Origin: Methanovulcanius yangii
GTDB taxonomy: Archaea; Halobacteriota; Methanomicrobia; Methanomicrobiales; Methanomicrobiaceae
Direction: 5' to 3'
NCBI RefSeq assembly: GCF_018687785.1
Contig: NZ_LTBL01000001.1
Coordinates: forward strand, 611,780-675,779
Length of the DNA stretch: 64,000 bases
Part shown: positions 1-64,000 of the stretch, piece by piece
Layout of the letters: every line of letters begins with the position of its first letter
Numbering within the stretch: position 1 is the stretch's first letter
The notes under the pieces: generated by a model
What the model was told of the DNA's origin: nothing
The model's input: only the letters and a program-made list of their open reading frames with translations
Databases searched by the model: none
Made by a program: the position numbers and the translations under genes

Positions 1-576
1 GCGGGTTACATAAAGTCCTATCAACCCAATGGTCCTGAAAGACATTTATTTCATTTACATGACGTCGATAACTATTTGGATATTACAATTGACATCCATC
101 CAGGAACAATTATTGCATATCCACAATCTGGCCAAAATATTATCGCCAGTAGTATTGATGAGTCAATTCATTTGACTAGGATATCCTTGGAAAAAGCGGT
201 AATGGAATTCATTCGTCTTCAAAAAGAATTCAATGTACAAATCGATTTACATACTTCAATTCATAGAGCGGAAATGATTAGTGATATTCATTACGCATTT
301 CCATTCTCTAAAATTCATTTGCCGCAATTTCAGGGCATTTCGAATGGATACTTCTATATCGATGGGAGTCCGGAAGATCATGGACATCAAGATATGGTGG
401 AGTTGGAAACGCATGATAAATTATCCGCATGTATCTTTGATGAATTTTTGAAACGATACAAAAATGATTCTGAATCGATAACCCAATTGATGGCAGATAT
501 CGAAGTTGTTGCAAATTACTTGCGAATAGCTAAAAGAAAATCTACTGATAATTCACGAGATTCGGAACATCATTAA
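1..576 (+). CDS. hypothetical protein, 5'-truncated by window edge
   Basis: The reading frame is open from the first base to a TAA at 574-576, so at least 191 residues are present and the true start lies outside the window. A TTG at 76 could serve as a start, but the frame upstream reads smoothly as protein. The chain is mixed alpha/beta in composition, rich in His and Ile, with no signal peptide or membrane segment, and ends in a short polar tail. I recognise no family. Codon use is AT-rich like the following 5 kb and unlike the GC-rich core to the right, which fits accessory DNA. Function unknown. Confidence 0.6.
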   Translation, partial: AGYIKSYQPNGPERHLFHLHDVDNYLDITIDIHPGTIIAYPQSGQNIIASSIDESIHLTRISLEKAVMEFIRLQKEFNVQIDLHTSIHRAEMISDIHYAFPFSKIHLPQFQGISNGYFYIDGSPEDHGHQDMVELETHDKLSACIFDEFLKRYKNDSESITQLMADIEVVANYLRIAKRKSTDNSRDSEHH

Positions 577-1070
577 ATTTACTGGATAAAAATTATGCAT
601 TAAGGGCCTTTTAGAAATTCCCCTTCACCTCAAATATTATCTAGATATTCCTTCTCGAAATTCTTTCATTATATGGGATAATTTTCAAAAAGGTAAAAAT
701 TGAGAGGATATTGATAATGTCAACTGCTGCTAAAAATAATTGTTGACAATCACATGGGTGTTATAGCACCATTTTTAGAATAAGACCCCAGTTTGATATT
801 GAAATTTTCCTGTAAAATCATTGAAAACACGTGAAATTCAGATATTTATACTCATCAACCGCCTGTTATTATCACAAGATTTGATAAATGATTGTTCATG
901 TCAACATGCGACGTATAGGGGCTTTGAAGGTTTTCAGCATGAATCCGAGACACTTTTTCTACCTCTATATGTTGGAGATCTCTTTCTCATCTTTTTCGAC
1001 TCGCTTTGGGAATAAAGCCAATGATGAATTGTTATGCTAACGGTTTACCGCAAAGAATCGAGGAATTTCC
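577..1070. other. AT-rich intergenic stretch, no gene seen
   Basis: About 500 bases of AT-rich sequence between the truncated gene and a GC-rich block. The only sizeable open frame (821-1015, TTG start, 64 codons) has no ribosome binding site and no protein-like composition, so I do not call it. I see no tRNA, repeat array or clear inverted repeat here. Confidence 0.5.
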
Positions 1071-1425
1071 GTGTCACGGTCGCGTGCCACCAAGACAGTA
1101 TGGACCTGGTAGATGAGAGTGACTACGACCCCGGTAGTGAGGAGAGGGCATAGGCCGCAATCGCCGGGAGAGAAAAAGGGTGCGGGAGGGGGGTGAGAGT
1201 GGGGCCGGTGGATAGCCCGTAGAAGCCGGAGCGGAACTGCGGAGCAGTGACGCGAAGGCGGTCACCTCGGTCAAGCTGCCGTAACTCGATTCCAGAGGAT
1301 GAGGTGGTCGGAAGTGGCAGAGATCCCGGACAAGGAGTATCACATCAGGCCCCTGTCTCGGTATTTTGGATGCGAGTCATGGATTCGCCCAGACGGAATC
1401 ACACATAATAATCTTGCGTGCATTA
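1071..1425. other. GC-rich structured block, possible ncRNA or group II intron remnant
   Basis: Composition switches abruptly from AT-rich to GC-rich near 1071 and back near 1425. Inside are adjacent and nested complementary arms on the plus strand: ACTGC/GCAGT around a 3-base loop at 1236-1248, GTGAC/GTCAC at 1247-1265 enclosing a GAAG-containing loop, and CACCTC (1263-1268) pairing with GAGGTG (1301-1306). No frame looks like protein. The arrangement is that of a folded RNA. It reminds me of the RNA part of a group II intron upstream of its reverse transcriptase, but no domain V-like hairpin and no reverse transcriptase follow, so it would be a truncated remnant. Identity uncertain. Confidence 0.35.
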
Positions 1426-1439
1426 GGAAGAAAATCGAC

Positions 1440-1449
1440 ATAAATATAT
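1440..1449 (+). promoter_or_regulatory. candidate TATA box
   Basis: ATAAATATAT at the end of the GC-rich block has the form of an archaeal TATA element. It lies about 50 bases before the ATG at 1502 and could drive the small ORF and the secreted protein gene that overlaps it. Confidence 0.35.
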
Positions 1450-1501
1450 GCAATGTCAATCAGGATCACTTACAATGCATTAATTGGCTTCATTTCAATT
1501 G

Positions 1502-1867
1502 ATGTACAGAAAAAACCCGGATAAAATCATAAATCTTAAAATAACGTCAGAATTCATCGATTCATTCGCGCATTCATTCAATTTGGATGAATATGGGGGG
1601 ACCAGTTACATCCATTCACTTGCCAACGGCATCTGTGACATGCATGATTTTTTCCATTATCGGCTAGAGATGAATGGATGTGTAGTGAAATATTCGAACG
1701 ATATTTTGCTCAATGGGTGCCATCCAAACTTACGGACTCGACCATCAGGTAATTCTGGTGAATTTATCGATAGGTCGTTTCATGCGGCAGATATCATTTG
1801 TTCTTCTCTCGTTCCGAGAACATCCGACACCGATGTGTCAAAGTCAAATGAGGTTGAAGAACGATGA
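1502..1867 (+). CDS. small hypothetical protein
   Basis: A 121-codon frame from the ATG at 1502 (a TTG at 1484 is an alternative). Its stop overlaps the start of the next gene as ATGA at 1864-1867, the usual sign of translational coupling, and a TATA-like element lies upstream; these two points are the whole case for it. The product is soluble, without signal peptide, with scattered Cys and His but no recognisable metal site. No family recognised. It may equally be a chance frame in the leader of the secreted protein gene. Confidence 0.35.
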   Translation: MYRKNPDKIINLKITSEFIDSFAHSFNLDEYGGTSYIHSLANGICDMHDFFHYRLEMNGCVVKYSNDILLNGCHPNLRTRPSGNSGEFIDRSFHAADIICSSLVPRTSDTDVSKSNEVEER

Positions 1868-4800
1868 AATGGAATGTTCCAAAGATCCTACTGGCATTGT
1901 TAGTAGTGATTTCATGTGTACAGATCGTGAATGCCGAGATTATCTTTGAAGATGATTTTGAGCAATATGCAATAGGCGCCAATCCTATTGATTGGGCGAG
2001 TGCATTTGGTATCTCATCTGAAGTATCTGCTGATCCAGCTTCAGTTGATGGCCAATCGTTCCAACTGGTAGGTGGTTCAAACTGGGCGAGGGGTGAATAT
2101 CACGTGGTTTCTTCTCTTCCGGAGCGGGTGGCTTTGGAAGGATCAGTTTACATGACCAGTGCCGCAAGTACCAGAAGGGCGGATCTAGGTTTCCTATACC
2201 CCTCGTCTCCTTACCTATATACCGAAAATAAGGTAACATTCAATGGTAATGAAGAGATCTGGTGGTATGGAAAGGAAAGTGTGAAACTTGGTACATGGGA
2301 ACCCTGCAAATGGTATCACGTGAGAGTTGAGATAGACTTTTCTCAAGAATTAGCTGACATTTTCATTGATGGGCAACAGGTTGCAAGCAAAGTTGAGGCT
2401 TATTCCGAAGATTCCCTCCCTCGTCCTCTAGGACATTGGGGACTCAGCACTGGAAATTTTGCATCTGATGGCGGATATAACACAATCTATTTGGATAATG
2501 TGAAGATTGAAAAGATTGAAGGTGGGGAATTAATCGGTAATATCGTCTGGCAAGACAATTTCGAAAGCTACACTTCTCTCCCAACGGAAAAATATGAATT
2601 TATTAGCTCTGGTTTTAGTATAATCGAAGAAAATGGAAATAAAGCGCTGAGGCATTATTCAAATTCTGTAGGTAACTACCAAATGATGCCCAAAAATCTG
2701 CAAATTGAGTCTAAAAATTACGAAGTCGTTTATCGATGCAAATGTAATCTATGGTCCGGTGTTCATGCATTTATTATGAATCAGACCTCTTTTTCCTTTG
2801 ATTACGTAAATGAGAGAGTAGGATTTTATGGAGATGGATTTTCTCTGACCTACCCTCCTTTTGTCAGATTATATTCAAACGGCTTCAATCCAGCATATCC
2901 CCCCCGACCCGATGGCCATATAACATTACCTGACATGAATTTTTACCTTAAATGGGGAAGCATAATACGACATACCAATGATGTTGGTGGAACGAATGAC
3001 TGGAGATGGGTGAAATTAGTCTCAGATGAAGCAAATATTACGCTGTATTATGGAGGAATGGGGGGCACTCCAAATTGGGAACACATAATAACTATACCGC
3101 ATGGCCAAGGCAATGAAAATCCTCCGTATTATCCAGTTTTTGATTGGCAGTCGTTTACTGGATATATCGACGACATTACAATTACAGTCTATCCATCAAC
3201 TCCCTCGGATTTCCCCGATTTGGTAATCACAGACATTTCGTGGGACAATCAAAATGTTCAACAGGGGGATGAGGTCTTAATTTCCTACACCATCCAAAAC
3301 ACCGGGAACGCCGACGCAGCAGCATTCGACTGCAAACTCTACGTGGACGATGTTGAAGTCGACGTCGACTCGATAGATCAACTCGCTGCAGGGGCCTCTA
3401 TGGATGGCTCATTCGCTTCCCCGTGGACGGCAACGGCCGGGACCCACACTGTCAAGGGGGAAGCCGATTGGCAGGACGTGATTGCGGAAAGTGATGAAGG
3501 GAATAACATTTTGACTAGGACGATTGAAGTCGCGGAAGATTATGCGTATGACCCGAATGGGAAGGTTGAAATTGCCATTCAGTCTGGGGGATCGAGCGGT
3601 AGAATCTTCAAAAAAGGAGACCTGATTTTCCTTTCAGGAACGAATACAGCCTCTGATTATGTTTATTTATCCATCATTGGTCCGAATCTGCCGGAGAATG
3701 GAGGTTCACTTACCAATCCGCAGATATCTGTGGTTGACTCTGACCCAACAACATTCACCAGGGTCCAAGTAGACTCCGATGGAACATGGGATTATGTGTG
3801 GCTTACTGAGGGCAAGGAAGTCCTAGACGATGGTGGAGTTTATACAATTTACGCGAAACCAGTTCCGAAAATATATGTGGGAACTATAGGATATGTTGGC
3901 AACTTCGCACATGACTGGGATTGTTTATTCTTCATGAACGATGAGGGTGATGTGGTCACTCCTCATGAATATCCACCACAATGGTATCTGAATTATGAAT
4001 ATCCTCTATGGCTATGGTTTTACGATGAGGAGATTAGCAAATACAAATTAACACTCCCAGTAAATTTGGTCTGGCAAAATGCAAGCCTCGATCTTGTAAA
4101 AAAAGTGATGCAAGAAAGAGATGAAGAATGGAAAGAAGTAGCAACTGTACCGTATTTTGATGTTCCCATGGCACATAGATTAAAAATTTATGACGGTGTT
4201 TGGAGTGATTGGGATCCAAATTATAATATGGTAAATGGTCTTTTGGATTTTGTCTCTAATCCTCTTGGACGGGATCATCTAGAAATGTACCTATTACCTG
4301 ACGGTAACATAGTTGGAAATGCTCATCATGATGATGCGGTCCCCCATAAAGGAGTACTTCCCGAATTTACTGAAAAAATGATTAAAGATTATTTCTTACC
4401 CCCCCTATGGGAATCAAGCATTTACCTGCTTCAAAATGCCCAATCCGAACCCTATAGTGATGGGTGGGCATCCGTCTTAGAATATAATCCAGATAATCTA
4501 CCTAATCCAGAGTATTACTCGGAGCTTGCCGTTGAATGTCCTGTAGAGCTGTATGCCTATGACTCATCAGGTAATCTTGTTGCAAGTAAGGACTACCAAA
4601 TCCCCGGTTCCTATTACTATCCAAAGACAGATTCGCAACCTCAGCGGATATTCATTTTCGGTGATACAGAAGGCTATATTTTTAAAATACTAGCCAATGA
4701 GGAAGATCCTGAATTTGTTGAGATGGGTGACAATTCGTTCAACCTTTCTGTAATTAGGAGCACGGGCGCCGGTTTCATAAAAATTGGTTTTAAAAATGTA

Positions 4801-5598
4801 AAAATTACTGAAAATACCGTGGCAACAATCGTAGGTGGAGAATTGGGGGCGAATACGGTATTAATCGTTGATACAGAGGGAGATGGAAGCCAGGAAATGA
4901 TGCTACCTGATACCCTTATCGATAGCTATCAGGCTATCGTAAACCATGCTCCGACAATCGATTCCATCAGCGACTATGAAGTCATTGCAGGAAATGAACT
5001 CACGCTCACCATTAGCTATCAGGATGAAGACGAGGACCCCCTCACCACCGCCTTCACCACCACCCTCCCGAACGGAAACGAGATAGCAGGGCTTCCAGAG
5101 GGCGCGACCTTCGACGGCGAAGTCTTCTCATGGACTCCGACCCGGTGCCAGGGTGGGATCTCTGAATTCGTATTCGAAGTCTCCGATGGCGGGCTGAAGG
5201 AAACCGAAACCTTCACCATCGAGGTGATCGTCCCGGTCGCCATCGATATTGACCCTGACATGCTCAACCTCAAGAGCAACGGGCCGTACATCACCACCTA
5301 CATCGAGCTGCCGGACTGCTATGACCCGGCGACAACCGATGCCCTCTCCTGCTGCCTCGACTGCGACCACGGACACTTCGAGGTTCTGGCGGACGCCCCC
5401 TGCGGTGTCGATGATTACGACGCCGACGGCATCCCCGATATGATGGTGAAGTTTAGCCGCGAGCAAATGGTTATGGATTTTTCTGTCGTGGACTTTGAAA
5501 CTGAGGGGAAGTTTGCCGAGGTGTCGATGACGCTGAGTGGAACGACGAGTGATGGCATCCGATTCGTCGGAGAAGACATTATTCAGGTACGGATATAA
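1864..5598 (+). CDS. large secreted modular surface protein (CARDB, DUF3821-like, Ig-like domains)
   Basis: 1244 residues with a Sec signal peptide (residues 1-24, cut after VNA). Two similar beta-rich modules follow, each opening with a D-[DN]-F-E-x-Y motif (about 25-215 and 224-445; concanavalin/LamG-like). Next come a CARDB adhesion domain (about 450-555), a segment like methanogen DUF3821 domains (about 560-690, TxxYxxIxGPNLP), a long unassigned region (690-1020), a cadherin/He_PIG-type Ig domain (about 1030-1123) and a C-terminal module with a D-x-D-x-DG calcium-like loop (DYDADGIPD). No membrane anchor or PGF-type sorting tail is visible, so it is probably released or bound non-covalently to the cell surface. 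GC content jumps at the CARDB and Ig/C-terminal modules, suggesting domain shuffling. Role probably adhesion or polysaccharide binding; substrate unknown. Confidence 0.8.
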   Translation: MKWNVPKILLALLVVISCVQIVNAEIIFEDDFEQYAIGANPIDWASAFGISSEVSADPASVDGQSFQLVGGSNWARGEYHVVSSLPERVALEGSVYMTSAASTRRADLGFLYPSSPYLYTENKVTFNGNEEIWWYGKESVKLGTWEPCKWYHVRVEIDFSQELADIFIDGQQVASKVEAYSEDSLPRPLGHWGLSTGNFASDGGYNTIYLDNVKIEKIEGGELIGNIVWQDNFESYTSLPTEKYEFISSGFSIIEENGNKALRHYSNSVGNYQMMPKNLQIESKNYEVVYRCKCNLWSGVHAFIMNQTSFSFDYVNERVGFYGDGFSLTYPPFVRLYSNGFNPAYPPRPDGHITLPDMNFYLKWGSIIRHTNDVGGTNDWRWVKLVSDEANITLYYGGMGGTPNWEHIITIPHGQGNENPPYYPVFDWQSFTGYIDDITITVYPSTPSDFPDLVITDISWDNQNVQQGDEVLISYTIQNTGNADAAAFDCKLYVDDVEVDVDSIDQLAAGASMDGSFASPWTATAGTHTVKGEADWQDVIAESDEGNNILTRTIEVAEDYAYDPNGKVEIAIQSGGSSGRIFKKGDLIFLSGTNTASDYVYLSIIGPNLPENGGSLTNPQISVVDSDPTTFTRVQVDSDGTWDYVWLTEGKEVLDDGGVYTIYAKPVPKIYVGTIGYVGNFAHDWDCLFFMNDEGDVVTPHEYPPQWYLNYEYPLWLWFYDEEISKYKLTLPVNLVWQNASLDLVKKVMQERDEEWKEVATVPYFDVPMAHRLKIYDGVWSDWDPNYNMVNGLLDFVSNPLGRDHLEMYLLPDGNIVGNAHHDDAVPHKGVLPEFTEKMIKDYFLPPLWESSIYLLQNAQSEPYSDGWASVLEYNPDNLPNPEYYSELAVECPVELYAYDSSGNLVASKDYQIPGSYYYPKTDSQPQRIFIFGDTEGYIFKILANEEDPEFVEMGDNSFNLSVIRSTGAGFIKIGFKNVKITENTVATIVGGELGANTVLIVDTEGDGSQEMMLPDTLIDSYQAIVNHAPTIDSISDYEVIAGNELTLTISYQDEDEDPLTTAFTTTLPNGNEIAGLPEGATFDGEVFSWTPTRCQGGISEFVFEVSDGGLKETETFTIEVIVPVAIDIDPDMLNLKSNGPYITTYIELPDCYDPATTDALSCCLDCDHGHFEVLADAPCGVDDYDADGIPDMMVKFSREQMVMDFSVVDFETEGKFAEVSMTLSGTTSDGIRFVGEDIIQVRI

Positions 5599-5758
5599 TT
5601 ACCCTCACTTTTCTTTTTTCCAATAAGATGAGATGAGAAAAATTCTCTAATGCCGAATCGATCCGAATCCGGTAGAGATCTTGCGAATATGGCCTAAAGA
5701 TTCTTAAATCATATCTCATTAAGGAACCCTTTTGATAATCACTAGGTATAACACAATT

Positions 5759-5769
5759 ATTTATATATT
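5759..5769 (+). promoter_or_regulatory. TATA box of the serine recombinase gene
   Basis: ATTTATATATT lies about 32-42 bases before the ATG at 5801, the spacing expected for an archaeal promoter with a short leader. Confidence 0.5.
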
Positions 5770-5800
5770 GAAGTGAAGATCATTATCATAAGGGATACAT

Positions 5801-6385
5801 ATGATAATTGGATATGCACGTACATCATTAGCGTCGGAAAATATTGAAAATCAACTTTCAATATTGCTGCAAAAAGGAGTTCATAGAGAAAATATCTTTA
5901 TGGATGTGGGGGTTTCTGGATCAGTATCCCCATTTACGCGGCCTGGCTTTCAAAGATTATTTGATACCGTGAAAAATTCTAAAATTGATTATCTTTATGT
6001 CTATGAACTCTCTAGGCTTTCCCGTGATTTAACGGATACCCTCAATATTCTTAGAGATTTAGACAGGCTTGGTGTTTGTGTCGAAAGCCTGTCACCAAAT
6101 GAATCATGGCTAAATTGCGATCCTAGTATTAAGCAACTCATCGTTTCAGTCCTGGGCTGGTGCGCTCAACGCGAACGGGAGAACCTCGTTGAACGCACAA
6201 AGGTTGGAATGTCAAGAGCACGAGCTGAAGGCAAGCACATTGGAAGGCCCTACAAAAAAATCGACTGGAAATATGTGTATTATCTCCATTCTGAAGGAAT
6301 GAATTTCAAAGAAATTGCCGACAAAATTGATGTTCCATATTCAACGTTTATGCGAAGAAAACAGGCAATAAATAAGAACTCATAA
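5801..6385 (+). CDS. serine recombinase (resolvase/invertase family)
   Basis: 194 residues, typical length for a small serine recombinase. The N-terminus GYARTS gives the nucleophile Ser9; the catalytic arginine region is ELSRLSRDL, and the helix E/hinge has RAEGKHIGRP before a C-terminal helix-turn-helix (about 148-190). It acts by site-specific DNA cleavage through a phosphoserine link, and could invert or resolve DNA or move an element. It sits 73 bases upstream of the DISARM-like operon in the same direction and has AT-rich codon use. Together with the tyrosine recombinase at 23.2-24.4 kb it brackets the defence genes. Target sites not identified. Confidence 0.9.
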   Translation: MIIGYARTSLASENIENQLSILLQKGVHRENIFMDVGVSGSVSPFTRPGFQRLFDTVKNSKIDYLYVYELSRLSRDLTDTLNILRDLDRLGVCVESLSPNESWLNCDPSIKQLIVSVLGWCAQRERENLVERTKVGMSRARAEGKHIGRPYKKIDWKYVYYLHSEGMNFKEIADKIDVPYSTFMRRKQAINKNS

Positions 6386-6458
6386 TCATGGATATTATCT
6401 CTTTTCCGTTAGCTCTCTAGTTAGTCACGTTTAAGCTTGCCTTTGTGCATCTTTATTC

Positions 6459-9400
6459 ATGCAGATTCCTGTTCCCGGCCAATGTGTTATCGTACGTAAA
6501 CGCCCTGCAGTCGTTCGTGACTCATATGAAAGTTGCTCTGGCTCAGATGGAACAGTTCTTCACTTGATTTCGGTTGAATATATTGATGAACATGAATATC
6601 CCCGTGAGGATAGTGTTATCTGGGAACGGGAAATTAACGCAGAGGTTTTTTCTTCCTTCTCATTTCCGGAGATTGCAGATATTTCTCTCCAGCCGGATCC
6701 GCCTGAGCGGTTTCATGCATTTATTGACGCATTGAGATGGACCGGCCAGGGATCTTATTGCTACAATGGCGATAATGTTGAATATCTGCCCTCGGATTTA
6801 CTCTCCCCTTCATTCAGTGCGGTTCAGGTTGAGGATTATCAGCTGTATCCTGTTCTCAAGGCACTGGCAATGCCTCGTACAAATCTCCTCCTAGCTGATG
6901 ATGTAGGTCTTGGAAAAACAATCGAAGCAGGCCTGATTGCCCAGGAGCTGATCCGCCAGAAACGGATCCGCAGGATGATCATAATTTGTCCCTCTTCTCT
7001 TCAGATTCAATGGCAGGATGAGATGAAAGAGAAATTCAATATCGATTTCACGATTCTCGATAGTGCCCAGGTTTTTAGGATGCAGCGTGAAGTAGGGGTT
7101 GATGCGAATCCATGGAAGATGTATCCAAGGATCATCGTATCCATGGATTATCTGAAACAACCGGATATTCTCAACCAGTTTATTGCAACATCCCAGCAGC
7201 TGGGTTCAAGGGATTCTGCAATGCTCCCTTGGGATCTTTTAATCGTTGACGAGGCGCATAATTTCTCTCCGTCAAGGTTTGCAGACGACAGCCAGCGTTG
7301 TTCTATGCTTCGTGAAGTGGCGATGTATTGTGATCATCACCTATTCCTCAGTGCGACACCGCATAATGGCTATACTGTATCTTTTACTGGCCTTCTTGAG
7401 ATGCTTGATCCTATACGGTTTCAACAGAAGAGCGTTCTCGAGGAAGAGGATATGTCGAATATAGGGGAGATCATGGTTCGGAGAATGAAAGAGGATCTCA
7501 ATACGGACCAAGATAATCCTCGGTTCCCACGAAGGAATATCAAAGGTATTGCACTTGAGTTCCCGGAGGAAGAAACCCGCATATACGATGCACTCCGCGC
7601 ATATAGAAACGGAGTTTCCCGTCAGATGGCGCGTTACGGGAAAGGTGAACGGGTAGTCGCGGAATTTATTTTTTCCGTCCTGACAAAACGCCTTCTTTCA
7701 AGCTCATATGCCTTTGCAAAGACATGGTGGGATCATGTCGAAGGGACAGGCCTCGAGGGATTTGGATTTGAAGAGGCTGATGCTTCAATGAAACGGGCCC
7801 TAACACCGGTTGAAGATGATATGGAAAAAGATCAGCGGGATCTCGATGCCGTGAGGCATGGGGGTGGGTGGCTGTCAAAATACCGTGATATCGTAGCCCC
7901 CTATCAGGCTGAGATCACGAGGCAGCTTGAGCGTATGGGTTGGGGACGTCGTGCAATTCTTCAGAACATCGATGAGCAGCCATCATTTCCCAGCGATATA
8001 AAATTCGAGAGTCTTCTGACATGGATCCGGGATAATCTGATGGAGGGTTCCTTATTCCGATCCGATGAGAGGGTCATCATATTTACCGAATATAAAAATA
8101 CTCTCGATTATCTTGTAGCGCGGTTTAGAGCTGCAGGGATTGACGAGCCTTATCTCCAGACTCTCTATGGTGGTGCAAGTACAGAGCACAGGCGTGGAAT
8201 CAAAAACGCGTTTAATGATCCGGCATCTCAACTTCGGATTCTTTTAGCAACAGAAGTAGCATCAGAGGGTTTGAACCTGCAACAGTCCTGCAGGTATGTA
8301 ATCCATCAGGAGATCCCCTGGAACCCAATGCGCCTTGAACAGAGAAATGGAAGGGTTGACCGTCATGGCCAGTCGCGAGATGTAACGATATTCCACTTTG
8401 TATCGGATCAGGTGGAGGAACTGAAGTTTCTGGACTTCATTGTAAAAAAGGTGGATACCGTCAGAGAGGATCTGGGGAGTGTGGGCAAGGTCCTTGATGA
8501 TGCGGTACTAGAATATTTTTCAAAAGGATCCGTCACCCAGACCGATGTGGATACCCGTATTGAACTTACCCATCAGTATACTGATGAATCGAATGATACC
8601 TCACATGCAAAACGCGGTTCTGAGACGGAGTACGAGTCTGCGGTTGGAACCTATGATCAGACAATGGGGGCTCTTGGCATCACAGAGACGTCTCTTGCCC
8701 GATTGCTGGATCAGGCGATGCACCTGGAAAACGGAGACCTTGAATTCCAGGGTGAAGGTATTTGGCGAATCAGGAAGATGCCTCCTCACTGGAAAAATCT
8801 GATTGAAAATACCATTCTGATCAGCGGGAATGGCGCACAGGGGGCTCAACCGAAAATTGTTTTTTCCCCTGAGCGTGTCCAAGAAAAGGTAAATGGACGG
8901 ATGATCTTTCACCCTGGCAGCGATTCACGCCTGTTAATGCTCGGTCATCCAATGATGCAGCGTGCACTATCAACATTCCGCCGTAGGGTATGGCTCTCAC
9001 CGAATGAGTCCGGTCTCAGAAGGTGGACGGTGGAGAGAGGGGTTCTGCCGGATAGTACCCAGGCAGTGTTCTATCTTTCGTATGATATCGCCCTGAGGAA
9101 TCAGCTTGGCGAGCGGTTCCATACTGGTATTCTTGAGGTACCTGTGGGATTTGGGACAGAGATGTGGATATTGGGTGAAGATGACAGTGAGAAGATCCGG
9201 ATGTCGGTTTCATCGGATATGGAGGATGCGGATGTGGCGAGGGCCCGTGCCTCCATTGCTTCCCATTGGTTTGGTGTTCAACGATATGCCGATGAACTGA
9301 AAAGTGGCATCATATCCTCCCTCAATGATACCGTAGGAGATGAGTTGCAGAAGCACTATCATCTTGAGGAAAAAGAGCAACTTCGACTCTTTGCGGAGCG

Positions 9401-9731
9401 GCGGCGTTCTCTCGAATTGCGCAAGGATGATAGGTCAATAGCAAAACTGAAAAAGGAATTGCTCCGCGCCAAAGAGAAGGCAACACAACTCACCTTTGAT
9501 CCTGAAGAGAATCTACTCAGAAAGCAGGAGCTAGAGCTATTAAAAGAGAGAGTGAGTGAGAAGGAGTGGGAGCGTCAGCATGATCACCTTGAGCGGCTAA
9601 AGGAACGGCTTGCCCGTGAAGAGGACAGAATCATTAACCGTGTATTGCCGGGTCGATATAGTTTAGATAAGGATGGTATTGAGTTCCATCCGGTGGCCGT
9701 TCATGTTATTGTAAACAGGAGTGATGCCTGA
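6459..9731 (+). CDS. drmD: SNF2-family helicase, DISARM DrmD-like
   Basis: 1090 residues. SF2/SNF2 ATPase motifs are all present: Walker A GLGKT at 150-154, DEAH at 264-267, SATPH at 298-302, and motif VI QRNGRVDRHGQ at 628-638. A charged coiled coil (about 960-1060) precedes the C-terminus. Size, motif spacing and its position directly before a giant adenine methylase match DrmD of class 1 DISARM, an ATP-driven translocase in a restriction-like antiphage system. The stop overlaps the methylase start by one base (TGATG), so the two are co-translated. A TTTAAG element 24-29 bases before the ATG suggests a near-leaderless message. The closest alternative is an unrelated HepA/RapA-like helicase; the neighbour makes DrmD more likely. 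Confidence 0.75.
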   Translation: MQIPVPGQCVIVRKRPAVVRDSYESCSGSDGTVLHLISVEYIDEHEYPREDSVIWEREINAEVFSSFSFPEIADISLQPDPPERFHAFIDALRWTGQGSYCYNGDNVEYLPSDLLSPSFSAVQVEDYQLYPVLKALAMPRTNLLLADDVGLGKTIEAGLIAQELIRQKRIRRMIIICPSSLQIQWQDEMKEKFNIDFTILDSAQVFRMQREVGVDANPWKMYPRIIVSMDYLKQPDILNQFIATSQQLGSRDSAMLPWDLLIVDEAHNFSPSRFADDSQRCSMLREVAMYCDHHLFLSATPHNGYTVSFTGLLEMLDPIRFQQKSVLEEEDMSNIGEIMVRRMKEDLNTDQDNPRFPRRNIKGIALEFPEEETRIYDALRAYRNGVSRQMARYGKGERVVAEFIFSVLTKRLLSSSYAFAKTWWDHVEGTGLEGFGFEEADASMKRALTPVEDDMEKDQRDLDAVRHGGGWLSKYRDIVAPYQAEITRQLERMGWGRRAILQNIDEQPSFPSDIKFESLLTWIRDNLMEGSLFRSDERVIIFTEYKNTLDYLVARFRAAGIDEPYLQTLYGGASTEHRRGIKNAFNDPASQLRILLATEVASEGLNLQQSCRYVIHQEIPWNPMRLEQRNGRVDRHGQSRDVTIFHFVSDQVEELKFLDFIVKKVDTVREDLGSVGKVLDDAVLEYFSKGSVTQTDVDTRIELTHQYTDESNDTSHAKRGSETEYESAVGTYDQTMGALGITETSLARLLDQAMHLENGDLEFQGEGIWRIRKMPPHWKNLIENTILISGNGAQGAQPKIVFSPERVQEKVNGRMIFHPGSDSRLLMLGHPMMQRALSTFRRRVWLSPNESGLRRWTVERGVLPDSTQAVFYLSYDIALRNQLGERFHTGILEVPVGFGTEMWILGEDDSEKIRMSVSSDMEDADVARARASIASHWFGVQRYADELKSGIISSLNDTVGDELQKHYHLEEKEQLRLFAERRRSLELRKDDRSIAKLKKELLRAKEKATQLTFDPEENLLRKQELELLKERVSEKEWERQHDHLERLKERLAREEDRIINRVLPGRYSLDKDGIEFHPVAVHVIVNRSDA

Positions 9732-12700
9732 TGAGCGATCAATCTGTGAATGATTGGTTTTCTGAACTCCGTCAAAACGGCCTTTTAATATCGTCTCCCA
9801 TATTGGATTCATGGCTGCCAGATGGGCCGGTTTCTCTGGATGATCAATCCTATGAGCGCCTTCGTGATGGGTATCTGGCTTATCTCTCACGTTCAGAGTC
9901 TGATCGTCAAGATCACACCGGATTGCATCTCTGGCTAAATACGGTCTTCGAGCGGTTCTTCGGATATGAACAGTCTTGGTGGCAGAAACACACTAGGATC
10001 GATGAACGGTTTATTGTTGTCCAGAGCGGATTTTCCGGTGGGAAGCTCCGGCCAGATCGGGTCCTTTGTATGAAAGGCGATTCCGAGGATCCAAGGTTTC
10101 TGGTACTCATTGAGCATGAGGCAAAGCGGGTTGGCATGGGACGGGGAAGAGCATTGTATAGTGCCTTTATCGCCTTGCTCCGGGAAACCGGCGTTCCCCT
10201 TGGTCTCCTCACAAATGGTCATCAGTTCAGACTGGTATACGCTGGCCTGGACTTTGATGCCTGGGTTGAATGGGAGGCTGACCGATGGTTTGAGGATGCA
10301 GCAGGACGGCGCCAGCTCGCTGGATTTCTCAGTCTCTGTGGACCGTTGGGAACCTTCCCTTCGGGAAACATCTCCTTTCCACTTCTGCAGGCTGTAACCG
10401 AGAGCAGGTCAAAGCAGGGAGATTTGTCTCAGGTTCTTGGGGAGCGGACGCGTGAAGCTGTAGAATTGCTGCTTTCCGCCTATGATGCGTCCCGACAAAC
10501 ACACAGAGAACTCGACGACATATTGTTCCTGAAACCTGATGGCAACCGAATCTCAGAAAATGAAGCGCACCATGCACTTTACCAGGCATCCATCCGGTTG
10601 ATAATGCGCATTGTGGTGACTCTCTTTGCAGAATCCCGCGAGTTACTTCCGGTCGAGAGTGATATTTACTACTCGTCATACGGTGTGGAGGGACTATATG
10701 CACAACTTCGTTCAGCACTGGGTTCAGGTGGCGAAGATTGCCTGCATGAACAACAACAGGCATGGCACCGCCTTCTGGCGCTCTTCAGATTAATTGCAGA
10801 GGGATCGGAATATGAAGATCTTATCGTTCCGGTGTATGGCGGTGCACTGTTTCGAAGGGGCGAACCATCAAGCGCTGACGTGGTATCCCGTGCACTGGCC
10901 CTCTACGAAGATAGGCGTGTGATAATCTCCGATGCGGTGGTGTACCGAATCCTTTGGCTTCTGAAGTTTGGGGAGGTTAAAGTGAAGATGGGAAGAACCA
11001 CCCGACGGATCCCCGGGGTAGTGGACTTCTCCGACCTGCGGACTGAGTACATCGGGATGATGTACGAGGGTCTGCTCGATTACCGGCTGAAGATGGTGAC
11101 GCCTGCAGAAGAGGCAGTAGTATTCCTTAACCTCGGAAAACAACCTGCATTGCCATTTGCCTTGCTAAGGGATATGGAAGATACACCCCTCAGGAACCTG
11201 ATCAATGAGTTGTCAAAGGAGGACTCCTCAGATACCGGTGAAGGGGAAGAAACTGCCAGTGATGATGCGGATCTTCCAGAACCGGAGGTTGATGAAACTG
11301 ACGAAGAATCCGATGAAGAGGATGCTTCTTCGACAGAGACGGGTGAAGGGGAGCTCTGGCAGCAGGTCTTTGCCTGGGCATGCCGGGCTGTCGTGGTGTC
11401 CCGCCGTGTCCGGCGAACACAGAGGATGGATGAAACTATCTTCCAGGCCGAGGTTGAAATAAAGGCCAGAGGGCTCCTTCAAAAGGTGGTCTATCCCGGC
11501 CAGATGTACCTGATAAGGAGCACTGGTACACGGAAAGGTTCAGGAACATTTTACACCAAGCCACAACTCGCGGTGCCGACTGTTCACCGTACTCTTGAAC
11601 CCCTTGCTTATGAGGTTACACCTACTGATGAGAAGAAAGTAAAGGTGCCGAAGACTCCAGATGTGATACTTGGCCTCAGAGTCTGTGACCCGGCGATGGG
11701 GTCGGGGAGCTTTCTGGTGGGAGCATCACGTTACCTGACTACAGCCCTGTTTGAAAGCCTGTGGCACCACGGGATGATCAATGAACGTCGGGCCGGCGGG
11801 ACGGTTGTTACCCTTCCCTTTGAGGATCCTTTCACCAGAAAACCGTACGAGGAGTTCATGCCAGAGTCTACGGAAGATGAACTCTTTGATTCACGACTGA
11901 AGGCCCGATTAAAGCGGCATGTTACTGAACGGTGTATCTACGGGGTGGACCTCAATCCGCTTGCGGTTGAGCTTGCAAAACTCTCCCTCTGGGTGGAGAC
12001 GATGGACCGTCAGCTCCCCTTTACCTATCTTGATCATAAGCTCCGGTGCGGGAACAGCCTTGTGGGATGTTGGTTTGACCGGTTTGAGGAATATCCGGTG
12101 ATGGCGTGGATGCGTGAGGGCGGTGACAAGACCCATTCCAATGGCATTCACTATAGAAAGGGCGTATGGACGGATGCAATCAAGACGAATTTGAAGGAAC
12201 AGGTAAAGCCTGAACTTGCTGCACATATCAGACGGCATGCCGAAGGGCAGACCGGGCTTGAGGAGTGGGCTGTGGACGGGAAAGTTGGTCATACCCTCCA
12301 TAACCAGGCGGTCGCCCTTGCAGAACGGCTTCATGCGATACCCATTCAGCAGTCCGATGAACGGGAGCAGTGCTATCGACAGCGATTTGTTGAAAATGAA
12401 GGTCTCAAGGCCCTCCACCATGCTTTTGATCGATGGTGTGCCGTCTGGTTCTGGCCTGGTGACTGGCTGGACGAGGACGGGCCAACTCCGGCGCGGTTCT
12501 ATCACCCGACGGAAGTCTTCACTGAACGGGTCCGCCAGATAGCCGCAGACCAACGATTCTTCCACTGGGAACTGGAGTTTCCGGATGTCTTTATGGCAGG
12601 GCGCGGGGGGTTCGACGCGGTTGTGGGGAATCCTCCATGGGAGATTTCAAAGCCAAAGTCACAGGAGTTCTTTTCCCTATACGACCCGGTATACCGGACC

Positions 12701-14809
12701 CGAAGTAAACAGGACGCCATCTCCCAGCAGAAAGATCTTTTCAGGCAAAACAGCGCAATTGAGCGTGCATGGCTCCTTTACAATGCCGGGTTTAAGGCGA
12801 TGTCAAACTGGAACAAGCATGCATCATTTCCCTTTGGGGACCCGGACGATGAGGCAGTCGGTGGCGCGAAGATCTCGTTTTCACGTACAAGAACTGAGAA
12901 CCTCGGGTTGCATGCCAAATGGAGGCGACGACGCGTCCAGCAGAGCGGATATGCGGACAGTGCCCATCCCTTCCGCCATCAGGGTTCCGCGGACATCAAT
13001 ACCTACAAAATGTTTCTTGAGTCGGCGCATGCCCTATGCCGTACCGGCGGCCGGATCGGGATGATCGTCCCCTCCGGCATCTATACTGATAATGGTACGA
13101 AGCAATTGCGGGAACTGTTCCTGAACCACTGTAATTGGGAGTGGATATTCGGATTCGAGAACAGGAAAAAAATATTTGATATAGATTCTCGTGCAAAGTT
13201 CTGTCCAATTCTCCTTGAGAAAGGCAACAGAACAGAGGCTATCCAGGTTGCCTTCATGCGCCACGACCTTGAGGACTGGGAACGACCAGAAGATTGTTCG
13301 CTTTCCTATCCGGTGGAACGGGTTCATGCATTTAGCCCGAAGAGTCTTTCCATTCTTGAGACTCAGACAGATCGTGATTTGGCTATCATCACAAAGATCT
13401 ATGACGGCTCAGTTCTGCTAGGGGATCAGGGCCCAGAGGGGTGGGGTATTAAGTATGCTGCAGAGTTCCATATGACCAATGATTCAAACCTCTTCCCGCC
13501 CCGGGCATGGTGGGAGGAGCGAGGCTATACCCCCGATGAGTATGGGCGCTGGGTGCCTTCGGAAGGGGAAGCGCCGGAACTTGTTTATCGAGGGAAAAAG
13601 ATTGGTGAGCCTGGTGATATGGCGCTCCCGCTCTATGAAGGACGGATGATTGGCCAGTTTGACTTTTCTGAGAAAGGATGGGTAAGTGGAACTGGAAGGA
13701 GTGCTGTTTGGCGGGATATTCCATGGGATGAGAAGGTGATTGAGCCGCAATATTTAATTTCAAAAAGTAAATTCAAGGATAATCCAAGGGTTTCAAAAAA
13801 ATTCAAATTAGGTATGATGGATGTAACCTCTGCAACCAATTCAAGAACAGCAATTGCAACAGGAATTTTTGATATGCCCTGCAATCATAAGGTTCCAACA
13901 CTAACCCCTATGAATTATTCTATAAACAATATATTTCAATTATTGTCGGTATTCAATTCAATACCATTTGATTATGCAGTTAGAACACGATTAGGTGGAA
14001 CATCTTTGATTTGGAGTGTGTTAGAAGAAATGCCAACTCCAGTTCAATTACATACCTCTGGAGAAAGATTGTGTCAATATTCAGTAGAATTATTATTACC
14101 AAATCAGTTATTCGCTGCCATCTGGATGCAAATAAAGGATGATTATCCCAATAAAATTAATCGTAGTTGGAAATCATGTTGGGCTATCACTCCACATGAG
14201 CGTCTAAGACTTCGCTGTATTCTCGATTCAATTATTGCATATTTCTATGGACTTTCTGCTGAGGATATGGGATGGATTCTAAGAGATTGCGGGCATTCGA
14301 CATATAATATTAGATCACTCTCAAAAGAATTCGATCCCAAAGGCTTCTGGCGGGTGGACAAAGATAAAGATCCTGAGCTTCGTCATACAGTTCTTTTACT
14401 GAAGGCGTTTTTGGATCTGAAGACTATGGGCTTAGAGGCCTTCTACGCTCAGAATGACGGAGAAGGATGGATGATACCAGAAACGATTACTTATGAAGTG
14501 CTCGCTGATGGGACCATTGCCTTCGATACACCGAATGGGATTACCGTTCCTGTCAGGAAACGGCTTGGTGAACGATTCCTGCCTTGGCAACTTGAAAGTT
14601 CAGCGAAAGAAAGCTGGGCAGAATGCGAGATGCATGCCAGAAAAATCCTCGGTGATGAAGAGTTTGAAAAAATGATAGCTGAATCGGAACGCGGCGATTT
14701 CAATGAGGTTGAAGTATCGGATGTGCAAAAAGTTCTCAAGAGAGCAAAAGGGAAAAACGAGACTTTTATCACTGAAAAACGGAATCAAAAATCCTTATTC
14801 GATTATTAA
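9731..14809 (+). CDS. giant N6-adenine DNA methylase with nuclease-like N-terminus (DISARM DrmMI-like)
   Basis: 1692 residues. The SAM-binding motif I is DPAMGSGSF from residue 653 and the catalytic motif IV is NPPWE at 967-971, defining an Eco57I/type IIG-like adenine methylase. The N-terminal ~250 residues contain P108-D109 then E130-A-K132 in a hydrophobic strand context, a PD-(D/E)xK-like pattern as in type IIG enzymes; this is an inference. An acidic linker (about 495-540) separates it from the methylase core. Residues about 1337-1535, the expected target-recognition region, are encoded by strikingly AT-rich DNA. In class 1 DISARM such a protein marks host DNA so the helicases attack only unmodified DNA. 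It could instead be a stand-alone restriction-modification fusion, but the operon argues for a DISARM-like system. Confidence 0.75.
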   Translation: MSDQSVNDWFSELRQNGLLISSPILDSWLPDGPVSLDDQSYERLRDGYLAYLSRSESDRQDHTGLHLWLNTVFERFFGYEQSWWQKHTRIDERFIVVQSGFSGGKLRPDRVLCMKGDSEDPRFLVLIEHEAKRVGMGRGRALYSAFIALLRETGVPLGLLTNGHQFRLVYAGLDFDAWVEWEADRWFEDAAGRRQLAGFLSLCGPLGTFPSGNISFPLLQAVTESRSKQGDLSQVLGERTREAVELLLSAYDASRQTHRELDDILFLKPDGNRISENEAHHALYQASIRLIMRIVVTLFAESRELLPVESDIYYSSYGVEGLYAQLRSALGSGGEDCLHEQQQAWHRLLALFRLIAEGSEYEDLIVPVYGGALFRRGEPSSADVVSRALALYEDRRVIISDAVVYRILWLLKFGEVKVKMGRTTRRIPGVVDFSDLRTEYIGMMYEGLLDYRLKMVTPAEEAVVFLNLGKQPALPFALLRDMEDTPLRNLINELSKEDSSDTGEGEETASDDADLPEPEVDETDEESDEEDASSTETGEGELWQQVFAWACRAVVVSRRVRRTQRMDETIFQAEVEIKARGLLQKVVYPGQMYLIRSTGTRKGSGTFYTKPQLAVPTVHRTLEPLAYEVTPTDEKKVKVPKTPDVILGLRVCDPAMGSGSFLVGASRYLTTALFESLWHHGMINERRAGGTVVTLPFEDPFTRKPYEEFMPESTEDELFDSRLKARLKRHVTERCIYGVDLNPLAVELAKLSLWVETMDRQLPFTYLDHKLRCGNSLVGCWFDRFEEYPVMAWMREGGDKTHSNGIHYRKGVWTDAIKTNLKEQVKPELAAHIRRHAEGQTGLEEWAVDGKVGHTLHNQAVALAERLHAIPIQQSDEREQCYRQRFVENEGLKALHHAFDRWCAVWFWPGDWLDEDGPTPARFYHPTEVFTERVRQIAADQRFFHWELEFPDVFMAGRGGFDAVVGNPPWEISKPKSQEFFSLYDPVYRTRSKQDAISQQKDLFRQNSAIERAWLLYNAGFKAMSNWNKHASFPFGDPDDEAVGGAKISFSRTRTENLGLHAKWRRRRVQQSGYADSAHPFRHQGSADINTYKMFLESAHALCRTGGRIGMIVPSGIYTDNGTKQLRELFLNHCNWEWIFGFENRKKIFDIDSRAKFCPILLEKGNRTEAIQVAFMRHDLEDWERPEDCSLSYPVERVHAFSPKSLSILETQTDRDLAIITKIYDGSVLLGDQGPEGWGIKYAAEFHMTNDSNLFPPRAWWEERGYTPDEYGRWVPSEGEAPELVYRGKKIGEPGDMALPLYEGRMIGQFDFSEKGWVSGTGRSAVWRDIPWDEKVIEPQYLISKSKFKDNPRVSKKFKLGMMDVTSATNSRTAIATGIFDMPCNHKVPTLTPMNYSINNIFQLLSVFNSIPFDYAVRTRLGGTSLIWSVLEEMPTPVQLHTSGERLCQYSVELLLPNQLFAAIWMQIKDDYPNKINRSWKSCWAITPHERLRLRCILDSIIAYFYGLSAEDMGWILRDCGHSTYNIRSLSKEFDPKGFWRVDKDKDPELRHTVLLLKAFLDLKTMGLEAFYAQNDGEGWMIPETITYEVLADGTIAFDTPNGITVPVRKRLGERFLPWQLESSAKESWAECEMHARKILGDEEFEKMIAESERGDFNEVEVSDVQKVLKRAKGKNETFITEKRNQKSLFDY

Positions 14810-15051
14810 AAGGATATGGATGGATTAACAAAAAAAGAGGAAAATCAATAGAATCTTTTTTAGAGCAATTAGAACAAACAGAGGCCTATTTTTTAATAAA
14901 ATATCAAGAGGCGAGATTCTCGTCATTATCTTTTAGATGAAGGGACTTTCTTTTATTGGACTACCAAATCTGGTATCAGTCCATGGATTTCCTTATTTAC
15001 ACATTTTTACCAGAGACAACTTTTATCGAAACAAACTAAGATGTATCTATA

Positions 15052-18000
15052 ATGACCCTCAATCCTATCCTTTTTGCATCTGAAATAAAAAAGCAGCACT
15101 TTAGGTATCAAGTGACGGCTTTTCCGCTCTCAGACCCGGATCTTTCTGCGCAGGCAGAAAAGATGCTCAGTGGGGAGCAGTCCGTTGGTTCCGAGCTCCT
15201 CAAGGGCCCATATATCTCCCTTTCCCGACCATTTGCCGAGGGGGCTCTTCTTGAAGATCTGGTCAGGGAAGGAAGGCTTCATCCGGGTGTCGCCCATGTC
15301 GCCGAACATCCACGGATGTTTGCCCACCAGGAGAATGTCTTCGATGCAATTTCAGAAGGGAATCATTGCCTGGTCTCGACGGGAACAGGTTCGGGAAAGA
15401 CAGAGTCGTTTCTCTATCCCATTATAGACCACTGCTTCCGGCTCAAAGATGAACAGGTCCCACCGGGTATTGTCGCTGTGATCGTTTACCCGATGAACGC
15501 CCTTGCTATCGACCAGTTGGAGCGGCTGCGGGGTCTCCTCGCCGGAACAGGCATCACGTTTGGAATGTATGTAGGGTCAACCAAACGCAAGAATTCTGAT
15601 GTCGCAAATGTTGAAAGGATGCAAAAAGGAGAGGGTCGAGAGGCTTATTCGCGATACTACGGGAAATATGGAAACCATAAAAATCTCATTGTCATCCCGC
15701 ATGAGGAAAAGATCTCCGTTGAAGAGATGCATGAAGAACCCCCGCGAATTCTTTTAACCAATATCAATCAGCTTGAATACCTGCTCACCCGTCCCTCCGA
15801 CCTCAAGATGATCGAGAATTCTCTCCTTAAATTCCTGGTTCTTGATGAGGCACATACGTACACCGGCTCACGAGGGGCAGAAGTTGCCCTGCTGATCCGA
15901 CGGCTTCGGGCTTTTGCAGATACAACCGCTGATGAAGTACTATGCATCGGGACCAGTGCCACAATTGTTGATACAAAAAAGAAGACTACAGCCCCTGCAA
16001 AATTTTTCCACCGTCTATTTGGTGTCGATCCCAAGTTGGTTACATTCGTGGAAGAAAAATACATTGGTACCTCCTATCCGCACGATACATTCCATACTAA
16101 GCCCATCGGAAGTGCTGCCCCTGCATTCTTTGAATACACTCTTGATGCCATCGATGGACCGGGGGACCCCGCCGCAGTGTCCGGGATTCTCAGAAAATTG
16201 GGTCTTCCCGAGCTATCAAATGAAAAATCATGGAAGGAGGAACTCTACGAAACCCTCTTGCATAGTGACATTATTCCCGAAATTGAGGCATCCCTGTCAT
16301 CACCAAAGAATCTATGGGGCGCTACGCATGACATCTGGAATGTCTTGAAAAGGCCAATCCCACGGGAGGAAGAGGCGGCAGAACTCCTTACGTGGCTTGC
16401 ATTGGGGGCCACCGCAGAGAAGGATAACCATCCCCTTCTTCGTCCTCAAGTCCACTTTTTTATTCGTGGTCTTGCCGGCACCGTCGGTATCCTTGGCGAA
16501 CCAGTTGAGAGTGAAACACCGGTAAACATCTACTTCTCACATGCCAAAGCGGAGAAGCTCAACCCCAACCCGCGCCTGCAAACCACAGGTATCTTCCCCG
16601 TCGTCTCCTGCAAAAAATGTGGGCAGCATTACTTTGAGATTGCTGTCGATGAGATCGGTGAAGAAGAGAAACTGCATGGAGGGATTAGTGAAGGGGAGAA
16701 TGTCTACTGGCCTCCTGCCAAGGAAAATGAAGGCATAAAACTCACTTTTACGAACCGGTTTGTCAGTGAAGCAGAGGCCGATGACGAAGATGTGGCGGAT
16801 AAACTGGCAAAAAAGCGTCAGGAAGCCTACATCTGTCGTTTCTGCGGGACTATTCATTTGAAATCCTCGGAACAATGTCTGTACTGCCACGTTCAGCAAC
16901 CGGTTGTACCGATATACGTTCTGAATAAACACGGAATTATTGCAAAGTGTCCAGTCTGTCTCTTTGGGGCACCCTCTTCCAAACAATCGGCACTCAGGGC
17001 CCTCTCTGCCGTGCAGGTAGCAGATATCCACATTCTCGCGCAAAGTATGATCAATGCAGAGAATGCAGAAAATCGAAAACTGATACTCTTTGCAGATAAT
17101 CGGCAGGACGCCGCCTTCCAGGCGGCATGGATGTCGGATCACGCCCGCCGATACAGGTTCAGACATCTGCTCTTTGAAATTATTAGCAAAGCCGAGATTC
17201 CCGTAGCCATCGGGGACCTCGTTGAGACGCTCACCGCTCTCTTCAAAATGAATCCGGATCTGGGAAGAGCGGTTGCAACTGAAGTCTATGAACGGGGAAT
17301 CGAGGAGTCGTACAGCAGCAGAACTGAAGAGAGCATGAAAAAATACCTGAGAATTTCGATTCTCAGGGAACTTACGACGAGCTTCTCTCAAAGAGACAGT
17401 CTTGAGACATGGGGGAAGATTGGTATTGCCTACTTTGGTCTTGAGGAGAGTAACCCCACCATCGAATCATTCGCTGCCAGGTATCAGATGAGTACAGAGG
17501 ATGCAGTCAATCTTCTTGGCAGCCTGTGTGATTATCTGCGGCGTTCCCGCATACTTTGGGATGAAAAGGAGCCCATTTACAGCCACTGGTGGCACAGGGG
17601 AATGCCTGAAATACAGAGAAAGTTTATCCCATATTTTGACTTCCCACCGAAAGGTGTAAAAATTCATCGTGAAACCGTCGATAAGCAACAGTATGTCGCA
17701 GGTCTGACATCATCGAGAGGCAGGACCACGGTATATGATTTCATCAAAAAAATCGGCATTGATGAGGAGCATATCGATCAGTGCATAGAGGATGTCTGGA
17801 ACATTTTAACCCGCGATCTCGGCATTCTTATCCCGGTCACCCTGACATCACAGAAAGGGAAACCCCTGCCCGGTGCAACAGGAGTATATCAGGTCGATGC
17901 CCGGAAGATCGGCATTCTCCCCCAAAACGAACGCTACCGATGTGTGGTTTGTAATAGAATCCACAGCAAAATGACACCTAATGAGCGGTGTATGAAGATT

Positions 18001-20385
18001 CACTGCAAGGGCCACCTCGTCAGAGAAGGTCCTCCTGAAGATGACTACAATGTGAGCCTTCTCAATCATGATTTCACCATGCTCATTGCACGCGAACACA
18101 CCGCACAGGTCCCATCGGATGAGCGCCAAGAGATCGAACAGTCATTCAAGGATAAAAATGGCACAATTAACTGTCTGGTTGCAACTCCCACTCTCGAACT
18201 CGGTATTGATGTGGGCGAGCTGGACATGGTACTGATGAGGAACGTACCACCCCTCCCCTCAAATTACTGGCAACGGGCGGGCCGTGCCGGGCGCAGACAC
18301 CGGATGGCCGTAATATTCACATATTCGTTAAAAAAGCCCCATGATGAATATTTCTTTGAAGATCCCATGCGGCTTTTAGGGGGCACAATATATCCTCCTC
18401 ATATTAACCTGAAAAATCCGGTGATGATTAGAAAGCATGTTCATTCAGCAATTATATCCGAGATCATCCTTACCGAGATGCATGCAGACCAAGGAAAGGC
18501 AGCGAAGATAAAGGCTATCCGAGAGACGTGCCTGCCTCCGTACATATCCGGATATCTCTTTGAACCCAGTCGTCTGATAAGGCAAACTCCCCCTGATCTT
18601 ACTTCCCTCGAAGGTCTAATTACTCAACTCAACCCGAAGATTTGCACCAGAATCCAGCAGGTATTTTCAGAGAACTGGCCTGAAGATTCAATTGATGAGG
18701 TTCAATCTGAAATTCTTAGCGACTATGTGAATTCCTTTGTCAATGATCTTCGGTCCCATATCGCTTTGATACATAAACGATTGCTCTGGGCGAAAAAGAC
18801 ACGTGATTCCTTAACCGAAAAAGAACGAAACGTCTCACAACTCGATGAAATGGACTCTCGCCTTCTGAACCGTTGCAGAGATTACATCCTTGGTCTTGGA
18901 GAAAAAAAGCTTGATAACTATACCCTGAACGTTCTTGCGAACAGCGGTTTTCTTCCCGGCTATGCCCTCCATCCTGGATCTGTGACGGGTATTGCATCCG
19001 AATCCTTCTCCTACGGATGGAAGAAATACATGTTTGAGCTATCACGACCGGAATCGCTTGCAATACGTGAATTTGTTCCAGGAAATCTCCTCTATGCAAA
19101 TGGCGGGAAATATAGGGCAATATGGTATCATCTGCCATTTGGTGAGAAGGGGATAGATCCGGACCGATATGTCGTGGATCTCGCAACTATGCGGGTTTTC
19201 CTCGGCCAGTCAGGCGCAGATGGTTATGCAAATAATGAAGAGATCACAGTACCTGGGGTAGCCATTTGCGATACTGAGCTTGGTTTTGTATCACTGGTCT
19301 CCGATGAAGAACAGAACCGGTTTAAAATGCCGGTTGTTATGGGAGGAATCATTCAGCGGAATCACCGGGGTATTGATCATTATGCGGCTGGTGAACGCGA
19401 ATTCTCACATCGCCATGGGCAGGATGTTCGACTCATCAACCTCGGACCATCCGATAAAGTGCGTGAAGGGCAATTGGGGTACCCTCTCTGTCTTGTTTGT
19501 GGAGCCTCCCGCTCTCCCTATGCCTCAAATACTGAGTTGGAAAATTTTTATGAGTTCCATGAAACTAAATGTGGTAAAAAACCCGAACTGTTTTGTTTCA
19601 GTGCAGACGCAAGAGTAGATGGATTTCTTTTCGAGCGATGCGAAACCAGATCTGATGCCATCAACCTCGCTGAGGGATTGAAAATTGCTGCAAATGTCTC
19701 TCTCGAGATGGAACCTGATGATCTTGAGTTCATTATACTCATGCATGATGAAGAACAGGCAGATGTATTCCTTTATGATCCCATGCCGGGAGGTTCTGGC
19801 ATTCTTGATCAGATAATCGATCAATGGGACCATATCATTGAACGCGGGATATATTCTCTCAACAGCTGTACGAACAACTGTGAAACGGCCTGCTATGAAT
19901 GTATGAAATCCTATGGGAACATGCAGAATCATGAACTTTTAAACCGGATGCGTGCAGCCCAACTACTTAATTCAATAAAATCACCTCTTAAAAAGACTTC
20001 ATCCGTCCCATCAGTTGAAGAGGAGCAGGCCTCAGAAGGTGAATCCACAAACACTGCAGAAATGCGACTTTCGGCATTAATGCAGGAATATGGTTTACCT
20101 CCCTTTGATCGTCAGAAAGAAATCCAGTTGCCACAGGTAAACATCACTACTACACCAGACTTTTATTATGAGTCTCTGGACAACAGTGTTCGTATAGCGA
20201 TCTATCTTGACGGTCTTTCAAGATTTATTCATGGGGATCCGGAAATTCAGAGGAAAGACCAGTTTATTCGGACTGTTTTGAGATCAAATGGGTATATAGT
20301 GGTTGAAATTTCAGCCACGGCACTTGATGATCCTGAGATGATGAAGTATAAGTTGATGGAAATCGGAATTGCCCTTGAAAATTAA
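15052..20385 (+). CDS. giant DEAD/DEAH helicase with DUF1998 and C-terminal nuclease-like domain (DrmA-DrmB fusion or DruE-like)
   Basis: 1777 residues. Motifs: Walker A GTGSGKT 111-117, DEAH 265-268, SAT near 302, motif V ATPTLELGID from about 1044 and motif VI QRAGRAGR at 1074-1081. Zinc-binding pairs lie at C520/C523, C595/C598, C609/C612 and C633/C636. The DUF1998 signature has four cysteines at 1606, 1610, 1614 and 1617. The last ~110 residues contain P1702-D1703 and D1720 in a YLDG strand, resembling Vsr/DUF559 PD-(D/E)xK nucleases. DISARM normally splits helicase (DrmA) and DUF1998 (DrmB) into two proteins; a single chain is typical of Druantia DruE and of MrfA. A TTTTAT element at 15021-15026 suggests its own near-leaderless promoter. 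The 242-base gap before it holds only short open frames. Confidence 0.75.
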   Translation: MTLNPILFASEIKKQHFRYQVTAFPLSDPDLSAQAEKMLSGEQSVGSELLKGPYISLSRPFAEGALLEDLVREGRLHPGVAHVAEHPRMFAHQENVFDAISEGNHCLVSTGTGSGKTESFLYPIIDHCFRLKDEQVPPGIVAVIVYPMNALAIDQLERLRGLLAGTGITFGMYVGSTKRKNSDVANVERMQKGEGREAYSRYYGKYGNHKNLIVIPHEEKISVEEMHEEPPRILLTNINQLEYLLTRPSDLKMIENSLLKFLVLDEAHTYTGSRGAEVALLIRRLRAFADTTADEVLCIGTSATIVDTKKKTTAPAKFFHRLFGVDPKLVTFVEEKYIGTSYPHDTFHTKPIGSAAPAFFEYTLDAIDGPGDPAAVSGILRKLGLPELSNEKSWKEELYETLLHSDIIPEIEASLSSPKNLWGATHDIWNVLKRPIPREEEAAELLTWLALGATAEKDNHPLLRPQVHFFIRGLAGTVGILGEPVESETPVNIYFSHAKAEKLNPNPRLQTTGIFPVVSCKKCGQHYFEIAVDEIGEEEKLHGGISEGENVYWPPAKENEGIKLTFTNRFVSEAEADDEDVADKLAKKRQEAYICRFCGTIHLKSSEQCLYCHVQQPVVPIYVLNKHGIIAKCPVCLFGAPSSKQSALRALSAVQVADIHILAQSMINAENAENRKLILFADNRQDAAFQAAWMSDHARRYRFRHLLFEIISKAEIPVAIGDLVETLTALFKMNPDLGRAVATEVYERGIEESYSSRTEESMKKYLRISILRELTTSFSQRDSLETWGKIGIAYFGLEESNPTIESFAARYQMSTEDAVNLLGSLCDYLRRSRILWDEKEPIYSHWWHRGMPEIQRKFIPYFDFPPKGVKIHRETVDKQQYVAGLTSSRGRTTVYDFIKKIGIDEEHIDQCIEDVWNILTRDLGILIPVTLTSQKGKPLPGATGVYQVDARKIGILPQNERYRCVVCNRIHSKMTPNERCMKIHCKGHLVREGPPEDDYNVSLLNHDFTMLIAREHTAQVPSDERQEIEQSFKDKNGTINCLVATPTLELGIDVGELDMVLMRNVPPLPSNYWQRAGRAGRRHRMAVIFTYSLKKPHDEYFFEDPMRLLGGTIYPPHINLKNPVMIRKHVHSAIISEIILTEMHADQGKAAKIKAIRETCLPPYISGYLFEPSRLIRQTPPDLTSLEGLITQLNPKICTRIQQVFSENWPEDSIDEVQSEILSDYVNSFVNDLRSHIALIHKRLLWAKKTRDSLTEKERNVSQLDEMDSRLLNRCRDYILGLGEKKLDNYTLNVLANSGFLPGYALHPGSVTGIASESFSYGWKKYMFELSRPESLAIREFVPGNLLYANGGKYRAIWYHLPFGEKGIDPDRYVVDLATMRVFLGQSGADGYANNEEITVPGVAICDTELGFVSLVSDEEQNRFKMPVVMGGIIQRNHRGIDHYAAGEREFSHRHGQDVRLINLGPSDKVREGQLGYPLCLVCGASRSPYASNTELENFYEFHETKCGKKPELFCFSADARVDGFLFERCETRSDAINLAEGLKIAANVSLEMEPDDLEFIILMHDEEQADVFLYDPMPGGSGILDQIIDQWDHIIERGIYSLNSCTNNCETACYECMKSYGNMQNHELLNRMRAAQLLNSIKSPLKKTSSVPSVEEEQASEGESTNTAEMRLSALMQEYGLPPFDRQKEIQLPQVNITTTPDFYYESLDNSVRIAIYLDGLSRFIHGDPEIQRKDQFIRTVLRSNGYIVVEISATALDDPEMMKYKLMEIGIALEN

Positions 20386-20539
20386 CTCAATTATTAGTTT
20401 TTTTCCTAGGGAAATATCTCCGGTCAATATATTGATTGTTGGTGAAGATAACCAAATATTGGACGAGCTACTTAACCTCAAATTTTCAGCTGACATCCGA
20501 TACTTCCTGCTCTCCCAGACATCTTCCGGAGAAGCCTAA
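20375..20539 (+). CDS. possible 54-residue small ORF after the helicase
   Basis: A frame starting at TTG 20375, inside the last codons of the helicase gene, runs to TAA at 20537-20539. The product is mixed and protein-like (a hydrophobic NILIVGED strand followed by an amphipathic helix). There is no ATG and no clear ribosome binding site. It could be a coupled small gene, a decayed remnant of a longer gene, or chance. No family recognised. Confidence 0.2.
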   Translation: MKINSIISFFPREISPVNILIVGEDNQILDELLNLKFSADIRYFLLSQTSSGEA

Positions 20540-20645
20540 TCATTTGAGATGGGGTTGACACTGGCTCCAAATTACATTAGAAGAAGAGAATATTTGATTT
20601 CTTGAAATAATTATTTGTAAACCCGTCTTTGATAAAATATTTCCC

Positions 20646-22517
20646 TCAGGGGTCAACATTCAGAACAATACCAGTCTTTGGAGAATCGCTTCGGCTAATC
20701 TCTGCAAATCTTCGGTTACAAATTTCAAATTTCTGGGTATCTCCACTAAAGAATTTTGTTCCTTCAATTTTTTGACCGAATCCATTAAGATATGTCTTAA
20801 CCGAATCTTGAATAATATACAACCCTGAGTATTGATGCATAGACCCACTCCAGACACGAGTTCTCAATGGGCTAGATCTAAAATTGTTAAGATCATCCTC
20901 AATTCTTGTTGGATCTGCGCCAGTCGATAGATAGGCAAGACCAAATAGATATTCAAATATGTCATACGTTTCGGAATATCCAATATCTCCAGGAATCAGG
21001 TGTTTTACAAGTTTGTGGCATATGAGATAGATATACCAAAAGAAATCTCCGGGGGCATTAAAGAATTCAGAATTTACTGTTTCCCAGAGATCATACCTTC
21101 CAAAAATTCGTGAAATATTGATTGATTCAAAATATGGTTTTTTATTCTCTGGAATATGGTATGGTTTAAAAATTTTGGGAGAAAATACTGCCTCTAAACT
21201 GTTAAAATGTTCAGTTCGAGTGGCGGCAATTCCAGTTGTATAGATTGTAATTAAGGCTGGTAACAGACGAAGATGATATAGGCATTCACCAAAATCCTGG
21301 GGGCATGAGAAATCTGTAATTATTGTTTTTTCTCCAGTAAATGGCTCATTGTGAGGAATATTGACCAACCTCTCAACTACATCATGGATTAGATAATCAT
21401 ACTTGTCGTCAAAATAGGCAAGGGTTGCCAGCATTGTAGCAAGAGGAGATGTTTTCTTTGTTAGAGAATATATTCGAGAATTTAAGTACTCAAGAGCATT
21501 GATGGTCCCATCAGGAAAATATACTTTCTGTGCAAGTTCTTCAAGTATAAATTCAGTTTGAGAATGGATTAACTGTGAAAGGGCAATATCTGGGCGAGGT
21601 TGCTGTAATGCATCTGTTACCCTCCTGATTGCAGCAGAAACGGTAAGGGGTTGCTTCTGTTCAATTGACCGAATACGCTCTACAATGGTATCTAGGCTGG
21701 TAAAAAATTGATCTGCGGAATCTATTTCGATTGGTATTGGCTTTATTGCGGAATTTAGATTTTCAGGAATATCTGAATCTGGACGCAGACACCAGAAAGT
21801 TGGATATCTGCGGTATTGTTGTGATGAAAGAATTTCTTGGAGCCCTGAATCATAATCTGCCGACCATCCACATACAATTAAACCGTATTCTTCACAAATT
21901 TTCTTGATATAATTCGAAATATCAGGTTCATAGGATTCCAAGTCTTCAGGTGTGAGCTTGAGCTCCAAATTTTCAAAATCTCCATTTACTTTCACAATAC
22001 GGCAGGTATCAGGAAAAATTGACATCATTTGTGGGTCGGATTGCGAATGAATAATTACAGGGCGGACACCTGTTTCTCTGATAGCATCTTCAAGTAAAGG
22101 GTCAAAATTTGTGGTAATTATAAGACTTACCATCTTCTCTTTTACTAACTTAGCAATCATTCTGTGCGCTATAGTTGTGTTTGATGGTAATGGATCGCCA
22201 TTATCGTCTGTTGGCAGAATTAATGGGATAAGTCTATCACGTCGGGTCTCCTCTACGATTCCCAACTTTTTCATGAGGTTATCAAAGGTAATTGGTCCAT
22301 CTACATTTTGTGAAAACCATTGAAAGCATACGTCTACATCGTCATTTCCTTCAATAGCCACTCCCCTCCCTTTTGCGATCTTCCTTATCATATCTGCAGC
22401 TACTTCTTTTCCACTAGGAAGACCTGCAGAAAGAGAGATCCCTGCTCCAAGAAATAGTGCATAACGTTTTGGCGATGCCTGCATCGCATATGCTACCGGT
22501 ATTACCGCATCGTCCAT
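20646..22517 (-). CDS. SIR2-domain protein, probable defence effector
   Basis: 623 residues from the ATG at 22517; a GTG at 22526 is the alternative, but the GAGGGTGG six bases before the ATG favours 22517. The N-terminal ~300 residues form a SIR2 fold: GAGIS at 24-28, TTNFD at 135-139 and a CGWS strand at 216-219. Stand-alone SIR2 proteins in defence islands usually degrade NAD+ on phage infection. Here the segment that normally reads HGD is V-N178-G-D, so the usual catalytic His is Asn. The C-terminal ~320 residues are alpha-helical and unassigned, perhaps a sensor. It converges on the DISARM-like operon. It may be a separate abortive-infection system or an accessory of the cassette. Confidence 0.75.
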   Translation of the reverse strand: MDDAVIPVAYAMQASPKRYALFLGAGISLSAGLPSGKEVAADMIRKIAKGRGVAIEGNDDVDVCFQWFSQNVDGPITFDNLMKKLGIVEETRRDRLIPLILPTDDNGDPLPSNTTIAHRMIAKLVKEKMVSLIITTNFDPLLEDAIRETGVRPVIIHSQSDPQMMSIFPDTCRIVKVNGDFENLELKLTPEDLESYEPDISNYIKKICEEYGLIVCGWSADYDSGLQEILSSQQYRRYPTFWCLRPDSDIPENLNSAIKPIPIEIDSADQFFTSLDTIVERIRSIEQKQPLTVSAAIRRVTDALQQPRPDIALSQLIHSQTEFILEELAQKVYFPDGTINALEYLNSRIYSLTKKTSPLATMLATLAYFDDKYDYLIHDVVERLVNIPHNEPFTGEKTIITDFSCPQDFGECLYHLRLLPALITIYTTGIAATRTEHFNSLEAVFSPKIFKPYHIPENKKPYFESINISRIFGRYDLWETVNSEFFNAPGDFFWYIYLICHKLVKHLIPGDIGYSETYDIFEYLFGLAYLSTGADPTRIEDDLNNFRSSPLRTRVWSGSMHQYSGLYIIQDSVKTYLNGFGQKIEGTKFFSGDTQKFEICNRRFAEISRSDSPKTGIVLNVDP

Positions 22518-22570
22518 ATTGGCCACCCTCTCATGAACAAATTATTCGATCTGAACTTTATCAGAGAATA

Positions 22571-22580
22571 ATTTATATAT
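22571..22580 (-). promoter_or_regulatory. TATA box of the SIR2 gene
   Basis: On the minus strand this reads ATATATAAAT, about 55 bases before the ATG at 22517, giving a leader of roughly 25-30 bases that includes the ribosome binding site. The SIR2 gene therefore appears to have its own promoter. Confidence 0.5.
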
Positions 22581-22593
22581 TCCTATTAATTAT

Positions 22594-22947
22594 TCAATCC
22601 ACAACCTCAAATTTCTCATTATCAAGAACCAGATATTTCGTTACCCAACCCCATTCCTTTAAAAATTCCAAGGCCCCAATGAAAAGGATCGGTTCTTCTT
22701 GGCAACACTTTGCATGTTCAATTAAGGGATTAAGGATATCCCGTCGTGGATTCAGGTAAACGTAGAAAGTCCGGTGGCCTATTTTAAAATCTCTGCGTAA
22801 AGCACGTTTTTTGCAGGTTCCCAGGTGGATTCTGAGTGCGTTTTGCTTTTTGAATTTGCGCCCGCAATAAATGCAGGTGAATTCCCCTTCGATATTTGAT
22901 GGCTTGACCAGTGGAAGACATTTTGGAAGATGGACTTTTTCCTGCAT
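22594..22947 (-). CDS. small C2HC zinc-finger protein
   Basis: 117 residues. A single classical-looking finger has C25, C28, H41 and C45 (CxxC-x12-HxxxC) followed by a basic stretch KKRALRRD. The C-terminal half is a small alpha/beta region rich in aromatic and hydrophobic residues. Such proteins in archaea are often DNA-binding or nucleic-acid-associated factors. A TATA element lies directly upstream (22966-22976). It is encoded on the same strand just before the SIR2 gene, so it could regulate it or partner it; that is inference. AT-rich like the rest of the island. Confidence 0.65.
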   Translation of the reverse strand: MQEKVHLPKCLPLVKPSNIEGEFTCIYCGRKFKKQNALRIHLGTCKKRALRRDFKIGHRTFYVYLNPRRDILNPLIEHAKCCQEEPILFIGALEFLKEWGWVTKYLVLDNEKFEVVD

Positions 22948-22965
22948 AACATGATCTTAATGTAT

Positions 22966-22976
22966 GAATATATAAC
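22966..22976 (-). promoter_or_regulatory. TATA box of the zinc-finger gene
   Basis: The minus strand reads GTTATATATTC about 20-30 bases before the ATG at 22947, suggesting a leaderless or nearly leaderless transcript. Confidence 0.45.
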
Positions 22977-23062
22977 AATTATTGACCCAATAGGGAAAGC
23001 TAAGAAAAACTTAGGGGTGTGGGTACCTCCCTCCCCTATATCCCCAGTTTCAAGGCTTTAAT

Positions 23063-23091
23063 GACATCGTAGCATCAAAGACGACATCGTA
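23063..23091. repeat. short direct repeat downstream of the integrase gene
   Basis: GACATCGTA occurs at 23063-23071 and again at 23083-23091, exactly 20 bases apart, in the 253-base non-coding gap between the zinc-finger gene and the 3' end of the tyrosine recombinase gene. A small inverted repeat (TTCCAT/ATGGAA, 23149-23170) follows. Iterated short sites next to a recombinase can be arm-type binding sites, but this is weak evidence. Confidence 0.3.
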
Positions 23092-23200
23092 TTATGCATA
23101 TGAGACGTTATACCCGCCCGGATACCACATAATTGAATGAAGGACTGCTTCCATATATTAAAAAATGGAATCAATGATACCAAAATGTACATTCGTCGGT

Positions 23201-24418
23201 CTACTCCGATTGCGATTGTACTCTGGCAATAGCTTCCTTAAAGATGGCCGCGCCGCCGGGCGATGCAAGAATCTCTTCAATCTTTTGTATTACTGCCTCA
23301 TGCGTCGCCTGTGCCTCTGCGCTCAACGCAAGACCACATCGGGAACAGTATTCGGTTCCAGGAGGATTGATCTGACCACATTGGTAACACTGAACCGGGG
23401 CTAAGGCGTCACTCTTGTCGGCTAACTCAGGGATATCCACTCCCGCCAGCCGGGCGAACTGACGTTCGACATCATCATCACTGAGATGCGTGTATGTCTT
23501 CAGCATACTGGTGTTGATATTTCCCCAAAATGTCAATGCGACATACACCGGATTATAGTTCTGGCGCAGGCAGTGCGTAATTCTGGAGTGCCGCAGAATG
23601 TGAGTACTCACTTTCCTCTCAATACCAGCATCCTTTGCGAATTGACGGAACGTTTTTGCAAAACTCTGGTAATAGAGCGGTTGGTTGTGCTTGTTCAGGA
23701 AGACAAAATTCTCCCCCTCGGGGTTACCGGGGTAAATCGATTTCCATTCTGCCAGATATTGTGCGTAGGCGATAATGGGAACTTTGCGTAGTTTTCCGGT
23801 CTTTCCATCAGTATAGATGCGTACCCTGCCTTCCATAAACCGGACATCTTTCCACTGCAACTGGCCAATCTCGTGAATCCTGAAACCGCCCTCATAGGCC
23901 ACACCCAGCAGGGCTTTATATTGTATGGAACGAGGCGTGTGAATGAGCTGCTGGACTTCCTCCTCGGTTAAGATGTCCTCTTCTGTTTTTGTCGTGTAGT
24001 TATAACGGGTGCATTTGATGTTCTTGATCTTGGCAATAGGAACATCAATTTTGTTATTCTCAATGAGCCAGAGATAGTAACGCTTGGTAACACGAATAAA
24101 ATCGGCGATGGTGTTCTGGGAATATTTGGTCCCATCCTCCTTTATTGCCACACGCAGCGATTCAATCCCTTCGTAGATATCGGAGAGAACAAGATCTTCT
24201 ACGGACGGAAGGAACCGATGGCACTGAACAAGGTTTGAGACCAGTTTGAAACGTCGCTGGGCCGAGAGGTTTGCCGTGACTGAAATCTCGGCAATAAATT
24301 CACGGATATAATTTGCATCTGCCGGTGTGAGGGTTCCGTTGTCCAGGGCATTTTGTATACTCCTCTTTTCATAGACCCGGTAGGTCTCCGGTTTTTTATG
24401 GAACCTCTCATTCCGCAT
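23201..24418 (-). CDS. tyrosine recombinase/integrase with C-terminal zinc ribbon
   Basis: 405 residues. An N-terminal SAM-like core-binding domain (about 1-150) precedes a catalytic domain with the integrase residues: Arg in GGFRIHEI, the box II HILRHSR, and the nucleophile Tyr in KTYTHL. After it comes a zinc ribbon, CYQCG...CSRCG, and a short helical tail. It catalyses strand exchange at att sites through a phosphotyrosine. Archaeal Xer-like integrases with such ribbons are common near integrated elements. It marks the right border of the accessory region: beyond it the sequence becomes GC-rich housekeeping DNA. A TATA box lies at 24441-24449. It could alternatively be the chromosomal XerA, though the ribbon and context favour an element-borne enzyme. 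Confidence 0.88.
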   Translation of the reverse strand: MRNERFHKKPETYRVYEKRSIQNALDNGTLTPADANYIREFIAEISVTANLSAQRRFKLVSNLVQCHRFLPSVEDLVLSDIYEGIESLRVAIKEDGTKYSQNTIADFIRVTKRYYLWLIENNKIDVPIAKIKNIKCTRYNYTTKTEEDILTEEEVQQLIHTPRSIQYKALLGVAYEGGFRIHEIGQLQWKDVRFMEGRVRIYTDGKTGKLRKVPIIAYAQYLAEWKSIYPGNPEGENFVFLNKHNQPLYYQSFAKTFRQFAKDAGIERKVSTHILRHSRITHCLRQNYNPVYVALTFWGNINTSMLKTYTHLSDDDVERQFARLAGVDIPELADKSDALAPVQCYQCGQINPPGTEYCSRCGLALSAEAQATHEAVIQKIEEILASPGGAAIFKEAIARVQSQSE

Positions 24419-24440
24419 ACTAGTTGATTGGCACCCGTCC

Positions 24441-24449
24441 TTTATATTG
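24441..24449 (-). promoter_or_regulatory. TATA box of the integrase gene
   Basis: The minus strand reads CAATATAAA about 25-30 bases before the ATG at 24418, consistent with a leaderless archaeal transcript. Confidence 0.5.
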
Positions 24450-24575
24450 TTGTTGTAGGGATTCGAGACATTACATCCTTATGCCCCATAGCAGCACTCT
24501 GTATTTTTTTTGATGATTCTATACGATAATCCACATATTGCATTTTTTTAAAATCAATACGCCTGCACGCACGGG

Positions 24576-25409
24576 CTACTGGCACACCAGCTTCTGCGCC
24601 CGGTCAACGATAACGATCATGTCCCGTTCCGGCAGGTCGGTCATCTCCGCCAGTTCTGCGGGAGAATAGGCCAGAAGCTGCCCCACCGTCACAATGCCCT
24701 CATACACCAGGTTCTTTCGCATCCGGGCGTTGACCCCCTTTATCAGAGTGATCGGACAGAGGGGTTTGGTGGTAACCATCGCGGCGATATTCTCGTCGGC
24801 CGGATGGTCCCAGCCGATATGCTTGATATCCCAGCAGGTGGCGTATCGTTTTGCATGGGCGGAGAGTTTTGTGTTGCTGACGATCATCGCCTTGTCTATC
24901 GTGAAGTGGTTTCTCCCCTCTTTGTATCCTTCCTGTACATCCTCGACGATCGCACGGGCGATACGCCCCTCGTCGAGTCCTGTCATCTTGTGATGATTGT
25001 GGTGATGCTTCACCTCGACGAAGTAGGTGATCCCGTCCTTTTTGGCAATCGCATCCACTTCATGCTCCCCGCACCGTCCCTGCAGAATTCTGCCTTCCTC
25101 CACCTCGTACCCGCTCCCGGCAAGGAGCGCCTGTACATAGAGTTCAAAATCCGGTTTCGGGCGAAACATCCCGATGGCACGCCGGACATTCGTCCGTTCC
25201 GCAACCGCGGGCTGATATTTCCGCCCGACCGTCCGGATGAGGCGGAGGATATCGCGGGTACGCATCCCGTCATAGAGATGCTTTTCTATCTCACTGACCA
25301 CTGTTTCGGCCTGATCTTCCGCTATACCGTAATTGCGGATGGTCCGCATCACCTTGTTTCTGTCATAGGCCTGCAGAGTCCCGTCGGCCTTGATCACCTG
25401 TTTTGTCAC
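24576..25409 (-). CDS. ATP-cone / Mrr-like nuclease / helix-hairpin-helix protein
   Basis: 277 residues in three parts. Residues 1-85 form an ATP-cone (KADGTLQAYDRNKVMRTI). Residues about 90-210 form a restriction-endonuclease fold of the Mrr_cat type, with EHEVDAIA followed by YFVEVKHH, the E-x-D...E-x-K pattern of an active PD-(D/E)xK nuclease. The final ~65 residues resemble a DNA-binding helix-hairpin-helix (LIKGVNARMRKNL, VGQLLAYSPAELAEMT). The combination suggests a nucleotide-responsive nuclease acting in DNA repair or restriction. It is monocistronic, next to but outside the AT-rich island, and its GC-rich codon use matches the core genome. Confidence 0.75.
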   Translation of the reverse strand: MTKQVIKADGTLQAYDRNKVMRTIRNYGIAEDQAETVVSEIEKHLYDGMRTRDILRLIRTVGRKYQPAVAERTNVRRAIGMFRPKPDFELYVQALLAGSGYEVEEGRILQGRCGEHEVDAIAKKDGITYFVEVKHHHNHHKMTGLDEGRIARAIVEDVQEGYKEGRNHFTIDKAMIVSNTKLSAHAKRYATCWDIKHIGWDHPADENIAAMVTTKPLCPITLIKGVNARMRKNLVYEGIVTVGQLLAYSPAELAEMTDLPERDMIVIVDRAQKLVCQ

Positions 25410-25479
25410 TGGACACCCTCACCCATCGGCGACGGAGGGGCAGGGACGAAGGATGGTTCCCCCGGCCGCCCGTCTCATA

Positions 25480-26544
25480 TCAGATCCATTGTTTCCTGCG
25501 GAAATAAATGAGCATTATAATGACAATTACCGCCATTACCCCCAATGCAGAGGGATAGCCCATTCTCCATCCAAGTTCGGGCATATATGCAAAATTCATC
25601 CCGTAAATGCCGGCGATGAATGTCAGAGGAATAAAGATGGTCGCGATGATCGTCAGCACCTTCATCACCTCGTTCATCCGGTTCGAGACGCTCGACAGAT
25701 AGATGTCCAGCATGCCGGAGCTCATGTCCCGGTAGGTCTCCACATAGTCTGCGAGCTGGATGACATGGTCATAGACATCCTTGAAATAGACCTGCGTGGA
25801 GTCGTTGATCAGGTCGGAATCCCCCCGCTCCAGCTGCGCCGTCACCTCACGCAGCGGGTAGATCACCTTCCGGATATAGATGAGATCCCGTTTGAGGGCA
25901 TAGATCGTCTCGAGGATATCCGGAGCCGGATTGTGAATGAGCTCATCCTCGATCTCTTCGATAATCTCGCCTATCCATTCGAAGACAACGAAGTAGTTGT
26001 CAACGATCGAATCCACAAGGGCGTACAACAGATAATCGGAACCGGACTGCCTGATTCGCCCCTTCTTTGCCTGGATACGCTTTCGGACACTGTCGAAGAC
26101 GTCTCCCGGCTGTTCCTGGAAGGAGACGATGGCATGTTCGGTCAGGATGAAACTCACCTGTTCCGAGGCGATACCCCCCTCGGATTCAACCGAGAGCATA
26201 TTCATGACCACGAAGATATACGACCCGTAATCCTCGATCTTCGGCCGCTGCCGGGTATTGAGTATATCCTCCAGAATGAGGGGATGCACCTCAAAGATAT
26301 TTCCGACCTTTTCGATGATATCCGTCCGTGCAAGGCCGGTGATATTGATCCACGTCACCGCTTTGTCATCAGGAAACCCCGCGACCTCATCGGCGCCGAC
26401 GGAAGCAAACTCCTGAAACTCCGATTCATCATACTGGATGATGGAAATATCCGTGTCCTCTGTGCGCATCTCCCCGATATGAATCAGGGTTCCCGGCGGG
26501 AGTCCCGCCTTCATCGAGACCTGACTGCCTGTCATCTCTTTCAT
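25480..26544 (-). CDS. corA: CorA-type magnesium/divalent cation channel
   Basis: 354 residues, the usual CorA length. A large cytosolic domain is followed by two C-terminal membrane helices; the first ends in the selectivity motif GMN (residues 315-317, in YGMNFAYMPEL), and the last is VMAVIVIIMLIYF before a basic RRKQW tail. It mediates Mg2+ (possibly Co2+/Ni2+) uptake in the cytoplasmic membrane. Its start overlaps the end of the upstream MscS gene by 4 bases, so the two channels form an operon. Confidence 0.93.
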   Translation of the reverse strand: MKEMTGSQVSMKAGLPPGTLIHIGEMRTEDTDISIIQYDESEFQEFASVGADEVAGFPDDKAVTWINITGLARTDIIEKVGNIFEVHPLILEDILNTRQRPKIEDYGSYIFVVMNMLSVESEGGIASEQVSFILTEHAIVSFQEQPGDVFDSVRKRIQAKKGRIRQSGSDYLLYALVDSIVDNYFVVFEWIGEIIEEIEDELIHNPAPDILETIYALKRDLIYIRKVIYPLREVTAQLERGDSDLINDSTQVYFKDVYDHVIQLADYVETYRDMSSGMLDIYLSSVSNRMNEVMKVLTIIATIFIPLTFIAGIYGMNFAYMPELGWRMGYPSALGVMAVIVIIMLIYFRRKQWI

Positions 26545-27500
26545 TGTGTACCACCGGATGGGGCGTTGTTCAGGGTAACGGTATGAGTGCCCTGAACCTC
26601 GATCGTTTCACTCGCGATGGAAAAGTCGGCATGTCCGTCCAGCGCTTCCATCAGCCTCTGCATGATCCGGTCACGCAGAATTCTTCTCTGGCGGGTATCA
26701 GTGACATACCGGATATCGAGACGTATCCAGTTGTCCGTCAGGGAGAGATAGATGGAGGGTTCAACCACCTTTTTCGGCAGGTAATATTTCTCCCCAATCC
26801 TCTCGATCTCTGCCTCGGCCTGAAGCGTAAGTTCTGCCGTTTCCTCATGAACGATCGCAAAAAACACCTGCATCGCCGTTTTCCAGTCACTGTCATAGGT
26901 AAGGGGAATGGTAATCTCATCCCAGACAAAATTGTGGTCCTTCGTAAAGTTGTACACCACATCCGTTATGACAACAGCATTCGGGATGATCACAATCCTT
27001 CCTGTCGGCTGATCCCCTTGTACCCATTGACCGATCTCCATGAGCGTGCTGTTCATGATACCAACATCCATGACATCCCCTGCCATATCACCGATACTGA
27101 TCCGGTCTCCGACACGGTACATGCCGGATACCATGATATACACCCCGCCGACGAAGTTTCTCAGGATATCCTGCAGGGCGATTGCCACTCCCGCCGCCAG
27201 AATGCCGTATGATATGAGAAGAGACTGGGTCTCTTCCACCCATATCCTGATGACAATGGCGCCAACAGCCAGAATGGAGAGGATGAAGAGCGCCTTGTTC
27301 AGGGAATACCGGGTTTTTTTATCGGCGATATATCTCGTTGCGATGATGGAGAGGACGACATATACCAGATAAATCAGGGCAACGGCGAGGAAGGTAAAGG
27401 AGAGCTTCAGCAGTTCGGGATACGGATAGTAGACATACCCCCTGTTCAGGATCACCGCAATCACGAAGAAGAGTGAAAAATATCCTGCCTGTCGCATCAC
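26541..27500 (-). CDS. MscS-family mechanosensitive channel
   Basis: 319 residues with about three to four hydrophobic helices in the first 135 residues, then the MscS pore-lining helix and beta domain (YRVGDRISIGDMAGDVMDV, IIPNAVV) and a C-terminal alpha/beta cap. It opens under membrane tension to release solutes on osmotic downshift. First gene of a two-gene operon with corA. The 157 bases upstream hold the promoter shared with nothing else apparent. Confidence 0.9.
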   Translation of the reverse strand: MMRQAGYFSLFFVIAVILNRGYVYYPYPELLKLSFTFLAVALIYLVYVVLSIIATRYIADKKTRYSLNKALFILSILAVGAIVIRIWVEETQSLLISYGILAAGVAIALQDILRNFVGGVYIMVSGMYRVGDRISIGDMAGDVMDVGIMNSTLMEIGQWVQGDQPTGRIVIIPNAVVITDVVYNFTKDHNFVWDEITIPLTYDSDWKTAMQVFFAIVHEETAELTLQAEAEIERIGEKYYLPKKVVEPSIYLSLTDNWIRLDIRYVTDTRQRRILRDRIMQRLMEALDGHADFSIASETIEVQGTHTVTLNNAPSGGTQ

Positions 27501-27657
27501 CGGTGCTCACCATTGAATACATGCATAATATCCTATTTAAATCCCATCCCGCTGTCCGGGAGGAGATCCCCGCGGAATTATGGCTGCCATCCCGAAATGG
27601 GTGCCCGTTATGCGAATGGAGAGCAACCATTAGATAGCTCCGGCGCGAACTTCCACT

Positions 27658-28107
27658 ATGCACAATCAACCATTCCGGCTGACGGTATGCCTGCTTCTCC
27701 TCTGCGCGGGAACTGCCTGCATGGCGGGATGCCTGAATCAGGATGATACGCCCATATCGGAGGGCGATATATCCGTGATCCCGTCGGGGCAGGACTATCC
27801 TGATTATGCCGGCACCTATGAGGAAGGTAGTCTCCGGATAACCGTCCCGGTATTCGAACAACACTGGACTGCAGAAGGAACCTGCTATTGGGAGGGGCGC
27901 ATCCAGGTGGAGAATACCGGTGCAGAAGATAAAAGCGACGTGATCATCCGGTCGTCCCTGATCGATGTCGATACCGGAACAAAGGCCGATATCAAATCCA
28001 AAACATTCCAGAAGATAAGCAGCCATGACACCCTTTCGTTTATCGTACGGCTGTACGGTGAATGCGACAGGAATTATACCATTCAGGTCGAGACCTTCGC
28101 GGACTGA
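27658..28107 (+). CDS. putative lipoprotein, unknown function
   Basis: 149 residues. A hydrophobic signal (PFRLTVCLLLLCAGTAC) ends in a lipobox-like MAGC with Cys25 as the likely lipidation site. The mature part (about 25-149) is a single beta-rich domain resembling FxLYD/Ig-like folds (WEGRIQVENTGAEDKSDV, then FIVRLYGECDRNYTIQVE). Probably anchored at the outer face of the membrane. No specific function recognised. Confidence 0.75.
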   Translation: MHNQPFRLTVCLLLLCAGTACMAGCLNQDDTPISEGDISVIPSGQDYPDYAGTYEEGSLRITVPVFEQHWTAEGTCYWEGRIQVENTGAEDKSDVIIRSSLIDVDTGTKADIKSKTFQKISSHDTLSFIVRLYGECDRNYTIQVETFAD

Positions 28108-28144
28108 CCGGAACCATTCTATTTTTCCTCACCGATATCAGGGT

Positions 28145-28816
28145 ATGAAGATTGTCGCACTCGGCGGGAGCCCCCGCGGCACGGCCGGCAACACCCTTCG
28201 TCTCCTCGAAGCCGCCATGGAAGGAGCACGGGAAACGGGAGCTACGGTGGAGTATTATGACATCGCCCGGCAGAATATCGACTACTGCATCGGCTGCGCC
28301 AAATGCTACGAGACCGGCAGCTGCATCCTCGAAGACGACTATGAAGAGATCCTCGAAGCGATGATGGACGCCGACGGATTTCTCGTCGCATCACCGGTCT
28401 ACATCAACGCCATCACGGCCCAGCTCAAGACCCTCATCGACCGGATGGCGGACATCGTCCACTGCCAGAAGTTCCGCGGGAAATACGCTGCCTTTGTAAC
28501 AACCGGCGGCGGCGGGGGCACGGACTGTGTCCTTGAGTACCTCGGAGGCGCGTGGCAGGTATTCGGTGCCAGTGTGGTTGGAGGGACGTCTGCCGTCATG
28601 GCGGAAGGGGAGGAGCGGTTCGCAGAGGCCGTCGACGAGTCGCGCGCCCTCGGCAGACGTCTTGCCGCCGCCATAGCACATGAAGAGGTCTATCCCGAAC
28701 AGGAGGCATTTCACGAGGGGATGAGGGAGCACATGACCGCCCTCGTTACCGCCCACCGCGATGAGTGGCCCTCCGAATATGCCTATCATCGGTCCCGCGG
28801 CTGGATCCCCGAATAA
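28145..28816 (+). CDS. iron-sulfur flavoprotein (NADPH-dependent FMN reductase family)
   Basis: 223 residues from ATG 28145, where the flavodoxin-like strand MKIVALGGSPRGTAGNT begins; an in-frame start at 28025 would add 40 residues of no protein character that overlap the lipoprotein gene. The compact cysteine cluster C48-x2-C51-x2-C54-x5-C60 is that of methanogen iron-sulfur flavoproteins (Isf), which bind FMN and a [4Fe-4S] cluster and pass electrons from ferredoxin, often to O2 or H2O2 for detoxification. Converges on the AmrS gene, only one base apart. Confidence 0.88.
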   Translation: MKIVALGGSPRGTAGNTLRLLEAAMEGARETGATVEYYDIARQNIDYCIGCAKCYETGSCILEDDYEEILEAMMDADGFLVASPVYINAITAQLKTLIDRMADIVHCQKFRGKYAAFVTTGGGGGTDCVLEYLGGAWQVFGASVVGGTSAVMAEGEERFAEAVDESRALGRRLAAAIAHEEVYPEQEAFHEGMREHMTALVTAHRDEWPSEYAYHRSRGWIPE

Positions 28817-28817
28817 C

Positions 28818-29861
28818 TCACTCCCTGTTTTCAAACGTCCCCGGAATCGTCTCGCCGCAGGCAGCACACCTGCTCCCGTCGAGTCCGACCTGTCGGGAGC
28901 GGAAGGCGTCCCGTTCGACGAGAAGGGCTCCGCAGGTATGGCAGTGGGTGTCCTGTGCGGGGTGTTCGAAGACATTGCCGATGTACGGGTACCAGACCCC
29001 TTCCTCTTGTGCAATCGCATGCGACCGTTCGAGCACCCCGACCGGTGTCGACGGGATGTCGCGCATGTGATAGTCCGGATGGAATGCGGTGAAATGCATC
29101 GGCACCTCCGGCCCCAGTTCGCGTACCACCCACCGGCAGAGAGCACGGACCTCTTCCGGACTGTCGTTCAGGCCGGGGATGAGAAGCGTGACCGTCTCCA
29201 CGTGCATCTTTGCGTCATACGCCTGCTTCGTGGATGCGAGGACCGGGTCGAGATGCGCACCGCATATCTTCCGGTAGAAGTCGTCATTGAACGCCTTGAT
29301 GTCCACGCGGTATGCCTCGAGATGCGGGGAGATATCGGAGAGTGCTTCCGGCGTGATATACCCGTTTGTTACATAGACGGTGCCAAGATGATCCTTTCGT
29401 GCCAGTGCCGCCATCTCGCGGGTATATTCGTGCCAGATCGTCGGCTCGTTATAGGTCCATGCAATGCTCCGGCATCCGGAACCCACCGCCCGTGCCACCG
29501 CATCCCCGACACTCAGGCGGACAAGATGGTCAAAATCATCCGACTGCGAAATGTGCCAGTTCTGGCAGTGCTTGCAGCGGAAATTGCATCCGATTCCCCC
29601 GAGGGAGTAGGTCGTCGTACCGGGAAGATAATGAAAGAGGGGTTTCTTCTCGATGGGATCGACTGCTTCGGCACTGATCCTCCCATAGGTGAGGGCATAG
29701 AGCGTTCCGCCGCGGTTCTCCCGGACCCCGCAGATTCCCCGTCTCCCCTCCCGGATATGGCACCGGTGGCTGCACAGTCCGCAGATTACACTCCCGTCAT
29801 CCCCTTTCGCATACAACTCCGCTTCATGCAGTTCTTCATTTCGTCCCATTGCTGCCACCAT
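28818..29861 (-). CDS. amrS: AmmeMemoRadiSam-system radical SAM protein
   Basis: 347 residues. The radical SAM triad is C92-x3-C96-x2-C99 (CNFRCKHCQNWHIS). An N-terminal cysteine set (CGLC...C...GICGVR) and a C-terminal zinc-ribbon pair (CHTCG, CAACG) are typical of AmrS, the pyruvate-formate-lyase-activating-enzyme-like member of the AMMECR1-MEMO1-radical SAM set. The substrate is not established. It cleaves SAM to 5'-deoxyadenosine, which the dadD product encoded at 35.4 kb can recycle. MEMO1 and AMMECR1 partners are not in this window. ATG 29849 is an alternative start. Confidence 0.88.
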   Translation of the reverse strand: MVAAMGRNEELHEAELYAKGDDGSVICGLCSHRCHIREGRRGICGVRENRGGTLYALTYGRISAEAVDPIEKKPLFHYLPGTTTYSLGGIGCNFRCKHCQNWHISQSDDFDHLVRLSVGDAVARAVGSGCRSIAWTYNEPTIWHEYTREMAALARKDHLGTVYVTNGYITPEALSDISPHLEAYRVDIKAFNDDFYRKICGAHLDPVLASTKQAYDAKMHVETVTLLIPGLNDSPEEVRALCRWVVRELGPEVPMHFTAFHPDYHMRDIPSTPVGVLERSHAIAQEEGVWYPYIGNVFEHPAQDTHCHTCGALLVERDAFRSRQVGLDGSRCAACGETIPGTFENRE

Positions 29862-29930
29862 CCTGCCGGTTCCCTCATGGGGTAAAGAGCCCCTCTACCT
29901 CAAAAAACTATATGCTGTGCAGACAAATAG

Positions 29931-30647
29931 ATGGGTGAGATGAAGACAATAGTAATTTCACTGGGGGGCTCCGTCCTTGTCCCCTCCCTTGAATCCAACA
30001 ATATTGCGGCATACGCAGGAGTGCTCTCCCGTCTTGCCGACCGCTTCCGGGTGTTTGTCGTGGTCGGCGGCGGGGGAGAGGCCCGCAGGTATATCACGGC
30101 TGCCCGCTCCCTTGCCATCGACGAAGCGACTGCGGATGAGATCGGCATCCTCGTAACACGACTGAATGCGACCATGCTCATATCCGCTCTTGGAACGGCG
30201 GCATATCCGGCAGTCCCGACCTCGCATTACGAAGCCCTGGTCGCCGCCGCCTCCGGCAGGATAGTGGTCATGGGCGGGGTGACACCCGGGCAGACGACCG
30301 ATGCCGTCTCGGCCGTCCTTGCCGAGCGTGCGGGTGCGGACATCCTCATCAATGCAACGTCGGTGGACGGCATATACTCCGCGGACCCGAGAACGGTCCC
30401 GGATGCCGAGAAAATATCCCGTCTCACCCCGGAAGATCTGCTGGCCATCGTGCAGGGCGGACGGATGGACGCCGGTGCGAATAATGTTATCGACCTCGTC
30501 GCGGCAAAGGTCGTGCAGAGAAACAATATCCCCCTTATGGTCATCGACGGGAAAAACCCTGAAAATATCACGGCCGCCCTTGTAGACGGCACCTTTACCG
30601 GGAGCCTCATCAGCAGGACCGGAGAATCCGTCCTCCCCCTGGAATAG
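29931..30647 (+). CDS. pyrH: UMP kinase (archaeal type)
   Basis: 238 residues (ATG 29940 is a possible alternative start). Amino-acid-kinase fold: the N-terminal ISLGGSV phosphate-binding loop, VVVGGGGEARRYI, the GGVTPGQTTDAV loop and DILINATSVDGIYSADPR before the C-terminal nucleotide region. Phosphorylates UMP to UDP in pyrimidine nucleotide synthesis in the cytosol. A TATA-like ACTATATG lies just upstream and a run of seven T follows the stop. Monocistronic, followed by tRNA-Pro. Confidence 0.93.
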   Translation: MGEMKTIVISLGGSVLVPSLESNNIAAYAGVLSRLADRFRVFVVVGGGGEARRYITAARSLAIDEATADEIGILVTRLNATMLISALGTAAYPAVPTSHYEALVAAASGRIVVMGGVTPGQTTDAVSAVLAERAGADILINATSVDGIYSADPRTVPDAEKISRLTPEDLLAIVQGGRMDAGANNVIDLVAAKVVQRNNIPLMVIDGKNPENITAALVDGTFTGSLISRTGESVLPLE

Positions 30648-30662
30648 CTCCCTATCGACACC

Positions 30663-30669
30663 TTTTTTT
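30663..30669 (+). terminator. poly-T terminator after pyrH
   Basis: A run of seven T residues 16-22 bases after the pyrH stop and before tRNA-Pro, the usual form of an archaeal transcription terminator. Confidence 0.45.
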
Positions 30670-30698
30670 GATGTGGTGAATAATATTACTGGCTACAC

Positions 30699-30773
30699 GG
30701 GGCAGTAGGGTAGCCTGGTCCATCCTAGAGCGTTTGGGACGCTTTGACGGCAGTTCGAATCTGCCCTGCCCCA
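30699..30773 (+). tRNA. tRNA-Pro(UGG)
   Basis: Acceptor arms GGGGCAG (30699-30705) and CTGCCCC (30766-30772) pair fully, with discriminator A. The T-arm is GGCAG/CTGCC around TTCGAAT. The anticodon stem GAGCG/CGCTT encloses loop TTTGGGA, giving anticodon UGG (proline, reading CCN). No intron; CCA is only partly encoded. The endonuclease III gene begins 4 bases downstream. Confidence 0.95.
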
Positions 30774-30777
30774 TTCT

Positions 30778-31458
30778 ATGCACCGGCATGATGCGTGCGA
30801 TATCTTCTCCTCCCTCTACCGGGAATATGTCTCGGATGACACCCGTTTATGCTTCCTTGATTTTGACAATCCGTTTGAAATACTCGTTCTGACGATCCTC
30901 TCCGCCCAGACGACCGATGCCACCGTCAACAGTATCCGCGACCGCCTCTTCCGGCGGTACCCCGATGCGGAGTCCCTCGCAGGAGCATCGGTCGAAAAGG
31001 TCGAGGAGATCATCCGTCCGACGGGGTTTTACCACACCAAGGCACGCAATATCATCGGCGCATCGCGGGCGGTCGTCGAACGGTTCGGAGGAAGGGTGCC
31101 GGAGACCATGGAAGAGCTCCTCACCCTGCCAGGAGTGGGCCGAAAGACGGCAAACATCGTCCTCCATCATGCCTACGGCATCCATGAAGGTATCGCGGTC
31201 GACACGCATGTCAAACGGCTTGCCTTTCGTCTGGGACTCAGTGACCATACGGACCCGGCACATATCGAAGACGATCTTCTTGCCCTGTTCCCCCCCTCCG
31301 CGTGGAAATATCTCAATTTTGTTCTCATATCGCATGGCAGGAAGGTCTGCACGGCACGCCACCCGAAGTGCGATGAATGCATCGTCGCCGAACGCTGCCG
31401 CTGTGCGTTCAGGACGGAAAATAAAAATATGAATTCTCAGAGGAAGAGGAATTCGTAG
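30778..31458 (+). CDS. nth: endonuclease III (DNA glycosylase/AP lyase)
   Basis: 226 residues. Helix-hairpin-helix LPGVGRKTA (117-125) carries the catalytic Lys123, and Asp142 lies in VDTHVKR. The [4Fe-4S] site is the canonical C191-x6-C198-x2-C201-x5-C207. It removes oxidised pyrimidines and nicks the abasic site in base-excision repair. It starts right after tRNA-Pro and its end overlaps the convergent phosphate transporter gene by 22 bases. Confidence 0.95.
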   Translation: MHRHDACDIFSSLYREYVSDDTRLCFLDFDNPFEILVLTILSAQTTDATVNSIRDRLFRRYPDAESLAGASVEKVEEIIRPTGFYHTKARNIIGASRAVVERFGGRVPETMEELLTLPGVGRKTANIVLHHAYGIHEGIAVDTHVKRLAFRLGLSDHTDPAHIEDDLLALFPPSAWKYLNFVLISHGRKVCTARHPKCDECIVAERCRCAFRTENKNMNSQRKRNS

Positions 31459-32618
31459 AAGATATAGACCAGCCATGCAACGACGGCGGTCGCCGGGATG
31501 GTCAGAATCCAGGCCGCGACGATCTCGCGGACAATACCCCATTTCACTGCAGATGTGTATCCCCGCGTTGCCCCGGCGCCCATTATCGCCCCGCTCATTG
31601 CATGAGTGGTGGAGACCGGGACCCCGAGCGAGGTCATGAGGGAGAGGACGGACCCCCCGGCTGCGGATGCGGAGAATCCCTGGTACGGACGGATCTTGGT
31701 GATCTTGTTTGCCATCTTGTCGATGACCCGCCACCCGCCGAGAAGAGTGCCCATCGAGATCGCAAAACACGATGCGAGAATGACCCACAGGGGCACCACA
31801 AACTCCGAGAGAACCCCTCCTGCGACGAGGATGGCCGTGATGACACCCATCGCATTCTGGGCGTCATTTGCCCCGTGCCCGATGGCCTGAAACGAACCTG
31901 CTGCAATCTGCAAAGGCCGAAATGCGGCATTGAGTCTTGTCGGATTCCGGTCTCTCCCGAGCCGCATGGTGAGCATTCCCAGCAGAAACGCCGCAAGCAT
32001 CCCGAGCATTGGTGAGATCACGATGAAGAGAACCACGGCAAGAATGCCGGAGATGTGAAGCAGACCCAGGATGATAAGAGCGGGAATGGTGATGGTGATT
32101 CCCATGATAAACGCGAGGGGAGCCCGGGGTTTCCATTCGTCCCCGCGGTAATGGGAGACCCCGGCGTAGAGAAGAGTGGCAATCGTTCCGCCGGCGATGA
32201 CATAGATTATAACGTTTCTCACGAGATCTGTCGCCGGCCAGAGGATGGCACCGAATCCTGCCCCTGCGATACCGGCACCCAGAAGCCCGCCGATCAGGGC
32301 ATGGGAACTGGACACGGGAATCCCGAGCATTGAGGTGATGAAGACCCAGAGGACCGCACCGAACATGCCGGCAAGGAGCATATGGGTCGTCAGAAAATCC
32401 GGGTTGACGATCCCTTTGCCGATGGTGGCGGCAATTGCCGTCGTAAAGACGAGCGGTCCGATGAGGTTGAAGACGGCCGCAAGACCGACCGCCTTCAGGG
32501 GGGTGAGCGCCCGTGTTGCGATGATGGTGGCAATCGAATTTGCCGCATCATTCAGGCCGTTGACGAAGTTAAATGCAAGGGCGAGAAAAATTCCAACCCC
32601 GATTACCAGAACGTCCAT
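31437..32618 (-). CDS. pitA: PiT-family inorganic phosphate transporter
   Basis: 393 residues with about ten hydrophobic helices. The two PHO4 signature repeats are present: FVNGLNDAANSIAT near the N-terminus and IGHGANDAQNAMG in the second half, as expected of the inverted-repeat architecture. Imports phosphate by ion symport at the cytoplasmic membrane. Preceded by only 8 bases by the PhoU-like gene, the usual Pit-accessory operon. Convergent with nth. Confidence 0.93.
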   Translation of the reverse strand: MDVLVIGVGIFLALAFNFVNGLNDAANSIATIIATRALTPLKAVGLAAVFNLIGPLVFTTAIAATIGKGIVNPDFLTTHMLLAGMFGAVLWVFITSMLGIPVSSSHALIGGLLGAGIAGAGFGAILWPATDLVRNVIIYVIAGGTIATLLYAGVSHYRGDEWKPRAPLAFIMGITITIPALIILGLLHISGILAVVLFIVISPMLGMLAAFLLGMLTMRLGRDRNPTRLNAAFRPLQIAAGSFQAIGHGANDAQNAMGVITAILVAGGVLSEFVVPLWVILASCFAISMGTLLGGWRVIDKMANKITKIRPYQGFSASAAGGSVLSLMTSLGVPVSTTHAMSGAIMGAGATRGYTSAVKWGIVREIVAAWILTIPATAVVAWLVYIFYEFLFL

Positions 32619-32626
32619 AACACCCT

Positions 32627-33256
32627 TCAGGAATGCCGGATTGCGATATCACTGAGGACGTTCGCAGCATTTTCGCATCTGTCCGTTGCGCTCTCCAGTT
32701 TTTCGTAGATATCCTTGTATTTGATAATCCTGATGGCATCCGAACAGGTGAAGATCTCCCGTATTGCATCCCCGAGAAGATCGTCCCCGAGGTTTTCCAG
32801 GCGGTTGATCTCAATGCACTGCTCTTCGACCGCGTTCGCGTGCTTCAGATCGCGTATTCCTTTTACCGCCTGTTCGAGTTCTTCCGTTGAAACGAGGATC
32901 AGCTTGGACAATTCGACCATATAGTTGTCCGTCTCCTCGATGCCATAGAGGTACATCATCCGTATTGCACCGTCGATGAAGTCAAGAACATCGTCAAGGG
33001 AGGCGGCGAGTTTCGAGATCTCCTCCGGCTCGATGGGAGTGATAAACGTCTTATTGAGGAGCTGGTATATCTGGTGGGTAATCTCGTCGCCCTTGTGCTC
33101 CAGCGCCTTCATCTTGTGGCACTTGTTCTTTACATTCTCAAAATTTTCCACGGTATAGACCAGATGTTCAGCTCCCGCCCGGACATTCTGTGCAGATTGT
33201 TCCAGGAGGTCAAAGAACTGGTCGTCCTGAGGTATAATCCAGTCGCGCATCCCCAT
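32627..33256 (-). CDS. PhoU-like (DUF47/TIGR00153) Pit accessory protein
   Basis: 209 residues from the ATG at 33256, chosen because AGGTG lies six bases upstream; a start at 33280 would add 8 residues. All-helical protein with the repeated acidic pattern LEHKGDEITHQIY and INRLENLGDDLLGDAI, which binds metal clusters in PhoU homologues. Found next to pit genes, it is thought to regulate phosphate uptake by the transporter. First gene of the operon with pitA. Confidence 0.88.
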   Translation of the reverse strand: MGMRDWIIPQDDQFFDLLEQSAQNVRAGAEHLVYTVENFENVKNKCHKMKALEHKGDEITHQIYQLLNKTFITPIEPEEISKLAASLDDVLDFIDGAIRMMYLYGIEETDNYMVELSKLILVSTEELEQAVKGIRDLKHANAVEEQCIEINRLENLGDDLLGDAIREIFTCSDAIRIIKYKDIYEKLESATDRCENAANVLSDIAIRHS

Positions 33257-33314
33257 ACATAACACCTGATATTCAATCATCAGAAATTAAGAAAAAAGCT
33301 TTGTATTGTGAAAA

Positions 33315-33386
33315 TGGACCGAGCGGGAATTGAACCCGCGGCCTCTACCATGCCAAGGTAGCGATCTTCCCCTGATCTATCGGCCC
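33315..33386 (-). tRNA. tRNA-Ala(GGC)
   Basis: On the minus strand the acceptor arms GGGCCGA and TCGGTCC pair with one wobble, discriminator A. The T-arm GCGGG/CCCGC encloses TTCAATT, and the anticodon stem CTACC/GGTAG encloses TTGGCAT, giving anticodon GGC (alanine). No intron. A perfect 7-base hairpin lies 4 bases upstream of its 5' end. Confidence 0.95.
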
Positions 33387-33389
33387 GTT

Positions 33390-33407
33390 GTGCAACCAAT
33401 GTTGCAC
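33390..33407. repeat. perfect hairpin upstream of tRNA-Ala
   Basis: GTGCAAC (33390-33396) and GTTGCAC (33401-33407) form a 7-bp stem with a 4-base loop, between the nicotinate phosphoribosyltransferase stop (33425) and the tRNA-Ala 5' end. It could terminate or process the upstream transcript. Confidence 0.5.
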
Positions 33408-33424
33408 CTCCTACGATAAAACTC

Positions 33425-34558
33425 TTATTTTTCTGACGCCGAAAAAGAGGCGATAACGGCGAGAACACGGGCCCGGGCCACGTTCATATCGCACCCTGTG
33501 AGCAAGACGCCGCTCTCGATATATGCTTCGAGCAGGGAGACGGCCCCCTCAGGCGCTGGCAGGACGGCCGGGCGGACGACACGGATGCCGGGGCCCGCAT
33601 AGACGTCCTTGACGCCGCTCTTCTTCCCCCGCTTGGATACGGGAACACCACCGCACTCCACGATGTCGAGAGAGAAGTCGATCACCGGGGCATTTGCAAT
33701 GGCGCCGCCTACCCCGAAGGCCTCCACGATGTCGCGATACGCCCGGACGTCATCGATGGTCAGACCGCCGGAGAGGAAGATCTCCACCTCCTCAAACCCG
33801 TGCACATCCAGCTCCCACCGGACCTCCTCGAGAATTGCCCGCATATCCCCCCGCCGTGATCGCGGAGTGTCGAGGCGAACGGCGGTTGCCCCCGCACGTG
33901 CGGCCGCAAGTACCTCGCGTTTCTCGTCGCAGTAGGTGTCGCAGAGATACACCCGGGGCACGTCCGGCGGGGCCGTCCGGTCAAATGCCGACCATGCCTC
34001 CTCCGGATTGCCATAACACATGATGAGCGCATGCGGGATGGTGCCCGCCACCGGGATCCCCTTGGGCGCACAGGTATTGCTTACGGCATCGGCGCCTCCA
34101 ATCCACGCCGCACGTTCGATCATCCGTGCGATCGCCGGGTGCTGCCTTCGGGACCCGAACGACAGGATCTGCCGTCCGCCCGCGGCGGCCTTGATCTGCG
34201 CCGCGGCGGTCGCAATCCCCGACGCATGGCAGATGAACCCGAGGAGCGCGGTCTCGAAAATGCAGAATTCCAGATACGGACCCTGAATCCTGATGACGGG
34301 TTCGCCGGGATAGAAGACACTCCCTTCAGGGAGGGCACTGACACTCAGGTTCCTGCCCGCAAGGAGGGTCACCACATCGTTGAGGCCGCAGAACACTCCC
34401 CACTCGCCGGGAAGGGACGATGCCGTAACCTCTGCAGTCACGACCGGGTTTCTCCCGTCCCGTGTGAGAGCGGCAACCGTCCGGTCAAAATAGATATCCG
34501 TGCATGCTCCTTCAGTGATCGTCTCATCGTCGACAATACCGAACCTGTCCATTGTCAT
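33425..34558 (-). CDS. pncB: nicotinate phosphoribosyltransferase
   Basis: 377 residues, type II phosphoribosyltransferase fold of archaeal length. Conserved segments include LSFGSRRQHPAIARMIERAA, SNTCAPKGIPVAGTIPHA and the phosphate-binding LSGGLTIDDVRAY. Converts nicotinate and PRPP to nicotinate mononucleotide in NAD salvage. ATG 34552 (third residue) is an alternative start; a TTTATCG element on the minus strand near 34575-34582 suggests a near-leaderless message. NAD salvage has indirect relevance to the SIR2 protein in the window, but there is no operon link. Confidence 0.9.
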   Translation of the reverse strand: MTMDRFGIVDDETITEGACTDIYFDRTVAALTRDGRNPVVTAEVTASSLPGEWGVFCGLNDVVTLLAGRNLSVSALPEGSVFYPGEPVIRIQGPYLEFCIFETALLGFICHASGIATAAAQIKAAAGGRQILSFGSRRQHPAIARMIERAAWIGGADAVSNTCAPKGIPVAGTIPHALIMCYGNPEEAWSAFDRTAPPDVPRVYLCDTYCDEKREVLAAARAGATAVRLDTPRSRRGDMRAILEEVRWELDVHGFEEVEIFLSGGLTIDDVRAYRDIVEAFGVGGAIANAPVIDFSLDIVECGGVPVSKRGKKSGVKDVYAGPGIRVVRPAVLPAPEGAVSLLEAYIESGVLLTGCDMNVARARVLAVIASFSASEK

Positions 34559-34685
34559 TGGTCAGATTCTGAACCGATAAACATATGGATTCTTTGGATT
34601 TCCCACATCTTAAGTGGAAGAACAAAAATATGATATGCATGGAATCCATCGTGCGGATGCACAGTATCATATCCATCGGTCAGGC

Positions 34686-34693
34686 GGAGGTGA
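34686..34693 (+). promoter_or_regulatory. ribosome binding site deciding the MTI phosphorylase start
   Basis: GGAGGTGA, a near-perfect match to the archaeal anti-Shine-Dalgarno, lies 7 bases before ATG 34701 and so rules for that start over an in-frame one at 34614. Confidence 0.7.
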
Positions 34694-34700
34694 CAGGACG

Positions 34701-35381
34701 ATGCTCGCCATAATCGGTGGGACAAGTCTCTTTCACGCAGACCTCCCCGACCTGTCCCGGACGGTGACGCATACCCCATACGGACCGGCCGAACTCTATC
34801 TGGGCGAGGTGGCCCTCCTTCTCCGGCATCAGTTCAACCGGCCGCCTCACCGGATCAACTTCCGTGCGATGGCATCGGCGCTCGCCCTTGCAGGCGTCGA
34901 CCGCGTGGTTGCATTGGGTTCGGTCGGGTCCCTCAGGACCGCTCATCCGCCGGGGACGATACTCATCCCGGACGATTACCTCTCCATGGCCCCGGTCCCG
35001 AGTATCCACAACCATATGCAGCAGCATGTGATGCCCGAGATCGATGCAGGACTGCGCACCCGCCTTACGGAGATCATCCCGGACGCACGCAACGGCGGCG
35101 TCTATGCGCAGACCGCCGGGCCACGTATCGAGACACGGGCGGAGATAGCAGCCCTTGCAAAGGTCGCCGATGTGGTCGGCATGACGGTCGCCTCCGAAGC
35201 GACCCTCTGCAACGAGCTTGGCATCCGGTTTGCCGCCGTCTGCATGGTGGACAACTATGCCCACGGGGTCACGGAGGACATCCTCTCCTACGAGCACATC
35301 CTTGCGATGGCAAAGGCAAACACCAAACGCACGGAAACGATTGTCACATCCATCATCACCACCCTCGGAGCAAACGAATGA
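34701..35381 (+). CDS. S-methyl-5'-thioinosine phosphorylase-like purine phosphorylase
   Basis: 226 residues from ATG 34701. MTAP/PNP-II fold: phosphate loop IIGGTSLF, RHQFNRPPHRINFRAMA and the base/ribose region VGMTVASEATLCNELG. The purine-recognition segment reads MVDNYAHGV, an Asp-Asn form typical of enzymes for 6-oxopurines (MTI) rather than MTA. It splits 5'-methylthioinosine (and probably 5'-deoxyinosine) to hypoxanthine and the sugar phosphate. Its stop overlaps the start of dadD as ATGA, so deaminase and phosphorylase are co-translated: deamination of MTA/5'-deoxyadenosine followed by phosphorolysis. Confidence 0.85.
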   Translation: MLAIIGGTSLFHADLPDLSRTVTHTPYGPAELYLGEVALLLRHQFNRPPHRINFRAMASALALAGVDRVVALGSVGSLRTAHPPGTILIPDDYLSMAPVPSIHNHMQQHVMPEIDAGLRTRLTEIIPDARNGGVYAQTAGPRIETRAEIAALAKVADVVGMTVASEATLCNELGIRFAAVCMVDNYAHGVTEDILSYEHILAMAKANTKRTETIVTSIITTLGANE

Positions 35382-36691
35382 CACCCGAAGACGATTTTTT
35401 CACCCCCAATACCTCGAAATACATCAGCGGTGCATGCATCGGCAAAACACCGCAGGACATCTACATCGGCCCCGACGGCACCATCGTTGCGGTCGGCACC
35501 GATATCGGCGAGTACCGCGGTGACGCGGATTTCCTCGTCGATGCCTCGGGAACGATCGCCACACCCGCCCTTGTCAATACCCATACGCACGCAGCGATGA
35601 CACTTCTTCGCGGATATGCAGACGACATGTACCTTCAGGAGTGGCTCAGCGAGAAGATCTGGCCGCTCGAAGCACACCTCACGGGAGAGGGTGTCTACTG
35701 GGGGACCCGCCTCGCATGCCTCGAGATGATCCGGACAGGAACCGTCGCCTACAATGACATGTACTTTTTCATGGACGAGGCCGCCCGTGCCACCGCTGAT
35801 GCCGGAATGAAAGGAACGTTTGCCCACGGGTTCATCGACCTCGGGGACGAAGAGAAACGCGAGGCGGAGATACGGGCCACAAAGGAGTTGTATGCCGCCA
35901 TTGCCGCGATGGAGAATCCCTCCCTCCGTGTCGCCGTCGGCCCCCATGCACCCTATACCGTCTCCACCGAGGGGCTGGAGTGGTGTGCGCAGTTCAGCCG
36001 GGAGAAGGATATCGGCCTTCACATCCACCTTGCAGAGACAAAAAAAGAGGTAGACGACTGCATCGAACAGCATGGCATGCGCCCTGCAGCCCTTCTCGAT
36101 GCATGCGGATGCCTGACGGAGAGGACCGTGGCCGCCCACTGTTGCTGGCTCGATGAAGAGGAGTGCCGGCTCCTCGCCGGACGCGGGGTCACGGTCTCTC
36201 ACAACCCCGTCTCGAACATGAAACTGGCGGTGGGCCGGGCGATGCCGTACCACTGGCTGACGGCTGCAGGTGCACGGGTGAGCCTCGGGACCGACGGGTG
36301 CTCCTCGAACAACAACCTCGACCTCATCGAGGAGATGAAGTTTGCCGCACTCCTCCAGAAATTTGCATGGAACTCGAGCGTCCTCCTCCCCGCCCACGAA
36401 GCTCTGTCGCTTGCGACATCCGTCGGCGCCCGTGCCCTGCGTACCGGTGGCGGAGCGATCGCACCGGGTTTTGCGGGCGACATCATTCTCCTCGGCACCC
36501 GGACCCCCTCCATGGTTCCGCTCCATAATGCGGAGTCGAATATTGTCTATGCGGCATCAGGTGCCGCGGTATCCACTGTCTTCTGCAACGGGAACGCACT
36601 GATGCATGAAGGATTCATCCCCGGGGAAGAGGAGATTCTCAGCCGGGCGCAGGACTCTGCGAATGAACTGGTTTCCCGTTCCCTACCCTGA
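35378..36691 (+). CDS. dadD: 5'-deoxyadenosine deaminase (amidohydrolase)
   Basis: 437 residues. Amidohydrolase metal ligands are visible: H69-T-H71 in NTHTHAAM, His in HIHLAETKKE, His in VAAHCCWLDEEE and Asp in LGTDGCSSNNNLDL. Methanogen DadD deaminates 5'-deoxyadenosine, S-adenosylhomocysteine and methylthioadenosine to the inosine forms, clearing radical-SAM by-products. It is coupled to the phosphorylase gene by a 4-base overlap. A run of eight T follows the stop after 13 bases. Confidence 0.9.
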   Translation: MTPEDDFFTPNTSKYISGACIGKTPQDIYIGPDGTIVAVGTDIGEYRGDADFLVDASGTIATPALVNTHTHAAMTLLRGYADDMYLQEWLSEKIWPLEAHLTGEGVYWGTRLACLEMIRTGTVAYNDMYFFMDEAARATADAGMKGTFAHGFIDLGDEEKREAEIRATKELYAAIAAMENPSLRVAVGPHAPYTVSTEGLEWCAQFSREKDIGLHIHLAETKKEVDDCIEQHGMRPAALLDACGCLTERTVAAHCCWLDEEECRLLAGRGVTVSHNPVSNMKLAVGRAMPYHWLTAAGARVSLGTDGCSSNNNLDLIEEMKFAALLQKFAWNSSVLLPAHEALSLATSVGARALRTGGGAIAPGFAGDIILLGTRTPSMVPLHNAESNIVYAASGAAVSTVFCNGNALMHEGFIPGEEEILSRAQDSANELVSRSLP

Positions 36692-36704
36692 AGAGGAACA
36701 AATC

Positions 36705-36712
36705 TTTTTTTT
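36705..36712 (+). terminator. poly-T terminator after dadD
   Basis: Eight consecutive T residues shortly after the dadD stop and just before the TATA element of the next gene. Confidence 0.5.
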
Positions 36713-36750
36713 GGCGATATGTTTATACCTCCGGTCATGCATTCTGCATC

Positions 36751-37770
36751 ATGGCGCAGGGGAGCAGAAAACGCCGGTTTACACAGCCAAGGGTTGTGAT
36801 CAGCAGGTGCATTGAATTCGAACCCGTCCGGTACGACGGGGGCATCATACCAAGCAGGGAAGTCGCCCGTTTGAAACCGTACATTGAATTTTTACCGGTC
36901 TGCCCGGAGGTGGAGATAGGTCTTGGGATCCCGCGGGAGACGATACGCATCGTCCGGACAGACGGCGACGACCATCTGATCCAGCCATCAACCGGGCGGG
37001 ATGTGACAAGGGAAATGCAGACCTTCTGTACCCGGTTTCTGGATGGAATTCCCCCTGTCGACGGATTCATCCTCAAGAACCGCTCGCCGACATCAGGGAT
37101 CAATGGCGTCCGTATATATCCGTCCGCACAGCCGTCCGCACCTGTCGCATACGGTCCCGGCTTCTTCGGGGGCGAGGTGCTCAGGCGATACCCCGGGTAT
37201 CCCATCGAAGATGAGGGCCGCCTGCGAAACCATCGCATCCTCGACCATTTCCTCACCCGGATATACACCCTTGCCGACTACCGTCTTGTCGAAGAGGCCG
37301 GAACCATCGATGCCCTCGTCGGGTTCCACTCCCACAACAAACTCCTCCTGATGGCCCACAACCAGACCGGGTATCAGGAACTCGGCCGACTGGTCGGGTC
37401 CCATACGAAACAGGAAGAATCAACGGATCTCATCGCCCGCTACCGCCTGCTCCTCGTTCCCACCATTGCACGGGCTCCCACCTATGCGGAGAACATCAAT
37501 GTGATGCTCCACAGTGTCGGACGGTTCAAACACCAGCTAAAATCTGAAGAAAAAGCGGTATTTCTCGATGCCCTCGAAAGCTACAGGGCGGGAACCGGCA
37601 CGCTTGCCGGCCCGAAAAATATCCTGAAATCATGGATTGCACGGTTTGGGGACGAATACCTGAATGAACAGACATTCTTTGCCCCCTATCCGGATGCACT
37701 CATGGAGTACCCGGCCGAGGAGACGGAACGGGGCCGGGATTTGTGGGCTGATTTCCGTAAGGCGCCTTAG
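36751..37770 (+). CDS. DUF523-DUF1722 (YbgA-like) fusion protein
   Basis: 339 residues. The N-terminal half is DUF523 (PRVVISRCIEFEPVRYDGG with a Cys likely to bind metal or sulfur), the C-terminal half DUF1722/YbgA (FHSHNKLLLMAHNQTGYQELG). Members of this family have been linked to photolyase neighbours and recently to sulfur chemistry, but no photolyase is present here and the function is unclear. A GTTTATACC TATA element at 36721-36729 puts the transcript start close to the ATG. Confidence 0.85.
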   Translation: MAQGSRKRRFTQPRVVISRCIEFEPVRYDGGIIPSREVARLKPYIEFLPVCPEVEIGLGIPRETIRIVRTDGDDHLIQPSTGRDVTREMQTFCTRFLDGIPPVDGFILKNRSPTSGINGVRIYPSAQPSAPVAYGPGFFGGEVLRRYPGYPIEDEGRLRNHRILDHFLTRIYTLADYRLVEEAGTIDALVGFHSHNKLLLMAHNQTGYQELGRLVGSHTKQEESTDLIARYRLLLVPTIARAPTYAENINVMLHSVGRFKHQLKSEEKAVFLDALESYRAGTGTLAGPKNILKSWIARFGDEYLNEQTFFAPYPDALMEYPAEETERGRDLWADFRKAP

Positions 37771-39467
37771 GCGGTCTCGATGCTGGCCTCATCCTCGAGG
37801 CCCAGTTCCTTTATCGAGATCTCCCGCATCTCGACTTTTCTTATCTTCCCCGACACCGTAATGGGGAATCCGTCGACGAACTTGACATACCTCGGGATCT
37901 TGTACCTCGCAATCCGCCCGTTACAGAACTCCCTGACCTCTTCTTCGGTCATCTCAAATCCATCATGGAGTTTTATCCATGCCATCAGCTCTTCGCCGTA
38001 CTTTTCATCCGGTACACCGATGATGTACGCATCCTCGATCTTCGGGTTGGTATGGAAGAATTCCTCGATCTCGCGGGGATAAATATTCTCTCCTCCCCGG
38101 ATGACCATCTCCTTGATTCTCCCGACAATCCGGACATACCCCTCTTCGTCCATGATGCCGAGATCCCCGGTATGGTTCCACCGGTCGGCATCGATGGTAC
38201 TGCGGGTTGCGCTCGGATTGTTGTAGTAGCACTTCATCACGACATATCCGCGGGCGCAGATCTCGCCGGGCATCCCGCGGGGAACGATCTTCTGGGACTG
38301 GGGGTCGATGATCTTGAGTTCGACATTGGGAAATGTCTTGCCCACCGTCGACACCCGCCGCTCGAGCGGATCGGAGGTGGTCGTCATCGTAACCCCGGGG
38401 GATGTCTCCGTCTGGCCATAGACGATCACGATCTCCGTCATGTTCATCTTGTCGGCCACCTGCCGCATGTACTCAATGGGGCATGGAGACCCTGCCATGA
38501 TGCCGGTCCGGAGGGTGTCGTATTTGTATTTCTTGAAGTTCGGGTGCTTCAGTTCGGCGATGAACATCGTGGGAACCCCGTGCAGTGCCGTGCACCGTTC
38601 ATTCTGCACCGTCTGGAGCACCTTCTCCGCATCGAAGGTGGGCGACGGGAGAACCATGGTCGAGCCGTGGGTGACACAGGCCATGTTGGAGAGCACCATC
38701 CCGAAACAGTGGTAGAATGGCACCGGGATACAGAGGCGGTCCTTCTCGGTAAACGACATTCCTTCGCCGATCGTAAAGCCGTTGTTCATTACGTTATGAT
38801 GGGTCAGCACCACTCCCTTCGGGTATCCGGTGGTCCCGGAGGTGTACTGGATATTGATGGGGTCGTCAAAGGAGAGGGTTTCCTCGCGTTCCTGCAGCTC
38901 TTCGGGACTGATATTCTCTCCCATTTCATGGATCTCGTCCCATGTGAACATGCCGTTGTACGGAATATCGCCGATGAAGACCACATTTTTCAGGAAGGGG
39001 AATTTTTCGCTGGAGATCTTTCCCGGTCTCGACTCGATCGCCTCGGGGCATGCTTCATAGAACATGCCGACATAATCCGAGGTCTTGAAGCGCCCCTGGA
39101 TAAAAAGCGTATGGATTTCAGCCTGTTTCAGCGCGTATTCCAGCTCGAAGGTACGGTACGCCGGGTTGATATTGACCATGATCGCACCGATCTTTGCCGT
39201 GGCAAACTGTGTTAGAAGCCATTCGGCATAGTTCATCGCCCAGATGCCGACACGGTCCCCTTTGCGCACCCCGAGTGCCATGAGGCTGCGGCCAAGCTTT
39301 TCGACCCGCTCATTGAATTCACGGTATGTCCAGCGGATATCCTGTTCGACTGCGACCACAGCTTCGGTATCCGGATATTTACTGACCGTATTGTCCAGCA
39401 TCTCACCTATTGTCATTCCCATCAGGGGAATGTTTGAAATACCGCTTGCGTAACTTGGCTGAACCAT
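37767..39467 (-). CDS. AMP-forming acyl-CoA synthetase (fatty-acid--CoA ligase family)
   Basis: 566 residues. Adenylation motifs: the P-loop YTSGTTGYPKGVVLTHHN, VYGQTETSPG, the HTGDLGIMDEEGYVRIVGR core and a C-terminal catalytic Lys in ITVSGKIRKVEMRE. Activates a carboxylic acid with ATP to an acyl-adenylate and then the CoA thioester. The acid is not evident; the sequence looks like medium/long-chain fatty-acyl ligases. It is a lone gene, with no beta-oxidation partners near, and overlaps the convergent DUF523 gene by 4 bases. In methanogens it may serve lipid turnover or salvage. Confidence 0.9.
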   Translation of the reverse strand: MVQPSYASGISNIPLMGMTIGEMLDNTVSKYPDTEAVVAVEQDIRWTYREFNERVEKLGRSLMALGVRKGDRVGIWAMNYAEWLLTQFATAKIGAIMVNINPAYRTFELEYALKQAEIHTLFIQGRFKTSDYVGMFYEACPEAIESRPGKISSEKFPFLKNVVFIGDIPYNGMFTWDEIHEMGENISPEELQEREETLSFDDPINIQYTSGTTGYPKGVVLTHHNVMNNGFTIGEGMSFTEKDRLCIPVPFYHCFGMVLSNMACVTHGSTMVLPSPTFDAEKVLQTVQNERCTALHGVPTMFIAELKHPNFKKYKYDTLRTGIMAGSPCPIEYMRQVADKMNMTEIVIVYGQTETSPGVTMTTTSDPLERRVSTVGKTFPNVELKIIDPQSQKIVPRGMPGEICARGYVVMKCYYNNPSATRSTIDADRWNHTGDLGIMDEEGYVRIVGRIKEMVIRGGENIYPREIEEFFHTNPKIEDAYIIGVPDEKYGEELMAWIKLHDGFEMTEEEVREFCNGRIARYKIPRYVKFVDGFPITVSGKIRKVEMREISIKELGLEDEASIETA

Positions 39468-39560
39468 CCCATTCCTATACGAATTATGGATACTTAGCTC
39501 TCGCGATCAAGAACACAATTCTTAAGTTTCCCGCTTGCGTAGTTATGATGCACCTTTGGA

Positions 39561-39733
39561 GGGGTCGTGGCCTAGTCCGGCATGGCGACGGGCTCCAGCG
39601 GTCTTTGCGAATGATGAACAATGGGTCTCCTGACACTTCGGATGATGACCCGTTGGAGCACTGACGCAAGTTATGTGCTCTCTCGCATGTCGGAGAGACC
39701 CGTCGATCGTGAGTTCAAATCTCACCGACCCCA
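39561..39733 (+). tRNA. tRNA-Trp(CCA) with 99-base intron
   Basis: Acceptor arms GGGGTCG (39561-39567) and CGACCCC (39726-39732) pair, with discriminator A. The T-arm is GTGAG/CTCAC around TTCAAAT. Exon 1 ends after G37 at 39598 with anticodon CCA at 39595-39597; exon 2 resumes with A38 at 39698 and the anticodon stem ACGGG pairs with CCCGT (39699-39703). The intron lies at the canonical 37/38 position and itself carries box C/D motifs. Confidence 0.95.
39599..39697 (+). ncRNA. tRNA-Trp intron acting as box C/D guide RNA
   Basis: The intron has box C ATGATGA (39611-39617), D' CTGA (39630-39633), C' ATGATGA (39642-39648) and D CTGA (39661-39664). The guide before D' (GGGTCTC) is complementary to the 3' splice region so that its fifth base pairs with C39699, tRNA position 39. 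The guide before D (TGGAGC) pairs with the anticodon region and its fifth base faces C39595, the wobble C34. This matches the known euryarchaeal design in which the tRNA-Trp intron directs 2'-O-methylation at 34 and 39 before splicing. Confidence 0.9.
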
Positions 39734-39769
39734 CTTTTAAAAAAGGTTGTATTTTCTGTGTTATTCTGC

Positions 39770-41680
39770 TCAGAGCCCGAGCTTTGTCCTTTTGCTCTCG
39801 ATATGGTCTGCAATTCCATTCGCGGCAGCTTGGGTATCCTCTTCGAGATGCAGGACGCCCCCGGTGATGTCGGGGAGTTCTGATGTGAGGAGCCGTACGA
39901 GATTCGGCCCCCCGGTGACGGTCGGGACCGGGTTGACATAGGTGTAGAGCCCGAAGGCAAGGGCGAAGATGGCATCGATCGTCGCCTTCTGTTCCATGTA
40001 CTCGGGAGCAGCGGCGGCAACCGGCAGGTCGGCGACGGGAACTCCCCCGAGCGCTTCCGAGACCGCATACAGAAGATCCGCACACCGGCCGGTATCGGTG
40101 CAGGTGCCAAAGCTCAGGACCGGCGGGATACCAAGGGCCTCACAGAGACCACCGAGACCTTTCCCGGCAAATTCCTTCGCCTCAGGCGAACAGAGGCCCG
40201 CTACCTGAAGGGCGGCGCTGCCGCACCCCATCGAGAGGACAAGGATGTCCCGGTGAACGAGCTCTTTTGCAAGGGCGACGGTTTTCACATCCTGTCCCGA
40301 ATCCCGGAGCGTGGTGCAGGAGACCAGTCCCACGATCCCGCGTATGGTTCCCTCCTTTACCGCATCGAGAAGAGGAGTAAGGGAACCGCCCAATGCCTCG
40401 GTGATGCTCTCGGGGGAGAATCCCGCTATCGCCGTTCCCACGGGAAAGCCGGTGACGGGCGTCACGGCAGCCCGTCTGCGGGGATAATTATCAATTGCCA
40501 TGGCAAGGATGGCCTCGGCCTGCTGCTCTGCTTCCCGGGGTGCATAGTTCAGGCGTGTGTCCGCTCCTTCAAAGGCAACAAGATCGCTGACCGGCAGGAG
40601 GACAAATTTGTATTTGTCAGCATAGACCGGGTCGAGGGGGAGGGAGCAGTTCATGTCCGCGACAAAGACATCCACCGCCCCCGTCGCAAGAATCGCCTCC
40701 TGCATGATCCAGTTGCCGGTGTACCCGTAGAAGACCTCGTCATTCTCCCACCGCTGGATCATCTCCTGCCCGGTCTCGATATTGCCGATGATCCGAAGAC
40801 CTTTTGCCCCGGCGGACCGTGCCTTCTCCTGCCACTTCTCCTCCCGTGCGACATCGATGAGGGCAAACCCAAGGAAGGGTTCATGGCCGTTCGGAAGTAC
40901 ATTGACGTAATCGGGGTCGAGCACGCCCAGATCCACCCGGACCTCATGCGGCCTCGGGATGCCGTAGAGCACGTCCTGAAGATGTTCGAGGACGAGCTGG
41001 CTCTGGTATGCCATCGCAATCGACAGGCGCATCGCCTTCAGGGCAAGGCTCACATAATACCCGTCGACATTGGTCAGGCACGAACCGGTCGCGTTCATGA
41101 TCTCTGCATGAATACCGCCGGGAAAGATTCCCAGATTCTTCCATACTTCCTGTCGTTCCCACGGAGCGAGTGCCGCAACAACAGTGCTTTCATGCTCGAC
41201 CGGGGAGATGAAGTCCTTCTCGACAACATCACATACCCGCAGCGCCGTCTCCTCGATGGTATCGCCGGGAGTGATCCCAAGCCGTTCGGCGAAGGTTATC
41301 AGCTTCTCCGGTTCCCGTATGGAAAAGGGCGTCTTTCCAAGGGCCGTCTGCCGGAGAGTACGGACCGTCTTATCAGCATGATAATGATATGTAGAGGCTC
41401 CCATGAGGTTGCGCAGGAGCATCATCCGCATCGCAATGCCGTCAGCAGATATGCCGCAGACACCCCGTTTATCCTCTTCGGCATTTACCCGGCACGGACC
41501 ATTGGAACAGAAGTCACAGCGTGCCCCTGCCATGCAGAACCCGCATCGCTTGTCCGGGTCGCCGCCGAATCCCTGCGCCTCGTAGCGGTCCCATACGTTC
41601 GACATCCCGTCGGCACGGAGTTTTTCATACATCGCACGAACGGATGCATGATAAGATATTCTGTCATCCTCCATCGACAT
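39770..41680 (-). CDS. cooS: CooS-type carbon monoxide dehydrogenase homologue with altered C-cluster
   Basis: 636 residues, the usual CooS length. B-cluster cysteines are C55-x2-C58-x4-C63-x11-C75; C46 and C49 form a CxxC that may hold the inter-subunit D-cluster. For the C-cluster, H266 (NGHEP), C345 (ADMNC) and the later cysteines in LVSC, SMGC and FGTC are present, but the position of the ligand Cys295 of Carboxydothermus CODH-II, normally in a CCTG motif, is Glu302 (IETG). The full set His/Glu/four Cys resembles hybrid-cluster proteins and atypical CODH-V forms, so CO oxidation is doubtful and a redox or stress role is possible. A standard CooS is the alternative if nickel still binds. 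No CooC or CooF gene is adjacent. Confidence 0.85.
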   Translation of the reverse strand: MSMEDDRISYHASVRAMYEKLRADGMSNVWDRYEAQGFGGDPDKRCGFCMAGARCDFCSNGPCRVNAEEDKRGVCGISADGIAMRMMLLRNLMGASTYHYHADKTVRTLRQTALGKTPFSIREPEKLITFAERLGITPGDTIEETALRVCDVVEKDFISPVEHESTVVAALAPWERQEVWKNLGIFPGGIHAEIMNATGSCLTNVDGYYVSLALKAMRLSIAMAYQSQLVLEHLQDVLYGIPRPHEVRVDLGVLDPDYVNVLPNGHEPFLGFALIDVAREEKWQEKARSAGAKGLRIIGNIETGQEMIQRWENDEVFYGYTGNWIMQEAILATGAVDVFVADMNCSLPLDPVYADKYKFVLLPVSDLVAFEGADTRLNYAPREAEQQAEAILAMAIDNYPRRRAAVTPVTGFPVGTAIAGFSPESITEALGGSLTPLLDAVKEGTIRGIVGLVSCTTLRDSGQDVKTVALAKELVHRDILVLSMGCGSAALQVAGLCSPEAKEFAGKGLGGLCEALGIPPVLSFGTCTDTGRCADLLYAVSEALGGVPVADLPVAAAAPEYMEQKATIDAIFALAFGLYTYVNPVPTVTGGPNLVRLLTSELPDITGGVLHLEEDTQAAANGIADHIESKRTKLGL

Positions 41681-41713
41681 TCACCTTACATACCGCGCAT
41701 GATGCCGTCTACC

Positions 41714-41725
41714 GGTATAAATATG
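41714..41725 (-). promoter_or_regulatory. TATA box of the cooS gene
   Basis: On the minus strand CATATTTATACC lies 34-45 bases before the ATG at 41680, giving a leader of about ten bases. Confidence 0.55.
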
Positions 41726-41746
41726 TCGACGCCTGAAATGGCCATA

Positions 41747-41784
41747 TTCCGGAAAACACCGGTATCGGGGGTTGCCATCCGGAA
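41747..41784. promoter_or_regulatory. paired TCCGGAA palindromes upstream of cooS
   Basis: TTCCGGAA (41747-41754) and ATCCGGAA (41777-41784) are 30 bases apart, about three helical turns, and lie just upstream of the cooS TATA box. Two near-identical palindromes on one DNA face suggest an operator for a dimeric regulator. Confidence 0.35.
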
Positions 41785-41799
41785 ATATTCTCATATTGA

Positions 41800-42150
41800 C
41801 GATATTCGCTGATTCTGCACAATGCTCCGGAGGCGCCTTCGTTTTCTTTTCACGCACCACCCGGATAGGGTGCCGACACGACACCCCTTCCCCATTCCCT
41901 CCCCTCTTCGTCACTGCACGAATACCTCCTGATCCCGGACATGTCGGTTGAATTGCGCCAATCCGATGGGGAGAACGGCAAACATACCATAAACGGGGCC
42001 AAATGACGCTCATCCTGCAGTGGACGTCCCCTCGCACCTGAACAAACCCCGGTCTTCCTACCCCAAACTCTTCTGTGCGGCCCGCCCGCAAAACACCCCA
42101 ATTGACGAACAGCTCTTCGACACATCCCGGTTCCCATTCAACCCGACACG
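41800..42150. other. non-coding gap between cooS and fae-hps promoters
   Basis: About 350 bases between the two divergent promoters. The plus strand is pyrimidine-rich in its first half. Frames here are short, lack ribosome binding sites and look like shadows. I see no tRNA, array or strong hairpin. A TATA-like GATTTATGTA at 42153-42162 at its right end should serve fae-hps. Confidence 0.5.
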
Positions 42151-42196
42151 TGGATTTATGTACAGAGAACTCCCATAATAACGCAGGAATTTAACC

Positions 42197-43387
42197 ATGT
42201 TTCTTATAGGAGAATCTCTCGAAGGCGAGGGAGCAGAACTCGCCCACATCGATCTGATGATCGGTGACAAAAACGGCCCCGTCGGGATGGCCTTTGCAAA
42301 TGCGGCATCACAGCTTTCCGCAGGCCACACCCCGCTTCTGGCGGTCATCCGCCCCAACCTCCTGACCAAACCGGCAACCCTCATCATCCCGAAGGTGACC
42401 CTCAAAAAGGAGGAGCAGGTCAATGCAATATTCGGCGCTGTTCAGGCAGCGGTTGCAAAGGCGGTCGCCGATTCTGTCGAGGAAGGCATCTTCGACGATA
42501 TGGATCTCGAAGAGACCGTCATCCTCGCAAGCGCATTCCTGCACCCCACGGCACAGGACTACAACCGCATCTACCGGTACAACTACGGCGCCACCAAACA
42601 GGCAATCCAGCGCGCCATCGCCGGATTCCCGGACAAGAAGACCCTCATCCACGAGAAGGACCGTGCCGGCCACGCCGTCATGGGCTTCAAGGTCCACCGC
42701 CTCTGGGACCCGCCCTACCTCCAGGTCGCCATGGACCTCGTCGACATGAAGTCGGTCGAGCGTGTTCTTCGCAATGTGCCCCAGAACGATCACGTGCTCA
42801 TCGAGGCCGGCACCCCGCTCATCAAACAGTTCGGGCTCAGCGTCATCGGTGAGATCCGCAAATACCGTCCCGAGGCATTCATCATCGCCGACCTCAAGAC
42901 GCTCGACACCGGCAACCTCGAGGCACGGATGGCAGCCAACGCATCCGCAGACGCGGTCGTCGTCTCCGGGCTTGCACCCATCGCCACCATCGAGAAGTTC
43001 ATCATCGAGGCAAAGAAGACCGGCGTCTACTCGGTCATCGACATGCTCAATGTCGAAAAGCCCGCAGAACTCGTAGCCGAACTTGCCAAGCGCGGCGCCG
43101 TCCCGAACGTCGTCGAGATGCACCGTGCCATCGACGCCGAGGGTGATGAATACAACTGGGGCGACATCCCGGCAATCAAGAAGGCCGCCGGCGGCAAACT
43201 CCTCGTCGCAACCGCAGGCGGTATCCGCCAGCACGTGGTGAAGGACGCACTCAAGGCGGGCGCCGACATCCTCGTCGTCGGACGTGCCATCACCGCATCC
43301 AAGAATATCTGCAATGCAGCCGAGGGATTCCTGGAAGAACTCAACAGTGAAGAGATCGATCAGTTCAGAATCATGACTGATTTTTAA
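42197..43387 (+). CDS. fae-hps: bifunctional formaldehyde-activating enzyme / 3-hexulose-6-phosphate synthase
   Basis: 396 residues. Residues 1-160 are Fae, with catalytic His17 and Asp19 in ELAHIDLMIGDKNGPVG; the rest (about 165-396) is Hps, an OMP-decarboxylase-like barrel with ADLKTLDTG and the phosphate loop TAGGIRQHVVKDALKAGAD. Hps reversibly splits hexulose-6-phosphate to ribulose-5-phosphate and formaldehyde, and Fae condenses the formaldehyde with tetrahydromethanopterin. In methanogens this supplies ribulose-5-phosphate for nucleotide and aromatic synthesis while capturing formaldehyde. Monocistronic; followed by a poly-T terminator. Confidence 0.96.
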   Translation: MFLIGESLEGEGAELAHIDLMIGDKNGPVGMAFANAASQLSAGHTPLLAVIRPNLLTKPATLIIPKVTLKKEEQVNAIFGAVQAAVAKAVADSVEEGIFDDMDLEETVILASAFLHPTAQDYNRIYRYNYGATKQAIQRAIAGFPDKKTLIHEKDRAGHAVMGFKVHRLWDPPYLQVAMDLVDMKSVERVLRNVPQNDHVLIEAGTPLIKQFGLSVIGEIRKYRPEAFIIADLKTLDTGNLEARMAANASADAVVVSGLAPIATIEKFIIEAKKTGVYSVIDMLNVEKPAELVAELAKRGAVPNVVEMHRAIDAEGDEYNWGDIPAIKKAAGGKLLVATAGGIRQHVVKDALKAGADILVVGRAITASKNICNAAEGFLEELNSEEIDQFRIMTDF

Positions 43388-43392
43388 TATCC

Positions 43393-43399
43393 TTTTTTT
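43393..43399 (+). terminator. poly-T terminator after fae-hps
   Basis: Seven T residues right after the stop region (which itself ends in TTTTTAATAT), a strong archaeal termination signal between fae-hps and nifS. Confidence 0.5.
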
Positions 43400-43461
43400 C
43401 CAAACCGAACCCGCCCCGAAAAGCATAAGGTTCCCGAATAAGAGAATCCAAATGCGATTTT

Positions 43462-44637
43462 ATGAACCAACCCCATACAACGGACGTTCCAACCGTCTAT
43501 CTTGATCACTCCGCAACGACACCGACCCACCCGGACGTCGTTGCCGCGATGCTCCCATATTTTACGGAGCATTTCGGCAACCCCTCCTCGCTCTACCGCC
43601 TCTCGAATACGAGCAGGGAGGCCGTCTCAACGGCGCGGGAACAGGTTGCCGCGGCACTCGGGGCGAACGCAGGTGAGATCTTCTTCACCGCCGGGGGCAC
43701 CGAATCAGACAACTGGGCACTCAAGGGGGTGGCATGGGCCCGCAGGAACGAAGGACGGCATATCATCACTTCCTCGGTCGAACACCACGCCATCCTCCAT
43801 TCCTGCGAATATCTCGAGACACAGGGATTTTCCGTCACCTATCTCCCGGTCGACCGGTACGGGATGGTCGACCCCTCGGATGTCGAGGCCGCCATCACCC
43901 CGGAGACGGCACTCATCTCGGTGATGCTCGCAAACAACGAAGTGGGGACGATTCAGCAGATAGAAGAGATAGGCGCCCTCGCCCACGACCACGGCATATG
44001 CCTCCACACCGACGCCGTCCAGGGCATCGGCCATATTCCCATCGATGTCGATGTCATGAACATCGACCTCCTCTCCCTCTCCGGCCACAAGTTCTACGGG
44101 CCGAAAGGAACCGGCGCACTCTATATCCGCGATGGAACAGACATCGATACCTTCATTCACGGCGGTGCCCAGGAGAAAGGGCGCCGTGCAGGGACGGAGA
44201 ATGTACCCGGCATCGTCGGCATCGGTGCCGCAATCGAGCGGGTCACCAAAGATATACCCGGGCACCAGAAACGGGTAGGTGCTCTTCGCGACATGCTGGC
44301 ATCCGGCATCACCGAACGTATCCCCGACAGCCACTACAACGGCCATCCGAACAAACGGCTCGTAAACAACGCCCACTTCTCGTTTCCGGGACTGGACGGC
44401 GAAGCCCTTCTTCTGATGCTCAACCGACGGGGCATCTGCGCCTCCATCGGCAGCGCCTGCAGCTCGGGAAGTGACGACATGTCCCATGTTCTCCGTGCGA
44501 TGGGAGTCCCGGCGGCACATGGACGGTCGTCCCTCCGGCTGACCCTTGGGGATGATAATACAAAGGAGGACGTCGAATATGTACTGGACGTTCTTCCCCA
44601 GGTCGTCGGACGCCTGCGGGACATGGCGATTTTCTGA
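43462..44637 (+). CDS. nifS: cysteine desulfurase (NifS/IscS family)
   Basis: 391 residues, fold-type I PLP enzyme. YLDHSATTPTHPDV at the start, GGTESDNWAL, the PLP Lys210 in SGHKFYGPKG and the sulfur-carrying Cys333 in SIGSACSSGSDD, on the extended loop typical of NifS/IscS. Transfers sulfur from cysteine as a persulfide to the scaffold encoded 19 bases downstream, for Fe-S cluster assembly needed by the many Fe-S enzymes of methanogenesis. Confidence 0.94.
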   Translation: MNQPHTTDVPTVYLDHSATTPTHPDVVAAMLPYFTEHFGNPSSLYRLSNTSREAVSTAREQVAAALGANAGEIFFTAGGTESDNWALKGVAWARRNEGRHIITSSVEHHAILHSCEYLETQGFSVTYLPVDRYGMVDPSDVEAAITPETALISVMLANNEVGTIQQIEEIGALAHDHGICLHTDAVQGIGHIPIDVDVMNIDLLSLSGHKFYGPKGTGALYIRDGTDIDTFIHGGAQEKGRRAGTENVPGIVGIGAAIERVTKDIPGHQKRVGALRDMLASGITERIPDSHYNGHPNKRLVNNAHFSFPGLDGEALLLMLNRRGICASIGSACSSGSDDMSHVLRAMGVPAAHGRSSLRLTLGDDNTKEDVEYVLDVLPQVVGRLRDMAIF

Positions 44638-44656
44638 CCACACGGAGTGACGGCAG

Positions 44657-45040
44657 ATGTACAATGAAACAGTAATGGACCACTTTGAACACCCCCGCAA
44701 CGTCGGGGATATGGAAGACGCCACCGTGGTCGCCGATGTGGGGAGCCCGGAATGCGGCGACCGCACGAAACTCTACCTGAAGATCGAAGACAATGTTATC
44801 GTGGATGTTTCATTCAAGACGCTCGGATGTGCCGCTGCGATTGCATCCAGCAGCAAGGCCACCGAGATGATCAAGGGAAAGACCCTCGAGGAGGCATGGG
44901 CCCTCACGAATATGGATGTGGTGGAGGCGCTGGGCGGCCTGCCGGAACCGAAGATTCACTGTTCCGTCCTTGCCGAAGGCGCCATCCGTGAGGCCATCAA
45001 CACCTACCGGAAGGACCAGGGACTCGTGCCCTGGGAATAA
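44657..45040 (+). CDS. iscU: Fe-S cluster scaffold protein (IscU/NifU N-terminal type)
   Basis: 127 residues. The scaffold ligands C33 and D35 (PECGD), C58 (LGCAAAIASSS) and C102 (IHCSVLAE) are all present. Assembles [2Fe-2S]/[4Fe-4S] clusters with sulfur from the desulfurase encoded just upstream, with which it forms an operon. There is no NifU C-terminal domain, so the IscU form applies. Confidence 0.93.
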   Translation: MYNETVMDHFEHPRNVGDMEDATVVADVGSPECGDRTKLYLKIEDNVIVDVSFKTLGCAAAIASSSKATEMIKGKTLEEAWALTNMDVVEALGGLPEPKIHCSVLAEGAIREAINTYRKDQGLVPWE

Positions 45041-45053
45041 CAACAAAAAAATA

Positions 45054-45710
45054 TTATTTAATTTCCATCGATTCTCCGGGAGAGAGGACCTGCACCGATA
45101 TATCGGTCGTCCGCTCCACGGCTTTTTTGTAGGCATGCGGGTCCTGCCTGATGGCCTCGAATGTGTTGTAATGCATCGGAATGACGATCGGAGCTCCGAC
45201 GAACTCCGCGGCCATCATCGCTTCAGCAGGCCCCATCGTAAACCGTCCGCCGATGGGAAGGCAGGCGACATCAGGATGATAAAGTTCACCGATGAGCTTC
45301 ATATCGGAGAAGAGGGCGGTATCCCCCGCATGGTACACCGAGATGCCGTCCATCGAGATCACGAACCCCGCAGCGCCACCGCCGTAGAAGCCCTGCCCCG
45401 CCATCTCCATCCACCCTGAATGCAGGGCAGGCGTCATGGTGAACCGGACACCATCCACCTCGATGGTGCCGCCGAGGTTCATGCACTCGGTCTCCAGTCC
45501 ATGGGTTGCAAGATATTTTCCGATTTCATTGATGGCGACCGTCTTCCTGCCGAGTCGTATCGTCTCCCCGACATGATCGTCGTGACCGTGGGTGAGCGCC
45601 ACCATATCCACGTCATCAGGAATCCCGCCCTCCGGGGCAAACGGATCGATAATGATCGTCTTCGTGCCCTCCAGGAGGAAGCATGCATGTCCGAGCCACG
45701 TGAGTTTCAT
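45054..45710 (-). CDS. metallo-beta-lactamase fold hydrolase, UPF0173 family
   Basis: 218 residues. The metal motif is LTHGHDDHVGE (HxHxDH), with further ligands in PALHSGWM, YHAGDTALF and MHYNTF. Start MKLTWLGHACFLLEG is characteristic of UPF0173. The substrate is unknown. Monocistronic, convergent with iscU after a 13-base gap. Confidence 0.9.
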   Translation of the reverse strand: MKLTWLGHACFLLEGTKTIIIDPFAPEGGIPDDVDMVALTHGHDDHVGETIRLGRKTVAINEIGKYLATHGLETECMNLGGTIEVDGVRFTMTPALHSGWMEMAGQGFYGGGAAGFVISMDGISVYHAGDTALFSDMKLIGELYHPDVACLPIGGRFTMGPAEAMMAAEFVGAPIVIPMHYNTFEAIRQDPHAYKKAVERTTDISVQVLSPGESMEIK

Positions 45711-45775
45711 AGGGAAAGATGGATCTCTTCAATAAAAAATCAGACGGAAAAAGAAGGGACGGAAATGGAGGGGAA

Positions 45776-46411
45776 TCAGGACAGGTCCGCCAGTTCCGCT
45801 TCGGTGATGTCGATGGCTTCCGAGAGGCCGTCGTTTACAACGCCACCCGTCATCGACTCGGTCAGGTCGCGGTCCTCCATGACATCACGGATCCGCTCGA
45901 GGAACGGGTCCAGCGTCGGATCCCGCTGTGATTCGATCACATGCCGGTATTCACGGAGTGTCGACGGGCTGATGCCAAGTTCCTCGCTGATCTCCTTCAT
46001 GGTCTTGCCCGAATCGAGGAGCGCCTCCATCTGGGCAGGGTCGAACGGCATCTTGAAATCCAGTTCGCGGAAGAGCTTCAGGCGCACACGTGCCCGTGCC
46101 ACCGTCTTGGAGAGCTTCTCATCGCCAAGAGTGCGGGCAATCTCGGTATCGTTCTTGTTGTCATAGTATGCACAGACCAGCTGTGCCAGCTGACGTGGCG
46201 CGAGTTTTGTCTTGAAATGCCCCTGGTCCAGGACCTCACGCATGATGAGCGCAACTTCGCGTTCGATTGCCTCTTTGTCCCTGAGTGTGCCGTGAATCTT
46301 TCTCATCGGCTCAACAATGGTCGTCTTGCTCGTAATATTGGTGAAGAGATCCAGAAGTTCCTGTTTCCTCTGGTTCATCCGTACCTTCTTTTTGCTCTTG
46401 CTTTCGCGCAT
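45776..46411 (-). CDS. conserved archaeal helix-turn-helix protein
   Basis: 211 residues, basic N-terminus (RESKSKKKVRMNQRKQE) and acidic C-terminus. A central helical region (ASN-rich YYDNKNDTEIARTLGDEKLSKTV) and a sigma-70 region-4-like helix-turn-helix (TMKEISEELGISPSTLREYR) suggest DNA binding. It resembles the euryarchaeal family annotated in haloarchaea as conditioned medium-induced protein 4, but I am not certain. Divergent from glyS across a 140-base promoter region with TATA elements for both directions. Confidence 0.7.
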   Translation of the reverse strand: MRESKSKKKVRMNQRKQELLDLFTNITSKTTIVEPMRKIHGTLRDKEAIEREVALIMREVLDQGHFKTKLAPRQLAQLVCAYYDNKNDTEIARTLGDEKLSKTVARARVRLKLFRELDFKMPFDPAQMEALLDSGKTMKEISEELGISPSTLREYRHVIESQRDPTLDPFLERIRDVMEDRDLTESMTGGVVNDGLSEAIDITEAELADLS

Positions 46412-46506
46412 AGGCTCACACCCCGTAATTCTGCTTTATAATGTCCACGATTTGATATAATTGTTTTCTTCTGTGCACAGAGGGACTTTTGGCCTTTTAA
46501 AATATG

Positions 46507-46515
46507 TTTTATAAT
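46507..46515 (+). promoter_or_regulatory. TATA box of glyS
   Basis: TTTTATAAT lies 37-45 bases before ATG 46552. Because it overlaps the in-frame ATG at 46504, that upstream codon would not be transcribed, which fixes the downstream start. Confidence 0.6.
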
Positions 46516-46551
46516 CACGCGTTGAAGTATTATCAACTTCAGGGATTTCCA

Positions 46552-48279
46552 ATGGCCGATATTTACGATAACGTTATTGAACTTGCACGAAGGAGAGGAT
46601 TTGTCTGGCCCTCCTCAGAATGCTATGGGTCTGTGGCAGGATTTATTGATTACGGTCCGCTGGGGGCAATGCTCAAGAGAAAGATAGAAAACCTCTGGAG
46701 AAATTTTTACATCATCCAGGAAGGCTATTATGAAATAGAAGCCCCGACCATCGGCGTCGAGTCAATTTACATCGCCTCCGGTCATGTCAAGGGATTTGCC
46801 GACAAGATGTGCCAGTGTCCCCACTGCCGGGAATATCACCGTGCCGATCACATCGCCGAGGAGCACGGAACCATGGGCGCCGATGCACTGAGCCTTGAGG
46901 CATTAAAGGACTGCATTGCGGGTCTTCCCTGCCCCTCCTGCGGCGAATCGATGGGAGATGTCGAGGTTTTCCACTTCAACCTGATGTTCCAGACGGGCAT
47001 CGGCCCCGGCTCACAACGCACGGGCTACCTGCGCCCCGAAACCGCCCAGGGAATCTTTACCGATTTCAACCGGCTGTCACGCTTCTACCGGGAAAAACTC
47101 CCGTTCGGAGCGGTCCAGATAGGCAAGTCATACCGAAACGAGATATCCCCCCGGCAGGGCATGATCCGTCTGCGTGAATTCACACAGGCGGAGGCCGAGA
47201 TCTTCATCCACCCGGAGCACAAGAACCATCCCGCCTTCTCCCGGTATGCCGACTACGTCATTCCTCTCTGGGGACAGACGCAGCAGATGGCAGGCGACGC
47301 CCCCGTGACGACCTCGATGCGGGGTGCCGTCGATTCGGGACTGGTGGCAAACGAATACGTGGCCTACTACATCGCCCTCACCCATGAGATCCTGATGTCC
47401 GTCGGTATCAATCCCGACAAACTCAGGTTCCGCCAGCACCTCCCGACGGAGTGCGCCCACTATGCACTGGACTGCTGGGATGCGGAGATCTATTCCGAAC
47501 GGTTCGGATGGGTCGAGACCGTCGGAATTGCGGACCGGACGGACTACGACCTGCGTGCCCATTCTGCAGAAAGCGGCGATGCATTCACGGTCTTCATCCC
47601 GTACAGCGAATCCCGCACCGAGACGCAGAGACGCATCATTCCCGATATGGGAGCGCTCGGCCCCCAGTACCGCGGGAAGGCAAAACCCATCGCCGATGCC
47701 CTCACAGCCGCCGAACCGACCGATGAGGGTGCAACCGTCACGGTGGACGGGAAGGAATATTTCATCCCGGCAGATCTCTTCGAGGTCCGGGAGGAGACCG
47801 TGGAGATTCGCGGCGAGGAGATTATGCCGCATGTCATCGAGCCATCGTATGGTATCGACCGTATTCTCTACTGTGCGCTCGAGCATGCCTATGACGAGGA
47901 GGAGGTCGAGGGAGAGATCAGGAGAATTCTTCACTTCCCGCCCCCCATCGCCCCCGTTCAGGTGGCTGTCTTCCCCCTCGTGAACCGTGACGGTCTGGAG
48001 GAGATCTCCCGCGAGATCACTGCCGACCTGACATTGCACAACATTCTCACCCAGTACGATGACAACGGCGCCATCGGCAGACGGTACCGCCGCCAGGACG
48101 AGATCGGAACCCCCTATGCCATCACGATCGACTACGATACTCTGGAAGATCGGACCGTCACTCTCCGTGACCGGGACAGCATGGAACAGGTCCGCATTCC
48201 CGCAGACACCGTATCCGGGACCCTCGGGGAGCTCATCAGGGGCAAAAAGCAGTTTGCTGATCTGAAGAATGAAGAATGA
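46552..48279 (+). CDS. glyS: glycyl-tRNA synthetase (class II, alpha2 type)
   Basis: 575 residues from ATG 46552 (MADIYDNVIELARRRGF). The first in-frame ATG (46504) sits on the TATA box and is rejected. Motifs: SSECYGSVAGFIDYGPLG, zinc ligands CQCPHC and CPSCG, TGYLRPETAQGIF, RNEISPRQGMIRLREF and the C-terminal anticodon-binding domain (PVQVAVFPLVNR). Charges tRNA-Gly. Its stop overlaps hef by 4 bases, an operon joining translation and DNA repair genes. Confidence 0.94.
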   Translation: MADIYDNVIELARRRGFVWPSSECYGSVAGFIDYGPLGAMLKRKIENLWRNFYIIQEGYYEIEAPTIGVESIYIASGHVKGFADKMCQCPHCREYHRADHIAEEHGTMGADALSLEALKDCIAGLPCPSCGESMGDVEVFHFNLMFQTGIGPGSQRTGYLRPETAQGIFTDFNRLSRFYREKLPFGAVQIGKSYRNEISPRQGMIRLREFTQAEAEIFIHPEHKNHPAFSRYADYVIPLWGQTQQMAGDAPVTTSMRGAVDSGLVANEYVAYYIALTHEILMSVGINPDKLRFRQHLPTECAHYALDCWDAEIYSERFGWVETVGIADRTDYDLRAHSAESGDAFTVFIPYSESRTETQRRIIPDMGALGPQYRGKAKPIADALTAAEPTDEGATVTVDGKEYFIPADLFEVREETVEIRGEEIMPHVIEPSYGIDRILYCALEHAYDEEEVEGEIRRILHFPPPIAPVQVAVFPLVNRDGLEEISREITADLTLHNILTQYDDNGAIGRRYRRQDEIGTPYAITIDYDTLEDRTVTLRDRDSMEQVRIPADTVSGTLGELIRGKKQFADLKNEE

Positions 48280-50555
48280 CCCACCTCACCCACCCCCTTA
48301 TTCTGCCTGAAAGTATTGAAGAGCGCGAGTATCAGCTGTCCATTGCAGCGACCGCGCTGTTGGGAAACACGATGGTGGTCCTCCCGACAGGTCTTGGGAA
48401 GACCGCGATAGGGCTCATCGTCGCCGCATCAAGAATCAAAAATTACGGGGGAAAACTGCTCATGATGGCTCCCACAAAACCCCTTGTGGAGCAGCACTTC
48501 CGCTTCTTCTCACGCCATCTGCTGGAACCGCCGTCCCCGACGGATGACTTCGAAGGCGCCGCGATGTTCACCGGCGAGACCCCGACCGCGAAACGCATGG
48601 AGACGTGGAAGAAGAGCCGCTACATCTTTGCGACACCCCAGGTGATCAAAAACGATGTCCTCGCGGGCAGATACGGGTTTTCGGATGTCTCCCTCCTGAT
48701 CATCGACGAATGCCACCGTGCGGTCGGCAATTATGCGTACGTCTTCATCGCAGGCGAGTACAACCGGACCGCATCCCACCCCCTCGTCCTTGCGATGACC
48801 GCGTCACCCGGAAGCAACGAGGAGAAGATCTCCGAAATATGCGTACATATGGGCATTGAATCGGTTGAAAGCAGAACGGAGACGGACCCGGATGTCAAAC
48901 CCTACATCCACGAACGTGAGCTCACCTATGTCTCCGTGGATCTTCCGCCGGAGCTCGGATTTGCAGTCCGGGCCCTCGAATCGATGGTCGCCTCCCGCCT
49001 TCAAACCCTCGGCGGCCTCGGCTTTCGGGTGCCCTCTGCTGACAAACTGACGATGAAGGCAATTCAGGGGATCCAGGCCCAGTCACAGTCCCGGATAAAA
49101 AAGAAGGACAGCTCCGGGTATATCGCGGCATCGATCCTGGCCGAATGCATGAAACTGCGCCATGCCACCGCCCTTGCCGAGGGGCAGGGAAGCGAGGCGC
49201 TCAAAGGGTACCTGCACAAACTGGCACGGGAGGGGGAGACGCCATCGGCGTCGAAGGCCAGCAAACGCCTTGCCGGGGATGCCGTTCTTCTCGACCTTCT
49301 GGCCCGGGCCGATGCGTGGGAGACCGAACTTCACCCCAAACAGACGATGGTGCGTGAACTCGTACAGCGACAGCTCGAACTCTTCCCCGACAGCCGGATC
49401 ATTGTCTTTGCGACCTTCCGTGATACCGTCCAGATCCTTGTTTCCCATCTGCAGGAACACGACATCGACGCCGAACGCTTCGTCGGCCAGGCATCACGGG
49501 ACACCGAGCGTGGCCTCTCGCAGAAGGAACAGCTCAAAACCATGGACCGGTTCCGGAGCGGCGAGTTCAGGGTTCTGGTTGCAACCTCTGTCGGGGAGGA
49601 GGGGCTGGACGTCCCATCGACCGACCTTGTCATCTTTTACGAGGCTGTTCCATCGGAGATTCGCAGCATCCAGCGCAAGGGGCGGACCGGACGCCATGGT
49701 GCCGGCAGCATCATCGTCCTCGTCACCAAAGGGACGAGCGACGAGGCCTACCGCTGGGTCAGCCAGTCCAAGGAGAAGTCGATGCACAAGGAGATCTCAT
49801 CGCTGCGGCAGCATCCCGGCACCTTCAGTCCCGCACAGAAAAGCGGAGAAGAAGAGCAGCCGGCACCAGCGCACGGCAGGGAACAGATGAGCATAGATGC
49901 CTTCCTCGACACCTCACGGCCATCCGTTGTCGCAGACGACCGGGAAACCTCATCCCGGGTCGTGGAATGCCTCCACGGCAAGGGGCTTTCCATCGCGGTG
50001 CAGCGCCTTGAAGACGGGGATTATGCCATCGGAGACCAGATCCTCGTTGAGCGAAAGACAACAAAGGACTTCGCCGACAGCCTGATAGAACGCGATCTGC
50101 TCGGGCAGATTCGCCGCCTCTCGATGCGGGTGTCCCGCCCGATCCTCATCATCGAAGGGGAGGATCTCTTCAGCCAGCGAAACATCTCCCCCAATGCGAT
50201 ACGGGGCGTCCTTGCCGCAATCGGGATTGACATGGGGGTGACGATCCTCTATACGGCCACCCCGGAAGAGACGGCGGAGATGCTCTACATCATAGCACGC
50301 AGACTTGAGACGGGGAGCACCCCCCCAAGTCTTCATTCCAAAAAACCCTACCATTCCGATCGCGAACAGCAGGAGTATATCCTTGCATCCTTCCCCGGTA
50401 TCGGCGCACGGCATGCACGGCTCCTCCTCGGTCATTTCGGAACGCTCAGAGACGTTTTGAATGCCGATGAGGAGGCGCTGATGCAGGTCGAAGGCGTTGG
50501 AAAAAAGACGGCGGAGACGATCGCCTCCCTCATGGCGCGACCGTATACCAGATAA
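48276..50555 (+). CDS. hef: Hef: archaeal fork helicase-nuclease (FANCM/XPF-like)
   Basis: 759 residues. Helicase part: PTGLGKT at 37-43, DECH at 144-147, MTASPG, and motif VI QRKGRTGRHG. Nuclease part: GDY at 581-583 followed by ERK at 592-594 and D598, the XPF/MUS81 signature. Tandem helix-hairpin-helix motifs close the protein (FPGIGARHARLL, VEGVGKKTAE). It unwinds and cuts stalled or branched replication forks. Both halves are intact. Translationally coupled to glyS. Confidence 0.95.
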   Translation: MTHLTHPLILPESIEEREYQLSIAATALLGNTMVVLPTGLGKTAIGLIVAASRIKNYGGKLLMMAPTKPLVEQHFRFFSRHLLEPPSPTDDFEGAAMFTGETPTAKRMETWKKSRYIFATPQVIKNDVLAGRYGFSDVSLLIIDECHRAVGNYAYVFIAGEYNRTASHPLVLAMTASPGSNEEKISEICVHMGIESVESRTETDPDVKPYIHERELTYVSVDLPPELGFAVRALESMVASRLQTLGGLGFRVPSADKLTMKAIQGIQAQSQSRIKKKDSSGYIAASILAECMKLRHATALAEGQGSEALKGYLHKLAREGETPSASKASKRLAGDAVLLDLLARADAWETELHPKQTMVRELVQRQLELFPDSRIIVFATFRDTVQILVSHLQEHDIDAERFVGQASRDTERGLSQKEQLKTMDRFRSGEFRVLVATSVGEEGLDVPSTDLVIFYEAVPSEIRSIQRKGRTGRHGAGSIIVLVTKGTSDEAYRWVSQSKEKSMHKEISSLRQHPGTFSPAQKSGEEEQPAPAHGREQMSIDAFLDTSRPSVVADDRETSSRVVECLHGKGLSIAVQRLEDGDYAIGDQILVERKTTKDFADSLIERDLLGQIRRLSMRVSRPILIIEGEDLFSQRNISPNAIRGVLAAIGIDMGVTILYTATPEETAEMLYIIARRLETGSTPPSLHSKKPYHSDREQQEYILASFPGIGARHARLLLGHFGTLRDVLNADEEALMQVEGVGKKTAETIASLMARPYTR

Positions 50556-50571
50556 CAATCACGGATAACAA

Positions 50572-50946
50572 TCAGAGGTCCTGCAGTGCCTGGACGCCCT
50601 TTCGTATTCCTTTCATGAGAAGATAGCAGTCCTCGGCCCGTGACTCGGTCCGGACCCGTCGGCAAAGGGCAAGGATCGCCTGTTCGATCTCCTCTCCCAC
50701 CTCCCCGTGGCACGCACCGGCGTGCAGCCTCTGCGGCGGCACAATCACCGGTTCCGCCTCCGGGGGTGAATGCCGCACCGGTTTTTCGGCACCCTTCTCA
50801 TCCGGCGGTCCGATCTCCTTACAGACCACACACAGGACGCCCTCCTTTGTCTCAAACAGCGGCGCTCCACAATCCTTACAGGTTTTCGAGAGCATTTTAC
50901 CTCCCTTAAGGAGATATTCGGCCATTATCGTGTCTTCAGTCTTCAT
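50572..50946 (-). CDS. SSSCA1/autoantigen p27-family zinc-ribbon protein
   Basis: 124 residues from ATG 50946; upstream in-frame ATGs at 50952 and 50955 are possible, but longer forms would run through the TATA box. [24 protein letters not shown]...CVVC is the Auto_anti-p27 zinc ribbon, with two CxxC pairs. A proline-rich linker and a C-terminal helical domain follow. Function in archaea unknown; the conserved LLKGGKML segment is found across archaea and eukaryotes. Convergent with hef. Confidence 0.8.
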
Positions 50947-50971
50947 GCGCATCATCCGGTTTGTCAAGTAT

Positions 50972-50981
50972 CTTATATATG
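50972..50981. promoter_or_regulatory. shared bidirectional TATA element
   Basis: CTTATATATG reads as a TATA box on both strands. It lies about 26 bases from the minus-strand start at 50946 and 37 bases from the plus-strand start at 51018, so one near-symmetric element may serve both genes. Confidence 0.4.
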
Positions 50982-51017
50982 CTCTCACCAAAAATGTATA
51001 CTGCGAAGGTGGAAACC

Positions 51018-51281
51018 ATGGCTGACCCGGAAGTAACAATAAATAACTGTACAATGATGCTCCAGCAAATGATCGAAGACGGCACGATTCCACGCAATAT
51101 CCGCCGTGTGGCCGATGAAACACGCAAAGTTCTCCAGGATGATTCACAGGGCCTGGGCCTGCGTGCTGCAACGGCCATCTCCATGATCGACGAGATCAGC
51201 AATGACCCGAATATGCCTGTTCACGCCAGGACCCGTATCTGGGAGCTGGTGTCACAGTTGGAAACAGTCCCCCTCGACTGA
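51018..51281 (+). CDS. UPF0147 family protein
   Basis: 87 residues from ATG 51018 ([19 protein letters not shown]); an in-frame start at 50961 overlaps the TATA box. Small all-helical protein conserved in euryarchaea ([38 protein letters not shown]). No known biochemical role. Divergent from the zinc-ribbon gene. Confidence 0.88.
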
Positions 51282-51303
51282 ACCGATTCATAAAAATCCC
51301 TTT

Positions 51304-51726
51304 TCATTCCTTCATTCCATTTACGGTACATACAACAGAACGCGTCCTTCGGGGCCGCACATCAAGCTCAACCATGACAATCTGTTGCCATGTACCGGTG
51401 AGCAATTTTCCTTCCTGAAGAGGAATCGTAATCGAGGGCCCTATCAGGGCTGCACGCACATGTGACCGCCCGTTGCCGTCGCCCCATGCCGCATCGTGCT
51501 CGTATGCCGCATCCTTCGGGGCCATGACATCGAGAGCCCGACGCAGATCCGAAAGAACGCCCGTTTCGTATTCAATGGTCGTCACAGCGACGGTCGACCC
51601 TTTCACAAAGACCGTGACAAGACCTGTCCGGATTTTGCTTGCGGTCACAATATCCTGCACTGCCGCGCTCAGGTCGACGATCTCCCCTTCTCCATGCGTC
51701 TCAATGGTCAGTTCTCTCTGATACAA
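51304..51726 (-). CDS. YjbQ/UPF0047 family protein
   Basis: 140 residues, typical length. Conserved WGDGNGRSHVRAALIGPS and GTWQQIVMVELDVRPRRT segments, with His residues at the proposed metal/active site. Members have weak thiamine-phosphate synthase activity when overproduced; the physiological role is unclear. Convergent with UPF0147. Confidence 0.88.
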   Translation of the reverse strand: MYQRELTIETHGEGEIVDLSAAVQDIVTASKIRTGLVTVFVKGSTVAVTTIEYETGVLSDLRRALDVMAPKDAAYEHDAAWGDGNGRSHVRAALIGPSITIPLQEGKLLTGTWQQIVMVELDVRPRRTRSVVCTVNGMKE

Positions 51727-51821
51727 CTCATCTCACCTTCCACGATTACGGGAATGCTCTCCCCGACAGATACTCTCCCGCAGAAAACATATTAATACCC
51801 TGCATCGTATGCAGACCCATT

Positions 51822-52658
51822 ATGAGCAGAAATATCCTCGCGATGAAAACCGGGATCAGTCTCATTCTCCTGCTGGGCCTGGTGATGGGAATTGCGTCCG
51901 GTGCACCGAGCGGCATCACCATCACCTCCTCTCCCTCGGGGGCACAGGTCTTCGTTTCGGGATCGTATAAGGGAGACACCCCTCTCGACCTGACCGGGAT
52001 GTACGCACCGGGAACCTATGCGCTGGAGGTAAAAAAGGACGGGTACATCACATGGAGCGGGTCCCTCGCCGTCCGCAGCGGCGAGACCACCTCGGTGACG
52101 GTAACCCTTGACCCCTTTACCGGATCGGCAACAATCAATTCCGTTCCTCAGGGGGCCTCCATCTACTTTGACGGAGACTACTACGGCATGACACCCACCA
52201 CCATCGCGGAGAAGACCGTGGGCGTCCACGACATCACCCTGAAAAAAGACGGGTATAACGACTGGGTCTCACAGATCCGGGTTCTGAAGGACAAGACCAT
52301 CACCATCACTGCAACACTGGTGGAGCGGACCACTCCCTATGAAGGTTCCCTGAACATTCAGTCGACACCGTCCGGTGCCGAGGTCTACTTCAACGGCGAC
52401 ATGAAAGGGATGACCCCGCTCATCATCCCGGGCATCGCACCCGGCACGTACAAGATCACCCTCAAAAAAGACGGGTATCAGGACTGGGTTGCAAACATCG
52501 AGATCGATGCGGATGAGAAAGAGACGATCTCCGCAAGCATGTATCCGGGAGGAAACGGGAATGAAGAGCCGACCGGAACACCTGCCCCCCTGATACCGCT
52601 CATCATCGGGACCGTAGCAGCGTCGCTCATCTGCATGCACCGCAATAAAAAAAGCTGA
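51822..52658 (+). CDS. surface protein with three PEGA repeats
   Basis: 278 residues from ATG 51822 (ATG 51843 also possible); a longer frame from 51639 is non-protein-like and antisense to YjbQ. Signal peptide about 1-28. Three PEGA repeats follow (about 30-100, 103-175, 182-255), each ending in a LKKDGY-type motif. The C-terminus has a Pro/Thr spacer, a hydrophobic helix (LIPLIIGTVAASLIC) and a basic tail, an anchor like a sorting signal but without PGF. A TATA-like element (ATATTAATA) lies near 51788. Probably binds cell-surface polymer or other envelope proteins. Confidence 0.85.
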   Translation: MSRNILAMKTGISLILLLGLVMGIASGAPSGITITSSPSGAQVFVSGSYKGDTPLDLTGMYAPGTYALEVKKDGYITWSGSLAVRSGETTSVTVTLDPFTGSATINSVPQGASIYFDGDYYGMTPTTIAEKTVGVHDITLKKDGYNDWVSQIRVLKDKTITITATLVERTTPYEGSLNIQSTPSGAEVYFNGDMKGMTPLIIPGIAPGTYKITLKKDGYQDWVANIEIDADEKETISASMYPGGNGNEEPTGTPAPLIPLIIGTVAASLICMHRNKKS

Positions 52659-52696
52659 ATGGATGAACAATGCCGGGAATTAGCCGGCATCCCATC

Positions 52697-57158
<4,462 letters not shown>

Positions 57159-57270
57159 TCATGGGTACCTCTATTTCACACAAATACAAAGAAGAAAAAA
57201 ACTCCTTGGTTCCTACAGTATTATTTGGTTACAATCGCATTTTATGATTTCTATAAAAGAAATTCAGGTA

Positions 57271-57579
57271 TCAGTCGAACTTGCCGACCTGAGGGTCGGC
57301 AATGCCCAGCTGACGATCGATCGCGAGGACCAGTCGCCTAAGAATGCGCCATACCGCCTCGGCATCCTCGGCATCCATCTGCCCGTTCTGGTGCCACATG
57401 ATGTTTTTTCTGAGCATTGTCACCAGCTCCTCCACCTCCGTTCCGGCAAACATCTCCGGAAGCTCGAATTCAAGAAGATGATCGGACACCCCGGGCCACG
57501 CCTTCTCGGGTGCAAGGGCAAAATGTTTGGTGACAAGCATGATATTGGTGATGAATCCTCGTCCGAACTGGCTCTCCAT
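57271..57579 (-). CDS. small conserved hypothetical protein
   Basis: 102 residues from ATG 57579 (MESQFGRGFITNIMLVTKHF); the frame extends to 57765 but the added part is not protein-like. An all-helical, acidic soluble protein (ALAPEKAWPGVSDHLLEFEL, AEAVWRILRRLVLAIDRQL). It resembles uncharacterised proteins of methanogens; no function known. Lies upstream of gyrB on the same strand with a 163-base gap. Confidence 0.65.
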   Translation of the reverse strand: MESQFGRGFITNIMLVTKHFALAPEKAWPGVSDHLLEFELPEMFAGTEVEELVTMLRKNIMWHQNGQMDAEDAEAVWRILRRLVLAIDRQLGIADPQVGKFD

Positions 57580-57853
57580 AGGTGCCAATGTACCGTAAAA
57601 CGAGAAAAAAATTGTGAAAGGAAACAGAAGGTGGTCAGTCTTCTGCTTCACGATGTACCAGGTATTGGGTACATACTGGCCGGTGTATGAAGATGTGTGC
57701 GCAGACACGATAGAGGTCTCATTTCCCGGATTACCCCGTGGGCGCATACATAGCAAACCCAGCAAAAGGGTGGTCAGCCCTTTCGTGGATTGCCAATGAT
57801 ACTTGCAAATGGATCATTAAATATGTTTTGCATTTCTCATATGTTCAAAAGAA

Positions 57854-58999
57854 TTAGTTGACTATTCGCCCGATTTCAGACCTGCCAATCGAATAGATGA
57901 CCCTGAACATCGCCGGGTTTTTCAGAAGATGCTTCAGGACCGTGCCCGGACGATCCATATCGCCGTATCTGACGATGATATCCTTCATCCCGGGAGTATT
58001 CAGTGTCCGGCATACCTCATCCAGATGCTGGGGACTAACCCTTGGTCTGATGCGGAAAAAACGCATTCCGATATCAAGTTCCCTGCCAAAATCCTTCTTC
58101 CAGCGGCTCTCATATCCCTCAAGCGCCGCATCATCGAACCTGTCGTTCCCGCAGCATTCCATCGCGGTGTCGGCGGCATGACAGCCGGAACGAACCCCGG
58201 TATAGACGCCTCCCCCCGAGGTCGGTTTGGCAAGGCCCGCAGCGTCCCCGATGAAGAGGGTGCGGTGACCATAGGTTCGCGGCATCTGCCCGAGAGGGAT
58301 GGTGCCCGTCACCTGATGCATACACGAAGGTCCGAACTGTGCCGAGAATGCCGCAAACCGTGACGGGACATCGCAGGTACCGCACAGACCAATCCGGGCC
58401 CGCCCGTCCTCCACGGGAATGGCCCAGCCGAAGAAATCCGGCGATGCGTCGGGATAGATCTCCACGTGCCGGCCATCCATTTCATACGGCACCTCCGCCT
58501 GAACCCCGGAGAGATGGACCGGGGGACGGGCCAGCCCCAGCATCCGGGAGACGGGGCTTCGGGGGCCGTCTGCCGCAATGAGCATACGGTACCGTATCTC
58601 TTCGGTGCCGCGGACACCCTTGGTACGGAGCACCCCGTCACTGATGCCGCAGGCATAGGTCTTCAGCCGGATGTCGGCCCCGGCTTCAACCGCCCGCTGC
58701 GCCATCTCGCGATCAAGGACGCCCCGATCAACGACATACGCCTTCGGGACACCCGCATCAAAGGTAAGGACCGACCCCATGGATGAAATGATAGAGGCGC
58801 CGCTCACCTCCCGGACGACCGCATCCCCGGAGACGCCACATTCTTCCAGTGCCGCCACACTCAGGAGGCCTGCGCACTGGATGGGGTATCCGATTGTTGC
58901 ATGTTCCTCCACGATGAGCGTTTTCAGCCCGTATCCGGCGCACCGGCGTGCGGCGGCGGACCCGGCCGGTCCCGCCCCGACAACAACGACATCATACAT
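57854..58999 (-). CDS. geranylgeranyl reductase family flavoprotein
   Basis: 381 residues. FAD-binding VVGAGPAGSAAARRCA at the N-terminus, AADGPRSPVSRMLG in the middle and FIGDAAGLAKPTSGGGVYTG for the flavin pyrophosphate. Family members hydrogenate the geranylgeranyl chains of archaeal membrane lipids (digeranylgeranylglycerophospholipid reductase). A paralogue acting on another prenyl chain is possible. Monocistronic. Confidence 0.88.
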   Translation of the reverse strand: MYDVVVVGAGPAGSAAARRCAGYGLKTLIVEEHATIGYPIQCAGLLSVAALEECGVSGDAVVREVSGASIISSMGSVLTFDAGVPKAYVVDRGVLDREMAQRAVEAGADIRLKTYACGISDGVLRTKGVRGTEEIRYRMLIAADGPRSPVSRMLGLARPPVHLSGVQAEVPYEMDGRHVEIYPDASPDFFGWAIPVEDGRARIGLCGTCDVPSRFAAFSAQFGPSCMHQVTGTIPLGQMPRTYGHRTLFIGDAAGLAKPTSGGGVYTGVRSGCHAADTAMECCGNDRFDDAALEGYESRWKKDFGRELDIGMRFFRIRPRVSPQHLDEVCRTLNTPGMKDIIVRYGDMDRPGTVLKHLLKNPAMFRVIYSIGRSEIGRIVN

Positions 59000-59126
59000 C
59001 TCTTCTGCATAGATTGGAGGCAGGATACAAATAATCTCACGTTCGGGATAAATCCCCCTCCCGTTCGTTCTTCAGGGTGGTTGAACATCAACTATTTTTC
59101 CCCGTCCACGAAATCATCTGGGTACA

Positions 59127-59489
59127 ATGAGTCCCGAACCCGAGTTTAAATACAAACAATGCCTCATCATCCGCAACGATATCAAAATGACCTGCGGCAA
59201 GAAGTGTGCGCAGCTTGCGCACGCAGCCGTCGGGGCCTATGAAAATACCGATAAAATCACCAGGAAGAAGTGGTTCGACGAGGGAATGAAGAAAGTGACC
59301 CTCAAGGTCAACTCGCTCAGGGATCTCTATGAACTCAAATCCATAGCAGAGGCGGCTGGAATGTCCACCTCCCTCATCACGGACGCCGGTATGACGGAAA
59401 TCCCGCCGGGAACCGTAACCGCCCTTGGCATTGGTCCTGCACCCTCAGAGGCCCTCGACAGAATCACGGGAGATCTCCAGTTATTATGA
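59127..59489 (+). CDS. pth2: peptidyl-tRNA hydrolase, Pth2 type
   Basis: 120 residues. Conserved KYKQCLIIRNDIKMTCGKKCAQLAHAAVGA, then AGMSTSLITDAGMTEIPPGT and ALGIGP. Recycles peptidyl-tRNA released from ribosomes. The stop overlaps truD by 4 bases. Confidence 0.95.
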   Translation: MSPEPEFKYKQCLIIRNDIKMTCGKKCAQLAHAAVGAYENTDKITRKKWFDEGMKKVTLKVNSLRDLYELKSIAEAAGMSTSLITDAGMTEIPPGTVTALGIGPAPSEALDRITGDLQLL

Positions 59490-60763
59490 AGGCCTCCTCA
59501 TACCCCCTTGAACAGGATTTGGGAATAGAATATTACGGCACCGGCACGCCCGGCATCGGAGGCAGACTCCGGACAGTGGCCGAGGACTTCATTGTTCATG
59601 AGATCCCGTCTTCGTTTCCTGAGAACGGCAAATACCTGATCTGCCGGCTGACCAAACGGAGATGGGAGCACCAGCGTGCGGTCAAGGAGATTGCAAAATC
59701 CCTCGGCATCAGCCACCGCCGGATCTCATGGGCCGGCACGAAGGATCGAAATGCCGTCACCGATCAGCTGATCGCCATATACGATATCAGCAAGGATGAC
59801 CTTGCATCCGTGCGGCTCAAGGACATGCAGCTCGAGTATGTCGGACAATCCTCCCGCCAGCTGGCACTCGGCGACCTGGAAGGAAACGAATTTGCCATCA
59901 CCATCCGGAACACCGACCTTGCAGGAGACGAACTCCGCGGATGCCTGATGCAGACGACGGAAGAACTCGCAGGAGGCGTTCCCAACTATTTCGGTCTGCA
60001 GCGGTTCGGAGTCCAGCGCCCGGTGACCCATGTGGTCGGCCGGCATATCCTTCAGGACGACTACCAGGGAGCCGTCGAGGCATACATCGCCATGGAGTAC
60101 GACGGCGAATCGCCCGAAGCCGCAGCGGCACGCCGTATATATGCCGAGACGAAGAACCCTGCCGAAACCCTCAAAGCACTCCCGGTTCCACTCAGTTTCG
60201 AACGGACCCTCCTTCATCATCTCATCGAGGAGCCGGGCGACTACCGGGGGGCACTCAGGAAGATGCCGCCGAAACTCCTCTCGATGTTTATCTCGGCGTA
60301 CCAGTCATGGCTCTTTAACAAGGCCCTCTCGTTCAGGATCGCCTCCGGCACCCCCCTCCTCGAACCGATGAGCGGTGATCGCATCATCTTTACGGGCGGA
60401 AAAGAGGATGTGGTCACCGGGCGAACGGAGAAGACAGCGGCCATGCACATCAGACGGGGCCGGGCGGCCATCGGCATTCATATGCCCGGAGCGGAGGAGA
60501 CCAAAACGACAGGTCCGGTCGACGAATTCATGGCAGATCTCCTTGACAAGGACGGGATCACTTCCGCCTCATTCGGTAGGGCGGCAAAATTCGTCGAAAC
60601 ACGGTTCGCCGGGGCATCCCGTGTCATCTCTCTCACCCCGGAAGTCAGATGGGAGACGCCGGATGACACCACCGCATCCCTCACCTTCGGCCTCGGCCCC
60701 GGCCAGTATGCCACAACGGTCTGCCGGGAATACATGAAGGCACACCCGGAACAGATGGTCTGA
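59486..60763 (+). CDS. truD: tRNA pseudouridine(13) synthase TruD
   Basis: 425 residues. Catalytic Asp87 in SWAGTKDRNAVTDQ, FIVHEIPSSFPENGKY near the N-terminus, GVPNYFGLQRFGVQRPVTH in the core and the inserted TRUD domain. Converts U13 of tRNA to pseudouridine. Translationally coupled to pth2, a tRNA-metabolism operon. Confidence 0.95.
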   Translation: MKASSYPLEQDLGIEYYGTGTPGIGGRLRTVAEDFIVHEIPSSFPENGKYLICRLTKRRWEHQRAVKEIAKSLGISHRRISWAGTKDRNAVTDQLIAIYDISKDDLASVRLKDMQLEYVGQSSRQLALGDLEGNEFAITIRNTDLAGDELRGCLMQTTEELAGGVPNYFGLQRFGVQRPVTHVVGRHILQDDYQGAVEAYIAMEYDGESPEAAAARRIYAETKNPAETLKALPVPLSFERTLLHHLIEEPGDYRGALRKMPPKLLSMFISAYQSWLFNKALSFRIASGTPLLEPMSGDRIIFTGGKEDVVTGRTEKTAAMHIRRGRAAIGIHMPGAEETKTTGPVDEFMADLLDKDGITSASFGRAAKFVETRFAGASRVISLTPEVRWETPDDTTASLTFGLGPGQYATTVCREYMKAHPEQMV

Positions 60764-60790
60764 TCGGAAAAATAAGAACTCCTGATTCGA

Positions 60791-61576
60791 TCAGGAGGCA
60801 GAGGAGCCCGCCGCGGAGATGGTCTCGAAGAGATTTCCCATCTCATCGACGAGGCCGATGCGGAGCGCCTCCTCTCCACGGATGGGCCGGGCGTCATCGA
60901 TGATGGAACGATCGATGCCCCGCTGGGCGACGACATCCTCGATGAAGAGTTCAGAGCTTTCATCCACGATCACCTGAAGGTAGTCACGTTCATCGTCGGT
61001 GAGCGCCCGGTATGGCGAGGCGATATCCTTCTTCTCACCGGATTTTACCACTTCCACACCGACGCCGTCCTCATCCAGCGCCCGGGAATAGTCATAGACC
61101 AGCCAGATGGTCCCGATGCTTCCCGTCATGGTGTCAGGGTTCGCAAATATCCGATCGGCATGTGAACTGATATGGTAGGCAGCAGACGTGGCGATATCCC
61201 CCATCGATACGAACACCGGTTTTTTCCCTTTCGCATACTCGATGTCCGTGATGATCTCCTGGGCTGCCGATGGAGAGCCTCCGGGGCTGTTCACCCGCAG
61301 GACGATAGCCTGTACCAGCGGATCATCGGCCGCATTCCGTATCTGCCGCCCGATATATTCACTGCCCACGTAGCCATTTCCCACGCCGTCGCCTGCAACG
61401 ATTGTTCCCTCAACACGGATGACCGAGGTGGTCGTCTCTTCGAGGGTGGCATACCAGACAACGATGACCGCAAAAAGACACAGGGTTACGATGATGCCGT
61501 AGATAAAATATCTTCGGCACGCCCTGCGCTCCCGTTTCCGCTCAATTTTCCGGCATTCCCGTTCAAGCCAACTCAT
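60791..61576 (-). CDS. sppA: signal peptide peptidase SppA-like serine protease
   Basis: 261 residues. A basic N-terminus and one membrane helix (about 24-43), then a ClpP-crotonase fold. The nucleophile is Ser153 in TMTGSIGTIW and the general base Lys lies in the KSGEKKD segment, as in short SppA enzymes. NSPGGSPSAAQEI provides the oxyanion region. Cleaves remnant signal peptides in the membrane. Its start overlaps the end of the riboflavin-pathway reductase gene by 4 bases. Confidence 0.92.
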   Translation of the reverse strand: MSWLERECRKIERKRERRACRRYFIYGIIVTLCLFAVIVVWYATLEETTTSVIRVEGTIVAGDGVGNGYVGSEYIGRQIRNAADDPLVQAIVLRVNSPGGSPSAAQEIITDIEYAKGKKPVFVSMGDIATSAAYHISSHADRIFANPDTMTGSIGTIWLVYDYSRALDEDGVGVEVVKSGEKKDIASPYRALTDDERDYLQVIVDESSELFIEDVVAQRGIDRSIIDDARPIRGEEALRIGLVDEMGNLFETISAAGSSAS

Positions 61577-62265
61577 CGGTCCGACCCATGGTTCAGTACA
61601 TCGTACTCGGTTACCAGATTACTTCCACAGGTATAATGCTTTTTCAGGACCAGACGGAACATCTCATCCTCGGAATCGATATGCATTCCTCCGACAAGCG
61701 ACGGTGTATCGGCCCCGCCGACGATGAACGGCAGATGAATGAGCCGGACCTCGTCCACCAGATTATTATTGAGCATATAGTAATTCAGCGTCGGACCTCC
61801 CTCGACCATCAGCTTTTTCACCCCGTACTCCGTCGTGAGAATATGCATCAGGAGCGGGTAGTCGACATGATCCCTGCCGGCAACGACCACCTCCACCCCC
61901 TTCTCCTTCATCCGTTCGACATTCTCCGGGGGTGCCGTTTCGGCAACCGCGATGATCGTCGGGGCGTCCGGTCCCATCACATTGGCGTCAAGGGGTAGAT
62001 CGGCATGGCTGTTCGGGATCACCCGGAGGGGGCTCTCTCCTTCCACGAGCCGGACCGTCAGCATGGAATTGTCAATCCGTATGGTCGTGCTTCCGACCAT
62101 TATCGCATCATATTCAGCCCGAGTCTGGTGAAGAAGTATCTCCGTCTTCGGATCCATATATTTCATGAGTATTTTGCTTGATGCCCCCCGCTTGAGTGTC
62201 AGTTTCCCGTCGACGGTAATCTCCGACATCACCAGAACATGGGGCCTGGATAACGAACCAGACAT
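61573..62265 (-). CDS. arfC: 2,5-diamino-6-ribosylamino-pyrimidinone 5'-phosphate reductase
   Basis: 230 residues, RibD C-terminal (DHFR-like) domain alone, as is usual in archaea. VLVMSEITVDGKLTLKRG, the VGSTTIRIDNSMLTVR loop, LMVEGGPTLNYYML and LPFIVGGADTPSLVGG are conserved. It reduces the ribosyl group with NAD(P)H early in riboflavin and F420/methanopterin-related pathways. First gene of an operon with sppA. Confidence 0.9.
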   Translation of the reverse strand: MSGSLSRPHVLVMSEITVDGKLTLKRGASSKILMKYMDPKTEILLHQTRAEYDAIMVGSTTIRIDNSMLTVRLVEGESPLRVIPNSHADLPLDANVMGPDAPTIIAVAETAPPENVERMKEKGVEVVVAGRDHVDYPLLMHILTTEYGVKKLMVEGGPTLNYYMLNNNLVDEVRLIHLPFIVGGADTPSLVGGMHIDSEDEMFRLVLKKHYTCGSNLVTEYDVLNHGSDR

Positions 62266-62434
62266 AAAAATCCTAATGATTTACTATGCCCTGCGATGCT
62301 TAAAACCTTATTTGGTTCTGCCGCAAAGACGGCCCTCCTGCCCCGGGACATATGACGGGCCGGGCCTTCGTCCCCCTCTCCGGAAGATGCTTAAACAACA
62401 GTTATAGGGTCGGCAGGCTACACTATAGCTGAGA

Positions 62435-63079
62435 ATGAATATTACCGCGCTCAGGCCCAAATTCATTAAAAAACTGGAACCAGTGGCTCAGTTTTTTGCA
62501 AAAACCGGTATTACCCCAAATCAGCTGACGGTCCTCTCACTCGTATGCGGCATAACCTGTGCCGCCCTGTATGCAAACCGTTTCTTTATCCTTGGGAGTT
62601 GTGCGCTCATACTTTCAGCAGTCCTCGACCTCGTCGACGGGGGTGTTGCCCGTATCAATAAGAAGGAGACGAATTTCGGTGCAGTCTTCGACTGGATTGC
62701 CGACAAATATGTCGACACCATCGTCCTCCTCGGCATCGGCATCTCCGGCATTGCCATCCTTTCACGGTTTGCGCTTGTTCCCGCCGAATGGGGCCTTCCC
62801 GCCGATTTTACCATCGTGTGCCTTGCGATCATCGGTTCGATGATGAATACCTTCATCAAGCCCGTCGTCTATGCGGAGATCGGATATGACGGAAGAAAAG
62901 ATGGAAAAATTTCCGACCCCCTTGAGGGGATCGGCTTTTTCGGCCGGCCGGAAACGCTGATTATCCTCATTCTCGGCGGCCTGTCCGGGTTCATATGGGT
63001 GTCGGTGATTATCGTTGCCGTCTGCACAAATCTCTCGGCTATCCAGAGAATCCTTTATCTTTACCGAACCATCCCCTGA
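62435..63079 (+). CDS. CDP-alcohol phosphatidyltransferase family membrane protein
   Basis: 214 residues, about six membrane helices. The exact motif D68-G-x2-A-R-x8-G82-x3-D86-x3-D90 is present. Such enzymes move a CDP-archaeol head onto an alcohol; the sequence resembles archaetidylinositol-phosphate synthase-like members, but the acceptor cannot be read. Its last 41 bases overlap the convergent archaeosortase gene. Confidence 0.88.
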   Translation: MNITALRPKFIKKLEPVAQFFAKTGITPNQLTVLSLVCGITCAALYANRFFILGSCALILSAVLDLVDGGVARINKKETNFGAVFDWIADKYVDTIVLLGIGISGIAILSRFALVPAEWGLPADFTIVCLAIIGSMMNTFIKPVVYAEIGYDGRKDGKISDPLEGIGFFGRPETLIILILGGLSGFIWVSVIIVAVCTNLSAIQRILYLYRTIP

Positions 63080-63863
63080 TTTCACGGACGAACATCTCAA
63101 CCACCTCCACCATCACATCTCCCAGTTTCGGATTGATGCGATAGAGCATCCAGGCGATGCCGATAAAGACGAAGAGGGCGCCCAGCTCTGCAAAGAAGTT
63201 ATGCGCCCAGAAGAAACTTTCGTACCCGATATGGCCGTTGGAGGCAATCTCCGGGAAATACGGGAACCACTGTCCGCCATATGCCATGATGACGAAGCTG
63301 TTGCGTACCGTGTTGAGAATATAGATGACCGGTGCGACCGCAAAAAACGACAGAATCTTCTGCCTGCGTGTTGATGGAACCGCCCATGCCACCCCAAGCA
63401 TGATCGCAATTCCCTGAATACCTGTGCACGCGAGGATGATCTCGACCCGGTAAATATCGGCGAGGAACATATTCCAGGTCACGAGTTCATAGGGAAATCC
63501 GATTGTCTGGAAGACCCATGCCAGCTGGGCGACGTTAACCGCGATGAGCCAGTCCCCGACGGCAGGCAGAAAGGCAAATGGCGCAAATATCAGATATGCG
63601 ATTGCCGCCATCCTGCTCAGGATGAAACTCTGTTCATTCTCCTCCAGGAGTTTGGGGATGAGAATGATAAGAAACGGAATCCCGAGGAAAGCGGCTATCG
63701 GGTACATAAAATTGTTTGCTATGATATATTCCGGAAATTTCGCAAAGAGGATCAGGACAACACTTACCCACCCGATCACCGCACAGTACTTCCGGTATGC
63801 GGTCGGGATGAGAAAGGCCAGGAATGCAATGAACGAGATCAATACAAAAATTTCCTGCATCAT
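63039..63863 (-). CDS. artA: archaeosortase A
   Basis: 274 residues, eight or so membrane helices. Exosortase-fold residues: Cys146 in IILACTGIQGIAI, Arg187 in NTVRNSFVI, and a further conserved region SFFWAHNFFAELG with His221. It processes PGF-CTERM surface proteins and joins them to archaeal lipid. No PGF-CTERM substrate is visible in the window; the PEGA protein has only a similar tail. Convergent overlap with the phosphatidyltransferase gene. Confidence 0.9.
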   Translation of the reverse strand: MMQEIFVLISFIAFLAFLIPTAYRKYCAVIGWVSVVLILFAKFPEYIIANNFMYPIAAFLGIPFLIILIPKLLEENEQSFILSRMAAIAYLIFAPFAFLPAVGDWLIAVNVAQLAWVFQTIGFPYELVTWNMFLADIYRVEIILACTGIQGIAIMLGVAWAVPSTRRQKILSFFAVAPVIYILNTVRNSFVIMAYGGQWFPYFPEIASNGHIGYESFFWAHNFFAELGALFVFIGIAWMLYRINPKLGDVMVEVVEMFVREIRGWFGKDKGFSG

Positions 63864-63964
63864 AACGCATTGAGCGCCTCAGGTAAAAAGAGTTTTTAAG
63901 GTGATATTCTCCGGGGAGCGCATCTTCCATATCTTAATCATACGTCACCGCGAATCTGTTACCG

Positions 63965-64000
63965 ATGATGTTCTGTCCAGAATGCAAGGGAATGCTTGTT
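63965..64000 (+). CDS. probable transcription factor S, 3'-truncated by window edge
   Basis: The last 36 bases encode MMFCPECKGMLV, the start of an RPB9/TFIIS-like zinc ribbon as in archaeal TFS, which rescues stalled RNA polymerase. Only 12 codons are present, so the call rests on the CPEC-x-x-ML pattern and its divergent position from artA. A ribosomal or other zinc-ribbon protein cannot be excluded. Confidence 0.5.
   Translation, partial: MMFCPECKGMLV

Follow-up and report, generated by a model that had tools for sequence, protein, structure and literature searches.

ARMADA, described by Bell et al. in 2025, combines a BrxHII/RapA-like helicase (ArmA), a PglX-like methyltransferase (ArmB) and ArmC, a protein with YprA helicase, DUF1998 and Vsr domains (PMC12458937). 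For the Type I form, the order armA-armB-armC is reported from many archaea and cyanobacteria. The system has two genes in common with DISARM, for which reason Bell et al. regard it as a missing link that connects DISARM with Druantia (PMC12458937). The Type II system of E. coli, ArmABCD, protects against phage by a non-abortive route that needs all four genes, the Walker motifs and the NPPW motif, which is essential in E. coli ArmB (PMC12458937).

The window analysed here, a stretch of 64,000 nucleotides from Methanovulcanius yangii, holds a cassette in which armA, armB with an NPPW motif and armC stand side by side, the gene set of ARMADA. The DISARM core genes drmA, drmB and drmC are absent from the cassette; a search of the organism's own genome found no drmA-type gene. 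The island that carries the cassette has no PLD motif, in agreement with an earlier note on this DNA, which had seen no drmC; PLD genes are present elsewhere in the genome. No armD-like gene lies downstream of the cassette. The cassette is of the ARMADA kind, already described, and is neither DISARM nor Druantia. Judged from the sequences, its novelty is a significant conflict between the trees of ArmA and ArmB and that of ArmC.

The cassette and the element that carries it

The earlier note had described three giant co-directional genes at positions 6459-20385, and the reading frames proved to be exactly as it gave them: all three are intact, on the forward strand and free of internal stops. 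armA and armB overlap by one base (position 9731). In the relatives described below, the gap between armB and armC is filled with 1.3 to 7.4 kb of other genes, and the start sites and full lengths of the window proteins are kept. When the genes were compared with those of G121, another Methanomicrobiales genome, second codon positions differed by 15-20% and third positions by 60-62%. This excess of third-position over second-position divergence indicates that the cassette proteins are under purifying selection.

Table. Features of the cassette, of the element edge and of the related locus in G121
Feature	Position	Strand	Basis
armA/drmD-like SNF2/RapA-family helicase, 1090 aa (core residues 115-690)	6459..9731	+	profile searches, trees
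armB/drmMI-like Eco57I-type N6-adenine methyltransferase, 1692 aa	9731..14809	+	profiles, trees
NPPW catalytic motif (motif IV, ArmB residues 967-970)	12629..12640	+	motif reading
armB-armC intergenic spacer, 242 bp	14810..15051	+	comparison with relatives
armC, YprA-family SF2 helicase with DUF1998/MZB and Vsr-like nuclease, 1777 aa	15052..20385	+	profiles, motifs, trees
DUF1998/MZB four-cysteine domain (ArmC residues 1541-1618; C1606, C1610, C1614, C1617)	19672..19905	+	PF09369; MrfA fold match
C-terminal Vsr-like nuclease domain (ArmC residues ~1660-1777; motifs TPDF, IYLDG, IHG)	20029..20382	+	motifs, fold model
Tyrosine integrase, right edge of element	23201..24418	-	PF00589
att repeat CCCCATAGCAGCA, 13 bp, copy of tRNA-Glu 3' end	24484..24496	+	edge comparison
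DruE and HamB-like genes flanking the cassette in G121	L082:479-6388 and L020:16245-19172		PADLOC profiles

The element that carries the cassette is about 35.9 kb long and integrated at a tRNA gene. GC content drops from about 57% to 36-53% in the island, and the flanks of the element, 36.0 kb apart in the window genome, are 67 bp apart in G123, a genome of the same genus with an empty site. A tRNA-Glu gene (L074:8294-8368, outside the window) forms the left edge with its 3' end, which the att repeat at the right edge copies; in 300 shuffles of the element edges no shared word of 13 bases arose. In E. coli such systems have been reported to be linked with mobile elements, and this tRNA-integrated element of a methanogen, with its ARMADA-like system, extends the link to archaea.

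Several neighbouring genes may be mentioned. Directly 5' of armA lies a gene for a small serine recombinase or resolvase (5801-6385, +). Just 3' of the cassette the element also encodes a SIR2-domain protein (20646-22526, -), which PADLOC matches to the candidate defence family PDC-S65 (383 bits); it was considered as a component of the system and dropped, the relatives having no homologue nearby. Just beyond the right att stands a gene with an ATP-cone and an Mrr-type nuclease domain (24576-25409, -), which is kept in G123 without the element.

Affinities of the three proteins

Pfam searches placed SNF2 and Helicase_C domains in the first protein, an Eco57I/N6-MTase domain in the second, and DEAD, Helicase_C and MZB/DUF1998 domains in the third. 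The descriptions that the earlier note had given of these products, a DrmD-like protein, an adenine methylase, and a DEAD helicase with the four cysteines of DUF1998 and a nuclease at its end, all held up against the profiles, motifs and fold comparisons given here. The trees used few reference sequences per group (2-9).

Against the NCBIfam model DISARM_DrmD (NF038317), which has a curated cut-off of 610 bits, ArmA scored 728.7. Window-type ArmA (window and G121) reached 690-729 bits with this profile, and ArmA of ARMADA Types I and II 280-470 in a comparison set of seven ARMADA-type proteins, six at full length and one a contig-cut copy; among the ArmA scanned, only the window-type proteins passed the cut-off. 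The conserved N-terminal ~115 residues are common to ArmA and DrmD, and the DrmD core is 37-41% identical to that of the window protein. In the tree, which held three window-type sequences including the broken Synechocystis member, ArmA of the window, of G121 and of the Synechocystis plasmid is sister to class-1 DISARM DrmD with support of 100/100. A constrained tree that joined it with ARMADA ArmA in one clade was worse by 53 log units and was rejected (AU p=7e-9).

ArmB also groups with its DISARM counterpart, DrmMI (support 97/97), and a grouping with ARMADA-I was rejected at p=0.007, in trees that used two full window-type ArmB and pool domains of differing affinity. Residues 1-560 match DrmMI best, with up to 127 bits as against at most 54 for ARMADA. 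The catalytic core, on the other hand, has an NPPW...EFF stretch in the style of ARMADA-I, where DrmMI has NPPF with a deletion in five proteins and NLPF in one, and the C-terminal 512 residues have a confident match to ARMADA-I only. The tree signal is stronger for ArmA than for ArmB, whose domains point two ways; the protein appears to have a DrmMI-like N-terminus joined to an ARMADA-like core and C-terminus, and overall it tends towards DrmMI. A single-sequence fold of residues 1-590 had a pLDDT of 37 and was left out of the analysis. We also considered a PD-(D/E)xK nuclease at the N-terminus (PD...EAK, residues ~108-128) and rejected it; the pattern is present in the window and in G121 and lost in G218 and Synechocystis.

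ARMADA ArmC has been described as carrying BrxA-like, MarR-like and zinc beta-barrel insertions and a helical finger after RecA2 (PMC12458937). The window ArmC has Walker A and B motifs, CxxC clusters, a helical stretch after RecA2 and one zinc-binding insertion before DUF1998; in sequence alignments, both the helical stretch (1228-1295) and the CxxC clusters line up with those of other ArmC. The TPDF...IYLDG...IHG pattern of the C-terminal domain can be aligned between window-type and ARMADA I/II proteins, though not with Druantia III. In a model of the C-terminal 490 residues, good definition is confined to the DUF1998 region and the nuclease domain, the latter with pLDDT of ~77-86 over most of its length. 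This C-terminal model matched the fold of MrfA with probability 1.00, and likewise the catalytic domain of the homing endonuclease I-Bth0305I (3r3p_B), which we take to be Vsr-like, with probability 1.00 and TM 0.76 on the target.

The ArmC trees took in class-1 DrmA, ARMADA I/II, Druantia II/III, the genome's own YprA and four to five window-type sequences. ArmC falls in a clade of ARMADA I, ARMADA II and window-type proteins, apart from Druantia II/III (100/99). Within it the window-type proteins form a separate clade (100/100), placed next to ARMADA-I with support of only 83-85/87-89. A phylogeny of this helicase had been proposed in the earlier note, with a firm grouping with DruE or with unrelated repair helicases as the adverse result; it lies outside DruE II/III and far from DrmA and from the housekeeping YprA of its own genome.

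Relatives in other genomes

Within the class, full armA-armB-armC sets were found in the window genome and in three further Methanomicrobiales (G121, G207 and G218); G199 and G202 have ArmC fragments at contig ends. The other 226 genomes of the class search contained no window-type ArmC, and three of them have ordinary ARMADA-I-like homologues of ~27% identity. A sample of 394 from the phylum contributed no further window-type ArmC. The Synechocystis B12 plasmid CP101713 has one degraded copy, broken by frameshifts and transposases. The order of the three genes, which the earlier note had proposed to survey, thus recurs in three archaeal genomes and on this plasmid. A scan of genome contigs with a single protein gave three loci only, and a scan of viral contigs no match.

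In G121 the cassette sits between a Druantia DruE (1714 bits with DruE2, 1672 with DruE4) and a Hachiman HamB-like helicase (PDC-M23B, 1375 bits), an array of three defence systems that resembles the Druantia-ARMADA array of E. coli. EVE-domain proteins recognised by Pfam are encoded in the armB-armC gap of G218 and adjoining armC in G202 (L022:10540-10980, L027:183-620). On the island of the window genome, upstream of the window (L074:18227-18658), there is an ORF that resembles a small EVE protein by eye only. Class-1 DrmA has been reported with an EVE-like N-terminal domain.

Further loci were noticed on other plasmids and in a phage. The Pseudanabaena ABRG5-3 plasmid has a divergent ARMADA-like set (L038:71-17265) in the order armA, a VapBC insertion, armB, a gene annotated as a 3'-5' exonuclease, and armC; its branches are long in each of the three trees, and it may represent a further lineage. 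DruE proteins on cyanobacterial plasmids (L030:11989-18357, L038:17255-23503), which group loosely with Druantia III, have a large gene upstream, in one case annotated as chromosome-segregation-ATPase-like. Ruminococcus phage NatCom_28274 encodes a YprA-family protein of 1558 aa (L039:7992-12668) beside a 2.7-kb gene, between structural and replication genes. A seemingly solitary DrmD-DrmMI pair on Synechococcus elongatus pIITB7_1 was set aside as evidence of modularity when drmA, drmB and drmC were found across the origin of the record.

Interpretation and comparison with known systems

The ArmA and ArmB trees place the cassette with class-1 DISARM and the ArmC tree places it with ARMADA, and the lineage therefore lies between the two systems. 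Since the closest sampled ancestor of the ArmA-ArmB pair is common with DrmD-DrmMI, the pair and the YprA effector appear to be modules that ARMADA and DISARM have exchanged. The pair may have passed from such a cassette into DISARM or from DISARM into this cassette. We consider it probable that the cassette is an antiviral system of the ARMADA kind, of a lineage that is a mosaic of ARMADA and class-1 DISARM; it would travel with its tRNA-integrated mobile element and is proposed to work through methylation of self DNA and a helicase-nuclease. We propose more tentatively, as a possibility, that the lineage is a third, separate ARMADA type and, among living systems, the one nearest to the source from which class-1 DISARM drew DrmD-DrmMI; class-1 DISARM would then have arisen by exchange of ArmC for DrmA-DrmB-DrmC (or by the reverse). 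The window-type proteins may already be among those that Bell et al. list under Type I.

When the earlier note called the cassette DISARM-like, it was right about the first gene, but without the drmA/drmB/drmC core that defines DISARM the cassette is not DISARM. Its phrase "intermediate or new subtype" fared similarly: the intermediate position stands, and so does the observation that the functions of DrmA and DrmB are in one chain, as in DruE; the fused architecture, however, is not new, having been described as ARMADA in Sept 2025 (PMC12458937).

A variant of class-1 DISARM, in which one fused helicase-nuclease has replaced drmA, drmB and drmC and which still works as DISARM, would explain why ArmA is the sister of DrmD and passes its cut-off, why the N-terminus of ArmB matches DrmMI best, and why the order is drmD-drmMI-YprA as in class-1 loci. 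It would have to do so without the drmA-drmB-drmC core, with an ArmC that is not a DrmA, and with ARMADA-like features in ArmC, in the C-terminus of ArmB and in its NPPW core with the EFF stretch; we regard it as unlikely. The cassette could also have lost its function and persist as a relic of a mobile element in decay, a fate suggested by the fragmented Synechocystis homologue, but all three archaeal genes are intact and under purifying selection and their catalytic motifs are kept, making this highly improbable.

PADLOC calls the three genes DrmD, a Type IIG enzyme (REase_MTase_IIG) and DruE. Three such labels on one cassette indicate that loci of this kind are likely misannotated, and two of the labels correspond to readings of their own. 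That ArmB is a plain Type IIG restriction-modification enzyme of 1692 aa with its own nuclease, beside two helicases by chance, draws on a score of 1277 bits over nearly the full length of ArmB and on the N-terminal PD...EAK pattern. The same label is given to ArmB of E. coli and Streptomyces and is therefore a property of the profile set. Not all relatives keep the pattern, as noted above, and the set of three genes is found as a unit at five loci; this reading is very improbable. We give hardly any credence to a Druantia system with the 1777-aa protein as DruE. All PADLOC DruE profiles do match ArmC, with up to 405 bits, and the fused architecture is DruE-like, yet the best scores of known ARMADA ArmC are similar (297-414 bits) and those of real DruE are 785-2179; ArmC lies outside DruE II/III in the tree, and there is no DruH, DruM, DruF or DruG among the adjacent genes.

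If the cassette is an antiviral mosaic of the ARMADA kind, as we favour, ArmB would methylate adenine at a specific sequence of the host genome as a mark of self. We infer this because the adenine methyltransferase of Serratia DISARM has been proposed to mark host sites (PMC9142583) and because E. coli ArmB needs its NPPW motif. The case for such a mark is weakened by the finding that DISARM can restrict phage that lack methylation sites and senses DNA structure (PMC9142583). From their constant pairing, ArmA, a RapA/BrxHII-like ATPase, and ArmB would together survey incoming or replicating DNA and engage it when unmethylated, presumably with a division of labour between them. ArmC would load on exposed single-stranded DNA and move 3'-5', like MrfA and DruE (PMC12458937, PMC13192584); its DUF1998 canopy may act as an allosteric relay, and the Vsr-like domain found at its C-terminus is predicted to cut the invader. 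The invader would be destroyed and the cell would survive, by analogy with the E. coli Type II system only. Antiviral activity of the window cassette is predicted from its homologues, and the three-gene cassette may work somewhat differently from the tested Type II system, since the latter needs ArmD, which is absent here. The lineage makes it testable which functions belong to a targeting part, the DrmD-methyltransferase pair, and which to a destroying part, DrmABC or ArmC.

Among known systems, Druantia resembles the cassette in its DruE, where a YprA helicase, DUF1998 and zinc modules are likewise united in one chain. DruE belongs to a clade separate from the window ArmC, and Druantia III, which lacks the methyltransferase/DrmD pair, has PLD-type nuclease ends and uses DruH. 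The Type II ARMADA loci of E. coli (ATCC 8739 and NCTC 12900) share the gene order, the Vsr-like end of ArmC and an NPPW methyltransferase. Their ArmC is only ~23% identical to that of the window, and they have armD, encoding a UvrD/GajB-like protein with a RelE-like domain, which the window cassette lacks.

Type I ARMADA, represented by Haloquadratum walsbyi PL100, Natrinema and Deinococcus MP1, likewise consists of armA, armB and armC without armD, the assignment of single plasmid loci to Type I or II being our own from gene content and trees. The haloarchaeal loci have the same order with armC last, and ArmC is likewise a fusion of YprA, DUF1998 and Vsr with one zinc-binding insertion in the OB/CON region. 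The Type I proteins are only about 25-31% identical to those of the window, and unlike them the window ArmA and ArmB are nearer to DrmD and DrmMI of DISARM, with a DrmMI-like N-terminus in ArmB.

Class-1 DISARM (Nocardia NBC_01377, Deinococcus AJ005 and Rhodococcus ruber) supplies the closest relatives of ArmA and ArmB, DrmD and DrmMI, with the first two genes in the same order. Its DrmMI carries NPPF and has no counterpart of the ARMADA-like C-terminal region of the window ArmB, and drmA, drmB and drmC are three genes with a PLD nuclease, where the window has a single ArmC chain with a Vsr-like nuclease. The lineage narrows the link that ARMADA forms between DISARM and Druantia: the two genes that it has in common with DISARM are, among those sampled, the nearest to DISARM's own, and its effector is that of ARMADA.
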